Source: Sinimarinibacterium arenosum (GTDB lineage Bacteria > Pseudomonadota > Gammaproteobacteria > Nevskiales > Nevskiaceae). From it: a DNA stretch of 64,000 nucleotides. The stretch lies in the NCBI RefSeq assembly GCF_005047655.1, contig NZ_SUKF01000011.1, positions 1 through 64,000 of the forward strand. Direction: 5' to 3'. Below are positions 1 through 64,000 of this stretch, piece by piece. The translations under genes were made by a program, and so were the position numbers. How positions within the stretch are numbered: the first letter of the stretch is position 1; the number at the start of each line of letters is the position of its first letter. The notes under the pieces are model-generated. The model had not been told where the DNA came from, did no database searches, and was given only the letters and a program-made list of their open reading frames with translations.

Positions 1-61
1 GGCGGGCCTGCTCAACGGCCCCGCGCTTGAACTCTGGACTGAACTTCCTTCGCTTCGACAT
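1..61 (-). CDS. IS3-family transposase OrfA, first 20 codons only
   Basis: Reading leftward from an ATG at 61, the frame gives MSKRRKFSPEFKRGAV and runs off the window edge. This is the usual opening of the small helix-turn-helix OrfA protein of IS3-family elements, which binds the element ends and is joined to OrfB by frameshifting. GGAGTG just before the ATG is a plausible ribosome site. Most of the element lies outside the window, so subgroup and intactness cannot be judged. It marks the left boundary of an accessory region. Confidence 0.75.
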   Translation of the reverse strand, partial: MSKRRKFSPEFKRGAVEQAR

Positions 62-317
62 GAACACTCCTTGCGGCCATTATCGGCCTTCTCGAAAGTG
101 TCCGAGTCATCGGGGTAGAACCCATCGAACAGACAAGGTGCGGGAGGACATTCGCGCTAGTTAAGCTAGGGCGCCCCGACTATCTGGGGAGCGGGGCGCG
201 GCGGTACTCGGGGCGCGTGCTAGTCCAGAAACACCCTCATCGCCTTGCGCAACTGAAGGACTTCTGCAGGCAGGTTCCTGGCGATCTGGATCTCCCACCG
301 CATCTGCCGGAAAGTTG
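62..317. other. Gap: probable IS end plus degenerate repeat
   Basis: No intact gene is visible. The stretch to about 125 is the upstream flank of the IS3 OrfA and should contain one terminal inverted repeat, but the exact end cannot be fixed without the other end. The part near 190-310 is a decayed copy of the 3' end of the gene at 3669-4037, annotated separately. Confidence 0.4.
190..310 (-). pseudogene. Decayed 3' fragment related to the gene at 3669-4037
   Basis: On the minus strand this stretch reads QIARNLPAEVLQLRKAMRVFLD and then a TAG stop at 220-222. The intact gene at 3669-4037 has ARTLNLELPAEVLQLRESM and ends its conserved part DEHSPEYRRRR. In the fragment the GAG codon after FLD has become TAG. 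One extra C a few bases later shifts the frame, after which EYRR is still readable. Upstream sequence of the gene is missing. This is a nonsense- and frameshift-bearing remnant of a paralogue or of a duplication, in the same orientation as the intact copy 3.5 kb away. Confidence 0.6.
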
Positions 318-1196
318 CTACTGCACCAGATGGGATAGGAACGCGATCCCGTCCTCGACTCGCTTTCGGAGTGCCTGGAGTTGCGTGAGCTTGATAGCGC
401 CCGCTGTCCCATGAGTTCCGGTATTGAAGACCTCAAAGAGATCGACAACGTTGCTGATATCGCTCTCGACGAATGCCTCGAGGTCAGCTTGATCCAGCCC
501 GCGGACTCGAAGCAGGTACCGTACTTTGGCTCGGCGAGTTGGAGTGCCCTGCGGCGTGCGGTCGCAATCCGGAGTGGCAGCGGCGACTGCGTCGTCCGGC
601 GCCTTCGTCTGCAAGATGCGCGCGATGATCTCCCGGGCGCTGGTGCAGAAGTGCCTCGCAGCGTCGGGATTGCGCGGACTCAGTGAGTACAGGGCGCCGC
701 GCCAACGATCAGCAAGTTCGGATGAGATGATCTCAAGGAAGGGAGTCACCGGGCTGGCCGGCTCGTCTGGAGCGGCGCCAGACGTCTGTTCTGCGTCACC
801 TTCAAAAGCGTTCACCAGCCCGGCGCTATTTGCAGCCTCACGTTCGGATAAATCCAGGATCTCGCTGTATTTTTGATCCAGCTGTCCGGCATCCGCGGCT
901 CGCTCCAAGCACTCATAGGCTCTATGCACAGCATTGAAGGAAACGCGCAGCGTCACCTGTCGAGACGAAGCCGTGGGCCGACTCAGCCGCGCAAGCTCTC
1001 TGGCGAGGCGATCGCGATTTGCGCGTACGCGTGCGTTGTACGCCGTTACCTGCTGGTTGTAGTTCCTCACTGCTTGGTTCACTCGTTGCGAGTGAGCCCT
1101 GAGTTCTCGGTTGATCTTGTCAATCGCCTGACGCTGCTTTTGCTGCGCCTGTCGGATCATGTTCCGAAGCTGAGAGGGGGTAACGGACCTGGCCAT
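318..1196 (-). CDS. Coiled-coil protein resembling pPIWI-associating nuclease family
   Basis: The 292-residue product starts with a basic, Gln/Arg-rich helical segment (about residues 10-75) likely to form a coiled coil. After a variable middle, the C-terminal 130 residues contain NPDAARHFCTSAREI, PTRRAKVRYLL and FNTGTHG. These words resemble the uncharacterised domain described as predicted pPIWI-associating nuclease, associated with prokaryotic Argonaute-like and other defence loci. That assignment is from memory of the family, not a search. No Argonaute/PIWI or helicase gene is visible beside it, although the left side is cut by the window edge. The start at 1196 has AGGTAG upstream. It could equally be an uncharacterised stand-alone protein. 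Confidence 0.45.
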   Translation of the reverse strand: MARSVTPSQLRNMIRQAQQKQRQAIDKINRELRAHSQRVNQAVRNYNQQVTAYNARVRANRDRLARELARLSRPTASSRQVTLRVSFNAVHRAYECLERAADAGQLDQKYSEILDLSEREAANSAGLVNAFEGDAEQTSGAAPDEPASPVTPFLEIISSELADRWRGALYSLSPRNPDAARHFCTSAREIIARILQTKAPDDAVAAATPDCDRTPQGTPTRRAKVRYLLRVRGLDQADLEAFVESDISNVVDLFEVFNTGTHGTAGAIKLTQLQALRKRVEDGIAFLSHLVQ

Positions 1197-1309
1197 TGCG
1201 CTACCTGCATTGAGGCTGGATTAGAAGATGAAGAATGCGCGAGATGTGCGTTTGATCCGCCCGAGCGGCTCCGTGTGCCCGTAACGCAACACGTGCGAAT
1301 GTTGCTCGG

Positions 1310-1654
1310 CTAGGCACGGCGGGTGCGGCCGCACGCATAACACCTGAAGTAGAACCCCCAACGACCTTCCTGAAGCCGGACAGCCCCTCCGCAGTGATGA
1401 CAGGAATCCGCTCGACCCGCACGCCACTGCCATAGCTCGAGGAGCTGACCGAAGGCGAGGATCCCCGACCAGAGCAACAATCCGGCCGGCACGTACGTCG
1501 CCGCCTGATGTGACGCCTCGACCAATGCGCTCATTAAGGGCTGATGAGAAAGCCTGCTCGGGATCCACCATCTGAATACGATGGCGGCGATTGCCGCGCC
1601 CAAGACGAGTAGAGCAGGCGCGGCGAACATTCTGAACACCATGCGGTCGTACAT
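1310..1654 (-). CDS. Small membrane protein with C-terminal zinc ribbon
   Basis: Starting at the ATG at 1654 (AAAGG 8 bases upstream) the product is 114 residues. Hydrophobic segments near residues 9-27 and 50-70 look like two membrane spans. The C-terminal cytosolic tail has CHHC and CYAC about 20 residues apart, a zinc-ribbon arrangement. I do not recognise the family. It begins 11 bases after the stop of the DUF457 gene and is probably co-transcribed with it. A longer frame extends upstream to 1834 but overlaps that gene and is unlikely to be used. Confidence 0.5.
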   Translation of the reverse strand: MYDRMVFRMFAAPALLVLGAAIAAIVFRWWIPSRLSHQPLMSALVEASHQAATYVPAGLLLWSGILAFGQLLELWQWRAGRADSCHHCGGAVRLQEGRWGFYFRCYACGRTRRA

Positions 1655-1665
1655 GCTTCGTGCCT

Positions 1666-2040
1666 TTAGATTGTCAGCCGGCCCATCAACGGGAGCGATC
1701 TTGGCGTTTGGGCGTCCAAGGCCAGGTGGGTGAGGTATGTCAGAACGCCGATGAGGCTGAGGTAGCGTATTGCGCCGTGCGCAGGATCTTGGGGCCGCCA
1801 GAGAAGGAGCCGATGGCCTCCGTGGAGCAGGCAACCGGCAGCCACCCAGCTATGGCAAAACTGGCGATGGTGCGGATGCCACGGTGGCTCAAGCCAGTCC
1901 GGCAGACTCGCGAGCGCCACAGCCAACGCAGCCGACAGAGCAGGCATCGCTGTTGCCCGCCCCGAGCTGCGCTCATAGACGGCCTGTGCAAGTCCGACCG
2001 TCACGGCTGCGGTCAAGGCATGCTCCCTTCTGTTGGACAT
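1666..2040 (-). CDS. DUF457/YdjM-like membrane-bound metal-dependent hydrolase, short
   Basis: The 124-residue product carries LPDWLEP, then a histidine cluster PHHRQFCHSW, two hydrophobic stretches, and DAQTP near the C-terminus. This order (PD, HR..HS, D.xTP) is the signature of the DUF457 family of inner-membrane proteins, which includes E. coli YdjM. Family members are usually longer, about 160-350 residues, so this is a minimal version. Their substrate is not established. It lies 23 bases downstream of the DUF2188 gene and 11 bases upstream of the zinc-ribbon membrane protein, forming a leftward operon. Confidence 0.6.
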   Translation of the reverse strand: MSNRREHALTAAVTVGLAQAVYERSSGRATAMPALSAALAVALASLPDWLEPPWHPHHRQFCHSWVAAGCLLHGGHRLLLWRPQDPAHGAIRYLSLIGVLTYLTHLALDAQTPRSLPLMGRLTI

Positions 2041-2063
2041 GGCCGCGCCTTACGTCGTGGCGC

Positions 2064-2312
2064 TCAGTGTTCCTTATCCTTGGGCGGATGGGGATCGTTG
2101 CCTGGGGCAATTGTGTCCTTGCTGCGGATCAGGTGGTCGCGGCCCATGACCGTCAGCTCACCGCCGCCCTGATTGCGCAGCATCTCCTTGGCCGCCTTCT
2201 CGGCTTCGGCCTGATTGTCGTGACGACTCGACGCGCGTTCGGCGTCGTTGCGCTTGTTGACCCAGTCGCCATCCTTGTCGCGATACACGGTGCGGTCCTG
2301 CGGTTTGCTCAT
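2064..2312 (-). CDS. DUF2188 family small protein
   Basis: This 82-residue hydrophilic protein has the DUF2188 plan: DGDWVNKRNDAERASSRHD, QAEAEKAAKEMLRNQGGGEL and a MGRDHLIRSKDT tail. The family is widespread, small and of unknown function. It often sits near stress or mobile genes. The protein has no signal peptide or membrane segment, so it should be cytosolic. It is the first gene of the leftward group 2312-1310. Confidence 0.7.
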   Translation of the reverse strand: MSKPQDRTVYRDKDGDWVNKRNDAERASSRHDNQAEAEKAAKEMLRNQGGGELTVMGRDHLIRSKDTIAPGNDPHPPKDKEH

Positions 2313-2405
2313 GTGACGCTCCTTGGCTGCAGTCCGGGCAAAGCCCGTTCCGGTTTCCTGAGCTTCCTATGATCCACCCCGGGTGGCTCACCAGATGAGC
2401 CTGGC

Positions 2406-3455
2406 TCAGGCGTCGTATAACGCTCTGGTTTGCAAGAGCTTTTCGTGAACGGATTGCCTAAGCGCCGGCGGGTCCAAGACCTCGACGTCCGGGCCGTACT
2501 TGAGAATGTCCATGATCAGTTCGTCGTCATGGAGATATGGCAAGCGCAAGGTCAGCCTTCCGTCGGCGGCAATCTCGGCCCGTTGTTCGGGATGCCACGT
2601 TTCCTTCGCCACCCAGCGGCTCCGCAGCACCGAGAAACGGAGTACGGCGAGGTTGTCTGGTTGTCCGGAATAGATCCCGTAGCTACTCGCGAGCTCTCGA
2701 TCAAGCGCTTTGTCGGGTACGCTCTTGGCCTTCTTATCCAACAGAGAAGGTTCCTGTATCGCGTCGACTGCGAAGCTGCGAAGTCCACAACGCAAGTGAC
2801 ACCAAGCATCGAGATACCAGTTGTCGCGATAGTGAACCAGTCGCTGTGGCGAGACAGTACGTTCAGTCAGTTCGCCCCTGGCGCGCACTTCATACTTCAG
2901 GTGGATCTGCCTGCGCTTGAGCACGGCATGCGCGAGCAAGCTGAAGCCGGCGAAGTCGACGGCGCGACCGCCCATAGTCAGAATGCGGATTCGACGCCGA
3001 AGCTGTTCGCGATCATCGATCGAATTCTCGAGCAACTTCTCGAGCCGCACTCGAAACGGGGACGTATGCTCGGTGAGCACGCCCGGTTGAATCTGCTGCA
3101 ACATGGATTCGAGAACCAGCAACGCATGCGCCTCGCGTGGACTGAACCAGAGCCCGGGGAGGTTGTAGCGGTCAGCGCCAGCCTGCGCGAAGTCAAATCG
3201 GTACTTGCCCGTACTGCTGTCCCACACGATGGGCGCCCAGAATCGATTGCGCATGTATTCCAGATCGCGCTTGAATGTCGGCAGTGAAATTCCGAGTCGA
3301 TCGAGAAGCGCGTTTCGAGATACCCCCCCGGTTTGAGAGCGCAGTAGTTGGTCGATCAAGTAGAAGCGCTCAACTCGTTCCATCCTGGCCGCTCGCAAAT
3401 TCTGAAGCATTGGGATCTGTCGCTTCGTCCACAACCGCCGCAGCTCGATGATCAT
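2406..3455 (-). CDS. WYL-domain transcriptional regulator
   Basis: The 349-residue product has an N-terminal winged helix-turn-helix (about residues 25-80, with SRNALLDRLGISLPTFKRDL). It is followed by the WYL domain centred on RLVHYRDNWYLDAWCH (about residues 205-225) and the C-terminal WCX extension. WYL regulators sense small ligands or nucleic acids and often control DNA-repair, phage-defence and CRISPR-type loci. The start is uncertain: internal ATGs at 3410 and 3383 would drop a short leader and still keep the helix-turn-helix. Its target is not evident; the leftward accessory genes immediately downstream are candidates. Confidence 0.8.
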   Translation of the reverse strand: MIIELRRLWTKRQIPMLQNLRAARMERVERFYLIDQLLRSQTGGVSRNALLDRLGISLPTFKRDLEYMRNRFWAPIVWDSSTGKYRFDFAQAGADRYNLPGLWFSPREAHALLVLESMLQQIQPGVLTEHTSPFRVRLEKLLENSIDDREQLRRRIRILTMGGRAVDFAGFSLLAHAVLKRRQIHLKYEVRARGELTERTVSPQRLVHYRDNWYLDAWCHLRCGLRSFAVDAIQEPSLLDKKAKSVPDKALDRELASSYGIYSGQPDNLAVLRFSVLRSRWVAKETWHPEQRAEIAADGRLTLRLPYLHDDELIMDILKYGPDVEVLDPPALRQSVHEKLLQTRALYDA

Positions 3456-3668
3456 GCACGTAGCGCCTATCCAAGGGAAGATTTGCGGAAACGTAGGGGA
3501 TTCCAGCTGCGAGCTGGCTGATCCGCAGAGCTATGCGTGCTGGCTTTCGGAGACCGCGGAGTTATCCGCGACTTTGGAGTGCTGCTGCGGCCGGACCACG
3601 GCCGCGCGGCATCACTGGAGTTGTGCCTCATATCCGACGCGGCAAAGCAATCAGCTCTATAGCGCACG

Positions 3669-4037
3669 TTAACGAGGGTAGGGGCCCAAGTCACCGCGCT
3701 CGGTCGATCGGCGTCGGCGGTACTCGGGTGAGTGCTCGTCCAGAAATGCGCTCATCGACTCTCGTAACTGCAGGACCTCCGCCGGCAGCTCCAGATTGAG
3801 CGTTCGCGCGATCTGTACTGCGTACTGGACCTGTTTGTCACTGGGTGGCATCGGCGCTCGCTCGAGCATGTCGGTCACGATAGCCACGAGTCCCTGGATG
3901 AACTCGGTGGCGGCCCGGTCCGGGCCGGGCTTGTCCGATTTCTTCGAGAGCAGGGCGAGCACGCGATCCTCGACGTGAGGCTCGAATGGGATCTCGACCG
4001 AGAGTTCGTGATCGCCGTAGACCAAGCGGAATGACAC
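3669..4037 (-). CDS. Unknown protein with topoisomerase-tail/DUF3072-like C-terminus
   Basis: I chose the GTG at 4037 because GGAGG lies 8 bases upstream. A longer frame to 4175 would need a TTG start inside an operator-like palindrome. The 122-residue product is acidic in its first half. It ends with PPSDKQVQYAVQIARTLN, LPAEVLQ and SAFLDEH, a pattern like the small helical tail found at the C-terminus of some plasmid and island topoisomerases and in DUF3072-type proteins. Function is unknown. It is divergent from the XRE regulator and shares its control region. A decayed copy of its 3' end lies at 190-310. Confidence 0.5.
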   Translation of the reverse strand: MSFRLVYGDHELSVEIPFEPHVEDRVLALLSKKSDKPGPDRAATEFIQGLVAIVTDMLERAPMPPSDKQVQYAVQIARTLNLELPAEVLQLRESMSAFLDEHSPEYRRRRSTERGDLGPYPR

Positions 4038-4162
4038 TGATGACGCCTCCAGACCAACGGGCCCACAGTGTTCGACCGCAGCAGAGCGCCCATTGGCTTC
4101 CCTCCGGGCTGACCGCTCGGAATCCAAGGGCCGGGCACCACGCTCCGCTCGCGCCGGCTTGT

Positions 4163-4183
4163 AGATTATTCCCAACTGGAAAT
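4163..4183. promoter_or_regulatory. Operator-like repeat, copy 1, upstream of XRE gene
   Basis: On the minus strand this reads ATTTCCAGTT followed by GGGAATAATCT. The same 21-bp element with one substitution recurs in opposite orientation at 4472-4492. The core ATTCCCAACTGGAAAT is an imperfect palindrome (6 of 8 positions pair), as expected for a dimeric helix-turn-helix protein. It lies about 40 bp before the XRE start, so autoregulation is the simplest reading. Confidence 0.55.
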
Positions 4184-4219
4184 AGACCGTCTAGTCCCTT
4201 GCCCTGAGGCTAGCCTCCC

Positions 4220-4441
4220 ATGCGGAGGCCGGCCAAGAAATTACGAGAACTCCTGGGGGTCAACGTACGGCGCCTGCGCCAAGAGAAACGTTTGACCCAG
4301 GAAGAATTGTGCGCTCGAGCAGGGATGGGGCAGTCGTACCTCAGCCAGCTGGAATCCGGGGCCAAGTCGGTGTCCATCGACGTCCTTGACAAGCTTGCTC
4401 GCGCATTGGGCGTGACGCCGGATCAGCTGCTCAGAAAGTGA
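4220..4441 (+). CDS. XRE-family helix-turn-helix regulator
   Basis: The product is 73 residues and almost entirely a Cro/CI-type helix-turn-helix: VRRLRQEKRLTQEELC, then QSYLSQLESG as the recognition helix region, and a closing ALGVTPDQLL. Single-domain members are typical repressors of restriction-modification, toxin-antitoxin and island operons. The two inverted copies of a palindrome-containing repeat, at 4163-4183 before the gene and 4472-4492 after it, are probable binding sites. They would let it control itself, the divergent gene ending at 3669 and the rightward genes from 4685. Confidence 0.85.
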   Translation: MRRPAKKLRELLGVNVRRLRQEKRLTQEELCARAGMGQSYLSQLESGAKSVSIDVLDKLARALGVTPDQLLRK

Positions 4442-4471
4442 AGACAGGCGTCTTTCGGGCTCGACAGGATA

Positions 4472-4492
4472 TTTCCAGTAGGGAATAATCTC
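4472..4492. promoter_or_regulatory. Operator-like repeat, copy 2, downstream of XRE gene
   Basis: The plus strand reads ATTTCCAGTA then GGGAATAATCT, identical at 20 of 21 positions to the minus strand of copy 1. It lies 30 bp after the XRE stop and 190 bp before the next gene, where a promoter for the rightward operon would be expected. Confidence 0.55.
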
Positions 4493-4684
4493 GCGGTCGG
4501 CGCCCCCAGCGCTTGAGTCGCCTGTCGATGTGCCAGCGGATAGCCCGAAGCCGCGGCAGGCAGTCTGGGAATGCGGTCGAAATCCATCCAGCCCACAGGC
4601 TCGAGATTCGACCGTGCATATTGCTCCGCTCACAAGCCGTTGTTCGCCGCGCTTTGGTAGACCCTGCTCAGTTGAGGCCGGGTC

Positions 4685-5044
4685 ATGACGCCGGAGCACA
4701 TGCGCTTTGGCGCGACGCCAGGCTCCGATGTCGAGCAACGCATTTCGCGCGGCGAGGTGATTCCTCAGGCCGAAAGCTGCCAGGACAAGCAGGTACCCGA
4801 AGTCGTCTGGGCGCAGTACGGCATTCCGGCGACCGGCGAAGTGGTCGTAGTCGCCCGATGTGGTGCCCTCAGCTACTACGCGGTGGCGCCCTCGTATCTG
4901 CTCGTACCGCCCATGGCGGACCGGATCTTTGGGTTGGACGTCGCCGACGAGCAACTGGGCCACGAATTGGCGGATCAACTCTGGGAGCGGCATAGCGCCG
5001 AGTTGATCGCCGAGGCCCAGCGACTCAAGCGATCGGGCCCGTGA
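4685..5044 (+). CDS. Hypothetical protein, 119 aa
   Basis: This is a soluble, slightly acidic protein of unknown family. The centre (VVWAQYGIPATGEVVVVARC and onward) looks beta-rich and the C-terminus (DEQLGHELADQLW onward) helical. It begins after a GAGG ribosome site. Its TGA overlaps the GTG/ATG start of the next gene, so the two are translationally coupled. The operator-like repeat at 4472 lies in its upstream region. No catalytic motif is visible. Confidence 0.5.
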   Translation: MTPEHMRFGATPGSDVEQRISRGEVIPQAESCQDKQVPEVVWAQYGIPATGEVVVVARCGALSYYAVAPSYLLVPPMADRIFGLDVADEQLGHELADQLWERHSAELIAEAQRLKRSGP

Positions 5045-5334
5045 TGAATGCCTCCTTCTCCGGGCTTCAGTTTCGCCGACACCTCGCATTCCGACGGCGC
5101 GGTTCGCCCACCCAGGTTCTCCGCGTCCTGGAGGACATCGATGGCTGGTACTACGTCGTCAGGCTGGCGGGCACGCCGGATTTCGGTCCGTACTTGCCGG
5201 CCGAAATCTCTTGCGCCTTTGACGTCGAACCCGAACCCGTCGCGGTTCGTGAAGTGACGCCGGCGATGTCCGGTTCGGCGCCGGACTCTGACGCCACGCA
5301 ACCAGTCGGGAATTCCCAACCGGAGCTGGAGTGA
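5041..5334 (+). CDS. Hypothetical protein, 97 aa
   Basis: The start is GTG at 5041 or the ATG immediately after it, overlapping the previous stop. The N-terminal 60 residues look like a small beta domain (LRVLEDIDGWYYVVRLA), and the last 30 are a low-complexity Ser/Pro/Asp tail. I recognise no family. Coupling to 4685-5044 suggests the two products work together. Confidence 0.45.
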   Translation: MMNASFSGLQFRRHLAFRRRGSPTQVLRVLEDIDGWYYVVRLAGTPDFGPYLPAEISCAFDVEPEPVAVREVTPAMSGSAPDSDATQPVGNSQPELE

Positions 5335-5397
5335 CGTTTCGACCCGCTGATCATCCAGTGGCACACCTTCCTTTCTCGCTATCAACCCGGAGACACC

Positions 5398-5901
5398 ATG
5401 CCGTCCTCAGATCATCTGCCCGCCGATCTCGCGGAAGCCCTGCGTCGCGGCCGAGCGATCCCGCTGCTCCTCGACTATCGCCTGCCGGAGGCGTGTGATT
5501 ACACGCTTTCCGTCATCGGCACCATCGACGACGCGCATTTCCACGGATTGTTTCTGCCGGACACCTACGCCGGCGAGAAACTCGTGCGAATGAACGTTCC
5601 GGGGTGCCCCGAAAGTCCCATCGTCGAACTCAAGACGGATTCCGCGGACGCCAACGCCATCCACGAGTTGTGGTCTCGCTGGCACGGCGGCGTACTCGAA
5701 GGCTACCTTCAGTTCATGCGCGCGATCGCATACGTGCTGAGCATGGACAAGCTGCAGGCTGCCCTGGAAACCGCAGAGGTGCTTGACCCGGTCGCCGACA
5801 CACCCGAACCCAAGGCGCCCGACAGGAAGTCCCAGTCCAAGGGTCGGAAGAAGCGATCGGCACCGCCCACCACGAAGAAGGGCGGCAGGCAACGCAGTTA
5901 G
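5398..5901 (+). CDS. Hypothetical protein with basic C-terminal tail, 167 aa
   Basis: The first 125 residues form a mixed alpha/beta domain without recognisable motifs. The last 40 are Lys/Arg/Ser/Pro-rich (KSQSKGRKKRSAPP), suggesting a nucleic-acid-binding or disordered tail. A GGAG ribosome site precedes the ATG. It is the likely first gene of the compact block that continues with the metallophosphoesterases; the next start lies 31 bases after its stop. Confidence 0.5.
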   Translation: MPSSDHLPADLAEALRRGRAIPLLLDYRLPEACDYTLSVIGTIDDAHFHGLFLPDTYAGEKLVRMNVPGCPESPIVELKTDSADANAIHELWSRWHGGVLEGYLQFMRAIAYVLSMDKLQAALETAEVLDPVADTPEPKAPDRKSQSKGRKKRSAPPTTKKGGRQRS

Positions 5902-5932
5902 AAGTGATCCAGATGATTCCGCGTGGCCGCGC

Positions 5933-6691
5933 ATGCTGAAGCTGCGGATCTACAGCGATCTCCACCTCGAGCTCGGTCGCTTCCACCCGGTGTTCGGGAC
6001 GGACTACGGCGAGGATCTGGTGATCCTCGCCGGCGACATCGACGTGGGTACAGGCGCGATCGAGTGGGCCACGAATCGCTTCGCGGGGCGCCCGGTGGTC
6101 TATGTGCTCGGCAATCACGAGTACTACCACCAGGAATTCGGGAATCTCGTCGAGCGATGCCGCGCGGCAGCCCGGGGGACCAGTGTCCACGTGCTGGAGA
6201 ACGACGTCTTGGATTTTCGAGGCGTCCGGATTCTGGGGGCGACGCTCTGGACGGATTTCGCCGCTGTGGGCGAATCCCTCATCAAACGTTGCGTCGACTG
6301 GGCGCGCGATGAGCTGGGGGACTACGCGGTCATCCGGGACGGGACAGCGCCACTGCGTCCGCAACGCACAATGGCGCGTCACGCACAGAGCCGTCTGTGG
6401 CTCGAGCAGCAGATCCAGGCCGCGCGCGGACCGCTGATTGTCGTGACCCACCATGCGCCAACGGCGCGCACGGGTCATCCGTTGTTCGCGGGCCAGATCA
6501 ACAGCACGGCATCGCACAGCCTGTGCGACGACCTGATCCGACCGCCGATCCGGGTCTGGGTCCATGGCCACACGCATCACAACGTCGACCGGCAGGTCAA
6601 CGGCGTGCGGGTGTTCACGAATCAGTGGGGCTACCCATGCACCCCGGCGCAGGGCTTCCGAGAGGACGGCCTCTTCGAGCTGGACGTCTGA
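5933..6691 (+). CDS. Calcineurin-like metallophosphoesterase
   Basis: From the ATG at 5933 the product is 252 residues and opens directly with the family's first motif. All dimetal-site motifs are present: SDLH (D9, H11), AGD (D35), GNHE (N61, H62), THHAP and the closing GHTHHN. The enzyme should be an active phosphoesterase; the substrate class (nucleotide, nucleic acid or protein) cannot be told from sequence. An upstream extension of the frame overlaps the preceding gene and is not used. The next gene, a degenerate paralogue, starts 5 bases after the stop, so this is a tandem duplication within an operon. Confidence 0.85.
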   Translation: MLKLRIYSDLHLELGRFHPVFGTDYGEDLVILAGDIDVGTGAIEWATNRFAGRPVVYVLGNHEYYHQEFGNLVERCRAAARGTSVHVLENDVLDFRGVRILGATLWTDFAAVGESLIKRCVDWARDELGDYAVIRDGTAPLRPQRTMARHAQSRLWLEQQIQAARGPLIVVTHHAPTARTGHPLFAGQINSTASHSLCDDLIRPPIRVWVHGHTHHNVDRQVNGVRVFTNQWGYPCTPAQGFREDGLFELDV

Positions 6692-6696
6692 GCGCC

Positions 6697-7395
6697 ATGA
6701 GAATCCGCATCTTCTCGGACCTGCACTTCGAGTCCGGCCGAAACCCTCTGGAGTTCACGCCGCCGGACGATGCCGATCTGGTGATTCTTGCCGGCAACAT
6801 CGGCCTGGGTGCCGAAGGCGTCTACTGGGCGAAATACACCTTTCGCCGCACGCGCGTCGTGTACGTGCTCGGGAGCGCCGAATACGACGGTACTCCCTAC
6901 AACGGACTGATCGATGAATGCCAACACGTCGCCCGCGGCTCCACCGTCACCGTTCTCGAGCGGGATACGCTCGACATCGGCGGTGTGCGGGTGCTGGGCA
7001 CGACCTTGTGGGCCAACTTCTCGTCCATCGATGAGTGGACCAGCGCGGAGCTGTTCCGCGATTGGCAGACGCTGTTCGCACAGACTGAGGCTAAGGAGTT
7101 CGTGAAAAGTGTCCGCTGGCTGGACCATCAGATCAGTTCCGCCGACCGGCCACTGATCGTGGTCACGCACAACGCGCCGATGACCGCGCCGTCATCCGAG
7201 CTTGATGCAGATCGGACGGTCCGCCCCATGTGCCACCTGCTGCGCAGCCCGGTCCGGTTGTGGGTGCACGGCCATACCCATGTCAACGTCGATGCGCGCG
7301 TGCAGGGCGTCCGCGTCGTCACCAATCAGCTCGGGTGCGCGGGCGACGCCATCCCCGACTTCCGCGCCGACGGGCTCTTCGTGGTGGATCTATGA
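6697..7395 (+). CDS. Metallophosphoesterase-like protein with lost metal ligands
   Basis: The 232-residue product is a clear paralogue of the preceding gene (shared DLVILAG, VVYVLG, GVRxLGxTLW, LIVVTH and VWVHGHTH/LWVHGHTH blocks). Three residues of the dimetal site are replaced: D35 of AGD is Asn34 (AGNIG), and N61-H62 of GNHE are Ser60-Ala61 (GSAEY). SDLH, the later THNAP histidine and GHTH remain. Loss of the bridging aspartate and of Asn-His should abolish or strongly alter catalysis. I read it as a pseudoenzyme, perhaps a regulatory or heterodimer partner of the first copy. The frame is intact, so it is maintained rather than decaying. Confidence 0.75.
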   Translation: MRIRIFSDLHFESGRNPLEFTPPDDADLVILAGNIGLGAEGVYWAKYTFRRTRVVYVLGSAEYDGTPYNGLIDECQHVARGSTVTVLERDTLDIGGVRVLGTTLWANFSSIDEWTSAELFRDWQTLFAQTEAKEFVKSVRWLDHQISSADRPLIVVTHNAPMTAPSSELDADRTVRPMCHLLRSPVRLWVHGHTHVNVDARVQGVRVVTNQLGCAGDAIPDFRADGLFVVDL

Positions 7396-7937
7396 GCGGC
7401 CCAGCAGGGAATGACGGTGAGGGGGTCGCGACGGCCGGCAAGGCCGTCCATCCTGGCGACCTCTACGCGCACTTCGCTGAACACGACGCCGAGTTGAAGG
7501 CCCGCTATCCCGAGCAGTTCCAAGGCCAGAATCTCGGTCTCCGCTGGCCTGACGGCTGGCACACACTGGTCGCCGGCGTATGCGCCTACGTAGCGGAGCA
7601 CGGGATTCCCGTCCGTTGGCACCAGATCAAGGAAAAGTTCGGCGAACTGCGGATGTACGCCGAAGGAGTGGCCCTGCGCGCGGAATTCCAATCCGCCGAC
7701 GGCGCGACCTCGTTCACGAGCGCAGGCGAAGAGGGATCCGTGCCGGCCGCCCCGACGCTGGAAGCGAAGATCAGAGAGGCGCAGACGGCATCGCTGCAAA
7801 CCTGCAGCCGGTGTGGCGCCACTGACCCGTCGGCCCAGGTCACCCGTCGAGTGTTGGCGGGCTGGTGGTTCACTGCCTGCGATCGCTGCGTCCCCGATAT
7901 CCATGCGTACGTCGCCTTACCTCGGGATCAGCGATGA
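7392..7937 (+). CDS. Zinc-ribbon hypothetical protein, 181 aa
   Basis: The ATG at 7392 overlaps the preceding TGA by four bases (ATGA), and its own stop overlaps the next ATG in the same way. The product is soluble. Its middle (PVRWHQIKEKFGELRMY) resembles a recurrent motif of small uncharacterised phage and island proteins. The C-terminus has CSRCGA and CDRCVPD about 35 residues apart, a four-cysteine zinc-binding pair. Its role is not known; tight coupling to phosphoesterases and a nucleotidase suggests the same process. Confidence 0.55.
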   Translation: MSGPAGNDGEGVATAGKAVHPGDLYAHFAEHDAELKARYPEQFQGQNLGLRWPDGWHTLVAGVCAYVAEHGIPVRWHQIKEKFGELRMYAEGVALRAEFQSADGATSFTSAGEEGSVPAAPTLEAKIREAQTASLQTCSRCGATDPSAQVTRRVLAGWWFTACDRCVPDIHAYVALPRDQR

Positions 7938-8788
7938 AACCGAAGCTACCGCCTGACGGCGAAGCTAAGCAGGGCCGGCGACCGCGCCCCGCCGATGCGC
8001 AGCTACGCGTCTTCATCGACATGGACGGCGTGCTCTGTGACATCGCCGCTGCATATCAGCAAGCGGCACGCACGCACCCTGACGTCGCTTTTCCGCAGAG
8101 CATCCCCGGGTTGTTCGCCTCGCTCCGCGTAATCCCAGGGGCGATAGAGGCGGTTGCCGAGCTGCGGAGCAATCCTAGACTCGACGTATGGATCCTGTCG
8201 GCGCCGTCGACGCGCAACCCGGCGTGCTATTCGGAGAAGCGCATCTGGGTCGAGAAGGTGTTCGACTATCCATTGGCCAAGCGCCTGATCCTGGCGTCCG
8301 ACAAGTCGCTGCTGCGCGGCGACGTTCTGATCGACGACAACATCAGTGGAAAAGGGCAGGACCGATTTGAGGGCGAGGTGCTTCATTTCGGCTCCAGTCG
8401 GTTTCCGACGTGGGCAAGCGTTCTGGAACACCTGCGACGGCGCCTTCGTTTCCTGTCGGCCGACACCGGCGCGACGGAGCGGGAGGCAGAGGATCACACC
8501 GCACCTGTGGTCGCCACGCGACCGGCTGCCGCATGGCGCGTGCGTTCGGTCGAGGTACTGCCGGATTACTGCCTGCGCGTGGTCTTCAACGACGGAACTG
8601 CAGGCGTCGTTCGGATGAAGCGGCTAATTCACTCTGACAGCGCCGGCATCTTCTCGGCACTCTCGGATCCTGCTCGGTTCGGGGACGTTCACGTCGAACT
8701 CGGAGCTGTGTCGTGGCCGGGCGACATCGATTTGGCTCCTGACGCCATGCACGCGGCGATCGCTTCTTCGGGCGAATGGATCCCGTAA
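7934..8788 (+). CDS. 5'(3')-deoxyribonucleotidase-like domain fused to DUF2442
   Basis: The 284-residue product has two parts. Residues 24-180 form a HAD-type NT5C domain: FIDMDGVLCD (nucleophile D29 and acid/base D31), the WILSAPS motif II region and VLIDDN as the late acidic motif. This family dephosphorylates deoxypyrimidine monophosphates. Residues from about 200 to the end (RVRSVEVLPDYCLRVVFNDG and onward, with LAPDAMH last) match DUF2442, a small domain commonly found alone or in toxin-antitoxin-like pairs. A joined NT5C-DUF2442 protein is unusual. It is the last gene of the 5398-8788 block and starts by ATGA overlap. Confidence 0.7.
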   Translation: MKPKLPPDGEAKQGRRPRPADAQLRVFIDMDGVLCDIAAAYQQAARTHPDVAFPQSIPGLFASLRVIPGAIEAVAELRSNPRLDVWILSAPSTRNPACYSEKRIWVEKVFDYPLAKRLILASDKSLLRGDVLIDDNISGKGQDRFEGEVLHFGSSRFPTWASVLEHLRRRLRFLSADTGATEREAEDHTAPVVATRPAAAWRVRSVEVLPDYCLRVVFNDGTAGVVRMKRLIHSDSAGIFSALSDPARFGDVHVELGAVSWPGDIDLAPDAMHAAIASSGEWIP

Positions 8789-8862
8789 GCCAAGCTGACG
8801 ACAGGCACGGCAACAACGACCCATGAGGGACACCGATAAGTTACGTGTCCAGCAACAACGAA

Positions 8863-8890
8863 CCCCCGGGAGCGGCATCGTCCCCGGGGG
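8863..8890. terminator. Terminator-like hairpin between convergent genes
   Basis: CCCCCGGG and CCCGGGGG can pair around an 11-13 base loop, located 75 bp after the NT5C gene and 39 bp after the stop of the leftward SWIB gene. Neither side has a strong T run, so termination in either direction may be weak. Confidence 0.45.
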
Positions 8891-8928
8891 CTGCTTCCAA
8901 GTGAGCCTTGGAGGTACGCGGCCGGCGC

Positions 8929-9315
8929 TTACTTAATGTGCTTGCTGACCAGCTTGGTCATCTCGAACATGTTCACGGTCGCCTTGCCGCCGAACACCTT
9001 CTTGAGCTTCTCGTCGGCGTTGATCTGACGCTTGTTCTTGCCGTCCTGCAGGCCGTGCTTCTTGATGTAGGCCCAGAGGTTCTTGACAATCTGGCCGCGC
9101 GCCTGCGGCTTGCTGCCAACGACTTCGGCTAGCGTCGCGCTGGGCGTCAACGGCACCATCAGCGCGGGGTTCGGTTTGCGCTTGGCCTTCTTGACGGCCT
9201 TCTTGACGGCCTTCTTGGCCGGCGCCTTCTTGGCGATCTTCTTCGCGGGAGCCTTTTTCACCGCCTTCTCGGCAGCGGGCTTCTTCGCAGCAGGTTTCTT
9301 CTTGGCCGTAGCCAT
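8929..9315 (-). CDS. SWIB/MDM2-domain protein with histone H1-like lysine tail
   Basis: Residues 1-47 of 128 are almost all Lys, Ala and Pro in AAKK/APAKK repeats, like bacterial histone H1-like proteins. Residues 50-128 form a SWIB domain (LAEVVGSKPQARGQIVKNLW, KNKRQINAD, KLKKVFGG, VNMFEMTKLV). Such SWIB proteins occur in many proteobacteria and chlamydiae and are thought to bind DNA or affect chromatin compaction; direct function is poorly known. It is monocistronic, ends at a hairpin and is not part of the FNR-marked units. Confidence 0.85.
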   Translation of the reverse strand: MATAKKKPAAKKPAAEKAVKKAPAKKIAKKAPAKKAVKKAVKKAKRKPNPALMVPLTPSATLAEVVGSKPQARGQIVKNLWAYIKKHGLQDGKNKRQINADEKLKKVFGGKATVNMFEMTKLVSKHIK

Positions 9316-9693
9316 GCCTCATCACTCCATCGATATCGCCCAGGACGGGCACCCTATCGTAGAGGGAAATCGGCGCGAGGCGAGGGGGATTTCCCTCGCC
9401 GTGGCGTAACGGCTGTTATTGTGATTCCCTGCGGTTATCGGGCCTAGCAACGTTTCGTTCGAGCGCTGACAGGTCTGTCTGTGAGACGGCAATCGCTCTG
9501 ACGGCGGCGCGGGCCATATACGTCGAGATGTGACGTATCGCCGCTTCGACTGAAGCGAAAGACGGACCAATGCGATTGATGGCCTAGACGCTGATGCAGC
9601 TCTTCAACCGGTTGTCATGTGCGCCCACGGAGTGTTTGCACCGGTCGATTCAAGCCATCCCCCCCACTCAACGCACCGTTGAGAGCATTCCGA
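9316..9693. other. Intergenic gap without gene
   Basis: No convincing coding region. It contains a perfect 8-bp-stem hairpin at 9379-9400 (GGCGAGGG and CCCTCGCC) and the presumed promoter of the leftward SWIB gene. It marks the transition from the accessory block to the FNR-marked block. Confidence 0.4.
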
Positions 9694-9707
9694 TTGACTT
9701 AGGTCAA
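9694..9707. promoter_or_regulatory. FNR box upstream of FAD dehydrogenase
   Basis: TTGACTTAGGTCAA, both half-sites perfectly complementary. TAGAGT at 9729-9734 is at the right distance for a -10 in a class II promoter. Confidence 0.75.
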
Positions 9708-9827
9708 GTCCTGCAAAGGCAGGTCACCTAGAGTGGTTGGCATCCCGACACCGGTCGTTGCTAATGCCATCAGTATCCAGCCTTGTCTGTCCCTTCGCTG
9801 ACGCAGCAGCGTGCGCAAACCAAAGAC

Positions 9828-11525
9828 ATGTTGTCAGCAGAGACTGATGGGCCACAGATGCGGTACCGCACCGAAACAGCGATCATTGGAGGGGGCTTGG
9901 CTGGTGTCGTCACAGCTCTCGAACTTCTCGATCGGAATCGGAACGTCCTCTTACTTGAGCGCGGTGGCGCGGACGGGGTCGGTGGGCTTGCCAATGAGGC
10001 GTTTGGCGGCGTGCACTTAGTGGATACGCCGTTGCAGCGCCTGCAAGGTGTGCGCGATTCTCGGACGCTGGCACTGGCGGACTGGCACAGCTTTGCAGAG
10101 TTTGACGCCGACGATCACTGGCCGCGACAGTGGGCTGAGTACTACGTTGAGCGCTGCCGGCCGGACGTGTACGACTGGCTAAGGCGCTACGGTGTCAGTT
10201 TCTTTCCGGCAGTCCAGTGGGTCGAGCGCGGCTGGTACCGGCCGGGCAACAGCGTGCCGCGTTACCACGTCGTTTGGGGCACCGCGCGGCACCTGACGCA
10301 GGTGCTGGTCGCGGCGCTGCGGGAGCATCCACAGCGCAATCGGTTGCAAGTCCTTTGTGGCCATACCGTGCACGAGCTGACTTACCATGGGCGCGCAGTC
10401 ACCGGCTGCGCGGGAGAGACCGCGGACGGCGGCGCGTTCGCGGTCGATGCGGAGCACATCGTCGTGGCCAGTGGCGGCATTACCGGCAATCTGGCCAGGG
10501 TGCGCGCGAACTGGCCGCGCGACTGGGGTGCCGCGCCGGACATGCTGCTCAACGGCTCGCACCCGGAGGCCGACGGCGCGATGCATGATGCGGTGGCTGC
10601 ACTCGGCGGCCGCGTCACACACCTCGACCAGATGTGGAACTATGCCGCCGGTGTGCGCCATCCGCGGCCACGTTTCGACGGGCACGGCCTTAGCCTGATT
10701 CCCTGCAAGTCCGCGCTATGGATGGATCACCGCGGCGTGCGCATCGGGCCGGAGCCGCTGGTGACCGGCTTCGACACTCGGCATCTGGTACAGCGCGTCG
10801 CGGCGCTTGAGAAGCCGTATTCGTGGCAGGTGCTGAACTGGCGTATCGCGGCGCGAGAGCTGGCAGTGTCGGGCGCGGAGCACAACCCCGATATCCGCGA
10901 TCGGCGGTTCATGTCATTCCTCGTGAATATCCTCTCTGGGAATCCGCGTCTGATCCGGCAGATGGTGATGGAGTGTGCCGATTTCGTCACCGCGAAGTCG
11001 GTCAGTGAACTCGCGGAAAAGATGAATCAGCTGGCCGGCAGCTCTGACGTGGACGCAGGTGTGCTGGAAGCGGAGATCCGGCGCTACGACGACAACATCT
11101 CGCGCGGGCCGCGCTTCCACAACGACGACCAGCTGCGCCGCATCGCGCAGCTGCGCCGCTGGCTCGGCGACCGTGTGCGCACCTGCCGCTTCCAGCGCAT
11201 TCTCGACCCGGCAGCCTTGCCGCTGATTGCAGTCCGCCTGCGCGTGGTGACACGCAAGACCCTGGGTGGCATCCAGACCGATCTGGGCGGGCGCGTGCTC
11301 GACGCCTTCGGCATGCCGCTGCAGGGCCTGTATGCAGTCGGGGAGTCTGCCGGCTTCGGCGGCGGCGGCAGCAGTGGCAAGCGCTCGATGGAGGGTACCT
11401 GTTTGAGCGGCTGCATCCTCACCGGCCAGGCGGCGGCCGCGGCCATCGCTGCCGGTACGCCCGCTGCCATCCAGTCGCGTGCGCCAAAGCCGGTCGTTCG
11501 TGACGTTGAAGGAGTTTCCACATGA
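9828..11525 (+). CDS. FAD-binding dehydrogenase, fumarate reductase/KstD-like flavoprotein
   Basis: The product (about 565 residues) opens with the dinucleotide-binding signature IIGGGLAGVVTALELLDRN. It ends with TLGGIQTDLGGRVLD and GLYAVGESAGFGGGG, the C-terminal FAD and substrate-capping motifs of the fumarate-reductase/3-ketosteroid-dehydrogenase flavoprotein superfamily. No signal peptide is seen, so it should be cytosolic. Start is uncertain: TTG 9783, ATG 9828 and ATG 9858 all keep the FAD site. It overlaps the ThDP enzyme gene by 4 bases, and an FNR box lies upstream. The substrate is unknown; the pairing with a ThDP enzyme suggests oxidation or reduction of a 2-oxo-acid-derived product. 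Confidence 0.75.
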   Translation: MLSAETDGPQMRYRTETAIIGGGLAGVVTALELLDRNRNVLLLERGGADGVGGLANEAFGGVHLVDTPLQRLQGVRDSRTLALADWHSFAEFDADDHWPRQWAEYYVERCRPDVYDWLRRYGVSFFPAVQWVERGWYRPGNSVPRYHVVWGTARHLTQVLVAALREHPQRNRLQVLCGHTVHELTYHGRAVTGCAGETADGGAFAVDAEHIVVASGGITGNLARVRANWPRDWGAAPDMLLNGSHPEADGAMHDAVAALGGRVTHLDQMWNYAAGVRHPRPRFDGHGLSLIPCKSALWMDHRGVRIGPEPLVTGFDTRHLVQRVAALEKPYSWQVLNWRIAARELAVSGAEHNPDIRDRRFMSFLVNILSGNPRLIRQMVMECADFVTAKSVSELAEKMNQLAGSSDVDAGVLEAEIRRYDDNISRGPRFHNDDQLRRIAQLRRWLGDRVRTCRFQRILDPAALPLIAVRLRVVTRKTLGGIQTDLGGRVLDAFGMPLQGLYAVGESAGFGGGGSSGKRSMEGTCLSGCILTGQAAAAAIAAGTPAAIQSRAPKPVVRDVEGVST

Positions 11526-13276
11526 AACAGACAGGTGCTCAACTCGCGCGCTTCGCCCTCGAACAGCTGGGCGTGCGCTTTACGTTCGGCATTCCCGGCG
11601 TGCACAACACAGAGCTGTACGACGAGCTGGTGGACTCGGCGACGATCCGGCCGGTGCGCGTGACGCACGAGGGCGGCGCGGCCTTCATGGCCGACGCGGT
11701 CAGTCGCACCTCCGACTCGATCGGCACGCTGGTGATCGTGCCGGCTGCCGGTGTCACGCTGGCCTCGAGCGGCATCGCCGAGGCGTTTCTCGACGGTATC
11801 CCGATGCTGGTGATCACCGGCGGCGTGCGCACCGACAGTCCTTACCACTACCAGGTGCACGAGATCGATCAGATGCGGCTGGTCGAGGGCTACACGAAGG
11901 CGCGCTACCGTATCCGTACGCACGCCGAGATCGTGCCGACGCTGTACGAGGCCTACCGGATTGCCATCAGCGGCGAACCTGGCCCGGTGTTCGTCGAGAT
12001 TCCGGTCAACATCCAGTTGTTTCCGGCCGAGGTCGAGGAACCCGCGCCGTATACGCCGAACCCTGCCGCTGCACCGCTGTGCGATGAGGCCATCGCGCAG
12101 GCCGTGGATCTGCTCACGCACGCGCGCCAGCCGGGCCTGTTCCTGGGCTGGGGCGCCCACGGTGCGAGTGATCTGATCATCACCTTGGCCGAGCGCCTGA
12201 ACGCGCCGGTGGCGACCTCGCTGCAGGGCTTGAGCGTGTTCCCGGCTTCGCATCCGCTGCATACCGGCATGGGCTTCGGTCCGGCCGCAGTGCCGGCCGC
12301 GACCGAGGCGTTCCGGCACTGCGACTGCCTGCTTGCCGTTGGCGTGCGCTTCGGTGAGATCGCCACCGGCAGCTACGGCATCCGGCCGAGCTGGCGCCTG
12401 ATTCACGTCGACATCAACCCGGACGTATTCAACGTGAACTACCCGGCCGACGTTGCCATCGCCGGCGATGCGCGCGCAGTGCTGCAGCGGCTGCTCGCAG
12501 ACATGCCCGCCACCGACGCGGCCGCGCCACGCACCGACGACGCCTTGCGCGCCCGCATTCGCGACGATAAGAGCCGCTATCACGCCGAGTGGCTCGCGCA
12601 CGACAGTGGTACGCGCGTGAACCCGGCGCGATTTTTCGACCGCCTGCGCGCGGCGCTGCAGGAGGACGCGATCGTCGTCGCCGACGACGGCAATCACACT
12701 TTCCTGGTCGCCGAGCTGTTCCCGGTGTTGAAGAACCGCCATTTCATCTCGCCGACCGACTTCAACTGCATGGGCTACTGCGTGCCGGCGGCGATCGGCG
12801 CGAAGCTTGCGCATCCGCAGCAGCAGGTGGTCGGCATCGTCGGCGATGGCGCTTTCCTGATGACCTGCATGGAGACGCTGACGGCTACCGAGCTGAAGCT
12901 GGGCATTGTGTACTTCGTGTTCCACGACGGCGAGCTTTCGCAGATCGCGCAGGCGCAGAAGCTGCCGTACAACCGCAAGGCCTGTTCGATACTGCCGGAC
13001 ATCCAGATTCGCGGCGTGGCGGAGGCGACCGGCGCGGCCTTCCTTTCGATGCAAACCAACGACGACGTGGGAGCGGTCATCGGCGAGGCCCTGCGCGTGG
13101 CGGGTCAGAACCGGCCGGTTATCGTCGATGTAAACATCGACTACTCGAAAGCGACGCGCTTCACCCAGGGCGTGATCAAGTCCAATTTCGCGCGCATGCC
13201 CGCGCGCATGAAGCTGCGCATGGCCGGCCGCGCCCTGCTGCGCCGCGTCCGGCCGCCGGAAACGGAGACCAGCTGA
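11522..13276 (+). CDS. Thiamine-diphosphate-dependent enzyme, IlvB/acetolactate synthase-like
   Basis: The 584-residue product has the full three-domain ThDP layout. The N-terminal pyrimidine-binding domain has the catalytic glutamate in VTHEGGAAFMADA (E50); a central domain follows; the C-terminal domain carries GDGAFLMTC (441-443). The usual (N/N)D at the end of the ThDP motif is replaced by HD (FVFHDGELS, 468-470). The Mg-binding Asp remains but the preceding Asn is lost, so activity may be altered. No acetolactate synthase small subunit or other ilv gene is near, so a carboligase or decarboxylase for another 2-oxo acid is more likely than isoleucine-valine synthesis. Its start overlaps the flavoprotein stop (ATGA), so the two are translationally coupled. 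Confidence 0.75.
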   Translation: MKQTGAQLARFALEQLGVRFTFGIPGVHNTELYDELVDSATIRPVRVTHEGGAAFMADAVSRTSDSIGTLVIVPAAGVTLASSGIAEAFLDGIPMLVITGGVRTDSPYHYQVHEIDQMRLVEGYTKARYRIRTHAEIVPTLYEAYRIAISGEPGPVFVEIPVNIQLFPAEVEEPAPYTPNPAAAPLCDEAIAQAVDLLTHARQPGLFLGWGAHGASDLIITLAERLNAPVATSLQGLSVFPASHPLHTGMGFGPAAVPAATEAFRHCDCLLAVGVRFGEIATGSYGIRPSWRLIHVDINPDVFNVNYPADVAIAGDARAVLQRLLADMPATDAAAPRTDDALRARIRDDKSRYHAEWLAHDSGTRVNPARFFDRLRAALQEDAIVVADDGNHTFLVAELFPVLKNRHFISPTDFNCMGYCVPAAIGAKLAHPQQQVVGIVGDGAFLMTCMETLTATELKLGIVYFVFHDGELSQIAQAQKLPYNRKACSILPDIQIRGVAEATGAAFLSMQTNDDVGAVIGEALRVAGQNRPVIVDVNIDYSKATRFTQGVIKSNFARMPARMKLRMAGRALLRRVRPPETETS

Positions 13277-14461
13277 GTGGGCGCCGGCGACGATGCGCGG
13301 GCTGTGGCGGTCGCCGTAGAATTCGGTATGCGGGACCGTTCGGAAGACCCTATGCGCGCGATCGCCGGCTTTGCGCACGCGGCGATGCTGCCGGTGACCC
13401 TGATGCTGTGCGCGATGATCGCGCTGGGCAGTCTCGCGCTCGATCTGACGACGCCGCGCGGTGTCGCGGACGGCATGCTCTACGTTGCGCTCGTGCTGCC
13501 GAGCCTGTGGCTGCCATGGCGCGGCGCACCGTTCGCGCTGGCGGCGCTGGGCACCGCGCTGACCGCGATGGGTTACTGGGGTTCGCCGCCGGGCGCCGAA
13601 CAGTGGATCGTGCTGACCAACCGCACGATGGCGCTGGCGATCGTGTGGCTGACTGCGGTGTTGTGCTATCTCCATAAGGGCGCGTTGATGCGGCTGCGCA
13701 ACGACGAAGGCGAGGCCGAGCGCAGGATCCAGGAGCTGCAGGCGAATCTCTATCACATCGCTCGCCGCGGCGAGCTGGGCGAGATGGTCAGCGCGATCGC
13801 CCATGAGCTCAACCAGCCGCTCACGGCAGTCTGCAATTACGTCGCCGCGGCGCGCCGCCTGCTGCCGCCGCCGGAGCAGGGTGGCAGCTGCGAGGCTGTC
13901 GAGCTGATGGCGAAGGTGACCGAGCAGGCGAACCGCGCCGCGCAAGTGCCGCGCCAGGTGCTGCGGATGATGAAGGCGGGCTCTACTGAGCGTACTGCGG
14001 ATGACCTCAATGCGGCGGTCGAGGAAGTCGCGGCGTTTGCGCTGATCGGCAGCCGGCAGCTGGGCATCCATGCCACGCTCGATCTGGCGGCCGATCTGCC
14101 GCCATGCCTGATGAATCGCACGCAGGTGCAGCAGGTGCTGCTCAACCTGGCCCGCAACGCCATTGAAGCCGTCCACGGCTGCGCACGGCGCGACCTGTCG
14201 ATCCGCACCGCGCGGGCGGGCGACGGCTCTCTGGAAGTCGCCGTAGCCGACAGCGGCGACGGGCTCGCGAAGGAGGTTCAGGAGCGCCTGTTCATGCCGT
14301 TCGTCACGACCAAGCCCAATGGCAGCGGCATCGGCTTGTGCGTCGCGCACACGATTGTCGGCGCGCACGGCGGCCGGCTGTGGGCCGAGGCCAACCCGGG
14401 CGGCGGCACGGTGTTCCGCTTCACGTTGCCGGCGGCGGTGTCCCGGAAGCTGGCGGGCTGA
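13277..14461 (+). CDS. Membrane sensor histidine kinase (orphan)
   Basis: The GTG at 13277 follows the preceding stop directly; a shorter start at 13328 is possible. The 394-residue product has about four hydrophobic segments in residues 30-135 and a short linker helix. The H box is AIAHELNQPLTAV and the ATPase domain contains NLARNAIEAV (N box), VADSGDGL (G1) and GSGIGL (G2). The H box is of the FixL/NtrB-like NQPL type. No PAS domain or adjacent response regulator is present. Co-location with the flavoprotein and ThDP enzyme suggests it senses the state of that pathway. Its last 41 bases overlap the convergent decarboxylase gene. Confidence 0.8.
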   Translation: MGAGDDARAVAVAVEFGMRDRSEDPMRAIAGFAHAAMLPVTLMLCAMIALGSLALDLTTPRGVADGMLYVALVLPSLWLPWRGAPFALAALGTALTAMGYWGSPPGAEQWIVLTNRTMALAIVWLTAVLCYLHKGALMRLRNDEGEAERRIQELQANLYHIARRGELGEMVSAIAHELNQPLTAVCNYVAAARRLLPPPEQGGSCEAVELMAKVTEQANRAAQVPRQVLRMMKAGSTERTADDLNAAVEEVAAFALIGSRQLGIHATLDLAADLPPCLMNRTQVQQVLLNLARNAIEAVHGCARRDLSIRTARAGDGSLEVAVADSGDGLAKEVQERLFMPFVTTKPNGSGIGLCVAHTIVGAHGGRLWAEANPGGGTVFRFTLPAAVSRKLAG

Positions 14462-16460
14462 CGCCGCCGCGCAGTTCGCTGCGGATCAGGCCGGCGAGGT
14501 AATCGCAGTACAGGTCCAGGTAGTTCGTACCGGCGGGCGCGTCGCGCAGCCACGGGTTCATCAGCGTATGGCGCAGGATCAGCATGCTGTCGGCCGAACG
14601 CTCGTCGACGCCCGGGCGGTCGCAGAATGTGGCCGGATCGATGCCCAGCGCCGACAGGATGCGCTGGCTGTCGGTCCCGCCGAGCGCGGCGCGTGACAGG
14701 CGCGTGGACGAACCGAAGAACTGTCGCGTCTGCACCGGCTGCTGGCGATCCACCTTGAGATGGCCGTAGATCCGCTCCGTGAAGTCGTTCATGCGCGCCA
14801 GCGAGCTGTTGCCGAGCGGGTTGATCGCGATGCAGACCAGATTGCTGTCCGGCTCGAACGGCAGGATCAGGCGCGCCACGTCGGCGACGGCGTCGGCAAG
14901 CGTCCGCACGCGGTCGAAGAAGTACTCAGTGGCGAGCAGAGATTCGCGCTGCAGGCGCCCGAAATGGCGATGGTCGAGCGGCAGAGTGCGGTGCGTGACG
15001 TAAACCGCGGCGGCGGCGGCGCCGGACTTGGAGCCTTCGAGAATGTATCGGCCCAGCGCGCGGAACCGGGCGCGCGGATCGTGGGCAGTCGGCGCCGCGG
15101 GAGCGGAGAACGCATACGGCGCGTCCTGCGCGACGAAATCGAACACGCGGTGGTCGCGGCACACCAGCGCGCCCGCTCCGTAAGGCAGATAGCCCAGCTT
15201 GTGCGGATCGACGGTGACGCTGTCGGCGTCGCCCAGCGCGGCGAAGGCGTCGTAGACCTCGTGCGAAGGGAAGTAGCGGAAGTCCGCGCGCACCTGTTCG
15301 TGGCTGCGCAGCGAACCGTCCTCGGCGCGGAAGATGCTCGCCAGGTACCCGCCCCAGGCGGCATCGATGTGGATGCCGAAGTTCAGGCCGCGCGCCTGCC
15401 AGTGTTGCCGCGCTGCGACGATGCGATGGATCGGGTCGATCGTGCCGAACTCGGTTGTGCCGAGCACACCGACGACGCACAGCACCGGCCGCTGCTCAAA
15501 GTGCGCCCGCGCCAGTGCCGCGTCCAGCGCGGCTGGATCGAGACGCATGCCGCGTGTGGCAATGCGCCACAGGTTCGCAGTGCCCAGGCCCAGCAGCTTC
15601 ATCGCCTTGTCCCAGGAGTAATGCGCCGTGACCGGCACGATCACGACCGGCGGAAGACATTTCGGGTGGCGTGCGCAGAATTCGGCGACGCCCAGCGTCT
15701 CGATGCGCTCGGCCTCGATCGCCTGCGCCAGTGCCTCCGCCCGAGACCGGTCGGCGTCGGCGGCCAGATGCGTCTCACAGGCGGCGCGCAGCGCGATCGC
15801 CTGGTCCAGCGGCAAGTTGAACAGCGCCCAGTCGTCGAGCGCGCTCAGCGGCCGGTCGCCGCAGTCGAAGTCGCAGCCGCAGCGCTGCGCGGCCGCGCGC
15901 ACCGCGAGCGGGAAGAAGCGAACCGCGCGCAGCAGCCACAGCGACTCGTAGTTTGCGACGCTGCCACCGGAAGTCAGGTGGCCGAAGGCACTGGGGCACC
16001 GCGTCTCGTCGGCGGGCATGCCGAGCATGCGTGCGAGCTGCAGGCCGGCGTCGATCTCCATGTCGACGGTGACCGGCGCCGCCTCGTCGACGACGTTGTT
16101 CGGGTTGTAGGGCAGCGCCGTCATCTGGGCGATCAGGCCCGGCAGCAGCAGATCCGAGGCCATGTGGCCGATGTAGCGCGGGCTGGAGAACGGCACCGAG
16201 TGTTTCAGCGCCGCGCTCAGCAGGTGCAGTTCGCGGCGCATGCGCGCCATGAAGTCGCGGTATTCCGCGGAGTCGGCGGCACAAGTCGAGATCGGCGGCG
16301 GGTCTTCCGGGTGGAAGTTGCGTCGCCAATAAATGTGGTCGCGCAGGAACTCGATCAGGATTCTCTCGAAGGCGTCGTCATTTTCGCCGTAAGAGCCGAG
16401 GAACAGCGGTGCGAGGAAGTCGCGTGCCCCGCGCGCTGGATCAGGGTTGGATTCGTTCAC
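14421..16460 (-). CDS. PLP-dependent group II amino-acid decarboxylase
   Basis: The GTG at 16460 was chosen because GGAG lies 8 bases upstream; the product is 679 residues. Group II decarboxylase features are present: the YNPNNVVDEAAP substrate-pocket region, HLTSGGSVANYES, HIDAAWGGY before the cofactor aspartate region, and SVTVDPHKLGYLPYGAGAL with the Schiff-base lysine. Its length is nearer to bacterial tyrosine/aromatic decarboxylases than to glutamate decarboxylase; substrate is unproven. It follows the DGC-domain gene after 26 bases, in the same unit, under the FNR box at 16950. Aromatic amine formation under anoxia is one possible role. Confidence 0.75.
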   Translation of the reverse strand: MNESNPDPARGARDFLAPLFLGSYGENDDAFERILIEFLRDHIYWRRNFHPEDPPPISTCAADSAEYRDFMARMRRELHLLSAALKHSVPFSSPRYIGHMASDLLLPGLIAQMTALPYNPNNVVDEAAPVTVDMEIDAGLQLARMLGMPADETRCPSAFGHLTSGGSVANYESLWLLRAVRFFPLAVRAAAQRCGCDFDCGDRPLSALDDWALFNLPLDQAIALRAACETHLAADADRSRAEALAQAIEAERIETLGVAEFCARHPKCLPPVVIVPVTAHYSWDKAMKLLGLGTANLWRIATRGMRLDPAALDAALARAHFEQRPVLCVVGVLGTTEFGTIDPIHRIVAARQHWQARGLNFGIHIDAAWGGYLASIFRAEDGSLRSHEQVRADFRYFPSHEVYDAFAALGDADSVTVDPHKLGYLPYGAGALVCRDHRVFDFVAQDAPYAFSAPAAPTAHDPRARFRALGRYILEGSKSGAAAAAVYVTHRTLPLDHRHFGRLQRESLLATEYFFDRVRTLADAVADVARLILPFEPDSNLVCIAINPLGNSSLARMNDFTERIYGHLKVDRQQPVQTRQFFGSSTRLSRAALGGTDSQRILSALGIDPATFCDRPGVDERSADSMLILRHTLMNPWLRDAPAGTNYLDLYCDYLAGLIRSELRGGVSPPASGTPPPAT

Positions 16461-16486
16461 CGGCGCAGCTCCGTTCACACAGGCGC

Positions 16487-16861
16487 CTACAGACGACGGA
16501 TCAAGCCGCCCATGTCGAAGTCCTGCGCGATCTCGCCGTACTTGCGGAAGCCGAGCTCGTGGAGCTTGATGTGCCGACCGATTGCGTGTCCGTTTCGTGC
16601 AAAAACCCCAGCGCCGCACTCGATCGGACAGCCGTCGATCACCCAGGTGGTGCGCCGCGCGACCTCTTTGACGAATGCGGGCTTCAATGCACCCAAGCCG
16701 GCGAGGCACGACATCTCGGCGATGCCGCGGCGATCGAGTTCGCGTGCGAGGTCGTAGCTCAGGCGCGCGACGTGGGAGCAGCCGGCACAGGCAAACACCA
16801 GGGGTTTTGCGGCGCTTTCGCCCGTCCTGGAGGCCGTGGCGTTTGAATGTGTGTCCAACAT
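16487..16861 (-). CDS. DGC-domain putative zinc-binding protein
   Basis: The 124-residue product contains CAGCSHVARLSYDLARELD, EMSCLAGLGA and DGCPIECG, the conserved cysteine motifs of the DGC family, named for the Asp-Gly-Cys triad. Members are predicted to bind zinc or another metal and often occur beside redox or metal genes. No membrane segment is present. It is the first gene of the leftward unit; TATGGT at 16923-16928 lies 30 bp from the FNR box centre at 16956, a good class II -10. Confidence 0.75.
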   Translation of the reverse strand: MLDTHSNATASRTGESAAKPLVFACAGCSHVARLSYDLARELDRRGIAEMSCLAGLGALKPAFVKEVARRTTWVIDGCPIECGAGVFARNGHAIGRHIKLHELGFRKYGEIAQDFDMGGLIRRL

Positions 16862-16949
16862 GGCCGTTGCAGTCGTCCGGAAATGACCTCAGGCGCCGGC
16901 TGATTGAGCGGCGCGAGCGCCAACCATAGCGTGCCGCTGCGTGCCGGCT

Positions 16950-16963
16950 TTGATCTGGATCAA
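16950..16963. promoter_or_regulatory. FNR box, perfect consensus, for DGC/decarboxylase unit
   Basis: TTGATCTGGATCAA matches TTGAT-N4-ATCAA exactly. A -10 like TATGGT faces the leftward genes at class II spacing. Confidence 0.85.
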
Positions 16964-17001
16964 GAGATGCAACGCGTAGCGCAGACGCATGAGCGAGTTC
17001 T

Positions 17002-17015
17002 TTGATCTAGGTCAA
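17002..17015. promoter_or_regulatory. FNR box just upstream of fnr
   Basis: TTGATCTAGGTCAA. The chosen fnr start is at 17072 and GACATT at 17038-17043 sits at class II spacing, so FNR probably controls its own gene. Confidence 0.8.
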
Positions 17016-17071
17016 TGAGGCGCCGGCGGATTCCGACGACATTGCCAATAGATGCATATTGTCTGAATGAA

Positions 17072-17830
17072 ATGAATTCGAGCGTGCTGACGGCCGGAGC
17101 TTGGCAGCAATCCGAGGAAGCGGTCGTTCCCGACCACCTCTGCAGTCGATGTCCGCGCGGTCGCTTCTGTCTGCCGCTGGGTCTGCCGCTCGACGAGGCG
17201 CAGCGGCTGGACAGCGTGATGCGCATCGGTCGGGTGATGCAGACCAAGCAGTACCTGTTCCATGCCGGCGAGCCGCTCAAGGCGCTGTACGCCGTGCGCA
17301 CCGGCGCCTTCAAGTCCACCGCGATCGACTGCGACGGCTACGAGCAGGTCATCGGGTTTCAGTTGCCCAGTGAATTGATTGGCCTGGATGGCGTTCACGC
17401 GGGGGTCCATCAGTGCAGCGTCAGCGCGCTGACGGTCAGTTCGGTCTGCATCTTCCCGTACAAGGCGCTGATGGAGATGACCTCCGACGTCAGCACGTTG
17501 GCGCGGCAGTTGATGCGGCTGATGTGCAAGGAGATCAATGGCAACATGGCGGTGATCGGCGATTACATGGCCGAAGAACGTCTGGCCGCGTTCCTGCTCG
17601 GTCTGGCGATGCGCGTCCATCCGCGCGGCGAGTTGTCCACGCGGGTGGTGCTACCGATGCCACGTGCGGACATCGCCAACCACCTGCGCATCGCCGGCGA
17701 GACCCTCAGCCGGGTTCTTGCCCGTTTCCAGGGGCAGGGCCTGATCGAGCTCGACCACCGGGTGATGCACATCGTCGACCTCGACGGTCTCGAACATGTC
17801 TCGCGACGAGTCCCACCGGCCAGCCTCTAG
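17072..17830 (+). CDS. fnr: FNR/ANR-type oxygen-sensing transcription regulator
   Basis: Residues 24-33 give CSRCPRGRFC, the C-x2-C-x5-C cluster ligands of FNR/ANR, and SSVCIFPY (C126) aligns with the fourth FNR cysteine. A cyclic-nucleotide-binding-type beta roll follows. The C-terminal helix-turn-helix has GETLSRVLARF, with the Glu-x2-Ser-Arg triad that reads TTGAT half-sites. The protein should therefore bind a [4Fe-4S] cluster and activate only without oxygen. The ATG at 17072 was chosen over 17015 because the latter lies inside the FNR box. Sixteen matching palindromes in this window are its likely targets. Confidence 0.93.
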   Translation: MNSSVLTAGAWQQSEEAVVPDHLCSRCPRGRFCLPLGLPLDEAQRLDSVMRIGRVMQTKQYLFHAGEPLKALYAVRTGAFKSTAIDCDGYEQVIGFQLPSELIGLDGVHAGVHQCSVSALTVSSVCIFPYKALMEMTSDVSTLARQLMRLMCKEINGNMAVIGDYMAEERLAAFLLGLAMRVHPRGELSTRVVLPMPRADIANHLRIAGETLSRVLARFQGQGLIELDHRVMHIVDLDGLEHVSRRVPPASL

Positions 17831-17904
17831 CGGGATTGCGTGGACAGGGCACCGAGCCGCTGCAAGGCATCTCGCATGTCTCCTCGGAGCGAGCATCTCC
17901 TCGC

Positions 17905-18255
17905 ATGCCATTGCTCTTCTCTTACGGCACCCTGCAGCAGTCAGACGTTCAGCTGGCGACATTCGGTCGAGAGCTTTCCGGCAGTCCGGACTCCTTGGTT
18001 GGCTATGAACAGTCCCTGGTCGCCATCGGCGATCCGGAGGTCGTTCGAGCCAGTGGCAAGACGCACCACCCGATCGTGAAGTACATCGGCGACGCCGGTG
18101 CGCGAGTCGGCGGCACCGTGTTCGAGGTCACCGCACAAGAGCTGGAGCATGCCGATCGGTACGAAGTGCCTTCGTACATGCGGGTTGCTGCGCCACTGTC
18201 CTCGGGGCGCACGGCGTGGGTTTACGTAGATGCCAGGTACGCACCACCAGGCTGA
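17905..18255 (+). CDS. Gamma-glutamylcyclotransferase-like (AIG2/GGCT fold) protein
   Basis: The 116-residue product starts MPLLFSYGTLQQ, the phosphate-binding YGTL loop of the GGCT/AIG2 fold. It continues with GGTVFEVTAQELEHADRYE, whose glutamate is the usual general acid-base position, and ends VYVDARY. Relatives act on gamma-glutamyl peptides or amines; the substrate here is unknown. It lies 74 bases after fnr and has no box of its own. Confidence 0.75.
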   Translation: MPLLFSYGTLQQSDVQLATFGRELSGSPDSLVGYEQSLVAIGDPEVVRASGKTHHPIVKYIGDAGARVGGTVFEVTAQELEHADRYEVPSYMRVAAPLSSGRTAWVYVDARYAPPG

Positions 18256-18316
18256 GCCAGCGCAGGCCAGGCGGCCTTGCCTCCCTTGGTGAGGGCGTAC
18301 CGTCGCTTCGCCCGAC

Positions 18317-18796
18317 CTACAGCGAGCTTCGTCCGCTTCCGAGGGCGAGTGCGCTCAAGCGCTCGGCGCCGTCGACCAGCCGGCGCAGCAGAGGCGGCCA
18401 GCGGTCCCATTCGACGCTGTCCATCACGTTCTTGCAGGCCAGTCCCAGTTCGGTGCTGCCGGTCACCGACAGCCGGCGCTGGAAGAACAGCGTGTCCGGA
18501 TCCGCCCGCCGGCTGGCGAGCAGCGCAAAGTCGCGGAGCCGGCCGCGGAAGCTGACATCGGGCGCGACACCGCCGGCGATCACGCGCAGCCCGCGAAAGC
18601 CGCGCGTGACATACCACTCGATACAGGCGTCCTCGATGCGGATCGCAACCCAGCGCCCGCGCAGGAAATCCAGCGCACCGGCGGCCAGAGGCTCGCGGAA
18701 CGCGATGGCCAGTGCGCGCTCGAGCGCCAGCTTCTGCAGCGGAAATGGGACCCATCGTCCAGGCGGTGGCAGCGGTGGAAGGGGTAGTCGGTTCAT
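18317..18796 (-). CDS. ubiT: UbiT, SCP2-domain accessory factor of anaerobic ubiquinone synthesis
   Basis: This 159-residue protein has an SCP2-type lipid-binding fold (FREPLAAGALDFLRGRWVAI, GLRVIAGGVAPDVSFRGRL, DTLFFQRRLSVTGSTELGL). E. coli UbiT is the SCP2-family factor needed, with UbiU and UbiV, for O2-independent ubiquinone synthesis, probably by carrying prenylated intermediates. The start overlaps the ubiV stop by four bases, confirming the operon ubiU-ubiV-ubiT. Confidence 0.88.
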   Translation of the reverse strand: MNRLPLPPLPPPGRWVPFPLQKLALERALAIAFREPLAAGALDFLRGRWVAIRIEDACIEWYVTRGFRGLRVIAGGVAPDVSFRGRLRDFALLASRRADPDTLFFQRRLSVTGSTELGLACKNVMDSVEWDRWPPLLRRLVDGAERLSALALGSGRSSL

Positions 18797-19689
18797 GCGG
18801 ATTCGGTCGTGTTCCATAGCATCCCGGCTGCGCCGGTCCAGTAGCCATTGCAGATGTCGGCGCCATCGGTTGACCCGGCAGGACGATCCTCGCGGATCGC
18901 CTGCGCCAGTTCGGTGACGACATCGAGACTGTCTGGCGTTTCCGGGCTGACGCGCAGCACGTCGACCCCGCGGTCGGCGAGCGCTTGCCACTGTGAGCCC
19001 AGGTTCTGGATGGCCGCGGACATCGTCTGGATGCCGTTGAGCGTGAACAGCGCGCGGCCGTCCTGCGCTTTCAGCGCGATGCCCTGCGGATGCTGCAGGC
19101 AGCGGAACTCGCACTGGTCCTTGGGCAGGTTGTGGGCGCGCGCGGTGAAGCAGCGCGCCGAGTACGCCAGCGGCAGTCGGCCGTAGGCGAAGGTTTCGGT
19201 CTCGACTGCGCCCTTGAGGCTTGCCGCGTCCAGATCGCTCACGATGTCGCGCAGCACGTCGCCGGGCAGCTCCACCGGCATCACCCAGCGGCGCAGGCCG
19301 CTGCGCTGCAGCAGCGCAAGGCTGCGTGCGTTGTAGTTGTTGATGGCGGGGCCGGCGACGAACGGCCGTCCGCGCTGCGCCAGCAGCTGGATCGCACCGA
19401 CATCGTTGGCCTCGACCATGAACTCGTCCTGGTCGCAGCAGCGCCGCAGCACGCCCAGCTCGGACTCGGCCTCGATCAGCACCAGCGTCGACAGCACGAC
19501 CTCCTTGCCGGCCCGCGCGAGCGTGCGAGCGATGGCCAGCCAGTCTTCGGGGCCCAGCTCGCGCCGTTTGGAACAGACTGTCTCGCCGAGGTAGACGATG
19601 TCGGCCGCCGACACCGCCGCGCGCTCGTAGAAGTCGAACACCGCGGCACGCGGCCAGTAATAGAGCAGGGGTCCGAGAGAGATCTTCAT
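18793..19689 (-). CDS. ubiV: UbiV, Fe-S U32-family partner for O2-independent ring hydroxylation
   Basis: The 298-residue product is a U32 'peptidase' family member. It keeps the four cysteines that bind [4Fe-4S] in UbiV: one in GETVCSKRRE and three in SARCFTARAHNLPKDQCEF and the following RCLQ. In E. coli UbiV works as a complex with UbiU to add ring hydroxyls of ubiquinone without O2. The gene starts 3 bases after ubiU and overlaps ubiT. Confidence 0.92.
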   Translation of the reverse strand: MKISLGPLLYYWPRAAVFDFYERAAVSAADIVYLGETVCSKRRELGPEDWLAIARTLARAGKEVVLSTLVLIEAESELGVLRRCCDQDEFMVEANDVGAIQLLAQRGRPFVAGPAINNYNARSLALLQRSGLRRWVMPVELPGDVLRDIVSDLDAASLKGAVETETFAYGRLPLAYSARCFTARAHNLPKDQCEFRCLQHPQGIALKAQDGRALFTLNGIQTMSAAIQNLGSQWQALADRGVDVLRVSPETPDSLDVVTELAQAIREDRPAGSTDGADICNGYWTGAAGMLWNTTESA

Positions 19690-19692
19690 GTC

Positions 19693-20715
19693 TTACTGCC
19701 AGGGCCGGTGGTACGCGCCCAGCGTCGTCTGCGAGCCTTCGGATAGGGCCGCCAGCGCCCGCATCCAGTCGCTGCGTGCGGCGTAGCCCTGCGGGCTGCG
19801 CGCGAGCAGGTCTAGCGCCTGGCGCCAGACCCGCGCGACCTGGGCGACGTAGGCCGGGCTGCGCTGGCGGCCCTCGATCTTGATCGCGCGCACGCCGGCC
19901 TGGGCGAGCTGCGGCAGGATCTGCAGGGTGTTGAGGCTGGTTGGCTCCTCCAGCGCGTGGAAGACGTGACCATCCACTTCGAAGCGCCCCTTGCACAAAG
20001 TCGGGTAACTGGCGCGGTCGGTGGTCCCATAGCGATCGATCAGCACGCCGTTCAGTCGCGCCTCGAGCGCGGCGCCGTTCTGCTCCCAGCGCACCGCCCA
20101 GGCCGGCGAGCACACGCCGCTCATGTTGGGCGAATCGCCGGTCAGATACGAGGACAGATGACAGCGCCCCTCGGCCATGATGCACAGGCTGCCGAAGCCG
20201 AACACTTCCAGCGGCACCGGGCTTTGTGCGGCCAGGCGACCCACCTGCGTCGCCGACAGCACGCGCGGAATCACCGCGCGGCGGATGCCGAAGCGCTCCG
20301 TGTAGAAACGCAGCGCCTGCTGATTGGTCGCCGAGCCTTGCACCGACAGGTGCAGGGCCAGTTGGGGATGACGTTCGCGTGCGTATTCCATCAGGCCGAA
20401 GTCGGCGACGATCAGCGCGTCGACGCCCAGTTCGGCGCCGCGATCGACCGCCTCGCGCCAGCGCGGCCAGATGCGCGGCCGTGGATAGGTGTTGATCGCC
20501 AGAAACGCTTTGCGTCCGCGCGCGTGCGCGTAGGCGACGCCGCGCGCGGCGGTGTCTGTGTTGAAGTTGAGCCCGGGAAAATGCCGGGCGTTGGTGTCGT
20601 CGGCAAAGCCGAAGTAGACCGCATCGGCGCCATTGTCGACCGCCGCCTGCAGCGACGGCAGATTGCCGGCCGGGCAGACCAGTTCAATTTGGCCCGGCTG
20701 CGGGGCTGGCTGCAT
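19693..20715 (-). CDS. ubiU: UbiU, Fe-S U32-family protein for anaerobic ubiquinone synthesis
   Basis: The 340-residue product begins IELVCPAGNLPSLQAAVDNG and contains GADAVYFGF, typical of U32 proteins. The cluster cysteines lie in GSLCIMAEGRCHLSSYL, MSGVCSPA and PTLCKGRF. UbiU pairs with UbiV. The promoter is strong by inspection: TAAGAT (minus strand, 20759-20754) is 30 bp from the centre of the FNR box at 20782-20795, so expression should be anaerobic. Confidence 0.93.
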   Translation of the reverse strand: MQPAPQPGQIELVCPAGNLPSLQAAVDNGADAVYFGFADDTNARHFPGLNFNTDTAARGVAYAHARGRKAFLAINTYPRPRIWPRWREAVDRGAELGVDALIVADFGLMEYARERHPQLALHLSVQGSATNQQALRFYTERFGIRRAVIPRVLSATQVGRLAAQSPVPLEVFGFGSLCIMAEGRCHLSSYLTGDSPNMSGVCSPAWAVRWEQNGAALEARLNGVLIDRYGTTDRASYPTLCKGRFEVDGHVFHALEEPTSLNTLQILPQLAQAGVRAIKIEGRQRSPAYVAQVARVWRQALDLLARSPQGYAARSDWMRALAALSEGSQTTLGAYHRPWQ

Positions 20716-20781
20716 GGATCGCGCTCACGTACCGCGGCAGGAGGAGGGCGCGGATCTTAACAGCGGCGGATCTGTCGCCGT

Positions 20782-20795
20782 TTGACGTAGGTCAA
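20782..20795. promoter_or_regulatory. Bidirectional FNR box between ubiU and ubiD
   Basis: TTGACGTAGGTCAA. TAAGAT (leftward, 20759-20754) and TAGTAT (rightward, 20818-20823) are symmetrically placed 30 bp from its centre, giving a class II promoter in each direction. Confidence 0.88.
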
Positions 20796-20929
20796 GATGT
20801 ACCTGCTGTACCGGTTTTAGTATCTGCGTCCAGGGAATCCCGGGCACTCATTCTCCTCCGCCGGAGTAGCGCGCCAACTCTCCGGGCCCCGGATTCCCGC
20901 TTTTTCCCTCCGACGTCGCGAGAAGCACG

Positions 20930-22417
20930 ATGCGTGTCGCACCGCTGCGCAGCCTGCGCGAGTTCCTGCAGCTGCTCGAACTGCAAGGCGAACTCAAGCG
21001 GGTCGCGCCACCGATCGATCCGAATCTTGAAGTCACCGAAATCTGTCAGCGAACGCTCAAGTCCGGCGGCCCGGCGCTGCTGTTCGAACATCCGGTCGGC
21101 GGCACGATGCCGATGCTGGGCAATCTGTTCGGCACGACGCGGCGCGTGGCGCTGGGCATGGGCCGCGAATCGCTGGACGAACTGCGCGAGCTCGGCCGGC
21201 TGCTGGCTTTCCTCAAGGAACCGCAGTGGCCGCGCGACCTCGGCGAGGCGATCGAGCGCTTTCCGCAGCTGCGGCACGCGCTGCACACCTCGCCGCGCGC
21301 CGTCGATCATGCGCTGTGCCAGCAGAACGTGTTGCGCGGAGCCGAGGTCGACGTGAGCCGCTTTCCGATCCAGACCTGCTGGCCCGGAGACGCCGGCCCA
21401 CTGATCAGCTTCGGTCTCGTCGTTACGCGCGGGCCGTACAAGGAGCGGCAGAACATCGGCATCTACCGCCAGCAGGTGATCGCGAAGAACAAGGTGATCA
21501 TGCGCTGGCTGTCGCACCGCGGCGGCGCGATCGATTTCCAGGACTGGTGCGAGGCGCATCCCGGCGAGCGTTTCCCGGTCGCGGTGGCGATCGGCGCCGA
21601 TCCGGCGACGACGCTGGCCGCCGTTACTCCGGTGCCGGACACGATTTCCGAATACCAGTTCGCCGGCCTGCTGCGCGGCGCGCGCAGCGAGGTCGCGCGC
21701 TGCCTGACCCACAACCTGCAGGTGCCGGCGAGCGCCGAGATCGTGCTGGAGGGCTACATCGAGCCGGGCGAAGAGGCGCTGGAGGGTCCGTTCGGCGATC
21801 ACACCGGGCACTACAACGCGCAGGGCATGTTCCCGGTGTTCACGATCGAATGCATCACGCATCGCGACGCGCCGATCTACCACAGCACCTACATGGGCCG
21901 CTCGCCGTACGACGAGCCGTCAGTGATGGCCGCGGCGCTCAACGAGGTGTTCGTGCCGCTGCTGCAGAAGCAGTTTCCAGAGATTGTCGACTTCTATCTG
22001 CCGCCGGAAGCCTGCTCGTACCGCATCGCCTGCGTGTCGATCCGCAAACGCTACCCGGGGCATGCCCGGCGCGTGATGCTCGGCATCTGGTCCTACTTGC
22101 GCCAGTTCACCTACACCAAGTTCGTGATCGTCACCGACGACGACGTGAACGTGCGCGACTGGAAGGACGTCATGTGGGCGCTGTCGACGCGCATGGACCC
22201 GGCGCGCGACACGCTGATTCTCGACCGCACGCCGATCGACTACCTGGACTTCGCCAGTCCCGAGCCGAACCTGGGCGGCAAGCTCGGCTTCGACGCCACG
22301 CGCAAGGCGGCGCCGGAGGTGACGCGCGCCTGGGGCCAGCCGATCGTGATGCGCGAGGACGTGGTGCGCAAGGTAGACGCGTTGTGGCCGCAGGTGTTCG
22401 GCGCGGCGCCGATTTGA
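20930..22417 (+). CDS. ubiD: UbiD, prenylated-FMN 3-polyprenyl-4-hydroxybenzoate decarboxylase
   Basis: The 495-residue product is full length for UbiD. It has [11 protein letters not shown], and the glutamate region [17 protein letters not shown] that supplies the Glu-Arg-Glu catalytic set around prenylated FMN, plus [20 protein letters not shown] and the typical C-terminal half. It decarboxylates the ubiquinone precursor ring. Sharing a bidirectional FNR promoter with ubiUVT means this copy is dedicated to, or boosted in, anaerobic ubiquinone synthesis. The ubiX partner is not in the window. Confidence 0.93.
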
Positions 22418-22427
22418 CATACATCAA
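22414..22427. promoter_or_regulatory. FNR box overlapping the ubiD stop, for the glycyl-radical operon
   Basis: TTGACATACATCAA overlaps the last codon of ubiD. TAGGTT at 22450-22455 is at exact class II spacing before the acyl-CoA dehydrogenase start at 22491. Confidence 0.85.
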
Positions 22428-22490
22428 GATCCTGGACCGCGCGCGTGCGTAGGTTCGTCCGGACGAAAGCTGCGTCCAGGAGGTCGGGAC

Positions 22491-23764
22491 ATGGATGATG
22501 CAGTCATACCGGGTGCGGCACTGCGCGTCGATCTTCCGGCGCGCGGTCTCGAAGGACCGCTGTCGCACGCGCAGACTGCGCTGGCGGACGTCGCGCACCG
22601 CTTCGCCCACGGTGTGATGCGGCCGGCGGCGGCGCAGCTCGACCGCCTGGCGCCGGATGCCGTCATTGCCGCCGGCTCGCCGTACTGGACGGTGCTGCAG
22701 CAGTTCGCCGCCTTCGGCATCGACGCGCTGACGCTGCACGAACTGCCGCCCGAAGAAGGGGCGGAGCTGCAGAGCATCCTGTTCGAAGAGTTGGGTTGGG
22801 GGGACGCGGGCCTGGCGGTGTCGTTCGGTGCCGGCATGCTGCCGTCGGTGGTTGCGCTGCTGCTGAACCGACCGGAGTTCGCGCAGCGCTGGCGCGGCAA
22901 GGGGCTCGGTGCGTGGGGCATCACCGAGCCGGACCACGGCACCGACATGCTCGACTACGACGGCGCGCTCTCTGCGGCGGGTGGGGTGTCACGCCGGCCC
23001 AACTGCGTCGCCGCCGCCGACGGCGGCGAGCTGGTGATCCGCGGCCAGAAATCGGCGTGGGTGTCCAACGGCCCGGTGGCGACACATTGCATCCTGTTCT
23101 GCGGATACGAGGAAGGCGGCGCCGTCCGTGGCGGCTGCGTGCTGATGGTGCCGCTCGATGCGCCGGGCGTGTCGCGCGGCAAGCCGCTCGACAAGCTCGG
23201 CCAGCGTGCGCTGCCGCAGGGCGAGATCTACTTCGACGACGTCCGGGTCGCGCGCGATTGCCTGGTTGCCGGGCCGGACGACTATGCGCGCGCCGTGTAC
23301 CTGACGCTCGCGCACGCCAACGCCGGCATGGGCGCGGCGTTTGTCGGCGTCGCGCGGGCGGCCTACGAGCATGCGTTCGCCTACGTGCACGAGCGCCGCC
23401 AGGGCGGCGCGCCGCTGATCCGCCATCAGAACGTCCGCTACGCCTGTTCCACATGTTTCGCAAGATCGAGGCGGCGCGCGCGCTCAATCGCAGTGCGATG
23501 CGCTACAACGCGCTGCACGCGGGCCGTCCCGCGCTGCAGGGCTCCATCGCCAGCAAGATCACGTCGACGCAGACCGCGTTCGAAGTCGCCAGCGAGGCGC
23601 TGCAGATCTTCGGCGGCGCCGGGTTGGCGCGCGAGTTTCCGCTGGAGAAGCTGCTGCGCGATGCGCGCGCCGCGCTGATCGAGGACGGTTGCAACGAAGC
23701 GCTGGCGATCAAGGGCGGCGCCTGCCTGATGAACCCCATCCTGCTCAACGAGGCACGGCCATGA
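22491..23764 (+). pseudogene. Acyl-CoA dehydrogenase with a one-base frameshift
   Basis: Frame 1 (from 22491) encodes a standard acyl-CoA dehydrogenase up to PLIRHQNVRYA: WGITEPDHGTD flavin loop, GQKSAWVSNGP, LGQRALPQGEIYFDDVRV. Near 23441-23446 the homologous sequence jumps to the -1 frame, continuing LFHMFRKIEAARALNRS through LQIFGGAGLAREFPLEKLLRDARAALIEDG, and stops at 23764. GCCTG where GCCCTG is expected would restore one 424-codon frame. Either the gene is inactivated or a base was missed in the sequence. The tail stop overlaps the next ATG, so the operon structure is preserved. If corrected it is an FAD acyl-CoA dehydrogenase; substrate unknown. Confidence 0.85.
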
Positions 23765-24561
23765 ACGCTGAAGGCGCACGCAAGTCGGCGAACCGCTACT
23801 CGCATCCATTTCTCGCGGCAACGCCGCAGGTCGAGGCGCACTGCTCGGCCGGGCGCTGCGACATGCCGATCCTGTACGAGGACGCCAGCCAGGTGTTTGC
23901 GTTCTGGCGCGTGCCGCTCGCGGACGCGGCGGCGCTGATGCCGGACGGGCGGCTGGAACCGATGCCGGTCTTCGGCAAGGCGATCGCCGGCTTCGTCGCA
24001 TTCGAATACCGCGACACCAGCGCCGGCGCTTACAACGAGATCGGACTGGTGATCCTGGTGCGGCGCCGCCAGACGTCGCCGTCGCTGTGGCGGCTGCTGC
24101 GCCATCCGGAGCGGGAACCCGATGCCGGCTTCTACGTCGTCAACCTGCCGGTGACCACGCCGCTGGCGCGCGCCGCCGGCGTCGAGTTCTGGGGCTACCC
24201 CAAATACGTGAAGCCGATTCCCACGCACTTCGCGCGCGAGTCGGTTCACATCGAGCTGGATGGCGAACTGACGTTCGACCATCGTAGCGGCCACGGCGTC
24301 GGTGTCGACGCGTTCACGGTGACGACGTTCTCCATCCTCAAGGGCAAGCTCATACACACCGTGATCCCGACGCACGGCCGCTTGCGGTTCGGCGGCGCCG
24401 GGTCGGTCGTGCTGAAGATCACCGGCGATGGCCCGGCCGCGCGCACAGTGCAGGCGCTGGGCATGGATCGCAGCAGGCCGCTCGCGGTGTTCCGCAACGA
24501 TGCCTTGCGCGTAATCCTGCCGTACGGAGAAGCGGTGGCTGAGCCGAAGCGGTCCCGTTGA
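23761..24561 (+). CDS. Acetoacetate decarboxylase superfamily protein
   Basis: The 266-residue product matches the ADC fold: NEIGLVILV, GFYVVNLPVTTPLARAAGVE and FWGYPKYVK, where the lysine after YP is at the Schiff-base position of acetoacetate decarboxylase. The superfamily also contains aldolase-dehydratases and cyclases, so decarboxylation is not assured. It overlaps the dehydrogenase by ATGA and the glycyl-radical gene by TTGA, so all three are coupled. It is probably cytosolic. Confidence 0.72.
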   Translation: MNAEGARKSANRYSHPFLAATPQVEAHCSAGRCDMPILYEDASQVFAFWRVPLADAAALMPDGRLEPMPVFGKAIAGFVAFEYRDTSAGAYNEIGLVILVRRRQTSPSLWRLLRHPEREPDAGFYVVNLPVTTPLARAAGVEFWGYPKYVKPIPTHFARESVHIELDGELTFDHRSGHGVGVDAFTVTTFSILKGKLIHTVIPTHGRLRFGGAGSVVLKITGDGPAARTVQALGMDRSRPLAVFRNDALRVILPYGEAVAEPKRSR

Positions 24562-27500
24562 ACCGCTTCGAGCCCGCGCCGACTGAATCGCGCAGTAGCC
24601 GGGGCGCGCGGAGCGGACGTCTGCGCGTGTTCGACGTGCAGCGCTTCTGTGTGCACGACGGCCCCGGTATACGCTCGGTTGTGTTCCTGAAGGGTTGTCC
24701 TCTGCGTTGCCGCTGGTGCCACAACCCGGAGTCACAGCTGCCGCAGGCGGAGCTGGCGATCTACGCAGACCGCTGCACCGGGTGCGGTCGTTGCGTCGAC
24801 GCCTGCGACCGAAGCGCAATCACGGTGTCGGCGGCATCGGTGCAGGTCGATCGCGAAAAGTGCGACGCGTGCGGCGCCTGCGCGAAAGTGTGCCCGCACG
24901 AGGCGCTGCGCCTGATCGGCGAGGAGGTCCGTCCGGACGAGCTACTCGAACAGGTGGAGCGCGACCGCGACTACTGCGAGTCCTCCGGCGGCGGCGTCAC
25001 GCTGTCGGGCGGCGAGCCGCTGATGCAGGAACATGCCGCCGCAGAGTTCCTCGCGCGCTGCAGGGCTGCCGGCCTGCACACCTTGGTCGAGACCTGCGGC
25101 GCGGTGCCGTGGCGGGCCTTCGAAGGCGCGCTGCCGCACGTCGACCGGATCTACTTCGACCTCAAGGCCTGGGGCGACGCGCGCCACCGCGAGCTGACCG
25201 GCGCGTCGGCGCGCCGCATCCTCGATAACGCCCGACGCCTGGTGAGCGCGGGCGCCCACGTGCAATTCCGCATGGCGGTGGTGCCCGGCTGCAATGACGA
25301 CGACGACACCCTGCGCGGCATCGCCGGTCTGCTGCGCGATCTCGACCGGCCGTCGATCACTCTGTTGCGCTATCACCGGACCGGCGAGGACAAGATCGCG
25401 CGCATTGGCGGCGGGCAACCGAGTCTGGGAATCCTGCCGGCTCAGGCGCAGGCGGCACTCGACCGCGCCGCCAGCCTGTTGCGCGTCGCCGGCATCGAGG
25501 TCGAATGTGCCGAGGCCCGGCCGGCCGCGTACTCATCGCGGTTCGGCGAACGCGTGATGCGTCTGCGCGCCGCAGTGCAGACGGCGCAGCCCGCCGTGTG
25601 CCTGGAGCGCGCCCGCGCGGTCACGCGCTATTTCCGCGACCACGGCAACGCGGACAAGCCGATGATCATGCAGAAGGCTGAAGCGCTGCACCGGATTCTC
25701 ACAGAACGCAGCGCCATCGTATACGACGACGAGCTGCTGGTCGGCGCGTTCAGTTCGCATCGCGTCGGCGGTTCGGTGATGCCGGAACTGTCGCACGTGT
25801 CTCTGGCCGAGGACTTGCTGCGCCTGCCGTCGCGCGCGGTCAATCCGCTGCAGATCACGCTGCGCGGGCGTGCCGAGCTTCTGCTGGAGATCCTGCCCTT
25901 CTGGTCCACGCGCTTTCTCGCTGCGCGCGCCTTCCCGCCGCTGCAGGCCGCGCGCTTCGTCGTCGACCAGCTGCGCGGCCGCCGCTACGTGGTCAACGAA
26001 GCGGGCGGCATCTCGCACTTTGTGCCGGACTATGAAACCTTGCTGCGGCTCGGCACGTCCGGCATCGCGGCACAGGCGCGCGAACGTGCAACCGCCGCGC
26101 CGGACGCGGCACGGCGCGAGTTCTACGCCGCCGTCGGAATCGCCTGCGACGCGCTGGAACGGCTCGCTGCCGCCCACGCGGGCGCCGCACTCGACGAGGC
26201 GCGCCGCACGTCCGACGCGACAAGACGCGCAGAGTTGGAGGAGATCGCCCGGGTCTGCCGTCGCGTGCCCGCTCAACCGGCGACGACGCTGCGCGAGGCG
26301 TTCCAGTCGCTGCTGTTCGCGCAGGTCGCCTTGAACCTGGAAAGCCTCGACAACGCGATCTCGCCGGGCCGCCTCGATCAGCTTCTGTATCCGTACTACG
26401 CGGCAGATCTTGCTTCCGGATGCTGCGACGAGACGCGGGCGCGCGAGCTGGTCGGCTGCTTCACGGTCAAGATGAGCGAGATCGTGCCGGTGTTCTCGCG
26501 CCGTGTGACGCGCTATCACGGCGGCATCTTCAACGGCCAGGTGGTCGTCGTTGGAGGTGTCGACAGGGAGGGCAACGACGCCACCAACGCGATGACCTGG
26601 CTGTTTCTGGACGCGATGCAGGAGCTGCAGATGCGCCAGCCGAACTACCACGCGCGTATCCACGAGGGCAGTCCGCCCGCCTATGTCGCGCGTGTCGCGG
26701 CGATGCGCGCGGGTGCGCCGTCAATGATGAACGACGAGGTCGTGATCCCGATGCTAGTGTCGCGCGGCATGGACCTTGCCGATGCGCGCGACTACTCGCC
26801 GGTCGGCTGCATCGAGCCGGTCGCCGCCGGCGCGACCTTCGGCTCCACCGACGCCGCGCTGCTCAACCTCGCACTGCCGCTGGAGCGGGCGCTGCGCCGG
26901 CCGGCGCGGCGGCTGGGGAGTGCCGAAGACGTGTTCGATGCGTTCCGCGAGGAACTGGATCGGCTGGTCGACGAGCTGATCGCCGACCTGCAGGCAATCG
27001 AGCGCGCGAACGCGCGCCATCATCCGACGCCGCTGTCGTCGATGCTGTTGCGCGGCTGCCTGGAGTCGGGCGCCGACTCCACTGCAGGTGGTGCGCGTTA
27101 TAACGCCAGCGGCGTGCAGGGCGTCGGCGTCGCCGACGTCGCCGACAGTCTCGCCGCGATCGACGCGGTGGTGTTCCGGCAGGGCCGCAGCGACATGGCC
27201 ACGCTGCAACGTGCGCTGGCCGCGGATTTCCGGGGCCACGACGATCTGCGCGGCGACCTGCTGACCGCACCCAAGTACGGCAACGACGATCCGCGCGTCG
27301 ACGAAATCGCGGCCAGCGTGATGCGGGTGTTCGCCGATTCTCTGGCGCGCCACCACAGCACGCGCGGCGGCGCGTATGTCGCCGGTTTCTACTCAGTGAC
27401 CTGTCATGCCGCCTTCGGTGAAACCACTGGAGCATTGCCGTCGGGACGCCGCGCCGGACGGCCGCTGGCCAACGGTCTGACGCCGGCCAACGGCCAGGAC

Positions 27501-27842
27501 CGTCGCGGTCCGACCGCCGCGCTCAACTCGGTCGCGTCGACCTCGCCGGGGCGCTGCGCGGGCAACGGCATCAACGTGAATCTGACGCTCGACGCGGGTT
27601 CATTCGACGGCGCCGATGCCGGGAACACGCTGGGCGGACTGGTGCGCGGTTACTTCGCGCGCGGTGGCATGCAGATGCAGACCAACATCCTCGATCCACA
27701 AGTGCTGCGCGAAGCCATCGCCAATCCCGACGCGCATCCGTGGCTATTGGTGCGCGTCTCGGGCTACTCGGCGTACTTCAGTGACCTCTCGCCAGGCATG
27801 AAGCAGGAAATCCTCGATCGTTGCCTGCACCGGAGGTGCTGA
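24558..27842 (+). CDS. Single-chain fusion: glycyl-radical-enzyme activase plus glycyl radical enzyme
   Basis: One uninterrupted 1094-codon frame. Residues 1-320 are a complete activase: GPGIRSVVFLKGCPLRCRWC with the radical-SAM C47-x3-C51-x2-C54, two ferredoxin-type Fe-S motifs (CTGCGRCVDAC 73-83; CDACGACAKVC 102-112), and GGEP (151-154) for S-adenosylmethionine. Residues 330-1094 are a complete glycyl radical enzyme: MRLRAAVQTAQPAVCLERAR start, PVGCIEP with thiyl C751 and E753, and RVSGYS with radical glycine 1069. The GCxE site resembles dehydratase/lyase members rather than pyruvate formate-lyase, which has Cys-Cys. Translation starts at TTG 24558, coupled to the preceding stop. An internal ATG at 25557 (M334) could start a separate enzyme but has no clear ribosome site. 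The substrate is unknown. FNR control and oxygen-sensitive chemistry agree. Confidence 0.9.
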   Translation: MNRFEPAPTESRSSRGARSGRLRVFDVQRFCVHDGPGIRSVVFLKGCPLRCRWCHNPESQLPQAELAIYADRCTGCGRCVDACDRSAITVSAASVQVDREKCDACGACAKVCPHEALRLIGEEVRPDELLEQVERDRDYCESSGGGVTLSGGEPLMQEHAAAEFLARCRAAGLHTLVETCGAVPWRAFEGALPHVDRIYFDLKAWGDARHRELTGASARRILDNARRLVSAGAHVQFRMAVVPGCNDDDDTLRGIAGLLRDLDRPSITLLRYHRTGEDKIARIGGGQPSLGILPAQAQAALDRAASLLRVAGIEVECAEARPAAYSSRFGERVMRLRAAVQTAQPAVCLERARAVTRYFRDHGNADKPMIMQKAEALHRILTERSAIVYDDELLVGAFSSHRVGGSVMPELSHVSLAEDLLRLPSRAVNPLQITLRGRAELLLEILPFWSTRFLAARAFPPLQAARFVVDQLRGRRYVVNEAGGISHFVPDYETLLRLGTSGIAAQARERATAAPDAARREFYAAVGIACDALERLAAAHAGAALDEARRTSDATRRAELEEIARVCRRVPAQPATTLREAFQSLLFAQVALNLESLDNAISPGRLDQLLYPYYAADLASGCCDETRARELVGCFTVKMSEIVPVFSRRVTRYHGGIFNGQVVVVGGVDREGNDATNAMTWLFLDAMQELQMRQPNYHARIHEGSPPAYVARVAAMRAGAPSMMNDEVVIPMLVSRGMDLADARDYSPVGCIEPVAAGATFGSTDAALLNLALPLERALRRPARRLGSAEDVFDAFREELDRLVDELIADLQAIERANARHHPTPLSSMLLRGCLESGADSTAGGARYNASGVQGVGVADVADSLAAIDAVVFRQGRSDMATLQRALAADFRGHDDLRGDLLTAPKYGNDDPRVDEIAASVMRVFADSLARHHSTRGGAYVAGFYSVTCHAAFGETTGALPSGRRAGRPLANGLTPANGQDRRGPTAALNSVASTSPGRCAGNGINVNLTLDAGSFDGADAGNTLGGLVRGYFARGGMQMQTNILDPQVLREAIANPDAHPWLLVRVSGYSAYFSDLSPGMKQEILDRCLHRRC

Positions 27843-27869
27843 AAGCCCGAAGACGACGGACGTTCGCGT

Positions 27870-28307
27870 CTACTTCGGCGATGGTGGAGGCGGGGCGAGC
27901 ACTGCGACGGTGACCATCGCCTTGGCGATCAGCGGGCGCTGTTCGCCGTGCTCGCACCAGACCTCCGACTCCAGCACCACGAACTGGCGCCCGGGCTTGA
28001 GCGCTCTGGCGGTACAGACCAGTCGCTCGCCGCACGCCGGACGCAGCAAGTTGATCTTGAACTCGAGCGTCATCGCCCGGTGGCCCGGCAACAGCAGCGT
28101 GCTGGCAGCAGCGCCCGCAGTATGGTCGGCCATCGTTGCCAGCACACCGGCGTGGACCGATCCGAACTGCTGCAGATGACGGGGCGCGATGAGCAACGAA
28201 GTGTCGCACTCGCCATCGGCGAGCCGGTCGAGTGCCATGCCGAGGTCGGCTACGAAAGGCGCGCTGCGAAACAGCTGCTGCAACTCCGGCGTGATGGGTC
28301 TGTTCAT
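27870..28307 (-). CDS. PaaI-type hotdog acyl-CoA thioesterase
   Basis: The 145-residue product has the hotdog signature HLQQFGSVHAGVLATMADHTAG, with the aspartate of the ADH segment as likely catalytic residue, then LEFKINLLRPA. These enzymes hydrolyse acyl-CoAs, commonly aryl or medium-chain. The ATG at 28307 was preferred to a TTG at 28319. It is convergent with the glycyl-radical operon and lies downstream of aidB on the same strand. A salvage or editing role for anaerobic CoA thioesters is a reasonable inference. Confidence 0.75.
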   Translation of the reverse strand: MNRPITPELQQLFRSAPFVADLGMALDRLADGECDTSLLIAPRHLQQFGSVHAGVLATMADHTAGAAASTLLLPGHRAMTLEFKINLLRPACGERLVCTARALKPGRQFVVLESEVWCEHGEQRPLIAKAMVTVAVLAPPPPSPK

Positions 28308-28362
28308 GACTAATTGCAAGGTGTGGATGTAGAACCTGGGTGGGAGACCTCAACCTTGCCGT

Positions 28363-28704
28363 TCAAAGTACGCGGATGGCCGACGGCAACGTCTGCGTGC
28401 TGGCGGAAAGGCATCGATCGCAGCCACAGGCGCCATGTTCAAAGCGGCGCAACTGCTCTGCGGCGATGGCGCGAACGCGTGCAACGATACGGGGCGAGAC
28501 CTCAGACGAATCGGCAAGGTGCAGCACCTGCCTGAGTGTCAGCACGAGATTGGAGATCGTGCCGACGTCGTGGATCCGCGCTTCGATATGCTCGTGGAAG
28601 TTTGCGCGAAGGGCTTCAATCTCGCTGCGCGGCTTGATCCCGGCGTCATGCGCTGCGTCCTGGGAGGGCAGTGCTGCAGTGCTCAGCGATGTCGGTGCGT
28701 CCAT
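28363..28704 (-). CDS. Hypothetical protein coupled to aidB, 113 aa
   Basis: Mostly helical, with FHEHIEARIHDVGTISNL and repeated leucine spacing that could pack as a helical bundle, and a CGCDRC cysteine cluster near the C-terminus. A TTG at 28719 overlapping the aidB stop (TTGA) is an alternative start. The histidine-rich N-terminal helix and terminal Cys cluster may bind a metal. I know no family. Its position between aidB and the thioesterase suggests one transcript. Confidence 0.4.
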   Translation of the reverse strand: MDAPTSLSTAALPSQDAAHDAGIKPRSEIEALRANFHEHIEARIHDVGTISNLVLTLRQVLHLADSSEVSPRIVARVRAIAAEQLRRFEHGACGCDRCLSASTQTLPSAIRVL

Positions 28705-28715
28705 GATGTGGGGAC

Positions 28716-30371
28716 TCAAGTCCGGGGCCAGGCACGATCGATCAGTCTTGCGTGTGGGACCTGCGCTGGCAGAGTGCCCAGCGCCAGACCGTGGCGACCG
28801 TCGAGGCGCGAGGCGCAGAACGCCTCGGCGACGTCCGCAGGTCCGGCGCGCAACAGGATCGACGCCTGCAGCGCCAACGCAATCTGCTCGACGATCGTTC
28901 TCAGGCGCAGTTCGATGCCGTCGCGATTATCCAGTTCGCGCTTGATATCGGTGACCGCGCGGTCCAGCGCTGGATGGCCGCCGCGTGCGGCGTCGAGTTC
29001 GGCGAACAGCGCGTCGCGCGCGTCGGGCTCCTTCGTCAGCGCACGCAGCACGTCGAGGCACTGGATGTTGCCGCAGCCTTCCCACAACGAATTGACCGGC
29101 GCCTCGCGGTACAGCCGCGGCAAGATAGATTCTTCGACGTAGCCGGCGCCGCCGAGGCACTCCTGCGCTTCGTTCACCACGGCCGGCGCGCGCCGGCAGA
29201 TCCAATACTTTCCGACGGGGGTGGCGATGCGTGCAAACGCCGCAGCGGCCGGGTTGCTTGCCGAATCGTCGACCGCGCGGCCGATGCGCAGCAGCAGTGC
29301 CAGCGCCGCCTCGGACTCCAGCGCGATGTCGGCGAGGACGTTCTGCATCAGCGGCTGGTCGACCAGCCGCTTGCCGAAGGCCTTGCGATGGCGGGCATGG
29401 TGGATCGCTTGTACCAGCGCCTGGCGCATGATCGCCGCTGAGCCGACGATGCAGTCGAGCCGCGTGAGCGCGACCATCTCCAGGATCGTCGCAATGCCGC
29501 GGCCTTCCTCGCCGATCATCACCGCGTGGGCGCCGGCGAACTCGGCCTCGCAGGTCGCGTTGCTGCAATTGCCGAGCTTGTCCTTTAGGCGCTGGATGCG
29601 CAGCGCGTTGCGCGTGCCGTCGGGCCGGAAGCGCGGCATTAGGAAGCACGACAGACCGCCATCGGCCTGTGCCAGCGTGAGGAAGGCGTCGCACATCGGC
29701 GCCGACAAGAACCACTTGTGGCCGACCAGCTCATAGGCCTGACCCGGTCCTCGCGCGCCGATGGCGTGCGCACGTGTGCTGTTGCTGCGCACATCCGAGC
29801 CGCCCTGTTTCTCGGTCATGCCCATGCCGACGGTGACGCCGAGCTTCTGCGCGGCGGGAAGCGGCCGTGGGTCGTAGCGTAGCGACAGCACGCGGGGCAG
29901 CCACTCTCGGGCCGCGTCCGGCTGTGCCCGCAGTGTCGGCACGCAGGCGTGCGTCATTGTCAGCGGGCAGTCGGTGCCCTGTTCGGCCTGCGCATAAAGG
30001 TAGTACAGCGTCAACCGCAGGACCTGCGCGCCGGCGCGCGGCTCGCGCCACGGCAGCGCGTGCAGATCATTGGCGATCCCGGTCTCCATCAGGCAGTGGT
30101 ACGCCGGGTGGAATTCCACTTCGTCGAGCCGATGGCCGTGGCGGTCGAACAACCTGAGGGCCGGCTTGTACAGATTGGCCTCGGCGCCCAGCTGCATCAA
30201 CTCACCGCCGGCGAGCCGACCCATGCGCTTCAGCCGTTCCTCACCCCAGGCGCCACCTTCGCGCCGTACCGCCTCCTGCAGCGCGCGGTCGGTCGCGTAG
30301 GCGTCGTAGTCGGCAAGAGATGCCGGTTGGTTTTCGACGACATGGGTCAGGAAGCGCGGGTTCATGCTCAT
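28716..30371 (-). CDS. aidB: AidB-like acyl-CoA dehydrogenase
   Basis: At 551 residues this matches AidB length and layout. The N-terminal extension comes before the dehydrogenase core; [18 protein letters not shown] is the AidB flavin/substrate loop. [42 protein letters not shown], and the C-terminal [14 protein letters not shown] and [13 protein letters not shown] follow. E. coli AidB is induced by alkylation stress and by anoxia, binds DNA and has weak dehydrogenase activity. Here it faces fabA across an FNR box (30433), fitting anaerobic induction. Confidence 0.85.
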
Positions 30372-30432
30372 CGGCGATTCGGGGGATGCGGCGGGTCGAT
30401 AGTCATCCTCGCCTCGACGGCGGCCGGCGCAC

Positions 30433-30446
30433 TTGACCTACATCAA
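30433..30446. promoter_or_regulatory. FNR box between aidB and fabA
   Basis: TTGACCTACATCAA. Hexamers ending in T lie at class II spacing on both sides (GAGGAT leftward, CATGCT rightward), so it may serve both units. Confidence 0.78.
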
Positions 30447-30494
30447 GATCGCGGCCGCACTGCATCTGCATGCTGGCGCGCCCTGGAGAATGCG

Positions 30495-31043
30495 ATGAGC
30501 GCGATACCGAGCCTGAACGAGACGCCGCTGCCCGGCGCTGTGTACGGCCGCGAGCAGCTGCTGAGCTGTTCGCGCGGCGAGATCTTCGGCGAAGACAGCG
30601 CGCGGCTGCCGGCGCCGCCGATGCTGATGGTCGACCGCGTCACGCACATCGGCCGCGACGGCGGAGCGTACGGCAAGGGTGTGCTGCTGGCCGAACTCGA
30701 CATTCGGCCGGACCTTTGGTTTTTCGGCTGTCACTTTCCCGGCGATCCGGTGATGCCGGGTTGCCTGGGCCTGGACGCGCTTTGGCAGCTCACCGGCTTT
30801 TTCCTCGCTTGGAGCGGTCACACGGGACGTGGACGCGCACTGGGCGTCGGCGAGGTGCGCTTCCGTGGTCAGGTCTTGCCGGATGCGCGCTGTGTGAGCT
30901 ACCGGATCGATATCAAGAGAATCTTCAGCAGCCGACTGGTGATGGGCATTGCCGACGGCAGCCTGGCCGTCGACGGCCGCGAGATCTACACCGCCAAGGA
31001 TTTGCGCGTGGGCCTGTTCCAGCACGGGGAGGTGATCGGGTGA
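30495..31043 (+). CDS. fabA: FabA, 3-hydroxydecanoyl-ACP dehydratase/isomerase
   Basis: The 182-residue product carries [24 protein letters not shown] with the catalytic histidine and aspartate of FabA, preceded by [12 protein letters not shown]. FabA makes the cis-3-decenoyl branch point of anaerobic unsaturated fatty acid synthesis. CTGGAGAATGCG precedes the ATG. It overlaps fabB by four bases. Confidence 0.93.
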
Positions 31044-32347
31044 GCGCGGGGACACGACGTCGCGCGTCTCTATCGCGTGGATGCTGCGCTGTTTCAGACC
31101 GCAGAGACAGCCGGCGTTCGGGGCGTGTTGTCGTCACTGGTATGGGCATCGTCTCGTGCCTTGGCAATGATCCGGCGACGGTGTGCGCGGCGCTCCGCGA
31201 AGGTCGCTCCGGCATCCGCTTCAGCCCGCAGTACCGCGACGCCGGGCTGCGCAGCCAGGTCTGCGGCGCGGTCGATCTCGACCGCGAGGCATTGATCGAC
31301 CGCAGGCTGCGCCGCTTCATGGGCGACGCTGCAATGTTCACGTACGTGGCGATGCAGCAGGCGATCGCCGACGCAGGGCTCGCGCCGGAGGATGTATCCA
31401 ATCCGCGCACCGGTCTGATCGTCGGCACCGGGGGCGCATCGCCCGCAAACCTGGTCGAGGCCGCCGACAATCTGCGCGCGCGCGGCGTCAAGCGCGTCGG
31501 TCCGTACATGGTGCCGCGCACGATGGGCAGCACGGTCGCCGCGTGCCTGGCCACGCCGTTCCACATCCGCGGACTGAACTACTCGATCAGCTCTGCGTGT
31601 GCGACCAGCGCGCACTGCATCGGTCACGCCGCCGAGCAGATCCGCGCCGGCCGCCAGGACGTGATCTTCGCCGGCGGTGGCGAAGAGGAGCACTGGTCGA
31701 TGGCGATGCTGTTCGATGCGATGGGCGCGCTGTCGAGCCACTTCAACGACCGCCCGGAACAGGCTTCGCGCACCTACGATCGCGACCGCGATGGTTTCGT
31801 CATCGCCGGCGGCGGCGGCATCCTGGTTCTGGAGGACTATGAGCACGCGCGCGATCGCGGCGCGAAGATCTACGCCGAGCTGACCGGCTATGGCGCGACA
31901 TCCGACGGCGAGGACATGGTCGCGCCGTCGGGCGAGGGTGCGGTACGTTGCATACGCCAGGCTCTGTCGACCGTGCCGGGGCCGGTCGATTACATCAACG
32001 CGCACGGCACCAGCACGCCGGCTGGCGACATCGTCGAACTGCGCGCGATTCGCGAGGTGTTCGGCGCCCAGGCACCGCCAATCAGTTCGACCAAGTCATT
32101 GTCCGGACACTCGCTCGGCGCCGCGGGCGTGCACGAGGCGATCTACAGCATGTTGATGCTGCAGCACGGCTTCATCGCTGCATCCGCCAACATCGAGACA
32201 CTCGATGCGGACGCTGCCGACATGCCGATCGTGCGCGAGCGCCGCGACGATGTGCAGCTGGATACGGTGCTGTCGAACAGCTTCGGTTTCGGCGGCACCA
32301 ATGCGAGCCTGGTGTTCCAGCGCCTGGGCGACGACTGCGCGCACTGA
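31040..32347 (+). CDS. fabB: FabB, beta-ketoacyl-ACP synthase I
   Basis: Catalytic residues are all visible: Cys in [10 protein letters not shown], His in [11 protein letters not shown] and His in [10 protein letters not shown]. The conserved start [15 protein letters not shown] lies about 27 residues inside. The only good initiation signal is GGGGAGGTGATCGG followed by GTG at 31040, which overlaps the fabA stop, so the protein has an Arg-rich extension and totals 435 residues against about 405 for E. coli FabB. It extends the fabA product toward unsaturated fatty acids. Confidence 0.9.
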
Positions 32348-32356
32348 GGCAGTGTC

Positions 32357-33595
32357 ATGAGACGTCTGCTCCTGATCATGCTGTCGCTGCCCATGGCCGC
32401 GTGCGTCGGGGACAGCGATGCCATGTTGCCCGCCAGCACTGGCAACGTTTCCGCCACGGCCCGGTCGGTGCCGAAAGTGATTCTGGACGGCGACGTGGGT
32501 CCCGATCCCTGCGATGTCGGCACGCTGGCCATGGCGCACAACCTGCATCGTGCCGGCGAGATCCGACTGCTAGGCTTCATGGCCACGTTGCCTGAGTCCA
32601 GCAACATCGAAGTCATCGACATCCTGAACAAATGGTACGGCCACGACGTCCCGATCGGCGTGTTCAAGGATCCGTCGGACCAGGGCTACAGTCAGAACGT
32701 GCAACTGGCCTCAGCCGTCACGCATGAACTGTTTCCCGCCACCCGCATCATTGCCGGCCATTACGCCGACTGGACGCCACAGACCTACGATTCGGTACCG
32801 GGCAGTGTCGAGTTGTACCGCCGACTCCTGGCAGCCGAGCCGGGCCGCAGTGTGACGATTTTGACCGTCGGTCAGTTATACAACCTCAAGGCTCTGCTGA
32901 ATTCGGGACCGGATGAATTCTCGCCGTTATCCGGCATGCAGCTTGTGCAGGCCAAGGTAGACCGCATCATCATGATGGTGGGTGGCTTCGGCGATACGAT
33001 CACCTCCGACGATCTGGCCTTTTACGAGGCGGAGTATTTCAGCAATCCGCCGAACAGCTACGGTGTGTTGACGGTGGCCGTGCATTCGTCCACCGGCAAC
33101 GGCTTTGGTGCCGAATACAACGCCCATGGTTGGTATCCCGGCCTGACCGAGGGCGTCTTTGAAAAGTTGAACGAACTGGACCTGCCCAAGGTCATCATCG
33201 GCCACGAGCCGGGTTGGCGGGTACCGGCCGGCGAGGCTTACAACGGACTGGACGTGTTGCATCCGGTCCGCATGGCGTATGTCGAGAACAACATCCCGTC
33301 CAAGCAAGTCCATCCCGGTGTTGTGAAGAATGACCCGGCCTATGACGAGCTGGCACTGTTGTACTTGGCGCGGGGAAAGGGCGACTGGTTCGAGGAACTG
33401 GGCGGACATGCTACGTTCGAGCAGCTCGGGACATCCACCTGGTTCGATAAACCCGAATTTCAGCACACACGTCTGGCGCTGACCCCCCACGCCAACGAGG
33501 GCAAACGTCTGTCCCGGCTGATTGAAAGTCTGGTCATGGGTGAGCCCGACACCTGGCGTCCGCAAACAAGGGGACTGGAGTCGAACGGCACTTGA
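32357..33595 (+). CDS. Nucleoside hydrolase-like lipoprotein
   Basis: The first 16 residues form a signal peptide ending in the lipobox LPMAAC, so the protein is lipid-anchored in the envelope. VILDGDVGPDPCDVGTLAMA resembles the calcium-binding D-x-D-x3-D-D loop of inosine-uridine nucleoside hydrolases but with substitutions (DP-CD). IIMMVGGFGD and the late NGLDVLHPVRMAYV fit the same fold. Activity on nucleosides is uncertain because the acidic loop is not canonical. It starts 9 bases after fabB. Confidence 0.6.
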   Translation: MRRLLLIMLSLPMAACVGDSDAMLPASTGNVSATARSVPKVILDGDVGPDPCDVGTLAMAHNLHRAGEIRLLGFMATLPESSNIEVIDILNKWYGHDVPIGVFKDPSDQGYSQNVQLASAVTHELFPATRIIAGHYADWTPQTYDSVPGSVELYRRLLAAEPGRSVTILTVGQLYNLKALLNSGPDEFSPLSGMQLVQAKVDRIIMMVGGFGDTITSDDLAFYEAEYFSNPPNSYGVLTVAVHSSTGNGFGAEYNAHGWYPGLTEGVFEKLNELDLPKVIIGHEPGWRVPAGEAYNGLDVLHPVRMAYVENNIPSKQVHPGVVKNDPAYDELALLYLARGKGDWFEELGGHATFEQLGTSTWFDKPEFQHTRLALTPHANEGKRLSRLIESLVMGEPDTWRPQTRGLESNGT

Positions 33596-33649
33596 CCATT
33601 GTCACCGCGACGGCGCGGAGGTCCCAGCGCGCGGTCGGAGGATGGACGA

Positions 33650-35452
33650 TTACGGCGCGACGCCCTCGATGCGAATCAGCGTCGGCTGGCCGCCCTCGGT
33701 GTGCCAGCTCGGGAAGTTGGACGTACTGGTCCACGCCGCACCGTCGGCGGTGATTTCGACGTCGCGGGTAAACGACACCGCGCGCGGCAGCGGAACGAAA
33801 TGCCAGGTCTGGCGCGCGATGTCGAAGGCCATCACCGAGTCCGACTGGTTGCCGTTCACCCAGACGATGCCGCGCGCCCGGTCCACGTTGAGCGAGTAGG
33901 GCGTTTCGCTGCCCGTCGGCTGTACCGGCAGCTCGTGGCGGGTGAAGCTGCCGCTGCGCGGATCGTACCGGGCGATCGCGGATTCGGGGAACGCGGCAAT
34001 CCACAGATTGCCGTCAGCGTCGGCGCGCAGACGGCGCGGGCCGGCAAAGGGCGTCGGCACCATCGTCAACGCCAGCGTCTGCGGATCGATGCGGCCGATG
34101 TCGTCTGCATACAGGCGCGCGAACCAGACCGCGCCGTCGGGCGCCACCTCGACACCATAGGGGAGGGGCAGGCCCGAGGACTGCCAGTCGATCGGCAGCC
34201 TGTTCAGCGGCAGCCCCCAGTCGGCGAGCCTGAGGATCACGCCGACCAGCGCCACCGTGATGCGCTCACGCAGATTGCGCGGCGGCAGATCGACAAACGC
34301 GAAGCGGCCGCTGCGGCGATCGAGCATCGCCACCTGGTTCGACAGCGCCAGCGTGAACCACACGCGGTTGCGCGCATCGGCCCGGATCGTGTGCGGGTAA
34401 TAGCCCTCGTTGAACCGGTGCACGATGAAGGTGCCGCTTTCGGGCGCGAACTCGATGAGGCGCCGCTGCAACGAGCAGGTCATGAAAATGTGGCCGTCCG
34501 CGGGCGACTCGGCGAGGGAATGCAGGCCGACGTAGGTCTCGTGCTGCGGAAAGCTCCGGAGCCGCGCGGCCAGCAGGCCGCCCGGATCGTCGCCGGGATC
34601 GTGCGGCAACTTGTAGATCGTGTACCCGCCGCTGACAGGATCGATCTCGTAGAGGTCGTCCTTGAGGTTGTCGCCGACATAGACCTTGCCGTTGGAATGC
34701 GCCAGCAGATCGTGCATCTGCGACATTGCATCGCCGATCGGCCACTCGGTGATGGCGATGCCGGCGAGGTCCTGCGACCACGGCGTACCGGCAGGAATCC
34801 TCTGCGGATGCTCGCGCAGTTCGCGATAGCCGCGGCTCAGGCGCTCCGGGAGCGCGTCTTGCGCCGCGCTCGCCAGCCGCGACCCGTAGGTGATCATGCG
34901 CGCGATGGCGCCGTGCCATTGGTCCGCGCTGCGTTCGCGGCGCAGGAATGCGTTGCCCTGCTGATGGCAGAACGCGCACTGCAGCGCGAAGTGCTTCTTC
35001 AGTGTCGCGTCGCCCAGATCGAGCTGGGAAAACCACGCATTGGCAGGCCGGCTCGCGGCCAAGGCTGCGGGATCGGATTCCGGCTCGAGTCGCAGCTCCA
35101 GGTAGGCATCGCCGCGCACTCGATCGAGGTTCAGCGTCCGGTATCCCGGGCGGCGCAGTTGCAGGCGCAAATCGGCGAATGGCGGCTTTGCGATCCTCAG
35201 CAGGCCGTGGGCGTCGGTGAACCAGGCATGCTCCGGCTGCGCGCGGCCGCGGAGCGGTGTGCCGTTTCCGCTGTGCTCTCCTACCGCCGGGGCCGTGGAC
35301 CAGGCGCGCACCATGACGGCAGGCAGTTCCGTGCCGTCCGCGCCGGTCAGCTTCAGTTCCAGGGCCGTTGCTGGACTGCAGCACGCCAGGCCCAGCGCCA
35401 GCAGCGCCCAGAGCCGGCGTTGGTGGTGTTCAGCAGGCTGCCCGAGTCCCAC
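33650..35452 (-). CDS. Secreted c-heme beta-propeller (Vgb-lyase-like), copy 1
   Basis: The 600-residue product has a signal peptide (LWALLALGLACCSPATA) and a carboxypeptidase-regulatory-like beta domain (about 35-125). A single c-type heme site CAFCH (about 160) is in a helical region, followed by a C-terminal propeller with repeats such as GLPLPYGVEVAPDGAVWF and TPYSLNVDRARGIVWV, like virginiamycin B lyase and NHL/SMP-30 repeats. It is periplasmic. A paralogue (38386-40143) heads the same operon. Vgb-like propellers bind small molecules; the added heme implies electron transfer or a redox step. Last gene of the five-gene unit. Confidence 0.72.
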   Translation of the reverse strand: MGLGQPAEHHQRRLWALLALGLACCSPATALELKLTGADGTELPAVMVRAWSTAPAVGEHSGNGTPLRGRAQPEHAWFTDAHGLLRIAKPPFADLRLQLRRPGYRTLNLDRVRGDAYLELRLEPESDPAALAASRPANAWFSQLDLGDATLKKHFALQCAFCHQQGNAFLRRERSADQWHGAIARMITYGSRLASAAQDALPERLSRGYRELREHPQRIPAGTPWSQDLAGIAITEWPIGDAMSQMHDLLAHSNGKVYVGDNLKDDLYEIDPVSGGYTIYKLPHDPGDDPGGLLAARLRSFPQHETYVGLHSLAESPADGHIFMTCSLQRRLIEFAPESGTFIVHRFNEGYYPHTIRADARNRVWFTLALSNQVAMLDRRSGRFAFVDLPPRNLRERITVALVGVILRLADWGLPLNRLPIDWQSSGLPLPYGVEVAPDGAVWFARLYADDIGRIDPQTLALTMVPTPFAGPRRLRADADGNLWIAAFPESAIARYDPRSGSFTRHELPVQPTGSETPYSLNVDRARGIVWVNGNQSDSVMAFDIARQTWHFVPLPRAVSFTRDVEITADGAAWTSTSNFPSWHTEGGQPTLIRIEGVAP

Positions 35453-35479
35453 GGAAACCTCGACCGATAGCGTCCATCG

Positions 35480-36154
35480 TCAGGCACTTTCGACTGGGAA
35501 CAAGTACGTGTTCTCCAGTTCGATGTGCTCCGAGACATCGTCGCTGAGCTTGCACAGACCGAGACATAGCGCATGCCAGTGCGTACAGGCATCGTCCGGC
35601 ACGCGGCAACCATCTGTCAGCCGTTCGATATGCCGTAGTCGCGCGAGGTGGTCTTCATGCTCCACGCGCAGCATCGCGATTGGGAGAGAGATCACGTCGA
35701 TGTGCAGGCAGAGTATCGGGAATGCGAGATCCTCTTCCGTTTGCATATGTGCCTCCATGGCTCGCCCGAGACTATCGAGCGCATCGGCAAGGCCCAGGGG
35801 AACCTGCGGGTGGTTACGGTGCACAGTCTCAACGCGTAACGCGAGACGTACCAGTTCTGGCAACTCCCGGCGGTGAACGCGATGGAAGCGTTCTTCGATG
35901 TGCCGGATCAGCCGATGTCGGTCCGGTGGTGGAGTCGGGAAGCTGGATGGGTCCAGCGCGTCGAGTTCCGACGCGACTGCGTCTGCGGACAGCCTGAGGT
36001 GTGCCGCAGCGTCCAAAAGCGTCGTGCGACCGTTACGCCAATAGTCCAAACGGTACTTCTGGAGGACCGCTGTGGCGCCGGGCATGGTTGTCGCCAGATC
36101 ATGCAGCGTGCGCTGGGCGACGAGGGTGAGATCGGGGCGAATGCTTGTGTTCAT
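35480..36154 (-). CDS. RIC/YtfE/ScdA-like di-iron protein
   Basis: The 224-residue product has an N-terminal ScdA_N domain (TLHDLATTMPGATAVLQKYRLD) and a hemerythrin four-helix bundle. Its iron-ligand motifs are RHIEERFHRVHRRELP, AHMQTEEDLAFP, RVEHEDH and EHIELENTYLFP. Family members repair Fe-S centres damaged by nitric oxide or handle NO directly. The usual Cys pair after the N-terminal helix (DYCCGG type) is replaced by DYWRNG, so that part differs. It sits between GMC oxidoreductase and a heme-propeller gene in one FNR-marked operon, which fits nitrosative conditions during nitrate respiration. Confidence 0.82.
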   Translation of the reverse strand: MNTSIRPDLTLVAQRTLHDLATTMPGATAVLQKYRLDYWRNGRTTLLDAAAHLRLSADAVASELDALDPSSFPTPPPDRHRLIRHIEERFHRVHRRELPELVRLALRVETVHRNHPQVPLGLADALDSLGRAMEAHMQTEEDLAFPILCLHIDVISLPIAMLRVEHEDHLARLRHIERLTDGCRVPDDACTHWHALCLGLCKLSDDVSEHIELENTYLFPVESA

Positions 36155-36167
36155 GAGGCGCGGTCGG

Positions 36168-37985
36168 TCAGCTCGCCAGTTCCGTGTCCATCATTCCGGC
36201 CAATCGAAGCGACAGCGCCATGATCGTGAGCTGCGGATTGACGCCCGGAGTGTCGGGCAGCAGTGACGCGTCGCTGACGAAGATATGACGACATCCGTAG
36301 AGGCGGTGATCGACGTCGGCGACGCGACCCATGCCGGCGGTGCCCTGCGGGTGGAAGCCGCTGGCGACAAGATGGTGGGCCCGTACGTCAGCAGGCGAAA
36401 AGTCGGCGAGCTGCGCGGCAGTGATGAACTCGTTGCGCAGTCCGATCAGCGGCAGCAGTACGCACTCGGCGCCGGCGGCAAAGAATGCCTCGGCCATCAG
36501 CTTCATGCCGCGCGCGAGATCGAGCACATCGTCCGCATGCAGTGCATAGCGCAGCACCGGCTGGCCGCCGGTCCAGCGCACCGAGCCGCTGCCGCGGTCG
36601 AGGGCCATCATGCCGAAGCTGGCAGCACGATCGTAGTGGTCCATCCAGTAATCCGCAGCAGCCCCCGCGCAAGGAAGCACCGGCGCGACGGTGCTCTTGG
36701 GCGTGAAGATGCCTTCGAAGGCGATGCGCGGCAGTTCCGGCGCCTGATAGCCCATGCCCTGCGCAATCCCGCGCTCGCCGTGCACGGAATCGGGCATCAA
36801 CGCCAGCACTTTGGCCGCAGGGTGGACCTTGAGGTGATCGCCGGCCGCGCGCCAGTGCGAGCCCAGGCGATTGGCGCGGATCAGTTGCGGCGTGCCCAGG
36901 GCGCCGCCGGCGAGCACGCACTTGCGTGCGCGCAGGCTCAGGCGTTGCCCATCACGGAACCGGACATGCAGCTGAACGCCGGTGCTCGATTCGGCAATGC
37001 GGTCCACGCGCGCGCCGGGGTAGAGCACTCCACCGCGCTGCAGTGCCAGCGGCAGAAACGCAATGTCGGTGCTGCGCTTGTGGAAGCGCGGACAGCCGAA
37101 AGGACAGCGCCCCAGGCCCTCGCAAGCGGGGGTGTTGCGCGGCAACACATAGGCGCCTTCGCGTCCCAATGACTTGAGTCCCCGCTCGAAGATTTCGCCG
37201 GAGGCACCGAGCAGCTTGCGGTCCGGCACACACACGCCGAGCGTTTCGCGGACGCGGGCAAGCTCTCCAGACAGCAGGCCGTCGCTGAACGGCAGGCCGG
37301 TGATGCGGTCCCACTGCCGCAGGAAGGGCGGCTGCGGCTCCAGGCAGGTCGCCGAATTGATGGGCGTGGTACCGCCGACATTGCGCCCGAGCATTACCGG
37401 CAACAGCGCGTTGCCGCTGGCGCCGCCGACGAAGCCCTGGTTCAGGTAGTAGTGCGCAAGGGCGCCGGCGGTGGTCTCGCCCTGAACCAGGCCGCCGGCC
37501 TCCAGGATGGCAACGCGATGGCCGCGCGCCGCGAGGTCCGCGGCAAGTGGCGCACCGCCGGCGCCGGAGCCGACCACGATGACATCGAATTCGGCGTGGT
37601 CCGTCAAAGGTGGCACCCGCGCCAGCAACGGCTCCAGCGGATGCGGCGTCTGCCGCGGCGGCGGCTCGGCATGGCGCAGCTCCCACAGCGGCAGACGCGC
37701 CAGCAGATAGATGCCGCGGATCCACAGTCGCCCGGCGTGGTGCGCGCGTTGCTCCAGCTCCTCGAAGGCGGTCGCATCGAGCCGGCTGGCGCGACGCCAG
37801 CGGCCCAGCAGCAGCCGCGGAAACACGAATTCGATGAGCCACAGGCCGGCCGCGCGCAGCAGTGCGACCGCGCGCGGGTAGCGGCGCGCGCGCTGGCCGG
37901 CCGCCATCGCAAGAGCGCCGGCGCGGACGGGCGCACAGCCGCGCGCAATCAGCCAGCGGCGCGCGAACGCTTCGCCGGCGTTCAC
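36168..37985 (-). CDS. GMC-family FAD oxidoreductase
   Basis: The GTG at 37985 overlaps the preceding TAG. The 605-residue product has a hydrophobic N-terminal region (about 40-60), possibly a membrane anchor, then the FAD site VIVVGSGAGGAPLAADLAARG. GRNVGGTTPINSATC follows, a cysteine-rich segment CEGLGRCPFGC, and the C-terminal HPQGTAGMGR and GVNPQLTIMALSLRLA with the catalytic His/Asn region. GMC enzymes oxidise alcohols, sugars or sterols. With c-heme proteins beside it, electrons may pass to cytochrome c rather than O2. The substrate is not evident. Confidence 0.85.
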   Translation of the reverse strand: MNAGEAFARRWLIARGCAPVRAGALAMAAGQRARRYPRAVALLRAAGLWLIEFVFPRLLLGRWRRASRLDATAFEELEQRAHHAGRLWIRGIYLLARLPLWELRHAEPPPRQTPHPLEPLLARVPPLTDHAEFDVIVVGSGAGGAPLAADLAARGHRVAILEAGGLVQGETTAGALAHYYLNQGFVGGASGNALLPVMLGRNVGGTTPINSATCLEPQPPFLRQWDRITGLPFSDGLLSGELARVRETLGVCVPDRKLLGASGEIFERGLKSLGREGAYVLPRNTPACEGLGRCPFGCPRFHKRSTDIAFLPLALQRGGVLYPGARVDRIAESSTGVQLHVRFRDGQRLSLRARKCVLAGGALGTPQLIRANRLGSHWRAAGDHLKVHPAAKVLALMPDSVHGERGIAQGMGYQAPELPRIAFEGIFTPKSTVAPVLPCAGAAADYWMDHYDRAASFGMMALDRGSGSVRWTGGQPVLRYALHADDVLDLARGMKLMAEAFFAAGAECVLLPLIGLRNEFITAAQLADFSPADVRAHHLVASGFHPQGTAGMGRVADVDHRLYGCRHIFVSDASLLPDTPGVNPQLTIMALSLRLAGMMDTELAS

Positions 37986-38389
37986 TACGTGCCCCTGCGT
38001 GCGGTCGGACGCGTAGCGATCAGCGTCAGTCCGACGAAGCCGTCTGCCGCTGCGCACAGCCACCAGCCGCTGAACGCGGTCAGCGCAAATATCGAGAAGG
38101 CGAGCGTGCTGGCGAGCTTGGACAGCAACACTGCGTTGAGCAGCTGCGGCGGTGCGTCTGGCCCGCCGGCCTGCCAGGCGAGATAGACCAGTGTCGCCAT
38201 CAGCGACAGCGCCAGTCCGTACCACAGCGACGCGCGCGCCACCGCTTCCGCGAATCCCGGCGACAGACCCAGCACGCGCGCGAGCGCATCGAGCAGCATC
38301 GCGACCGTTGCCGGCGCAAAGGCGAACGAAAGTCCCGCGATCACGAACACGACCGCCCAGATCCGGCACAGGCGATGGTGGAGGCTCAT
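37985..38389 (-). CDS. Small integral membrane protein of the GMC operon
   Basis: The 134-residue product has four hydrophobic segments (about 10-30, 45-65, 75-95, 100-125) and few charged residues. I recognise no family. Its ATG overlaps the heme-propeller stop (ATGA) and its TAG touches the GMC start, so all three are translationally coupled. It could anchor the GMC protein at the membrane or pass electrons to quinone. Confidence 0.6.
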   Translation of the reverse strand: MSLHHRLCRIWAVVFVIAGLSFAFAPATVAMLLDALARVLGLSPGFAEAVARASLWYGLALSLMATLVYLAWQAGGPDAPPQLLNAVLLSKLASTLAFSIFALTAFSGWWLCAAADGFVGLTLIATRPTARRGT

Positions 38390-40143
38390 TGCGAGGTCTC
38401 TCCGGGCCGCAGGCAGACGATGGACTGCATCTGATCCTCGATGGCCATCGGCGGCAGGTTGGAATTGGTCGAGCACACCGATCCGTCCGCCGTGAACACG
38501 ATGTCGCGCATGTAAGTCGTGCGCGTCGGCATCGGATACGCGGTCCAGCGCGCTGATGCGGGTGTAAAGCGGAACATGCGGTCGGACTGGTTCGACGTGA
38601 TCCAGACATCGCCGGTCTGCGGATGCACGTTGAGCGCGTAGGGGGTTTCGAACTCATCCGGGGCAAGCACCGGCATTGGATGGCGGGTGAACTGCTGCGT
38701 GTCCGGTTCGAATTTCAACAGCCCGCTGCCGCCGAACGCCGGGATCCACAGCGTGCCGTCGGGCGCGAAACGCATGCGCCGCGGTCCGGGCAGCGGCGTG
38801 TCCCACTCGCTGATCGCACCGGTCTTCGGATCGTAGCGGCCGATCTTGTCGGCGTAGAGCTTCGCGTACCACACGCTGCCGTCAACCGGATGGATGTCCA
38901 GGCCGTAGGGCAGGTTGAAAATGCGGTGGCCCTGGCCGCTCCACTTGTGGTGCGACAGCAGCAGCTGCAGATCCTTGCCGGGAAGCAGCGAGGCGATTTT
39001 CAGCACGCCGGTGAGCGTCGCGTCGGTGAGGCCCTGCCAGAAGCCGCCGGCCGGCAGGTCGATCACCTGCATTGCGCCGGTGCGGGGATCGAACCGGCCG
39101 AGCTGGTTCGACAGGGCGATCGAGAACCACAGCACGCCGTAACGGTCGAAGCGCAGCGTGTGCGGATACACTGCGCCGCCGCCGACGTTGTGGAAGCTGT
39201 AACGCTCCGTCGCCGGGTCGAGCACGCCGATCTCCGCCGACATGGAATTGGTTGTGTAGAGGCGGCCGTCGGGTCCGCGCACGATGCTGTGCGGGCCGTG
39301 GTGGGCGTGGAACGCAGCCACCGGCGCGGAGGCGCCGGCGAAGTCGCCGTGCAACGGCAGGCCGTTGTCCGGCATCGGCAGAGCGGTGGATTGCGCCGTC
39401 GCAAGGTCGGTGACGTAGACGCGGTCGTTGGCCATGTCCACGCTGTAGAAGAGGCCGTCGTCACCGAGCTCGACGTCGTGCACGAACGCCCCGTTGCCGG
39501 CGACCGCCACTTCCGTGAGCGTGGTGCCAGCGGTGGCTGGGTCGTAGACATGGGTCTGCCGGTCCGGAATCGGCCGTCCGTCGAAGCTCGCAGCCAAGGC
39601 GGCCGCCACCTGCCTACGCGCCGGCCAGGTCAGCAGCGCGCCATAGCGTTCCATGCGATCGATGGTCTCGCGCCACTGCGTTTCGGTTCGGGGCCGCCGT
39701 GTCCAGGCATTGCCGAGCTGATGGCAGTAAAAGCACTGCGAGCGGTAGCCCTGGCGGATGCGCTCGTCTTCCAGGTGGACGCGTGCCGCATGCGCCGACG
39801 CCGGCAGTGCGTCTGAGACCTGGGCGGGTTTGCTCAGTCGAGCCAGGGTGATGCTCAGAGGCCGAGGATTTGCGCTCACTGCGGCGATGTCGCGGCTCTC
39901 GTCAGCGAAGCCGGGCGCACGCACACTCAGGCGCGCCGCGCCGGACTGCCCGGTGCCCAGCAGGAAGCGACCGGATGCATCGCTGTAGACCGACTGGCGC
40001 AACACTCCATCGGCGCGCGTCAGGCTCACGATCGCGCCGGCGACGGAATCGCCGTCGACGGACGTCACCGTGCCTCGGATATCTGCGGCGTGCGCGGTCG
40101 ACAGCAGACATAGCGCAAGCGTCAGGCCATTTGCATTTGTCAT
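38386..40143 (-). CDS. Secreted c-heme beta-propeller (Vgb-lyase-like), copy 2
   Basis: The ATG at 40143 has GGAAG 6 bases upstream; the 585-residue product starts with a signal peptide ending TAHA. A carboxypeptidase-regulatory beta domain (IRGTVTSVDGDSVAGAIVSL) is followed by the heme site CFYCH and a propeller with PYGLDIHPVDGSVWYAKLYA, TPYALNVHPQTGDVWIT and similar blades. It shares domain order and many blade sequences with copy 1. It is the first gene of the operon; an FNR box lies 70 bp upstream. Confidence 0.75.
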   Translation of the reverse strand: MTNANGLTLALCLLSTAHAADIRGTVTSVDGDSVAGAIVSLTRADGVLRQSVYSDASGRFLLGTGQSGAARLSVRAPGFADESRDIAAVSANPRPLSITLARLSKPAQVSDALPASAHAARVHLEDERIRQGYRSQCFYCHQLGNAWTRRPRTETQWRETIDRMERYGALLTWPARRQVAAALAASFDGRPIPDRQTHVYDPATAGTTLTEVAVAGNGAFVHDVELGDDGLFYSVDMANDRVYVTDLATAQSTALPMPDNGLPLHGDFAGASAPVAAFHAHHGPHSIVRGPDGRLYTTNSMSAEIGVLDPATERYSFHNVGGGAVYPHTLRFDRYGVLWFSIALSNQLGRFDPRTGAMQVIDLPAGGFWQGLTDATLTGVLKIASLLPGKDLQLLLSHHKWSGQGHRIFNLPYGLDIHPVDGSVWYAKLYADKIGRYDPKTGAISEWDTPLPGPRRMRFAPDGTLWIPAFGGSGLLKFEPDTQQFTRHPMPVLAPDEFETPYALNVHPQTGDVWITSNQSDRMFRFTPASARWTAYPMPTRTTYMRDIVFTADGSVCSTNSNLPPMAIEDQMQSIVCLRPGETSQ

Positions 40144-40212
40144 CGCGGTCTTCCGCCTGCTGTCGCCTGGATTCAGTACCGACCAATGATGGCGCGCGCT
40201 GTGACGGCCCTT

Positions 40213-40226
40213 TTGATGTAGATCAT
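40213..40226. promoter_or_regulatory. FNR box upstream of heme-propeller operon
   Basis: TTGATGTAGATCAT, one mismatch at the last base. It lies 70 bp before the leftward operon. Confidence 0.65.
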
Positions 40227-40243
40227 GCGTCGCGGAGCGACCT

Positions 40244-40257
40244 TTGACGCAAATCAA
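40244..40257. promoter_or_regulatory. FNR box upstream of cytochrome c gene
   Basis: TTGACGCAAATCAA, 18 bp from the previous box. GAGGAT at 40280-40285 is at class II spacing for the rightward cytochrome gene. Confidence 0.8.
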
Positions 40258-40327
40258 CTCCAGCGAGCCGCGAACATGTGAGGATGCAGCGCCCGCTTTG
40301 GGGTGCACCTTTTCCGTTGAGCACGCA

Positions 40328-40651
40328 ATGTCCATTCAAAAGTCTGCTTCCGTCCTCTTGTTTCTGTTCTCCGCCGCCGCCACGGCGGGCGTGCCCGCGG
40401 GCAAGGGCGAGGAAATCGTCAAGAAGAGCTGCGCGATGTGCCACCAGATGCCCGGCATGGGCGCGCCGGTGGTTGGCAACAAGGCGGACTGGACTGCGCG
40501 CATTGCGCAGGGCAAGCCGACGCTTTACGACCACGCAATCAAGGGTTTCCAAGGGGCCAAGGGCGTGATGCCGCCCAAGGGCGCCAACCCCGCGCTGACC
40601 GACGACGAGATCAAGGCGGCGGTTGATTACATGGTGGGGCAGATTAAATAG
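40328..40651 (+). CDS. Small periplasmic cytochrome c (c5-like)
   Basis: The 107-residue product has a signal peptide ending around ATAG and one heme site CAMCHQMPGMGAP. GVMPPKGANPALTDDEIKAAVDYM supplies the distal methionine and C-terminal helix. This is the class I, c5/c555-like arrangement. It is divergent from the heme-propeller/GMC operon across paired FNR boxes and is the natural electron acceptor for that system. Confidence 0.85.
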   Translation: MSIQKSASVLLFLFSAAATAGVPAGKGEEIVKKSCAMCHQMPGMGAPVVGNKADWTARIAQGKPTLYDHAIKGFQGAKGVMPPKGANPALTDDEIKAAVDYMVGQIK

Positions 40652-40837
40652 CGGGTGATCGCAGAGTTCATGGACGCCGATAAGCGATGCGGCGACGATG
40701 GGGAAGGCGTACTGAAGAAGTAGATGTGCCTCTTCATCAGCCGCGTGTCGGGCGATAGGATTTCACCTTGAACGGTTCTGGCGCCGCTGGCCGCAACCGC
40801 AGGTGGATCAGAGGCGCGTACGCGGAGGAAGGGCAAG

Positions 40838-41458
40838 ATGAGTGCTGCACCGAAGACGGTACTCGATGTATCGCCCGAGGAGGCCGCCGCGATCCGCGCG
40901 GCGGTGCGCGCTGCGGACTTGTCGCAACTGGGGCAGGGCTATGTCCTGGCCTCTCCCGCGCATGTGGCGGGGCTTGTGGATCTGCTCAGCGACCCCGCCG
41001 TTTCGGATCCCATCTACGACCTGCCGCGGCCGTTGACTGCGGGCAACATTGCAACCTTGGTGGAGGAGGCCCGGTGCGCCCGCGAAGTCGGCGAAGGCCT
41101 GTTGGTTGTCCTGGTGGACACCGCGGGGCGCATCGCCAGCTATTCCCGCTTCACGGTCTGGCCGGAGCGCTCCGCCGCCGAGATTGTCGGAGCCTATCGC
41201 GCCGACCTGCAAAGCGTAGGCGTCGGCAAGACCGGCGCGGCGCGCAGCTTCGGCTGGATGTTCGAGTCGCTGGGTGTGCGCCTGATCGGCGTCACCGCTG
41301 CGCTCGACAACGTCCGTTCGGCCGGCGTGATCGAGGCGGCTGGCTTCCGGCCGATGGGTGAGCGCGACAGCGTCCGCCCGGATGGATCCGTCCGCCGCTC
41401 CCTCTACTGGGAAGGAACGCGCGAGGCTTGGCGCCAGCGCATGCAATCATCGCGGTGA
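40838..41458 (+). CDS. GNAT-family acetyltransferase
   Basis: The 206-residue product has the GNAT core: beta strands GLLVVLVDTAGRIASYSRFTVW, then GVGKTGAARSFGWMFESLGV where the acetyl-CoA pyrophosphate loop is expected, and DNVRSAGVIEAAGFRPMGE, the late motif typical of the family. It is cytosolic; the substrate is unknown. It has no FNR box and is likely a separate unit. Confidence 0.65.
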   Translation: MSAAPKTVLDVSPEEAAAIRAAVRAADLSQLGQGYVLASPAHVAGLVDLLSDPAVSDPIYDLPRPLTAGNIATLVEEARCAREVGEGLLVVLVDTAGRIASYSRFTVWPERSAAEIVGAYRADLQSVGVGKTGAARSFGWMFESLGVRLIGVTAALDNVRSAGVIEAAGFRPMGERDSVRPDGSVRRSLYWEGTREAWRQRMQSSR

Positions 41459-41489
41459 ACAGCTTGATATCGTGTCCTTCGCCGGACGC

Positions 41490-41810
41490 TCACTTTACGT
41501 TCACAGCAAGGCTCTCCAGCGTGATCACTTTGCCTTGCAGGCTTGTGGTGCAAACCGCCTGCGCAATCGTGCCGCCTCTGGCACGCGCTTTGAGATCGAC
41601 TGTGTAGTGCTTCTTGCGCGCCAGCAGTTCAATGATGCTCGGCGCCGGGTACAGTTTCTTCACCACGACGTTTCGATTGGAAAACTGCTGATCCACAAAT
41701 GCGGCGGCGCATGCATTGACCGCGCGATCGGCGCCCCCGGCTTGTGCTGCAAGGGGCGCAGCGGCAATGGTGAGAGACGTCCACAGCACCGCAATCATTC
41801 GCGTGTTCAT
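41490..41810 (-). CDS. Small secreted hypothetical protein
   Basis: Residues 1-24 form a signal peptide (AVLWTSLTIAAAPLAAQA). The mature part is about 80 residues with two cysteines (ACAAAF, VCTTSL) that could pair, and beta-rich segments (VVVKKLYPAP, HYTVDLKARARG). I do not recognise the family. It has its own perfect FNR box, so it is expected to be an anaerobic periplasmic protein. Confidence 0.6.
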   Translation of the reverse strand: MNTRMIAVLWTSLTIAAAPLAAQAGGADRAVNACAAAFVDQQFSNRNVVVKKLYPAPSIIELLARKKHYTVDLKARARGGTIAQAVCTTSLQGKVITLESLAVNVK

Positions 41811-41866
41811 CGTAGTCGCATTCCCAGCGGGACGGCGCAGGGTATTCGCACGATCCGCACCAGGAC

Positions 41867-41880
41867 TTGATATAGATCAA
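41867..41880. promoter_or_regulatory. FNR box, perfect consensus, for small secreted protein
   Basis: TTGATATAGATCAA. TACCCT on the minus strand (41844-41839) is at class II spacing ahead of the start at 41810. Confidence 0.83.
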
Positions 41881-41927
41881 CTTGCGCAAGATGCCAGTTG
41901 ATAGCGTCTATGGGCCATCCGCACGGG

Positions 41928-44834
41928 CTAACCGCAGTTACCAACATGGCCGCACGCCGTGCAGGCATCGCAGCCGTCGCGCTTGATCACTGCGTAGGCG
42001 CCGCAGTCGGGGCAGCGGCGGCCAGCAATGGCGGTCGCGGCGCCTTCGCGTCGCATCGCACACGCCGGCGCTTCGAGCACCCCCATCGGCCGCGTCGGCC
42101 GGCCTTCCGCGTCGAGCAGCCCGAGCATCTGGTAGCGGTGCAGGATCAGCCGTGCGAGGTAGGCGATGGTCGACGGCCAGGTCTGCGACTTGGCACTGCC
42201 CGGCGTCGGCGCGAAGAAGTCGCCCAGCGGTTCCGCATACGACAGCAGCTTGCGCAGCTTGGCGCCGATCCAGGCGACGTCGATGATGCGCATGTCCAGG
42301 GTCAGCAGGCGCGCGAGGCCGTCGAAGTCGCGCGGGTAGTCGCCGGCGAGCCAGACGCTGTACGGGCGGCGTGAGCCGTCGGGCAGCAGCAGCTCCTTAA
42401 GCGTCAGCACGAAGTCGTCGCCGGTGCCGGGATTGCACACGTCCACGGTCCACGACATCGTACCGTCGGTGCTGGTCTTGGGTTCGTGTTCGCTCATCAG
42501 CGCATTGAGCACCGGAGTCGGACCGTCGTGCGCGAACGCGCCGAGCTGTTCGCAGCGCAGGCGCACGAGCTTGGCGAACGCGGCGGTTGGGCTGCCGAGC
42601 ACGACTTCGCGTCCGTCGGGCGGTAATGCGACGCGGATCAACTGACCGCCGGTGCACTCGAGCGAATCGAGTTTGCGGCGCAGCCAGGCTCGGTCGTTCG
42701 AGCGCATGTCCATCGACAGCAGCTTGGCGGTCGCGCCCAGGCCGCGCGGTTGTTCGGCGCCGTTGACCCAGGCCTCGAACGGCCAGGCCGTGCCGTTCTC
42801 GGTGTGGCCTACGAACACTGCGAAACGCACGCCGCCGTCCTCAATCATGTAGGTCCAAGACGGATTGCCGGTAAGCAGCTGCGGCCGGCCTGGCCAGCGC
42901 AGGCTCGCCAGCGCCGGCGCCGGCACCTGGTCCAGGCGCACGCGGCGATCGGGGTCGTCGGCCGCGAGCTGCGCCGGCTTGGCAGCGGGTTCAGGTGCGA
43001 CCGTCAGAACCGCGCCTGTCACGTCGTTTGGGCGGTAGGTCGTGCAGCCTTTGCACCCGAGCGTCCAGGCTTCGATGTATACGTTCTCGAAGTCGGCGAA
43101 GGGATAGTCGACCGGAACGCCGATCGTCTTGCTGATGCTGGTGTCGATATATGGTTGCACCGCGGCCTGAATGCGCAGGTGATCGGCCACGCCCAGCGTC
43201 TGCGCGGAGACGAAATAGTCGGGCAGATGTTCCACATCGCCGCCCAGTTCCCGGTACAGGCGATAGGCATAGTCCTCGACCGGCCAGCTGATCTTCTCGC
43301 CGCTTCCGCTGCGTGCCGTGCGCGTGTAATACCAGGCGAAGGCCGGCTCGATGCCGCCGGTGACGTTGCGGCCGAAGGCCAGCGAGATCGTGCCGGTCGG
43401 CGCGATCGCCAGCAGGTGGCTGTTGCGGATGCCGTGCGTGTGGATACCGTCGCGGATGTCGTCCGGCAACCGGCGCGCGAAGCCGGACTGCAGATACGCT
43501 TCGGCATCGAGCCGCGGGAAACGACCGCGCTCCTGCGCCAGCGCGATGCTGGCGCGGTATGCGGCGTCGCGCATCGTCTGCGCGACGCGTTCGGCAAAGG
43601 CCACGGCCTCGTCCGAGCCGTAGCGCAGCCGCAGCATCGCCATCGCCGTGCCCAGCGCGGTGAAGCCCAGGCCGACGCGACGCTTGTCGGCCGCTTCGCG
43701 GGCCTGCTGTGGCAGCGGCCAGTAGGTGATGTCGAGCACGTTGTCGAGCATTCGCACGGCCACAGCGACGGTGGCTTCGAGCTTCTCCCAGTCGAGCTGC
43801 GCGCCGGCGCTGAACGCGTCCTGCACGTAGCGGCTGAGATTGACTGAACCCAGGCAGCAGCAGCCGTAATCGGGCAGGGGCTCTTCGCCGCAGGGGTTGG
43901 TCGCTTCGATGGTTTCGCAGTAGTGCAGGTTGTTGTCGGCGTTCATGCGGTCGATGAACACCACGCCCGGATCGGCGGTGTGGTAGGTGGTCTCCATGAT
44001 CCGCCGGAACAACTCGCGTGCCGGCAGTACGCGGTAAACCCAGCGGCCGTCACTGTCGCGGCGGTATGCCTGCGGGTGCACTGTCGGATCGGGCTCGGCG
44101 TCGTGCACCAGCGCATGCTCGCCGTCGTCGATCACCGCCTGCATGAAGGCGTCCGTGCAGGCGACGGACAGGTTGAAGTTCGACAGCGTGCGCAGTCGCT
44201 GCTGCAGGCCGTCCAGATCCGCCCCGGCGACGCCACCGCTGCGCAGCTTCTGTGCCTCGGCGCGGATGTCCTTCGCAGCGACGAATTCCTCGATGTCGGG
44301 ATGGTCACAGCGCAGGATGCCCATCTGCGCGCCGCGTCGTGCACCGGCGCTTTCGACCGTCTCGCAGGACCGGTCGAACACGCGCATGTAGCTGACCGGT
44401 CCGCTGGCGCGCGAACGCGTGCCGCGCACGCGCGCGCCCTTGGGTCGGATGTGGCTGAAGTCGTACCCGACGCCGCCGCCGCGGCGCAGCGTCTCCGCGG
44501 CCTGCATCAGCGCCGCGTAGATGCCCGGACGTCCGGACGCGTCCTCGGACACCGCGTCGCCGACCGGTTGCACGAAGCAGTTGATCAGCGTTGCCTGGAT
44601 GTCGGTGCCGCAGGCCGACATCACGCGGCCGGCGGGGCAGAAGCCGTCCTGCATTGCCTGCAGGAAGCGCGCCTCCCAATCCGCGCGCGCGTCGGCGCGC
44701 TCGGCCGCAGCAAGGCCGTGTGCGACACGGCGGAACACGTCGTCGACCGTCGCCTCGTCGGCCTTGCAGTACTTGTCCTTGAGTACGCTGTCGTAGAAAA
44801 CTTCCTGCATGGACCACAGCTTGTTGGTCGTCAT
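41928..44834 (-). CDS. nrdJ: Adenosylcobalamin-dependent (class II) ribonucleotide reductase
   Basis: The ATG at 44834 follows AGGGGGCAAG, and the product is 968 residues. The catalytic segment NPCGEEPLPDYGCCCLGSVNL has the thiyl Cys-x-Glu. GGGVGYDFSHIRPKGARVRG and AIAPTGTISLAFGRNVTGG are standard class II words, and the C-terminal CPDCGAY and CDACTACGH form the zinc/thiol tail. It reduces ribonucleotides using vitamin B12, without needing O2. The perfect FNR box 110 bp upstream with TAGGAT at class II spacing indicates anaerobic induction, when the O2-dependent class I enzyme would fail. Confidence 0.95.
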   Translation of the reverse strand: MTTNKLWSMQEVFYDSVLKDKYCKADEATVDDVFRRVAHGLAAAERADARADWEARFLQAMQDGFCPAGRVMSACGTDIQATLINCFVQPVGDAVSEDASGRPGIYAALMQAAETLRRGGGVGYDFSHIRPKGARVRGTRSRASGPVSYMRVFDRSCETVESAGARRGAQMGILRCDHPDIEEFVAAKDIRAEAQKLRSGGVAGADLDGLQQRLRTLSNFNLSVACTDAFMQAVIDDGEHALVHDAEPDPTVHPQAYRRDSDGRWVYRVLPARELFRRIMETTYHTADPGVVFIDRMNADNNLHYCETIEATNPCGEEPLPDYGCCCLGSVNLSRYVQDAFSAGAQLDWEKLEATVAVAVRMLDNVLDITYWPLPQQAREAADKRRVGLGFTALGTAMAMLRLRYGSDEAVAFAERVAQTMRDAAYRASIALAQERGRFPRLDAEAYLQSGFARRLPDDIRDGIHTHGIRNSHLLAIAPTGTISLAFGRNVTGGIEPAFAWYYTRTARSGSGEKISWPVEDYAYRLYRELGGDVEHLPDYFVSAQTLGVADHLRIQAAVQPYIDTSISKTIGVPVDYPFADFENVYIEAWTLGCKGCTTYRPNDVTGAVLTVAPEPAAKPAQLAADDPDRRVRLDQVPAPALASLRWPGRPQLLTGNPSWTYMIEDGGVRFAVFVGHTENGTAWPFEAWVNGAEQPRGLGATAKLLSMDMRSNDRAWLRRKLDSLECTGGQLIRVALPPDGREVVLGSPTAAFAKLVRLRCEQLGAFAHDGPTPVLNALMSEHEPKTSTDGTMSWTVDVCNPGTGDDFVLTLKELLLPDGSRRPYSVWLAGDYPRDFDGLARLLTLDMRIIDVAWIGAKLRKLLSYAEPLGDFFAPTPGSAKSQTWPSTIAYLARLILHRYQMLGLLDAEGRPTRPMGVLEAPACAMRREGAATAIAGRRCPDCGAYAVIKRDGCDACTACGHVGNCG

Positions 44835-44941
44835 CTTGCCCCCTGCCCGGTGCGCGTCGAGATTAAAGACAGCCAAAATCACATGATGTTGTGTCTCGGC
44901 CGCGGTATAGATACATCCTATTGGGTCCCGCCCAAACGCCT

Positions 44942-44955
44942 TTGATTTAAATCAA
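44942..44955. promoter_or_regulatory. FNR box, perfect consensus, between nrdJ and DUF1302 gene
   Basis: TTGATTTAAATCAA, a fully symmetrical 14-mer. TAGGAT (44920-44915) suits nrdJ; a weaker GATGAT lies on the other side. Confidence 0.87.
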
Positions 44956-45013
44956 GAGGCTGTCCGGCGCACTGCCAGATGATGGATTTCACTAACATCT
45001 GGGCCTAAGTGGC

Positions 45014-47164
45014 ATGAGCGGAAGCCGGGGGTGCAGCGGCGAGAGGCAGGGCCGCGCTCGCGAGATTGTGCGGGCGCTGGCTCTGATTCCAGGACTGGTT
45101 TCGATACCGGTCCACGCGTCACCTGACGCTCCGGGGTGGACGCTGTCCATGCATCACCGCGTGTCGGCTGGCGCGGCGTGGCGAACCGCGGCGCGTGATC
45201 CCTCTCTGATCGGCAAGGCCAGCCTCGATCCGGACCTGTGCGCTGCAGACGACTGCCTGGGGGCGACGGGCGCCGATACCGCGCCCAACGCGCGTTATCT
45301 CGCCGCGCGCGGCGCGCTGTCATCCAACACCGACGACGGCGACCTCAACTTCGAGCGCGGCGACGCGGTCGCCGCCACGACGAAGTGGCAGGTCGAGGCG
45401 CTGGCCGAGCACGGCTCGTGGAGCATGCAGCTCTCGGGGCTGGCTTTCTATGACCCGCTTCGGGACCGGTTGCGGCAATTCCATCCTAACGAGATCGTCG
45501 TGCCCGGCCCGCAGCCAGGCGTGCCGCTGCGCCAGCGTCGCGGCCTGCAGGCGCGGCGCGCGGAAGGACATGGCGTACGGCTCCAGGACGCCTATGTGCG
45601 TTACGCGGACCTGCTCGCCGACGTCATCCCGGTGGACATCAGTGTCGGCCGGCAGACCGTGTTGTGGGGCGTCAGCGCGCTGGCGACGCAGGGCACGCTC
45701 AATGTCGTCAACCCGCCCGACGTCAACAGCCTCGTGCGCCCGGGATTGCGGATGACCGAAGTGTTCCAGCCGCTGGGCATGACGCTGCTGCGTCTGGGAC
45801 CGTTGCCCTCGGGCACTGCGGTCGAGGCCTTCCAGCTGTACGAGTGGCGGCCCTACGGCTTTCCGGCGAAAGGCTCGCTGCAGTCGTTTCTCGACGCCGG
45901 CAACGAAGTCGACGAGGACGACCACGTCGTCGGCCTGTTCTCGAAGGCGCCCGACGATCCGGGCCAGCTCGGCACGCCGGCGAATCCGCTGCTGGCGCGC
46001 GTGTCGGCGACCAGCTACTCGCTGCGGCGCGCTGCCAACCGCGAGCCGCGCAGCGGCGGGGAATTCGGCTTGGCCGTCTACCAGACGCTGCCGGACGTGC
46101 TCGAAGGCGCCGAGCTGGGCCTGCACTATGCGCGCTATCACAGCCGCGTTCCGGCGCTGTCGGCCTACGCGGCGCCGGCAAGCTGCACGCGCCGCGAGGG
46201 CAATGCCAACCACCGCGATACCGCGAGCGGCCTGCAGTTCCTCGCCGACTGCGGCGTGCCCTTTGTCGACCCGCCGGGCGACGGGTTCGAGGCGCTGCCG
46301 ATCGACGGCGCGCGCTGGTTTCTCGAATACCCGGAGGACGTCGAGCTCTACGGCCTGTCGCTTGGCGCACAGGCCGGCGCGTGGCTGCTGCAGGCCGAAG
46401 CGGCGTGGCGGCCAAACCAGCCGGTGCAGGTCGACATGGAAGACGTGCTGTTCGCCGCCGTGCAGCCAGCGTTCCCGCGGGCAGACGTCGATCTGACCAG
46501 CCTCGCAGCGGGGCTCGGACTCGGCGCGTTCGTGCTGCCGTCGTCGCGCCGCGCCGCGCCGGACTTCCTGACCGCCCATCGCGGTGGCGTGCCGGGCGAG
46601 ATTGCGCCGGGCGAATACGTTCGCGGCTACGAACGTCTGCGCATGCTGAATACGACCCTGGGCGCGACGCGCATCTTTGCGCCGGAGGATTGGCTGCGCG
46701 CACATCAGGGTGCGTGGATTGCCGAGCTGCAGGCGGTGTGGCTGCCGGATCTGCCGTCGCTGGACCGCCTCCAGTTGGAGGGCCCGGGAACGCATACGCA
46801 TGCCTCCGCGGGCGCCGCCGACAGCGGCGACGGGCTGCGCATCAATCCGCTGCGCAACACCGGCGGTTACGTCACGCGCCACGCTTGGGGCTATCGCACC
46901 GGCGTGGTGCTGCAGTACGACGACCTGCTGCACAGCCGTGTGCGCCTGTCGCCGGCACTGTTTCTGGTCCACGACGTCTCCGGCGTCGGTCCCGGTCTTG
47001 CGGAGAATTTTCTGGCCGGACGCAAGATCGGCTTCGCAGCGCTGGGCATCGCGCGCGGTTCCTGGCGGCTGGACGTGGGCCAGCTGGTCCACATCGGCGG
47101 CACCCGGCGCAACGTGCTGCGTGACCGTGACCAGTTTTCCCTGTCCTTATCGGTGGAGTTCTGA
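45014..47164 (+). CDS. DUF1302 family outer-membrane protein
   Basis: The 716-residue product has an N-terminal export signal (RALALIPGLVSIPVHA). It then has repeated amphipathic beta strands with SVGRQTVLWGVSALATQGTLNVVNPPDVNSL, the most conserved DUF1302 block, and ends with aromatic FSLSLSVEF, the usual outer-membrane barrel terminus. DUF1302 proteins often accompany DUF1329 lipoproteins and pathways for hydrophobic substrates. A DUF1329 gene is absent here; instead two unknown envelope proteins follow, overlapping the stop. Confidence 0.78.
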   Translation: MSGSRGCSGERQGRAREIVRALALIPGLVSIPVHASPDAPGWTLSMHHRVSAGAAWRTAARDPSLIGKASLDPDLCAADDCLGATGADTAPNARYLAARGALSSNTDDGDLNFERGDAVAATTKWQVEALAEHGSWSMQLSGLAFYDPLRDRLRQFHPNEIVVPGPQPGVPLRQRRGLQARRAEGHGVRLQDAYVRYADLLADVIPVDISVGRQTVLWGVSALATQGTLNVVNPPDVNSLVRPGLRMTEVFQPLGMTLLRLGPLPSGTAVEAFQLYEWRPYGFPAKGSLQSFLDAGNEVDEDDHVVGLFSKAPDDPGQLGTPANPLLARVSATSYSLRRAANREPRSGGEFGLAVYQTLPDVLEGAELGLHYARYHSRVPALSAYAAPASCTRREGNANHRDTASGLQFLADCGVPFVDPPGDGFEALPIDGARWFLEYPEDVELYGLSLGAQAGAWLLQAEAAWRPNQPVQVDMEDVLFAAVQPAFPRADVDLTSLAAGLGLGAFVLPSSRRAAPDFLTAHRGGVPGEIAPGEYVRGYERLRMLNTTLGATRIFAPEDWLRAHQGAWIAELQAVWLPDLPSLDRLQLEGPGTHTHASAGAADSGDGLRINPLRNTGGYVTRHAWGYRTGVVLQYDDLLHSRVRLSPALFLVHDVSGVGPGLAENFLAGRKIGFAALGIARGSWRLDVGQLVHIGGTRRNVLRDRDQFSLSLSVEF

Positions 47165-47862
47165 TGCGCGGCCCGGCCCTCGTCCTGCTGTTCACGTTGT
47201 CATCCGCGGCTGGCGTGACCGGCGGCCTCATCGGCGGTCTGGCGATCCTCAAACCGGACCGCCTGCAGCTACCGGTGCGAAATCAGGACATGAACATCGT
47301 TATCAAGGACCCCATGGGCATGCACGCCGAAGTGCTGGATCCGGTCGAGGTGGATATCGCCGACACGATCCATGCGCGTGTGCCGGTGAACCAGACGCTG
47401 CAGCTGCCGGTCGCCGATACGCTCAACGTCGTCGCCCACTTCGACAGTCCGGTGCGGATCCGCATGGACGTGCCGGTGAAGCACCAGCTCCACCTCGACC
47501 AGGCGATCCCGCTCAATACCGTCGTCGAAACCGAATTTCTCGGCGTGCGGCAACGACTGCCGATCCGCGGGCTCATCCCGATCAAGGCGGACGTGCCGAT
47601 CAGCCTGACCATTCCGATCGATCAGGACATGCCGCTGAAGTTCGATGCGCCGATGGCGATCAAGTTCGATCAGGTGCTGAACGTACCGCTGCAAACGGAG
47701 TTCGAGGCCGACATCCCGATCCGTGGCCGCCTGAGCATGCCGGTGATCGGCCCTCTCGACACACGTGTCGTGATCGATCCGACGCCGGTGCTGATCGAAG
47801 TGCAGTCGGCCGACATCGACTTGCCGATCGACGCGCTACGCCTGCTCAGAGACCGGCCATGA
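47164..47862 (+). CDS. Unknown membrane-anchored beta-repeat protein, copy 1
   Basis: The 232-residue product starts with an N-terminal hydrophobic anchor (LVLLFTLSSAAGVTGGLIGG). The rest is a near-regular alternation of short hydrophobic strands separated by Pro/Asp turns, with recurring P(V/I)xxxLxLP- and xIPIxxD-like words about every 10-12 residues (LQLPVRNQD, TLQLPVADT, LIPIKADVP, TIPIDQDMP). There is no cysteine or catalytic motif. It should face the periplasm. The start overlaps the DUF1302 stop and its stop overlaps the next gene (ATGA). The family is unknown to me. Confidence 0.6.
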   Translation: MRGPALVLLFTLSSAAGVTGGLIGGLAILKPDRLQLPVRNQDMNIVIKDPMGMHAEVLDPVEVDIADTIHARVPVNQTLQLPVADTLNVVAHFDSPVRIRMDVPVKHQLHLDQAIPLNTVVETEFLGVRQRLPIRGLIPIKADVPISLTIPIDQDMPLKFDAPMAIKFDQVLNVPLQTEFEADIPIRGRLSMPVIGPLDTRVVIDPTPVLIEVQSADIDLPIDALRLLRDRP

Positions 47863-49067
47863 CGCTGCTGCGCGCGCTGCTGCTGGCGCTGATTGCGGCC
47901 GCGGCCGCCGCGCTCATCGGCATGGGAGTCGCCGTGCTGACGTTCTCGGTTCCGACGCAGCTGCAACCCGACGTGCTGATGGAGCAGCAGCCGATGCAGA
48001 TCCGCTTCAAGGAAGGCATGGCCGCGACGCTGGATGCGGCGCGCCTGCAGCGACTGCAGGTGCGCGGACAAGTCGAGACTGTGCTGCCGGTGCGCGACAC
48101 GCTGAGCGTTCCGCTGCGCGGGCGCTACCGTCTGCGCGCCCAGTTCGATCAGCGGGTGCCGGTGCGCCTCATGGTGCGGCACACCGTCTCTTTGCCGGTG
48201 ACGACAACCGCAGAGATCGAGGCAGCGACACAGTTTCAGTATGCGGGCGCCAAGCAGTACCGCAACGTCCGCTTCCGGGCGCGGCTGCCGCTGCGGTTCA
48301 ACCTTCAGCTGCCGCTCGAGGTTCACGTCGACACGCTGGCGCGCGTGACCGCATCCGTGCCGCTGACCGCGGTAATGAATCAGGATCTGCGCGTGGACTT
48401 TCGCGGCGATCTGCGGACGCGGCTAGACCTGGATCACGTGTTTCACGGCGTGACCCTTGGCGCGATACGTGCGACTCTTCGTCCGCAGTCCGGGATCGTC
48501 AACATCATTGTGACGCGAGCCCTGTTGCGTTGGCCATGGCGCCCGTCCGCACGGAACGCCGCGGAGACATTTGATCCAGATCAACTCGCCCGCAGCGCGG
48601 TCCCGAATAATGATACGCAAGGGGCGCACGTCGCCCGCATGCAGGAGACGGCCATGATCGATGCGAGCTTCACGAGCGGCATTCCCATTGCGCCATACAT
48701 CTACGCGCTCCTCGGAGTGTTCACGGTGTGCGTGGCCATTTTCTTTCTGCTGGCCTTGAACGATGCCGACGACGACACGTGGCTGGTGCGCGGCTACCAG
48801 AGGCTGCGCCTGGCGCGTCTGCGTCTGCGTCTGATGCTGGAGAATCGACAGTTCGACCTCCGCGCCTATCTGCGTGCGGTTCCGGTTGCCGTGATCAAGC
48901 GCCAGATCGCAGCGTGCCGCGCCTGTCCCTGCAAGGCCGCGTGCGATCGTGCGCTCGCGTGCCGCGAAGCGGAGCTCGCCCGGCTGGCGTTCTGCCCGAA
49001 CGTCGTTGAGATCGAGAAGCTCAAACGGTTGCTAGGCTTCGACGTCGCGCCACTCGCGCAGGCATAG
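47859..49067 (+). CDS. Unknown beta-repeat membrane protein, frame continuous with a second gene
   Basis: Starting by ATGA overlap, the first 200 residues resemble the previous product: an N-terminal membrane anchor (LLLALIAAAAAALIGMG), then repeated strand-Pro words (LPVRDTLSVPLRGRYRL, RVPVRLMVRHTVSLPV). No stop occurs before the frame enters what looks like a separate gene beginning at 48654, so the formal product is 402 residues. A perfect FNR box and -10-like sequence lie inside this frame at 48571-48612. Either a stop was lost, or the two really are joined with an internal anaerobic promoter. Confidence 0.55.
   Translation: MTLLRALLLALIAAAAAALIGMGVAVLTFSVPTQLQPDVLMEQQPMQIRFKEGMAATLDAARLQRLQVRGQVETVLPVRDTLSVPLRGRYRLRAQFDQRVPVRLMVRHTVSLPVTTTAEIEAATQFQYAGAKQYRNVRFRARLPLRFNLQLPLEVHVDTLARVTASVPLTAVMNQDLRVDFRGDLRTRLDLDHVFHGVTLGAIRATLRPQSGIVNIIVTRALLRWPWRPSARNAAETFDPDQLARSAVPNNDTQGAHVARMQETAMIDASFTSGIPIAPYIYALLGVFTVCVAIFFLLALNDADDDTWLVRGYQRLRLARLRLRLMLENRQFDLRAYLRAVPVAVIKRQIAACRACPCKAACDRALACREAELARLAFCPNVVEIEKLKRLLGFDVAPLAQA
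48571..48584. promoter_or_regulatory. FNR box, perfect consensus, inside an open reading frame
   Basis: TTGATCCAGATCAA. An AT-rich -10-like segment (AATAAT, 48606-48611) is at class II spacing, about 45 bp before the ATG at 48654. Confidence 0.8.
48654..49067 (+). CDS. Cysteine-rich single-span membrane protein (DUF6455-like)
   Basis: AGGAG 8 bases before the ATG at 48654 and the FNR promoter just upstream support an independent 137-residue gene, in the same frame as the longer reading frame from 47859. It has one membrane span (YIYALLGVFTVCVAIFFLLA) and a basic helix. The cysteine-rich tail CRACPCKAAC...C...FCPN resembles DUF6455 proteins, small Cys-containing proteins found near respiratory genes. 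The six cysteines could bind a metal or Fe-S cluster; function unknown. Confidence 0.65.
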   Translation: MIDASFTSGIPIAPYIYALLGVFTVCVAIFFLLALNDADDDTWLVRGYQRLRLARLRLRLMLENRQFDLRAYLRAVPVAVIKRQIAACRACPCKAACDRALACREAELARLAFCPNVVEIEKLKRLLGFDVAPLAQA

Positions 49068-49101
49068 GGACGACGCCAGCCAATAACAATCGGGGGCATT
49101 C

Positions 49102-50160
49102 ATGAAGCACCTTTGTGCCTGTTGCGCCGTCACGCTGGCGGGGCTGTTCGTGGTCCCGGCCAACGCACACGAGACCCAGCTGACCTCTTCGAGCTACGTC
49201 GGCATCCTCGGCGGCTACACCTTCGCCGATGAGATGCGCGGCAACGACAACCTCGACTACGCCACTGGCGTCCAGGTGCTGTACGGCACGGCGTTCGAGG
49301 ACAGTCGCTGGGGCTACGAACTCGGTTTCGCGCTCGATAACTACGAGACCGACAAGACCGCCGGCATCGATCTGTACCGCAACGGCTTCGGCGCCGACCT
49401 GACCTACACGTTCGGCAACCGCTTTGAAGGCGCGCTGTACCTGCTCGGCGGCCTCGCCGCCGCCTACAACGATACCCTGCCGGACTCCGAGGACGACTGG
49501 TCCTGGACCGGCAATGTCGGCATCGGCGTGGTCTCCGGCGCGGTCACCGAAGCCGGTCAGATCCGCCTGCGCGGCGAAGCGCGCTACGTCTACGACGACT
49601 TCCAGGAAGGCTACTGGGAGCCGCGCATCAATCTCGGCATCGAGATTCCGTTGTTTGAAGCACACGAAGCCGAAGCTGCAGCGCCGCAAGAAGTCGTACG
49701 CACCGTCGAGGTCTCCACCGGACTTCTCGACGCCGATGGCGATGGGGTCGTCGACGACAAGGATCAGTGTCCGAACACGCCAACCGGAGATCGCGTCGCC
49801 GGCAATGGCTGCACGCTCGACAAGATCATCGAACTCAAGGGCGTGACCTTCGAGTTCGACAAGATCCGCTTGCGTCCGGATGCGCAGACGATTCTCGACT
49901 GGGCGACGGACATCCTGAAGAAGTATCCGGACATGCAGGTCGAGATCGCCGGCCACACCGACAACATCGGCACCGACGAATACAACCAGGCGCTCGCCGA
50001 AGGACGCGCGCAGGCGGTGAAGCAGTACTTCGTCGACCACGGTGTCCCGGACGGGCAGATGAGCGTCAAGGGCTACGGCGAGTCGGAGCCGCGCGATACC
50101 AATGACACCGAAGAAGGTCGCGAGCGCAACCGTCGCGTTGAACTACGCATCCTCAACTAA
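49102..50160 (+). CDS. OmpA-family outer-membrane protein
   Basis: The 352-residue product has a signal peptide, an eight-strand-type N-terminal barrel (about 30-190) and a calcium-type thrombospondin-3 repeat DADGDGVVDDKDQCPNTP. A C-terminal OmpA/MotB peptidoglycan-binding domain follows (FEFDKIRLRPDAQ, EIAGHTDNIGTDEYNQALAEGRA, GYGESEP, RNRRVEL). It is a structural link between outer membrane and peptidoglycan, similar in plan to OprF. A lipoprotein gene follows after 28 bases. Confidence 0.9.
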   Translation: MKHLCACCAVTLAGLFVVPANAHETQLTSSSYVGILGGYTFADEMRGNDNLDYATGVQVLYGTAFEDSRWGYELGFALDNYETDKTAGIDLYRNGFGADLTYTFGNRFEGALYLLGGLAAAYNDTLPDSEDDWSWTGNVGIGVVSGAVTEAGQIRLRGEARYVYDDFQEGYWEPRINLGIEIPLFEAHEAEAAAPQEVVRTVEVSTGLLDADGDGVVDDKDQCPNTPTGDRVAGNGCTLDKIIELKGVTFEFDKIRLRPDAQTILDWATDILKKYPDMQVEIAGHTDNIGTDEYNQALAEGRAQAVKQYFVDHGVPDGQMSVKGYGESEPRDTNDTEEGRERNRRVELRILN

Positions 50161-50188
50161 GCCAATTGGACATTCATCAGGACTGACC

Positions 50189-51082
50189 ATGAAAACACAG
50201 CGTCTCCTTCCCATCACGCTTCTTGTTTCGCTGCTCTCGGCAGGGCTCGTCGGTTGCCAGGCGGACTTCGACGGCTCATCCGGAAGTCCCGGGAGCGGAG
50301 GGCCTGGTAACGACGGAAGCGGTCCCATCGATCCCGATGACGGCATCGGCGACGATGGCACGCCCACCGGCGACGGCACCAACACCGATACCGGATTCCC
50401 CAACGACCCGACGAATCCGAACTACCCGGTCGTCGACGGCATCATCCTGGAAGAGGACACTCCGATTGCTGGCGATGGCACCAACTTCGGATTCGTCTGC
50501 ACGCGTAGCGCGCAGTCGACGGCCGGGGCCACGACGGAAGTGGGCGCCAACGGCTTGGCCGGCGACACCTTGACGGGACTGCTGAACTCGCTCGGAGGCA
50601 ACAGCGCAACGGACCTGCTCAACAGCGTTGGCGACAAGGAACTTGCCATCGACGGAACGCTGCGTACAGCGTCGACGTTCACCCTGACGGCAAGTCTCCT
50701 GGGCACGGCGATTGATTCACTTGACCAGAGCGTGCTGATTCCGGAACCGGCATCTATCCCTGCAGGCCGTTATGCGGTATTCGCGGTCTCGTTCCCGCCG
50801 GGGCTCCTGGACCTGGGCCTGCTGACCAGCGTGACCGTCGCGACGTACCTCGGTGACAGCGCAACTCCGCAGGAAGCGCCAGTTGTGCTCGATGCGACGG
50901 CGCTGGACCTGCTCGGCACGGGTCTCACCGGCCCGACGTACGCCGTCATCGGACGCCGCGTCACTCAGCCGTACGATCGTGCAACGATCTCCCTGTCCGC
51001 GGACGTGCTTGCGGCAGACGTCGGTGATGCGATGTTCGTGCACGAGATGTGCACCGATGGCGCTTTCGTGTCCATGCCCTGA
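50189..51082 (+). CDS. Lipoprotein of unknown function
   Basis: The ATG at 50189 begins a signal peptide with lipobox LLSAGLVGC. A 60-residue Gly/Asp/Pro/Thr-rich linker follows, then a Ser/Thr-rich beta domain with few charges (VSFPPGLLDLGLLTSVTV). It has an SxxD-rich surface-protein look. No enzymatic motif is seen. Probably outer-membrane anchored and co-transcribed with the OmpA-like gene. Confidence 0.6.
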   Translation: MKTQRLLPITLLVSLLSAGLVGCQADFDGSSGSPGSGGPGNDGSGPIDPDDGIGDDGTPTGDGTNTDTGFPNDPTNPNYPVVDGIILEEDTPIAGDGTNFGFVCTRSAQSTAGATTEVGANGLAGDTLTGLLNSLGGNSATDLLNSVGDKELAIDGTLRTASTFTLTASLLGTAIDSLDQSVLIPEPASIPAGRYAVFAVSFPPGLLDLGLLTSVTVATYLGDSATPQEAPVVLDATALDLLGTGLTGPTYAVIGRRVTQPYDRATISLSADVLAADVGDAMFVHEMCTDGAFVSMP

Positions 51083-51359
51083 TCGTGGCAGATCGATTCG
51101 AGACCTGAATGGCCGGAGGTCGCGCCGCTGCAGGGATGCAGTGGCGGGTTATCGCAGGTGTTTTCTGCGATTCGGCGATACAAGATCGTCGGCAGCATAA
51201 GTATCAGCGGGGTGCTGCTGACCAGTTCGAAGTGGCCAAGGCCCATGTGATCTCCAGGCCCGACGCGGAGGATGTGCTCATCTCCACTGCAACTAGCTGA
51301 GTGAGGTGTTCGGCAGGTTGTCCTACGAGTTGGGGGAGAACGAGTGCCTGAGTTGGACG

Positions 51360-51950
51360 TCAGGCACCGCCGTCGCGCCACTCACTCAGGCATAGCGCGA
51401 CCAGTGCGTCGCGCTCGGCGGCGGCTGTCAGCCGGTTGAGCTCAACGTACAACTCGCTGCGCTCGCGTTCGCCGTGGTGCTCCAGAACGCGCTTGAATTG
51501 TGATTCGCGTTCGATCATCGCAACGATCTGCAGGCGCGAAGGCTGCGGCCGCAGCAGGAACGTGAAGTCGTGGGAGACGCGATCGATCAGCTCGCGCAGC
51601 TTGCGGTGCTCGGCGTAATAGATCTCCGCCGCTGGAGTTCCCGAGCGTTCGCGCCGTCCGCGGCGATGCGAATACAAGGGCAGCAGATGCGCCTCCTCTT
51701 GGCGCATGTGCAGGAACAGGCGCTCGCGATAGTGATTGAGCAGCCGTGCGGCGAGCCTGAAGTCCTGCGCGATGATCTGCTCCTGATGCGTGGCGAACAG
51801 ATCGTCGAGATCGCCGTGCGTCGAATCGAGGGCGAGAAAGCCGTCAGATAGGGCTGGCTTTAGATGGTGCCGATCGAGCCGATGCGAAAGGCTGGATCGC
51901 GGCGTGACTTCCGATTGGGTTCCGCATGGAAGTCCGGGCTGAAGATTCAT
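51360..51950 (-). CDS. Hemerythrin-like di-iron protein
   Basis: The ATG at 51950, preceded by GGAG, gives 196 residues; a longer frame reaches 52118. Helices with histidine/glutamate ligands are visible: THGDLDDLFATHQEQI, LFLHMRQEEAHLLPLY, YYAEHRKLRELIDR and EHHGERERSELY, a four-helix hemerythrin layout. Such proteins bind O2 or NO or protect Fe-S enzymes. TATGTT (51997-51992) lies at class II spacing from the FNR box at 52020, so it is anaerobically expressed, most likely against NO. Confidence 0.75.
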   Translation of the reverse strand: MNLQPGLPCGTQSEVTPRSSLSHRLDRHHLKPALSDGFLALDSTHGDLDDLFATHQEQIIAQDFRLAARLLNHYRERLFLHMRQEEAHLLPLYSHRRGRRERSGTPAAEIYYAEHRKLRELIDRVSHDFTFLLRPQPSRLQIVAMIERESQFKRVLEHHGERERSELYVELNRLTAAAERDALVALCLSEWRDGGA

Positions 51951-52019
51951 CGGGAAGCGCTCCGTCCGGAATGCATGGCATACGAGGGAGAAACATAGAT
52001 CGATGGCCGCAGCGTGTTC

Positions 52020-52033
52020 TTGATTTGAGTCAA
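52020..52033. promoter_or_regulatory. FNR box for hemerythrin-like gene
   Basis: TTGATTTGAGTCAA, with TATGTT as -10 on the leftward side. Confidence 0.8.
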
Positions 52034-52079
52034 GGGGGACGCGTCCGATCATTCGCCTGCACCGCTCCGCGACGCGAGT

Positions 52080-52093
52080 CTGATCTGAATCAA
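52080..52093. promoter_or_regulatory. FNR-like box upstream of lldD
   Basis: CTGATCTGAATCAA, first base off consensus. CAAGTT at 52116-52121 is at class II distance before the lldD start at 52152. Confidence 0.65.
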
Positions 52094-52151
52094 AATGCCC
52101 GGACAATCGCTCTGGCAAGTTCCGCCAAAGATCGACAACGAGGGTGCGGAT

Positions 52152-53297
52152 ATGGCGGTGCTGGCTTCGGTGGCCGACTATCGCGGACAGGCGCAGGAGC
52201 GACTGCCGCGATCCCTGTTCGACTATCTCAACGGCGGGTCCTATGCGGAGCGCGCCCTGGCGGCGAATCGGGCGGATCTTGATGCGCTGAAGCTACGCCA
52301 GCGCGTGCTCTGCGATGTGTCGCGGCTCGACCTTTCGACGCAGGTTCTAGGCGAGTCGCTTGCGCTGCCGGTGGTGCTGGCGCCCTGCGGACTGGCCGGG
52401 CTCTACGCGCGGCGCGGCGAAGTACAGGCGGCGCGCGCCGCGCGGGTGGCGGGCGTGCCGTTCTGCCTGAGCACCGTCTCGGTGTGCTCGATCGAGGAGG
52501 TGCGCGCCGCCGTCGATGCGCCGTTCTGGTTCCAGCTGTACATGATGCGCGACCGCGGCTACGTGGCTGCGCTGATGGAGCGGGCCCGCGTGGCCGGGTG
52601 CCGCACGCTGGTGCTGACCGTGGACCTGCCGGTGCTCGCCGATCGCTATCGGGATGTGCGCAATGGTCTCGCCGGGCAGACGACGGCGCGCAGCCGTGTG
52701 CAGTTCGCGCTGGACATGCTGGGTCATGCCGGATGGCTCTGGGATGTCGGCCTGCGCGGTCGCCCGCTGACTTTCGGCAACCTCGCGGCTGCGGTGCCCG
52801 GTGCGCGCAACATCGACCAGTTCAAGCAGTGGGTCGACGCGCAGTTCGACGCGTCCGTGACCTGGCGCGACATTGCCTGGATCCGCGCACGCTGGCCAGG
52901 TGCGCTGGTGGTCAAAGGCATCATGGATCCCGACGACGCAGTGCGCGCGGCGGATGCGGGTGCCGACGCCATTGTGGTATCGAATCACGGCGGCCGCCAG
53001 CTCGATAGCGCGCCGTCGACCATCTCGGTGCTGCCGCGCATCGCCGATGGCGTCTGCGGCCGGCTCGAGCTGCTGGTCGACGGCGGCATCGGCAGCGGCG
53101 ACGACATCGCCAAGGCACTGGCCTGTGGCGCGCGCGCCTGCCTGGTTGGCCGCGCCTGGCTCGCGGGGCTTGCCGCGCGCGGCGGCGTGGGCGTGTCCGA
53201 GGTCCTTGCGATCCTGCAGCGCGAGCTGGCAGTGACGCTGGCGCTGCTCGGCGTGCGGCGAGCACGCGACCTGGGCAGGGACGCGCTCTGCTGCTAG
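52152..53297 (+). CDS. lldD: LldD, FMN-dependent L-lactate dehydrogenase
   Basis: The ATG at 52152 (GAGGG upstream) gives 381 residues. It follows E. coli LldD closely: FDYLNGGSYAERAL, LPVVLAPCGLAGLYARRGEVQAARAA, FWFQLYMMRDRGY, VVKGIMDPDDA, IVVSNHGGRQLD with the catalytic histidine, and the FMN-phosphate site GGIGSGDDI. It oxidises L-lactate to pyruvate and feeds the quinone pool at the inner membrane. No lldR or lactate permease is adjacent; control appears to be through the FNR-like box. Confidence 0.93.
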   Translation: MAVLASVADYRGQAQERLPRSLFDYLNGGSYAERALAANRADLDALKLRQRVLCDVSRLDLSTQVLGESLALPVVLAPCGLAGLYARRGEVQAARAARVAGVPFCLSTVSVCSIEEVRAAVDAPFWFQLYMMRDRGYVAALMERARVAGCRTLVLTVDLPVLADRYRDVRNGLAGQTTARSRVQFALDMLGHAGWLWDVGLRGRPLTFGNLAAAVPGARNIDQFKQWVDAQFDASVTWRDIAWIRARWPGALVVKGIMDPDDAVRAADAGADAIVVSNHGGRQLDSAPSTISVLPRIADGVCGRLELLVDGGIGSGDDIAKALACGARACLVGRAWLAGLAARGGVGVSEVLAILQRELAVTLALLGVRRARDLGRDALCC

Positions 53298-53630
53298 GCA
53301 CCGGATAGATCGGATCGGCCCTGCGGCCCGCGCTCGGCGAGGACATCACCGCACATTCCCAGTCTGGGCTTGACAGTGGGTGCCGTACAGCGCGTCACCC
53401 GACACCTTTCGCAGCTGGTGTGCGCATGATCGCGCCACGTGGTCGGAATTGAGGCGCCGGCACTTCGAGGGGATGGCCGGCAATGACCCGATTACGAGCC
53501 CGATCCTTGCGCGCAACAGAAAGCGGTGCGTCGCGTTCGTCCACGCGCGCTATGATCCCGAGTGAAACATAGCGGTGGCGCTGAACGAGCAGGTAGTATC
53601 CGCCATACCGCAGCGACGGTAAGCCGGGCG
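53298..53630. other. Intergenic gap between convergent genes
   Basis: No convincing gene. A short open frame near 53380-53565 has no recognisable motif and unusual codon use. A TTGACA at 53369 could be a -35 but no partner -10 or gene follows. A partial palindrome CCCAGTCTGGG at 53358-53368 is the only structure noted. Confidence 0.3.
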
Positions 53631-54263
53631 TCAGATCCAACCCAGTGCGCCGCCGAAGACCGCCAGCGCGCTTACGACGACGCCGGCCAGCGATCCAACA
53701 ACGATCAGTTGCCGCCGTGTGCTGGCCATATCGTGTACCCGGTAGGCGACGACGTAGAACGGCAGGTAGCCGATCAGGAAGATCAGCCACGGGAAGCCGG
53801 CGTTCCAGTATCTCCAGTCCCAGGTCAGCGCACCGGCGCGGTTGAGCCAGACCTCGACCAGCACGCACGCGACCGAATTGACCACGGCGATGAGCCAGCG
53901 ATTGTTGATACCGAGGACCCTCAGTCCACGGTCGGGCGGCAGCAGACGCACGGCATACAGACCCATCACCGCAAACATCAGACTGATCTCGATGTTGAGC
54001 CCGATCAGGATCACGTAGGCCGAGCTGCCCGGCGTGCCCCAGGCTGGAGCGAACTGGGTGAAGTGGAACAGCAGGCCGTTCCAGATTTCATTGATCCAGT
54101 CCATCAGCCAGAACGCGAGGGCGCCGAGCACAACGGACCAGCGCCGTTGGGCGATCTGATCGGCATACAGATACAGCACGATCAGCAGCAGCGGGATGAC
54201 GTACCACTGGAAATGCGAGCCGTCGCGCAGCAGCGCGAGCGCCTGGGCGGAGGAGGGCGTCAT
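53631..54263 (-). CDS. Polytopic membrane protein coupled to narL
   Basis: The ATG at 54263 overlaps the narL stop (ATGA). The 210-residue product has about six hydrophobic helices. Conserved-looking polar words within or beside the membrane, such as FWLMDWINEIWNGLLFHFTQ and WRYWNAGFPWLIFLIGYLPF, suggest a defined fold. I do not know the family. As the third gene of the narXL transcript it may relate to nitrate or NO signalling or transport. Confidence 0.6.
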   Translation of the reverse strand: MTPSSAQALALLRDGSHFQWYVIPLLLIVLYLYADQIAQRRWSVVLGALAFWLMDWINEIWNGLLFHFTQFAPAWGTPGSSAYVILIGLNIEISLMFAVMGLYAVRLLPPDRGLRVLGINNRWLIAVVNSVACVLVEVWLNRAGALTWDWRYWNAGFPWLIFLIGYLPFYVVAYRVHDMASTRRQLIVVGSLAGVVVSALAVFGGALGWI

Positions 54264-54931
54264 GGCGTCTTGAGTTTCCCGGAGGGTGAGTCGCGCTCGA
54301 TGTTCTCGACGGCCCACACGGCGGCCTCGACGCGCGAGCGCATGCGCAGCTTCTTCAGCAGGCTCTTGACGTGGACCTTGACGGTCGCCTCGGCGATGTC
54401 GAGCTGGCTGGCAATCAGTTTGTTGCTCCTGCCGGTCGCCAGCAGTCGCAGGATGTCGCGTTCGCGCGCCGTCAGTGCATCGGTTAGCGGTGGCAGTCCG
54501 CGGAGCGCGCGCGCCAGCAGCTCGGTCAGGCGGGGGCTGATCGTGAGGCGCCCCGCTGCGGCTTGCTCCAGGTGGGTCAGAATGTCTTCCGGTTCCATAT
54601 CCTTGAGCAGGTAGCCGTCCGCGCCGGCGCGCAGTGCGGCAGTCACGTCGTCCTCGTGATCCGACACCGTCAGCATCACGACGCGGCTGTCCACGTCCAG
54701 CGCCTTGATCGCCTTGAGCGTGTCAATGCCGCTCATGCCTTTCATGTTCAGGTCCAGCAGAACCAGCGCCGGCTTCTGCGTACGCACCAGTGCAACGCCT
54801 TCGGCACCCGACGACGCACAGCCGGACAGGTGCAGCCGGTCGGACATCTGGATCAGATCGGCGACGCCGCGGCGGAACAGCGGGTGGTCATCGATCACGA
54901 CCAGGTTCACGGCTACGTCGGATTCAGGCAT
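54260..54931 (-). CDS. narL: NarL, nitrate/nitrite response regulator
   Basis: The ATG at 54931 lies inside the end of narX. The 223-residue product has a receiver domain (VVIDDHPLFRRG acidic pair, phospho-acceptor in LVLLDLNMKGMSG, KD in YLLKDMEPED). It also has a LuxR-type helix-turn-helix (LTARERDILRLLATGRSNKLIASQLDIAEATVKVHVKSLLKKL). It is full length for NarL and should bind TACYNMT heptamers, such as the 7-2-7 site at 56951. Confidence 0.92.
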   Translation of the reverse strand: MPESDVAVNLVVIDDHPLFRRGVADLIQMSDRLHLSGCASSGAEGVALVRTQKPALVLLDLNMKGMSGIDTLKAIKALDVDSRVVMLTVSDHEDDVTAALRAGADGYLLKDMEPEDILTHLEQAAAGRLTISPRLTELLARALRGLPPLTDALTARERDILRLLATGRSNKLIASQLDIAEATVKVHVKSLLKKLRMRSRVEAAVWAVENIERDSPSGKLKTP

Positions 54932-56825
54932 GGGCGGCGACCTCGGTGTGCGCGCGCGTCGCGCCATCGGCGTTGGGGGGTGAGAACACCAGCTGCACCC
55001 GTGTGCCACCCTGCGCACGCGTGAACGCATGCAATGTGCCGCCGAGGCTGTGCGCCCGCTCGTCCATGATCGCGAGGCCGTAGTGCTGCGCGCGCATTGC
55101 GTGCGGCGGAATGCCGGTACCGTTGTCGTCGACCGTCACTGTGACACGGGGGGCAGCCGAGTCGTAGCTCACCGTCACTGAAGCCTGTGTGGCCTGAGCG
55201 TGACGCACGACGTTGGAGAGGGCCTCGCGCACGACTTGAAGAACGTGAATCTCCTTGTTTGGTGAAAGCTGACAGCGCTCCATGCGGTAGTTGAAGGCAA
55301 TCGGAATGCCGCTGCGGTTCTGGAACTCGTGCACCGTGGCTTCCAGAGCCGGCGCAAGGCCTCGGCCGTCCATGCGCAGACGGAAGGTGCTGAGCAGTTC
55401 GCGCAGCTGGCGGTAGGCGCTGCCGACGCCTTCGCGCAGCTCCTTGATCACGCGCTGCGCGTCACTGCCCGGACCGTTCTTCTGCAGCACCGCATCCAGT
55501 CGGCTGGTCTGGATCTTGAGGTAGGACAGCGACTGCGCCAGAGAGTCGTGCAGCTCGCGCGCGATCACGGCACGTTCCTCGAACAGTGCCAGACGACGGC
55601 TCTGCTCTGCGCGTCGGCTGTTGGTGATGGCTGTGCCGATCTGTGCGGCCGCCGCCTCCAGGAGGCGCGACTGCCAGGCTTGCAGTTCGCGCGACAGGGT
55701 GCCGACCACAAGCACGCCGTAGGATTGTTCGTGGTCGCGGACGGGAAATGTGTGGCCGCTGTGGCGCGGACAGTGCTGCGGCAGGTGCTCGGCGACGGTC
55801 GACGCGGCGGTGGGCGCGCAGTCGTGACAGTGCGGGGCAGCATAGGCACTGGCGTCGCCCGCGTCTGCGATATGCGTGCCGGCCAGATAGAACGAGTCGC
55901 AGCCGTCGGCCGTGTTCAGGCAGATCGCGGTCGGGCCTACGCCGAGTGCGGTTTCCAGATCGGGCAGCAGCGCGCGCAGAGCGTCTTGTGGCAGAGGGTT
56001 CTGGTTCAGCCGGACGGCGACGCTGTACAGAAGCTCCAGTGAGCGGTTGCTGCGCTCCAGGTCGGTTGTTTTGATGCGCACACGTTCTTCCAGGTCCGCG
56101 TAGATCTTCGACAAGTCCTCGGCCATCGTGTTGAAGGCGCGGCCGAGTTGCCCGAATTCGTCCTCGGATTCGTAGGGCGTGCGCTGACTGAAGTCGCCGC
56201 GCCGCGCATGGCGTGCACATGCCAGCAAGTCGCGCAGCGGCAACAGCACGCGCACATGCATCATGTACATCGTGAGTACGACGACTGCCAGCGTCAGGAA
56301 CAGCGAGACCATGTGGATCAAGTACAGCCAGCGCACCTTGGATTCGGTGCGACGCTCCAGCAGGCTGACGAAATCATCCACTTTGACAACGTAGGGCGCC
56401 ACGCTGACCAGAAAGCGCTGCGCCCGTTCCGCATCGGCTGTCGTCGCCAGCAGCATGGGCCGGATGCGGTGGGTCCACTCTCCCGCGACGGCGATGTAGC
56501 TCGCACGCGCCTCGTCGTCGGGACCGGTCAGCAACACCGAGGTCAGCCGCGGGCTCGCCAGCCGGGCATCGTAGTCGGCCGCAAGCTGCTGGCGGACGGT
56601 CGCGCTGGTTTCACCCGATGCCAGGCGTGCAGCGATGAGATAGGACTGCATGCGCAGCGTGCCCGCCTGATTGATGGCGCCAGCGGCCCCCCGCATCGCT
56701 TCGGCGAAGAACACCGAACTCGCCATGCTGGCAAAGGCGAGCGCCGTAATCGTGCCCATCGCCAGAGCGAGCCGCAGCAGCAGGCTCCTCGCGGGTAGCG
56801 TCGGCAGCGTGTCCGGGTTCGTCAT
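54924..56825 (-). CDS. narX: NarX, nitrate/nitrite sensor histidine kinase
   Basis: The ATG at 56825 gives 633 residues. Features in order: first membrane helix; periplasmic sensor with the P-box AINQAGTLRMQSYLIAARL that reads nitrate; second helix (YLIHMVSLFLTLAVVVLTMY); a HAMP linker; a cysteine-bearing GAF-like central region (HCHDCAP, HCPRHS). The HPK_7-type H box is ERAVIARELHDSLAQSL, with an ATPase domain. A class II FNR promoter precedes it, with TACGAT (56882-56877) spaced from the box at 56904. It is co-transcribed with narL. Confidence 0.93.
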   Translation of the reverse strand: MTNPDTLPTLPARSLLLRLALAMGTITALAFASMASSVFFAEAMRGAAGAINQAGTLRMQSYLIAARLASGETSATVRQQLAADYDARLASPRLTSVLLTGPDDEARASYIAVAGEWTHRIRPMLLATTADAERAQRFLVSVAPYVVKVDDFVSLLERRTESKVRWLYLIHMVSLFLTLAVVVLTMYMMHVRVLLPLRDLLACARHARRGDFSQRTPYESEDEFGQLGRAFNTMAEDLSKIYADLEERVRIKTTDLERSNRSLELLYSVAVRLNQNPLPQDALRALLPDLETALGVGPTAICLNTADGCDSFYLAGTHIADAGDASAYAAPHCHDCAPTAASTVAEHLPQHCPRHSGHTFPVRDHEQSYGVLVVGTLSRELQAWQSRLLEAAAAQIGTAITNSRRAEQSRRLALFEERAVIARELHDSLAQSLSYLKIQTSRLDAVLQKNGPGSDAQRVIKELREGVGSAYRQLRELLSTFRLRMDGRGLAPALEATVHEFQNRSGIPIAFNYRMERCQLSPNKEIHVLQVVREALSNVVRHAQATQASVTVSYDSAAPRVTVTVDDNGTGIPPHAMRAQHYGLAIMDERAHSLGGTLHAFTRAQGGTRVQLVFSPPNADGATRAHTEVAAHA

Positions 56826-56903
56826 ACGGTGCCGCGCCGGTCTTGCGAAGCTACCTCCAATGAGTTCGACGCCGTCATCGTAGCTGCTGCGGGCGCAGCA
56901 ACC

Positions 56904-56917
56904 TTGATTCAAGTCAA
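56904..56917. promoter_or_regulatory. FNR box for narX
   Basis: TTGATTCAAGTCAA, with TACGAT as class II -10 toward narX. Confidence 0.83.
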
Positions 56918-56950
56918 GGAAAAACAGTGGTCTGCGTTGCGCGCCGGGAG

Positions 56951-56966
56951 TACCCCTTCTGAGGTA
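56951..56966. promoter_or_regulatory. NarL 7-2-7 site between narX and porin gene
   Basis: TACCCCT-TC-TGAGGTA: two inverted heptamers (TACCCCT and, on the other strand, TACCTCA) separated by two bases. This is the NarL/NarP arrangement; the second heptamer ends in A rather than T. Confidence 0.55.
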
Positions 56967-56992
56967 GTCGCCGACTCGCCCGTCTTCGGCGT

Positions 56993-57006
56993 TTGATCTG
57001 AGTCAA
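56993..57006. promoter_or_regulatory. FNR box in the narX-porin intergenic region
   Basis: TTGATCTGAGTCAA. No clear -10 is at class II spacing on the rightward side, so it may act on the porin gene from a different position or be auxiliary to narX. Confidence 0.7.
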
Positions 57007-57140
57007 ATCCAAACCCCACCACCGGCCGCAACCTGCGCCCGCTCGCACCAGCTGCTCGGCTTGGTGCTGAACTGTTGGTACGGCCTCGGCACCAATGCCG
57101 GGTTCAAGAACCCTAGAGACAACAGCGCAGAAAAGCTGAC

Positions 57141-58379
57141 ATGAACCGCCTGCAAACAACGATTCTGGGACTGGGTACGCTGGCGGTTGCCAACGCCGGT
57201 GCCGCGCTGGCGGGCGACGATTTGCCGGCGCTGCGCAGTGCGCTGGCGGACGGCAAACCCAATCTCGATCTACGGCTGCGCTATGAAAGCGTTGACCAGG
57301 ACAACGCGCTGGAAGGCGCCGCCGCCGGCACGGTCCGCACGCGCCTGGGCTACACCACCGACCGCTGGAACGGGTTGGACGCGGGCATCGAGTTCGAGGG
57401 CGTCGAAGCCATCGGTGCGGAGCGCTACAACAGCACGCTGAATGGCCGCACCGGGTTCGCGACGGTTGCCGATCCCAAGGGCAACGAGCTGAACCAGGCC
57501 TTCGTCCGCTATGCCGGCCTCCCCGGTACCGTCGTCAAATACGGCCGCCAGCGCATCGTGCTCGACAACGCCCGCTTCGTCGGCAACGTCGGCTGGCGCC
57601 AGAACGAGCAGACTTTCGACGCCGCGCGGCTCACCGGCAACTGGATCCCGAAGACCACGATCGACTATGCCTTCGTCACCGACATCAACACCGTCACGTT
57701 TGCCGACCTGCGCCTGCACGGCCATCTGCTGAACGTTATCTACGCGCCGGCGCAGTGGCTGTCGCTGACCGCGTACGGCTATCTGCTCGACTGGTCGGCC
57801 AATGCCACGTCGGTGCCCAACGCGCCGGGATCGCTCAATCCGCCGCAGCGCGAGGACAGCCGGACCTTCGGCTTGCGTGCGACTGGAAGCATCGCGTTGG
57901 GGGCCGGCAAGCTGGTCTACGCCGCGGACGTCGCCCGCCAGTCCGATTACAGCGACTCGGCCATCGGCGAGTCGTCCTACCTGCTTGCCGAGCTCGGCTA
58001 CGGCATTCCGGCCATCGGACTGAAGCTCGGCTACGAAGTGCTGGGCGGCGACGGCACCGACAGCTTCCAGACCCCGCTCGCCACGCTGCACGCCTTCCAG
58101 GGCTGGGCAGACCAGTTCCTGATGACCCCACGCGACGGCATCAAAGACAGCTACGCGCAGATCAGCGGCACGCTGTTCGAGAAGCTCGGCTGGCTGCTGC
58201 GGGGGCACCAATTCGCAGCCGACGAGGGCGGCCGCGACTACGGCGACGAGATCGACGTCCAGCTCACCTGGGCCTTCCTCGAGACACTGTCCGTCGGCGC
58301 CAAGTACGCCGACTACAACGCCAGATCCGTTTCCGTCGACACGACCAAGTCGTGGGCGTGGATCGAGTACAGATTTTAG
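57141..58379 (+). CDS. Alginate-export-type (AlgE/OprD-like) outer-membrane porin
   Basis: The 412-residue product has a signal peptide (LGTLAVANAGAALAG). The beta-barrel begins with NLDLRLRYESVDQDN, continues GRQRIVLDNARFVGNVGWRQNEQTF, typical of the Alginate_exp family, and ends with aromatic WAWIEYRF. It is an outer-membrane channel. With NarL and FNR sites upstream and narK downstream, a role in nitrate/nitrite passage is the natural inference. Confidence 0.75.
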   Translation: MNRLQTTILGLGTLAVANAGAALAGDDLPALRSALADGKPNLDLRLRYESVDQDNALEGAAAGTVRTRLGYTTDRWNGLDAGIEFEGVEAIGAERYNSTLNGRTGFATVADPKGNELNQAFVRYAGLPGTVVKYGRQRIVLDNARFVGNVGWRQNEQTFDAARLTGNWIPKTTIDYAFVTDINTVTFADLRLHGHLLNVIYAPAQWLSLTAYGYLLDWSANATSVPNAPGSLNPPQREDSRTFGLRATGSIALGAGKLVYAADVARQSDYSDSAIGESSYLLAELGYGIPAIGLKLGYEVLGGDGTDSFQTPLATLHAFQGWADQFLMTPRDGIKDSYAQISGTLFEKLGWLLRGHQFAADEGGRDYGDEIDVQLTWAFLETLSVGAKYADYNARSVSVDTTKSWAWIEYRF

Positions 58380-58414
58380 GAAATCCGATATGGGCCATTG
58401 CAGAACGGTCGTCC

Positions 58415-58428
58415 TTGATACAGGTCAA
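58415..58428. promoter_or_regulatory. FNR box upstream of narK
   Basis: TTGATACAGGTCAA. TAGCCT at 58451-58456 is at class II spacing. Confidence 0.83.
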
Positions 58429-58477
58429 CGCGCAGCGCGCCCGCGCCGCCTAGCCTGCAGGGCAGCGAGGGCAGCGG

Positions 58478-59953
58478 ATGACCGCGCCTGTGCTGGTCAT
58501 CCCCACGCTTTCCCGGACTGGACATAGAGCCGATATGACCGATATGACAGCGACCCATGAACTCCTTGCCGGGCGTCGCGACGACGCTCTTCACGGCTGG
58601 CGTCCGGAGGATCCGGCCTTCTGGGCGGGTGGCGGCCAACGCGTAGCGAACCGCAACCTCGCCATCTCCATCCCGGCGCTGCTGCTGGCCTTCGCGGTAT
58701 GGATGATGTTCTCGGCAGTGACGGTGAGCCTGCCCAAGATCGGCTTTGGATTCAGTACCGACCAGTTGTTCTGGCTGACAGCGCTGCCGGGGCTATCGGG
58801 CGCGACGCTGCGCATCTTCTACGCGTTCATGGTGCCGGTCTTCGGCGGCCGGCGCTGGACCGCCATCTCCACGGCCTCGTTGATGATCCCTGCAATCTGG
58901 CTGGGCCTGGCCGTGCAGGACCCGGGCACGCCGTTCTGGCATTTCGTGGCGATTGCCATCCTGTGTGGCCTGGGCGGCGGCAATTTCGCGTCGTCCATGT
59001 CCAACATCTCGTTCTTCTTCCCCAAGGCGCGGCAAGGCTACGCGCTGGGCATGAACGCCGGGCTTGGCAACCTCGGCGTGTCGGCGACCCAGTTCGTTAT
59101 TCCGTTGGTGATCTCGCTGAGTCTGTTCGGCGCGATCGCAGGCGGTCCTCAGACCGCCGCCGGCGGTCAGACGCTGTACCTGCAGAACGCGGGGTTCGTC
59201 TGGCTTCCGTTCCTGCTGGTGAGCGCGGCCGCCGCCTGGTTCGGCATGAACGACCTCGCCGACGCCAGGTCCAGCTTCGCCGAGCAGGCGGTGATTTTTC
59301 AGCGCAAGCACAACTGGCTGATGTGCTGGCTGTACGTCGGCACCTTCGGCAGCTTCATCGGCTTCTCGGCGGGGTTTCCGATGCTGACCAAGACCCTGTT
59401 CCCGGCGGTGGACGTGCTGAAGTTCGCCTTCCTCGGGCCGCTGGTGGGGGCGCTGGCACGTTCGGCCGGCGGCGCACTCGCGGACAGGCTGGGGGGTGCG
59501 CTGCTGACCTTCTGGGTATTCGCGCTGATGATTGCGGCGGTGTTCGGCGTCGTCCACTTCCTGCCGGAAGCGGGGAGTGGCGGCAATTTCTACGGCTTTC
59601 TGGCGATGTTCATGCTGTTGTTCGTCCTGACCGGCATCGGCAACGCCTCGACGTTCCGCATGATCCCGGTGATCTTCCGCACGCTGCAGGAACGCACGCT
59701 CGGTGCGAACGCCAGCGTCGAGGAAAAAGCTGTAGCGATGCGCCGGGCCGGCATCGAGTCGGCCGCGGTGATCGGCTTCTCCTCGGCCATCGGCGCCTAT
59801 GGCGGGTTTTTCATTCCCAAGAGCTACGGCTCCTCGATCGCGCTGACCGGCGGTCCTCAGGCAGCCCTGTACGGCTTCGTCGTCTTCTACGCGATCTGCG
59901 TGCTGGTCACGTGGTGGTGGTACTTCCGCAAGGGCGCGGAGTGTCCGTGCTAA
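58478..59953 (+). CDS. narK: NarK-type nitrate/nitrite transporter
   Basis: The 491-residue product is a 12-helix major facilitator. It has RPEDPAFWAGGG and NLAISIPALLLAFAVWMMFS near the start, FYAFMVPVFGGRRWT with the substrate-binding arginine region, the nitrate signatures GLGGGNFASSMSNISFFFP and GIGNASTFRMIPVIF, and AESAAVIGFSSAIGAYGGFF-like late helices. It imports nitrate by proton symport or nitrite antiport. The ATG at 58478 has GAGGG upstream; 58535 is an alternative. It directly precedes narG. Confidence 0.9.
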   Translation: MTAPVLVIPTLSRTGHRADMTDMTATHELLAGRRDDALHGWRPEDPAFWAGGGQRVANRNLAISIPALLLAFAVWMMFSAVTVSLPKIGFGFSTDQLFWLTALPGLSGATLRIFYAFMVPVFGGRRWTAISTASLMIPAIWLGLAVQDPGTPFWHFVAIAILCGLGGGNFASSMSNISFFFPKARQGYALGMNAGLGNLGVSATQFVIPLVISLSLFGAIAGGPQTAAGGQTLYLQNAGFVWLPFLLVSAAAAWFGMNDLADARSSFAEQAVIFQRKHNWLMCWLYVGTFGSFIGFSAGFPMLTKTLFPAVDVLKFAFLGPLVGALARSAGGALADRLGGALLTFWVFALMIAAVFGVVHFLPEAGSGGNFYGFLAMFMLLFVLTGIGNASTFRMIPVIFRTLQERTLGANASVEEKAVAMRRAGIESAAVIGFSSAIGAYGGFFIPKSYGSSIALTGGPQAALYGFVVFYAICVLVTWWWYFRKGAECPC

Positions 59954-60001
59954 GCGCGCGCGGACCGTGCGGATCGATTCGTTCTCCTGGAGCAGGCGCG
60001 T

Positions 60002-63000
60002 ATGAGTAACTTCCTTGATCGACTGAACTTCCTGAAGCCGGCTCCGGCGCCGTTTTCCAATGGCCATGGGGCGACGCGCGACGAGGACCGCAGCTGGGAG
60101 GATGGCTATCGCCAGCGCTGGCAGTACGACAAGATCGTGCGCTCCACCCACGGCGTGAACTGCACCGGATCCTGCAGCTGGAAGGTCTACGTCAAGAACG
60201 GCCTGGTGACCTGGGAAACCCAGCAGACCGACTACCCGCGCACCCGTCCGGACCTGCCGAATCACGAGCCGCGTGGCTGCCCGCGCGGCGCCAGCTACTC
60301 GTGGTATCTGTACAGCGCCAACCGGCTGAAGTACCCGCTGATGCGCAGCGCGCTGCTCAAACTCTGGCGGGAGGCGCGCAAGACCCAATCGCCGGTGGAC
60401 GCCTGGGCCAGCATCGTCGAAGACCCGGTAAAGGCCGCCAGCTACAAGTCCAGGCGCGGCATGGGCGGCTTCGTGCGCGTCACCTGGGACGAGGCCAATG
60501 AGGTGATCGCCGCTTCCAACCTGTACACCACCAAGCAGTACGGCCCGGACCGGGTCATCGGCTTCTCGCCGATTCCGGCCATGTCCATGGTCAGCTACGC
60601 CGCCGGCGCACGCTATCTGTCGCTGCTCGGCGGCGCCTGCCTGTCGTTCTATGACTGGTACTGCGACCTGCCGCCCTCCAGCCCGCAGGTCTGGGGCGAG
60701 CAGACCGACGTGCCGGAGTCGGCCGACTGGTACAACAGTCGCTACATCATCGCCTGGGGCTCGAACGTCCCGCAGACCCGCACTCCGGACGCGCACTTCT
60801 TCACCGAGGCGCGTTACAACGGCACCAAGACCGTTGCCATTACGCCGGATTACTCCGAGGTCGCCAAGCTCACCGACCACTGGCTGCATCCGAAGCAGGG
60901 GACCGACGCCGCGCTGGCGTTCGCATTCGGCCATGTGATCCTGCGCGAGTTCCATCTCGACCAGCCTTCGCAGTATTTCCAGGACTACTGCCGTCAGTAC
61001 TCCGACATGCCGCTGCTGGTGAGACTGGACCGGCACGCGGACGGCAGCTACGTCGCCGGCCGCTTCCTGCGGGCGAGCGACCTCGACGGCGCGCTGGGAG
61101 AGACCAACAACCCGGAATGGAAAACACTCGCCTTCGACGAGCTCAGCGGCGAGCTGGTTGTGCCGCAAGGCTCGGTCGGGTTCCGCTGGGGCGAGAAAGG
61201 GCGCTGGAACATCGAGCAGCGCGACAGCCGCGGCCGCGAGACCCACCTGTGCCTGAGCCTGGCGGAAGCCTGCGACGACATCGTCGAAGTCAGCTTTCCG
61301 TATTTCGGTGGCGTCGAGAATGCGTACTGGAACAGCAACAAGCAGCAGGATGTGCTGAAGCGCAACTTGCCCATGCGCAAGATCATGTGCGCCGGTGGCA
61401 GCGAGATCCTGGTCGCCAGTGTCTACGACCTGCTGATGGCGCAATACGGTCTCGACCGCGGCTTCGGCGGCGATCACGTGGCCAAGAGCTTCGATGACAA
61501 CGTCCCCGGCACGCCGGCGTGGCAGGAGCAGATCACCGGCGTGCCGCGGGCGGAGGTGATCCGGATCGCCCGCGAGTTCGCGCGCACCGCAGACAAGACC
61601 CGTGGCCGCAGCATGATCATCGTCGGTGCCGCGATGAACCACTGGTATCACAGTGACATGAACTACCGCGGCCTGATCAACATGCTGGTCATGTGCGGCT
61701 GCGTCGGCCAGACCGGCGGCGGCTGGGCGCACTACGTCGGTCAGGAAAAGCTGCGTCCGCAGTCCGGTTGGGCTCCGCTGGCCTTTGGCCTGGACTGGAG
61801 CCGGCCGCCGCGGCAGATGAACGGCACCTCGTTCTTCTATTTCAACTCCAGCCAGTACCGCTACGAAAAGCTCGACGTCAGCGAAATTCTCTCTCCGCTG
61901 GCCGATCCGAAGAAATACGGCGGCTCGCTGGTGGACTACAACCTGCGCGCGGTGCGCATGGGCTGGCTGCCTTCGGCGCCGCAGCTCAACTGCAATCCGA
62001 TGAAGGTGGTACGCGAAGCCGAGGCCCGGGGTCTCGATCCCGTACAGCACGCGGTGGCGCAGTTCAAGTCCGGCGCGCTCGATTTCGCCTACGCCGATCC
62101 CGAGGCGCCGGAAAATTTTCCGCGCAACCTGTTTATCTGGCGTTCCAACCTGCTCGGCTCCTCGGGCAAGGGCCACGAGTACATGCTCAAGCACTTGCTC
62201 GGCACGCGCCATGGCCTGCAGGGCAAGGACCTGGGTGAGCGCGGCGCCGCCAAGCCGCAGGACGTCAAATGGCATGACGATGCCCCGGAAGGCAAGCTCG
62301 ATCTGCTGGTCACGCTCGACTTTCGCATGTGCACCACGGCGCTGTACTCGGACGTCGTGCTGCCGACTGCCACCTGGTACGAGAAGAACGATCTCAATAC
62401 CTCGGACATGCATCCCTTCATCCACCCGCTGTCCAAGGCGGTGGACCCCGCCTGGGAGGCGCGCAGCGACTGGGACATCTTCAAGGGGATTGCGCACGCC
62501 GTGAGCGAAATAGCGCCGGGTGTGCTCGGCGTTGAAAAAGACTTGGTGCTGGTGCCGACGCTGCACGACACGCCGAACGAACTGTCGATGCCATTCGGAG
62601 TCACCGACTGGAAACGGGGCGAGTGCGAGCCGGTTCCCGGCCGGACCATGCCGTCGATGGTCGTGGTCGAGCGCGACTACCCGAACCTGTCCCGAAAATT
62701 CACCTCGCTGGGCCCGCTGCTCGACAAGCTCGGCAACGGCGGCAAGGGCATGAGCTGGGACACCCAGGATGAAGTGAAATTCCTCGGCCAGCTCAATCAC
62801 AGCGTGACCGAAGCCGGCGTCAGCCAGGGTCGCCCGCGGATCGAGACGGCGATCGATGCCTGCGAGGTGATCCTGCATCTGGCCCCGGAGACCAACGGTC
62901 ATGTCGCGGTCAAGGCCTGGGCGTCGCTGGAGACGTTCACCGGGCGCCACCACACCCACCTGGCGGAAGGCAAGGAGCACGAAGCGATCCGCTTCCGCGA

Positions 63001-63748
63001 TGTGCAAGCACAGCCGCGCAAGATCATCTCCTCGCCGATCTGGTCGGGTCTGGAGGATGAACATGTCAGCTACAACGCCGGGTACACCAACGTGCACGAG
63101 CTGATCCCGTGGCGCACGCTCACCGGTCGCCAGCAGCTCTACCTCGATCACGAGTGGATGCTGGCCTTCGGCGAGGGTCTGATGGGCTACCGTCCGCCGG
63201 TCAGCACGAAGACCATCGCGCCGATGCTGGGCCGGAGGCCCAACGGCCATAAGGAGATCGTGTTGAACTGGATCACGCCGCACCAGAAGTGGGGCATCCA
63301 CAGCACGTATTCCGACAACCTGATCATGCAGACGTTGTCGCGCGGCGGGCCGATCGTGTGGCTGAGCGAGGACGACGCGAAAAGCGCCGGCATCGAGGAC
63401 AACGACTGGATCGAGCTGTTCAATGTCAACGGCGCCATCGCCGCCCGTGCAGTGGTGTCGCAGCGCGTGATGAACGGCATCGCGATGATGTATCACGCAC
63501 AGGAACGCATCATCAATACACCCGGTTCGGAGATCACCGGCACCCGCGGCGGCATTCACAATTCGGTCACCCGCGTTGTGGTCAAGCCGACGCACATGAT
63601 CGGCGGTTACGCACAGCTCGCTTACGGCTTCAACTATTACGGCACCGTCGGTACCAATCGCGACGAGATGGTGGTTGTGCGCAAGATGGACCGGATCGAA
63701 TGGCATGACGGCGAGCCCATTCCGGCCAGCGCAAGGGAGGTGGTGTGA
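60002..63748 (+). CDS. narG: NarG, respiratory nitrate reductase catalytic subunit
   Basis: At 1248 residues this is full length. STHGVNCTGSCSWKVYV and RGCPRG supply the His-Cys3 ligands of cluster FS0. PSSPQVWGEQTDVPESADWYNS contains the aspartate that binds molybdenum. GAAMNHWYHSD and VGQTGGGWAHYVGQEK belong to the molybdopterin pocket. It reduces nitrate to nitrite on the cytoplasmic side, taking electrons from NarH. GGAG precedes the ATG and its TGA shares a base with the narH ATG. Confidence 0.97.
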   Translation: MSNFLDRLNFLKPAPAPFSNGHGATRDEDRSWEDGYRQRWQYDKIVRSTHGVNCTGSCSWKVYVKNGLVTWETQQTDYPRTRPDLPNHEPRGCPRGASYSWYLYSANRLKYPLMRSALLKLWREARKTQSPVDAWASIVEDPVKAASYKSRRGMGGFVRVTWDEANEVIAASNLYTTKQYGPDRVIGFSPIPAMSMVSYAAGARYLSLLGGACLSFYDWYCDLPPSSPQVWGEQTDVPESADWYNSRYIIAWGSNVPQTRTPDAHFFTEARYNGTKTVAITPDYSEVAKLTDHWLHPKQGTDAALAFAFGHVILREFHLDQPSQYFQDYCRQYSDMPLLVRLDRHADGSYVAGRFLRASDLDGALGETNNPEWKTLAFDELSGELVVPQGSVGFRWGEKGRWNIEQRDSRGRETHLCLSLAEACDDIVEVSFPYFGGVENAYWNSNKQQDVLKRNLPMRKIMCAGGSEILVASVYDLLMAQYGLDRGFGGDHVAKSFDDNVPGTPAWQEQITGVPRAEVIRIAREFARTADKTRGRSMIIVGAAMNHWYHSDMNYRGLINMLVMCGCVGQTGGGWAHYVGQEKLRPQSGWAPLAFGLDWSRPPRQMNGTSFFYFNSSQYRYEKLDVSEILSPLADPKKYGGSLVDYNLRAVRMGWLPSAPQLNCNPMKVVREAEARGLDPVQHAVAQFKSGALDFAYADPEAPENFPRNLFIWRSNLLGSSGKGHEYMLKHLLGTRHGLQGKDLGERGAAKPQDVKWHDDAPEGKLDLLVTLDFRMCTTALYSDVVLPTATWYEKNDLNTSDMHPFIHPLSKAVDPAWEARSDWDIFKGIAHAVSEIAPGVLGVEKDLVLVPTLHDTPNELSMPFGVTDWKRGECEPVPGRTMPSMVVVERDYPNLSRKFTSLGPLLDKLGNGGKGMSWDTQDEVKFLGQLNHSVTEAGVSQGRPRIETAIDACEVILHLAPETNGHVAVKAWASLETFTGRHHTHLAEGKEHEAIRFRDVQAQPRKIISSPIWSGLEDEHVSYNAGYTNVHELIPWRTLTGRQQLYLDHEWMLAFGEGLMGYRPPVSTKTIAPMLGRRPNGHKEIVLNWITPHQKWGIHSTYSDNLIMQTLSRGGPIVWLSEDDAKSAGIEDNDWIELFNVNGAIAARAVVSQRVMNGIAMMYHAQERIINTPGSEITGTRGGIHNSVTRVVVKPTHMIGGYAQLAYGFNYYGTVGTNRDEMVVVRKMDRIEWHDGEPIPASAREVV

Positions 63749-64000
63749 TGAAAGTCCGTGCCCAGATCGCGATGGTGCTCAACCTGGACAAGTGCATCGG
63801 CTGCCACACTTGTTCGATCACCTGCAAGAACGTGTGGACCTCGCGCGAAGGCGTCGAGTACGCCTGGTTCAACAACGTCGAGACCAAACCCGGCATCGGT
63901 TATCCCAAGGAATGGGAGAACCAGCGGAAATGGAACGGCGGCTGGGTGCGCAACGGCCGCGGCCGGCTGCAGCTCAAGGCCGGCGGCCGCTGGCGCATCC
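63748..64000 (+). CDS. narH: NarH, nitrate reductase Fe-S subunit, 5' part
   Basis: The frame starts one base inside the narG stop and is cut by the window edge after 84 codons. LNLDKCIGCHTCSITCKNVW is the first ferredoxin motif of NarH, followed by the expected AWFNNVETKPG and YPKEWENQRKW words. NarH carries four Fe-S clusters between NarI hemes and NarG. narJ and narI should follow outside the window. Confidence 0.95.
   Translation, partial: MKVRAQIAMVLNLDKCIGCHTCSITCKNVWTSREGVEYAWFNNVETKPGIGYPKEWENQRKWNGGWVRNGRGRLQLKAGGRWRI

Follow-up and report, generated by a model that had tools for sequence, protein, structure and literature searches.

An open reading frame of Sinimarinibacterium arenosum joins a glycyl radical enzyme to its activating enzyme

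A single gene in the window (the whole stretch of 64,000 nucleotides analyzed here, from the Sinimarinibacterium arenosum contig NZ_SUKF01000011.1) encodes, in one frame, a radical-SAM activase followed by a glycyl radical enzyme (GRE). Judging from the sequence, the product is likely to be a self-activating, PFL2-like GRE, made as a single polypeptide, when oxygen is low, by a bacterium that probably respires nitrate. Activation of GREs normally consists in the meeting of two proteins, and the access of the glycine loop to the site of the activase is not easily captured. A natural covalent activase-GRE pair would provide structural work, and tests of cis versus trans activation, with a system of fixed 1:1 stoichiometry; it would allow testing half-site activation and whether the activase must leave before turnover, and would offer a one-gene format for GRE use in other hosts.

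The fused gene and its predicted fold

The features of the gene and of its surroundings are reported in Table 1. The domain matches of the fused frame are far beyond chance: Pfam reports Radical_SAM (residues 42-249, 3.8e-17) plus Fer4, followed by PFL-like (331-954, 9e-158) and Gly_radical (971-1074, 1.1e-21). The activase half, which contains the CxxxCxxC motif and a GGEP motif at residue 151, scores 300.7 bits against the NCBIfam model TIGR02494 (GRE-activating protein; cut-off 174.35). The GRE half scores 576.8 bits against TIGR01774 (PFL2 family; residues 331-1092), under the cut-off of 678.2; it features a PFL-like barrel, a C-terminal Gly_radical domain, the Cys and the Gly in RVxGY, by which membership in the GREs is recognized. 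A predicted model of the full chain (mean pLDDT 85.3, pTM 0.75) shows both halves mostly folded with confidence, with pLDDT below 50 at residues 320-326, and its GRE half matches the folds of 1r8w (TMt 0.89) and 2f3o (TMt 0.91). Frame, Pfam and NCBIfam matches, motif positions and the model, a structure prediction having been suggested at the outset, bear out the original prediction, which had placed both enzymes, each near full length, in one frame.

Table 1. Position of the described features in the window, with the basis of each assignment or a remark
Feature	Position	Strand	Basis or remark
FNR-like box TTGACATACATCAA	22414..22427	+	one mismatch
Acyl-CoA dehydrogenase gene	22491..23764	+	frameshifted near 23437 as assembled; shifted-frame TGA 23762-23764 overlaps next ATG
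Acetoacetate-decarboxylase-family (ADC) gene, 266 aa from ATG	23761..24561	+	Pfam ADC 3.2e-12; stop overlaps fusion start
Fused activase-GRE gene	24558..27842	+	1094 codons/aa, TTG start; start overlaps upstream stop via TTGA
Activase half, residues 24-317	24627..25508	+	TIGR02494 residues 24-287; last strand ends at 317 in model
Radical-SAM motif CPLRCRWC, residues 47-54	24696..24719	+	motif position
First ferredoxin-type motif CTGCGRCVDAC, residues 73-83	24774..24806	+	motif position
Second ferredoxin-type motif CDACGACAKVC, residues 102-112	24861..24893	+	motif position
Junction and linker, residues 317-330	25506..25547	+	sequence comparison; model pLDDT <50 at 320-326
GRE half, residues 331-1094	25548..27839	+	Pfam PFL-like, Gly_radical; fold matches 1r8w, 2f3o
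V333 (GTG) and M334 (ATG), candidate internal starts	25554..25559	+	Shine-Dalgarno signal at background
GCIEP (starts residue 750), catalytic Cys751 and Glu753	26805..26819	+	motif position
RVSGYSAYF (starts residue 1066), radical Gly1069	27753..27779	+	motif position

Fused and unfused relatives

The three closest relatives of the window are unfused, with GREs 50-53% identical to its GRE half. In L122 (= L092) and L093 the activase stop and the start of the GRE, which has its own ATG, share four bases (ATGA); L121 (= L091) contains a GRE, with no activase seen in its 14 kb. The nearest relatives being two proteins, the GRE can evidently work without fusion. These unfused sequences form the sister group of the window, both in the GRE tree (97/93; 37 of the 117 rows of a larger tree) and in that of the joined halves (97/94; 30 rows, without L121, which has no activase, and without L133 and L134, in which the activase is cut off).

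A search for further proteins with both domains, as had been recommended, was successful: at least 10 of the 377 genomes from the phylum of a Myxococcota match contain activase and GRE, in this order, in one frame. The count is a lower bound; in 57 genomes the fusion check covered part of the matches. Eight of the frames are complete, two are ended by contig ends, and none contains an X. Such recurrence makes the layout look like a real, little-noticed variant, rather than a sequencing slip. The two ferredoxin motifs inserted in the window activase are absent from the eight complete Myxococcota-phylum fusions, and none of the 84 other genomes searched within the window's order contains a match at 1e-30.

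The window and the Myxococcota-phylum fusions do not form one clade in the best trees of the GRE half (p-AU 0.089) and of the joined halves (0.128); activase trees, in contrast, unite them, with a support of 98 in a quick tree (39 rows from selected loci) and of 94/87 in a careful one, built without seven of those rows. Because of this conflict, the idea of three independent fusions was abandoned.

Other candidates were discarded. G183 and G088:C58 had appeared as fusions in open-frame output, but splitting the frames at stops revealed separate genes. L128 (= L097, G272), featuring a GRE-then-activase frame, was left uncounted, as this frame could result from a one-base error and the end of the GRE is unlike that of its sisters.

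The junction between the two halves

The two halves are separated by a linker of 13-14 residues. A stop or a frameshift at codons 320-345 had been named as a finding that would undo the fusion; the assembled sequence contains no stop there, and no sign of a frameshift. Homology on both sides of the linker lies in the same reading frame and codon usage, trained on the other open reading frames of the window, prefers the fused frame across the junction, though only modestly within the 17-codon linker. The distance from the last activase motif, measured from the same Leu, to the RV motif of the GRE is 63 residues in all 11 fusions, window included.

It is quite improbable that a recent stop loss or a sequence error has joined what are in fact, or were not long ago, two genes, in which case the fusion would reveal little about function. 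This would fit with codon 317, a TGT located about where the activases of two close relatives stop with TGA, with the unfused state of the nearest relatives and with the frameshift in the acyl-CoA dehydrogenase gene of the same cluster. Yet the GRE of L122 and L093 lies in another frame, as imposed by the ATGA overlap, so that one base change would not suffice; the frame-consistent codon usage and a spacing equal to that of the 10 other fusions also argue against it.

The fused gene could, alternatively, generate two products, the fusion and a free GRE restarting at GTG333 or ATG334, with one activase domain serving several GRE chains. We consider this unlikely, although in-frame GTG and ATG codons do occur at the start of the GRE, four of the 10 other fusions (L124, L010, L011, L012) also encode the Val of their RV motif by GTG, and in the sisters L122 and L093 the ATG of the GRE overlaps the activase stop. 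Anti-Shine-Dalgarno energies at ATG334 (-4.9) and GTG333 (-4.7) are at background level (median -4.0), but so is that of the TTG start (-4.0). Moreover, 6 of the 10 other fusions have no start codon at that Val, and two of the ten (L134, L123) lack one even within 10 codons of where the GRE begins.

A self-activating enzyme made as a single polypeptide remains the preferred reading. The fusion, whose probable origin is a pair of abutting activase and GRE genes, would ensure a 1:1 supply of activase at high local concentration. The activase half would cleave SAM on its [4Fe-4S] cluster, which electrons may reach via the two ferredoxin-type clusters, and would take a hydrogen from Gly1069 once the glycine loop swings out, either within its own chain or in that of its dimer partner. 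The radical would then move from Gly1069 to Cys751, acting with Glu753, Asp765 and His487, in a putative eliminase- or lyase-type reaction. A broader proposal is tentative, and somewhat less probable than its negation: that these proteins represent a bacterial class of self-activating GREs, charging their own glycine or that of the dimer partner, in which the invariant junction spacing would reflect a fixed docking geometry, and whose layout would persist in a Myxococcota-phylum clade and also in a distant, probably nitrate-respiring bacterium.

Comparison with known enzymes

A structure-guided alignment, comprising the window, 3 fusions and, of the unfused sequences, 29 of 78 GREs and 27 of 74 activases (60 rows in total), shows that the catalytic residues (Cys, Glu, Asp, His and Gly) are kept in the window, in its unfused sisters and in the fused clade. 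The best solved relative by sequence is PFL2 from Archaeoglobus fulgidus (2f3o, 6e-135). Placement of the GRE half in a family tree, advised by the original prediction, locates it inside a larger group, with the A. fulgidus protein at its base (96). This tree has 117 rows; L002-L009 (weak matches), 16 duplicate, nested or own-genome loci and GRE matches covering less than 560 query residues were excluded. Cys-x-Glu, Asp and His are common to 2f3o and the window, but 2f3o is a 776-residue chain without activase, with a Gln in place of Asn599 of the window.

The B12-independent glycerol/1,2-propanediol dehydratases (1r8w, 5i2a/5i2g, 9rco-9rcq) fold alike (TMt 0.83-0.89) and feature, in common with the window, the catalytic Cys, Glu and Asp, the equivalent of His164 and the Gly; in the 117-row tree, however, they form a separate clade. 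His281 and Tyr/Phe339 (1r8w numbering), which we take to be active-site residues of these dehydratases, correspond in the window to Asn599 and to Gly660 (Tyr in 1r8w, Phe in the propanediol enzymes), so that this feature of membership is missing. Among the best 25 of 71 families, the equivalogs of choline lyase (429.1 of 1050 bits), sulfopropanediol dehydratase (428.5 of 1000), HypD (398.9 of 1100) and indoleacetate decarboxylase (249.5 of 1100) all score under cut-off.

The original prediction knew of no described fused pair of this type. For GREs overall this is too strong: eukaryotic class III ribonucleotide reductase NrdDG is a GRE fused to its activase (PMC3019208, PMC4967989, PMC4390871). 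NrdDG and the window both join a GRE and a radical-SAM activase in one reading frame, but NrdDG is eukaryotic, belongs to another GRE family (NrdD) and is named in the order NrdD-NrdG, while in the window the activase is N-terminal. Of a bacterial, or any natural, PFL2-type fusion no description was found in the open-licence literature searched (PMC6325248, PMC6386719, PMC11574389, PMC12288474 and PMC9850924 included; subscription journals fall mostly outside this scope).

A PF13597 search finds no NrdD in the genome of the window, in which the fused GRE is the sole PFL-like GRE. Insulation from other GRE pairs was therefore rejected as the full reason for fusion, although the genomes of L010, L011 and L012 contain additional matches.

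Gene neighbourhood and regulation

The fused gene is the third of a coupled cluster, preceded by the acyl-CoA dehydrogenase and ADC-family genes. The surroundings are rich in FNR boxes and contain genes like fnr, narX, narK, narG, ubiU, nrdJ and ubiT; from the sequence of the box and its setting, FNR-type control of the cluster is plausible. The original prediction had combined the fusion with the two upstream genes under an FNR promoter: an FNR-like box is indeed present, with one mismatch, but the gene association is not conserved, and the dehydrogenase is frameshifted. Neither gene was found beside the GRE in any of 80 loci, the best of at least 532 relatives, in a contig scan, nor in further GRE loci among 140 analyzed by tblastn, many of them with short flanks.

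When nine window genes around the fusion were compared with the open reading frames of the GRE loci, the sole outside match was an AidB-like gene in L036. By tblastn (140 loci, 1e-4), the window neighbours found again were UbiD (L147), the dehydrogenase and ADC genes (L143 and L144) and AidB (L036), and no others. In an all-against-all comparison of the flanks of 20 selected loci, based on rough gene calls that missed the ADC gene, the GRE alone was common with the window, and Pfam analysis of ten flanking proteins (from L121, L122, L125 and L131) revealed no common theme. As no conserved neighbour emerged from these comparisons, gene context yields no substrate.

The dehydrogenase/ADC pair is found, within stretches of 3.7-3.8 kb devoid of a GRE, in two related genomes (L143 and L144, found through the ADC search) and once more in the genome of the window (L145, its second ADC copy, with a dehydrogenase in front), indicating that the pair is independent of the GRE.

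The frameshift near 23437, absent from the earlier account of this setting, indicates either a decaying cluster or assembly errors at this place. That the cluster is decaying or silent, the fusion yielding no active enzyme, is the least probable of the alternatives considered here: the frameshift in the first gene and the sporadic presence of the fused gene among genomes are in its favor, but the checked catalytic and cluster residues are intact over 1094 open codons, and a long-dead gene of such length would usually be expected to contain a stop.

Relatives of the ADC-family protein are present, at 1e-8, in 3 of 21 genomes of the genus, family and order, that of the window included; the outside matches are 38% and 32% identical, the second copy in the window's genome 35%. 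The adjacent UbiD is present in 2 of 13 genomes, again including that of the window (1e-100).

The fused gene and its predicted fold

The gene encoding both a radical-SAM activase and a glycyl radical enzyme (GRE) is reported in the table below, along with the other features discussed. Pfam domains recognized in its product are Radical_SAM, ferredoxin-type clusters, PFL-like and Gly_radical; the motif positions of the original prediction proved correct, when re-located in the protein sequence. Residues 24–287 score above the cut-off of the GRE-activating family TIGR02494 (300.7 bits; cut-off 174.35); residues 331–1092 reach 576.8 bits with TIGR01774, under the family cut-off (678.2).

Features of the window and of loci from related genomes
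Feature	Location	Strand	Remarks
Tyrosine-decarboxylase-like protein	14424–16709		well under family cut-off
FNR-like boxes	16950 and 17002		between tyrosine-decarboxylase-like and Fnr-like genes
FNR-like box	22414–22427
Acyl-CoA dehydrogenase gene	22491–23764	+	frameshifted near 23437
Fused activase-GRE gene	24558–27842	+	single frame, TTG start, 1094 residues
NrdJ	41931–45014		B12-dependent ribonucleotide reductase
FNR-like box	44942–44955		perfect; between NrdJ and divergent gene
L093, activase	84–1006		divided between two frames
L128	1–3012	-	GRE then activase, one frame
L139, GRE and activase pair	8953–12328		plasmid, Acinetobacter towneri
L140, GRE and activase pair	8953–12328		plasmid, Moraxella osloensis

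The suggested structure prediction was run with AlphaFold2 on a 60-row alignment: the model has a mean pLDDT of 85.3 and a pTM of 0.75, with pLDDT below 50 at residues 1–18, 31–38, 320–326 (linker), 399–418, 423–432 and 453–465. The 50 Foldseek matches listed for it are GREs throughout; the GRE half matches glycerol dehydratase 1r8w (TMt 0.89) and the A. fulgidus PFL2 2f3o (TMt 0.91). Cys433, Glu435, Asp447, His164 and Gly763 of 1r8w correspond to C751, E753, D765, H487 and G1069, while His281 and Tyr339 are replaced by Asn599 and Gly660. Since the catalytic residues are kept, and His281 and Tyr339 are not, the active-site core is predicted to be that of an eliminase/lyase-type GRE, and the enzyme not to be a glycerol or propanediol dehydratase. 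The Asn in the His281 column is common to the window, its three unfused sisters (L121, L122, L093) and ten fused rows from the Myxococcota phylum.

The junction

Activase homology stops near residue 316 and GRE homology begins at 331, with the frame unchanged. Codon usage, trained on 42 other ORFs of the window, prefers the fused frame upstream of, within and downstream of the linker, by a margin of only 2.1 log units inside its 17 codons; the right frame was assigned to 772 of 893 linker-sized windows of the training ORFs themselves. The same method flags the frame change in the upstream acyl-CoA dehydrogenase, and is therefore able to see such errors. The region around the fusion is not free of them: the frameshifted dehydrogenase is either a pseudogene or an assembly error.

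The gene product is probably a self-activating enzyme, where the activase half would activate the GRE half in cis or within a dimer. Its main rival, an internal translation start at GTG333/ATG334, is less likely. A GTG is found at the same Val in 4 of the 10 other fusions; the remaining 6 lack a start codon there, and in 2 of the 10 no start codon lies 10 codons or less from where the GRE begins. The Shine-Dalgarno signal of GTG333/ATG334 is at background, as is that of the TTG start. The spacing between activase motif and GRE RV is identical across all 11 fusions; this may reflect a single origin, or else a geometric requirement.

Distribution of fused genes

The suggested search for other proteins containing both halves did find them. 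None of the 84 other genomes of the window's order matches at 1e-30. In the class sample (369 genomes, including the window's) three match at 1e-60; the two others show 34% identity over the GRE and, in one, a separate activase match nearby. Among the best 80 loci of a genome-contig scan, activase and GRE share one frame in three (L010–L012), from records titled Myxococcota or Myxococcales. A search of 377 genomes from the phylum to which L010 belongs gave 57 with a match at 1e-60, and at least ten of these carry a fusion: those of L010, L011 and L012, and G280, G251, G294, G173, G100, G094 and G337. The G094 and G337 fusions are truncated by contig ends; X residues are absent from the fused frames of all ten.

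No described PFL2-type bacterial fusion was found in open-licence literature. In eukaryotes, a fused NrdD-NrdG in a single open reading frame is described in PMC3019208, and the fusion is reported also in PMC4967989 and PMC4390871.

Other arrangements were observed. In L014–L020, the activase and GRE genes share a frame, and a single stop separates their stop-to-stop frames; since the search ranking favours such pairs, selection accounts for part of this. The reversed one-frame layout of L128, cut by a contig end, may be a frameshift, as the GRE end looks altered. Thirteen records of a plasmid collection match at 1e-60; activase and GRE are annotated as separate genes in the three examined. 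The GREs of L139 and L140 are about 40% identical to that of the window, and the pairs have transposase genes, Tn3 among them, in their vicinity, as well as a beta-propeller protein and a gene of the carboxymuconolactone decarboxylase family.

One fusion or two

In a 117-row GRE tree, the fused label requires two changes. A careful 37-row tree places the enzyme half with the unfused L121, L122 and L093 (97/93), the ten fused rows forming their own clade (100/100). The activase half groups with the fused rows both in a quick tree (98) and in a careful one (213 columns; 94/87), where the alternative of window, L122 and L093 is not rejected (p-AU 0.365). A single clade of all 11 fusions gives a p-AU of 0.089 for the GRE half and, with 9 of the 11 included, of 0.128 for the two halves joined; the best joined tree unites window, L122 and L093 (97/94), with the fused clade beside them (82/64). 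The window activase has two ferredoxin motifs; the ferredoxin insert is missing from the activases of the fused clade, whose 8 complete rows contain no such motif. In L122 and L093, the activase TGA overlaps the GRE ATG as ATGA, with the GRE in a different frame, while the window has TGT at about the position of that TGA: the two states, therefore, differ by more than one base. Either a single fusion, later split, or two fusions are possible from these comparisons.

Genomic context

The fusion is the third gene of a coupled set, following the acyl-CoA dehydrogenase and an acetoacetate-decarboxylase (ADC) family gene: the dehydrogenase stop, in its shifted frame, overlaps the ADC start as ATGA, and the ADC stop overlaps the fusion start as TTGA. 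Dehydrogenase and ADC genes in this order, 30–36% identical, also adjoin each other in L143 and L144, from two related genomes, and in L145, elsewhere in the window's own genome, with GRE absent from these 3.7–3.8 kb stretches; the pair, therefore, is a two-gene module of its own, its link to GRE so far seen only in the window.

Fourteen matches to TTGATNNNNATCAA, with at most one mismatch, are found in the window versus 0.47 expected; they span 16950–58428, a putative anaerobic respiration region, with Fnr-, UbiU/UbiT-, NarX-, NarK- and NarG-like genes nearby. NarG, UbiU, NrdJ, NarK family, UbiT and UbiD score above family cut-offs in the window, Fnr- and NarX-type models below. A proteobacterial host is suggested by UbiD and UbiT. 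Class III NrdD was not found in the window's genome, which contains one PFL-like GRE.
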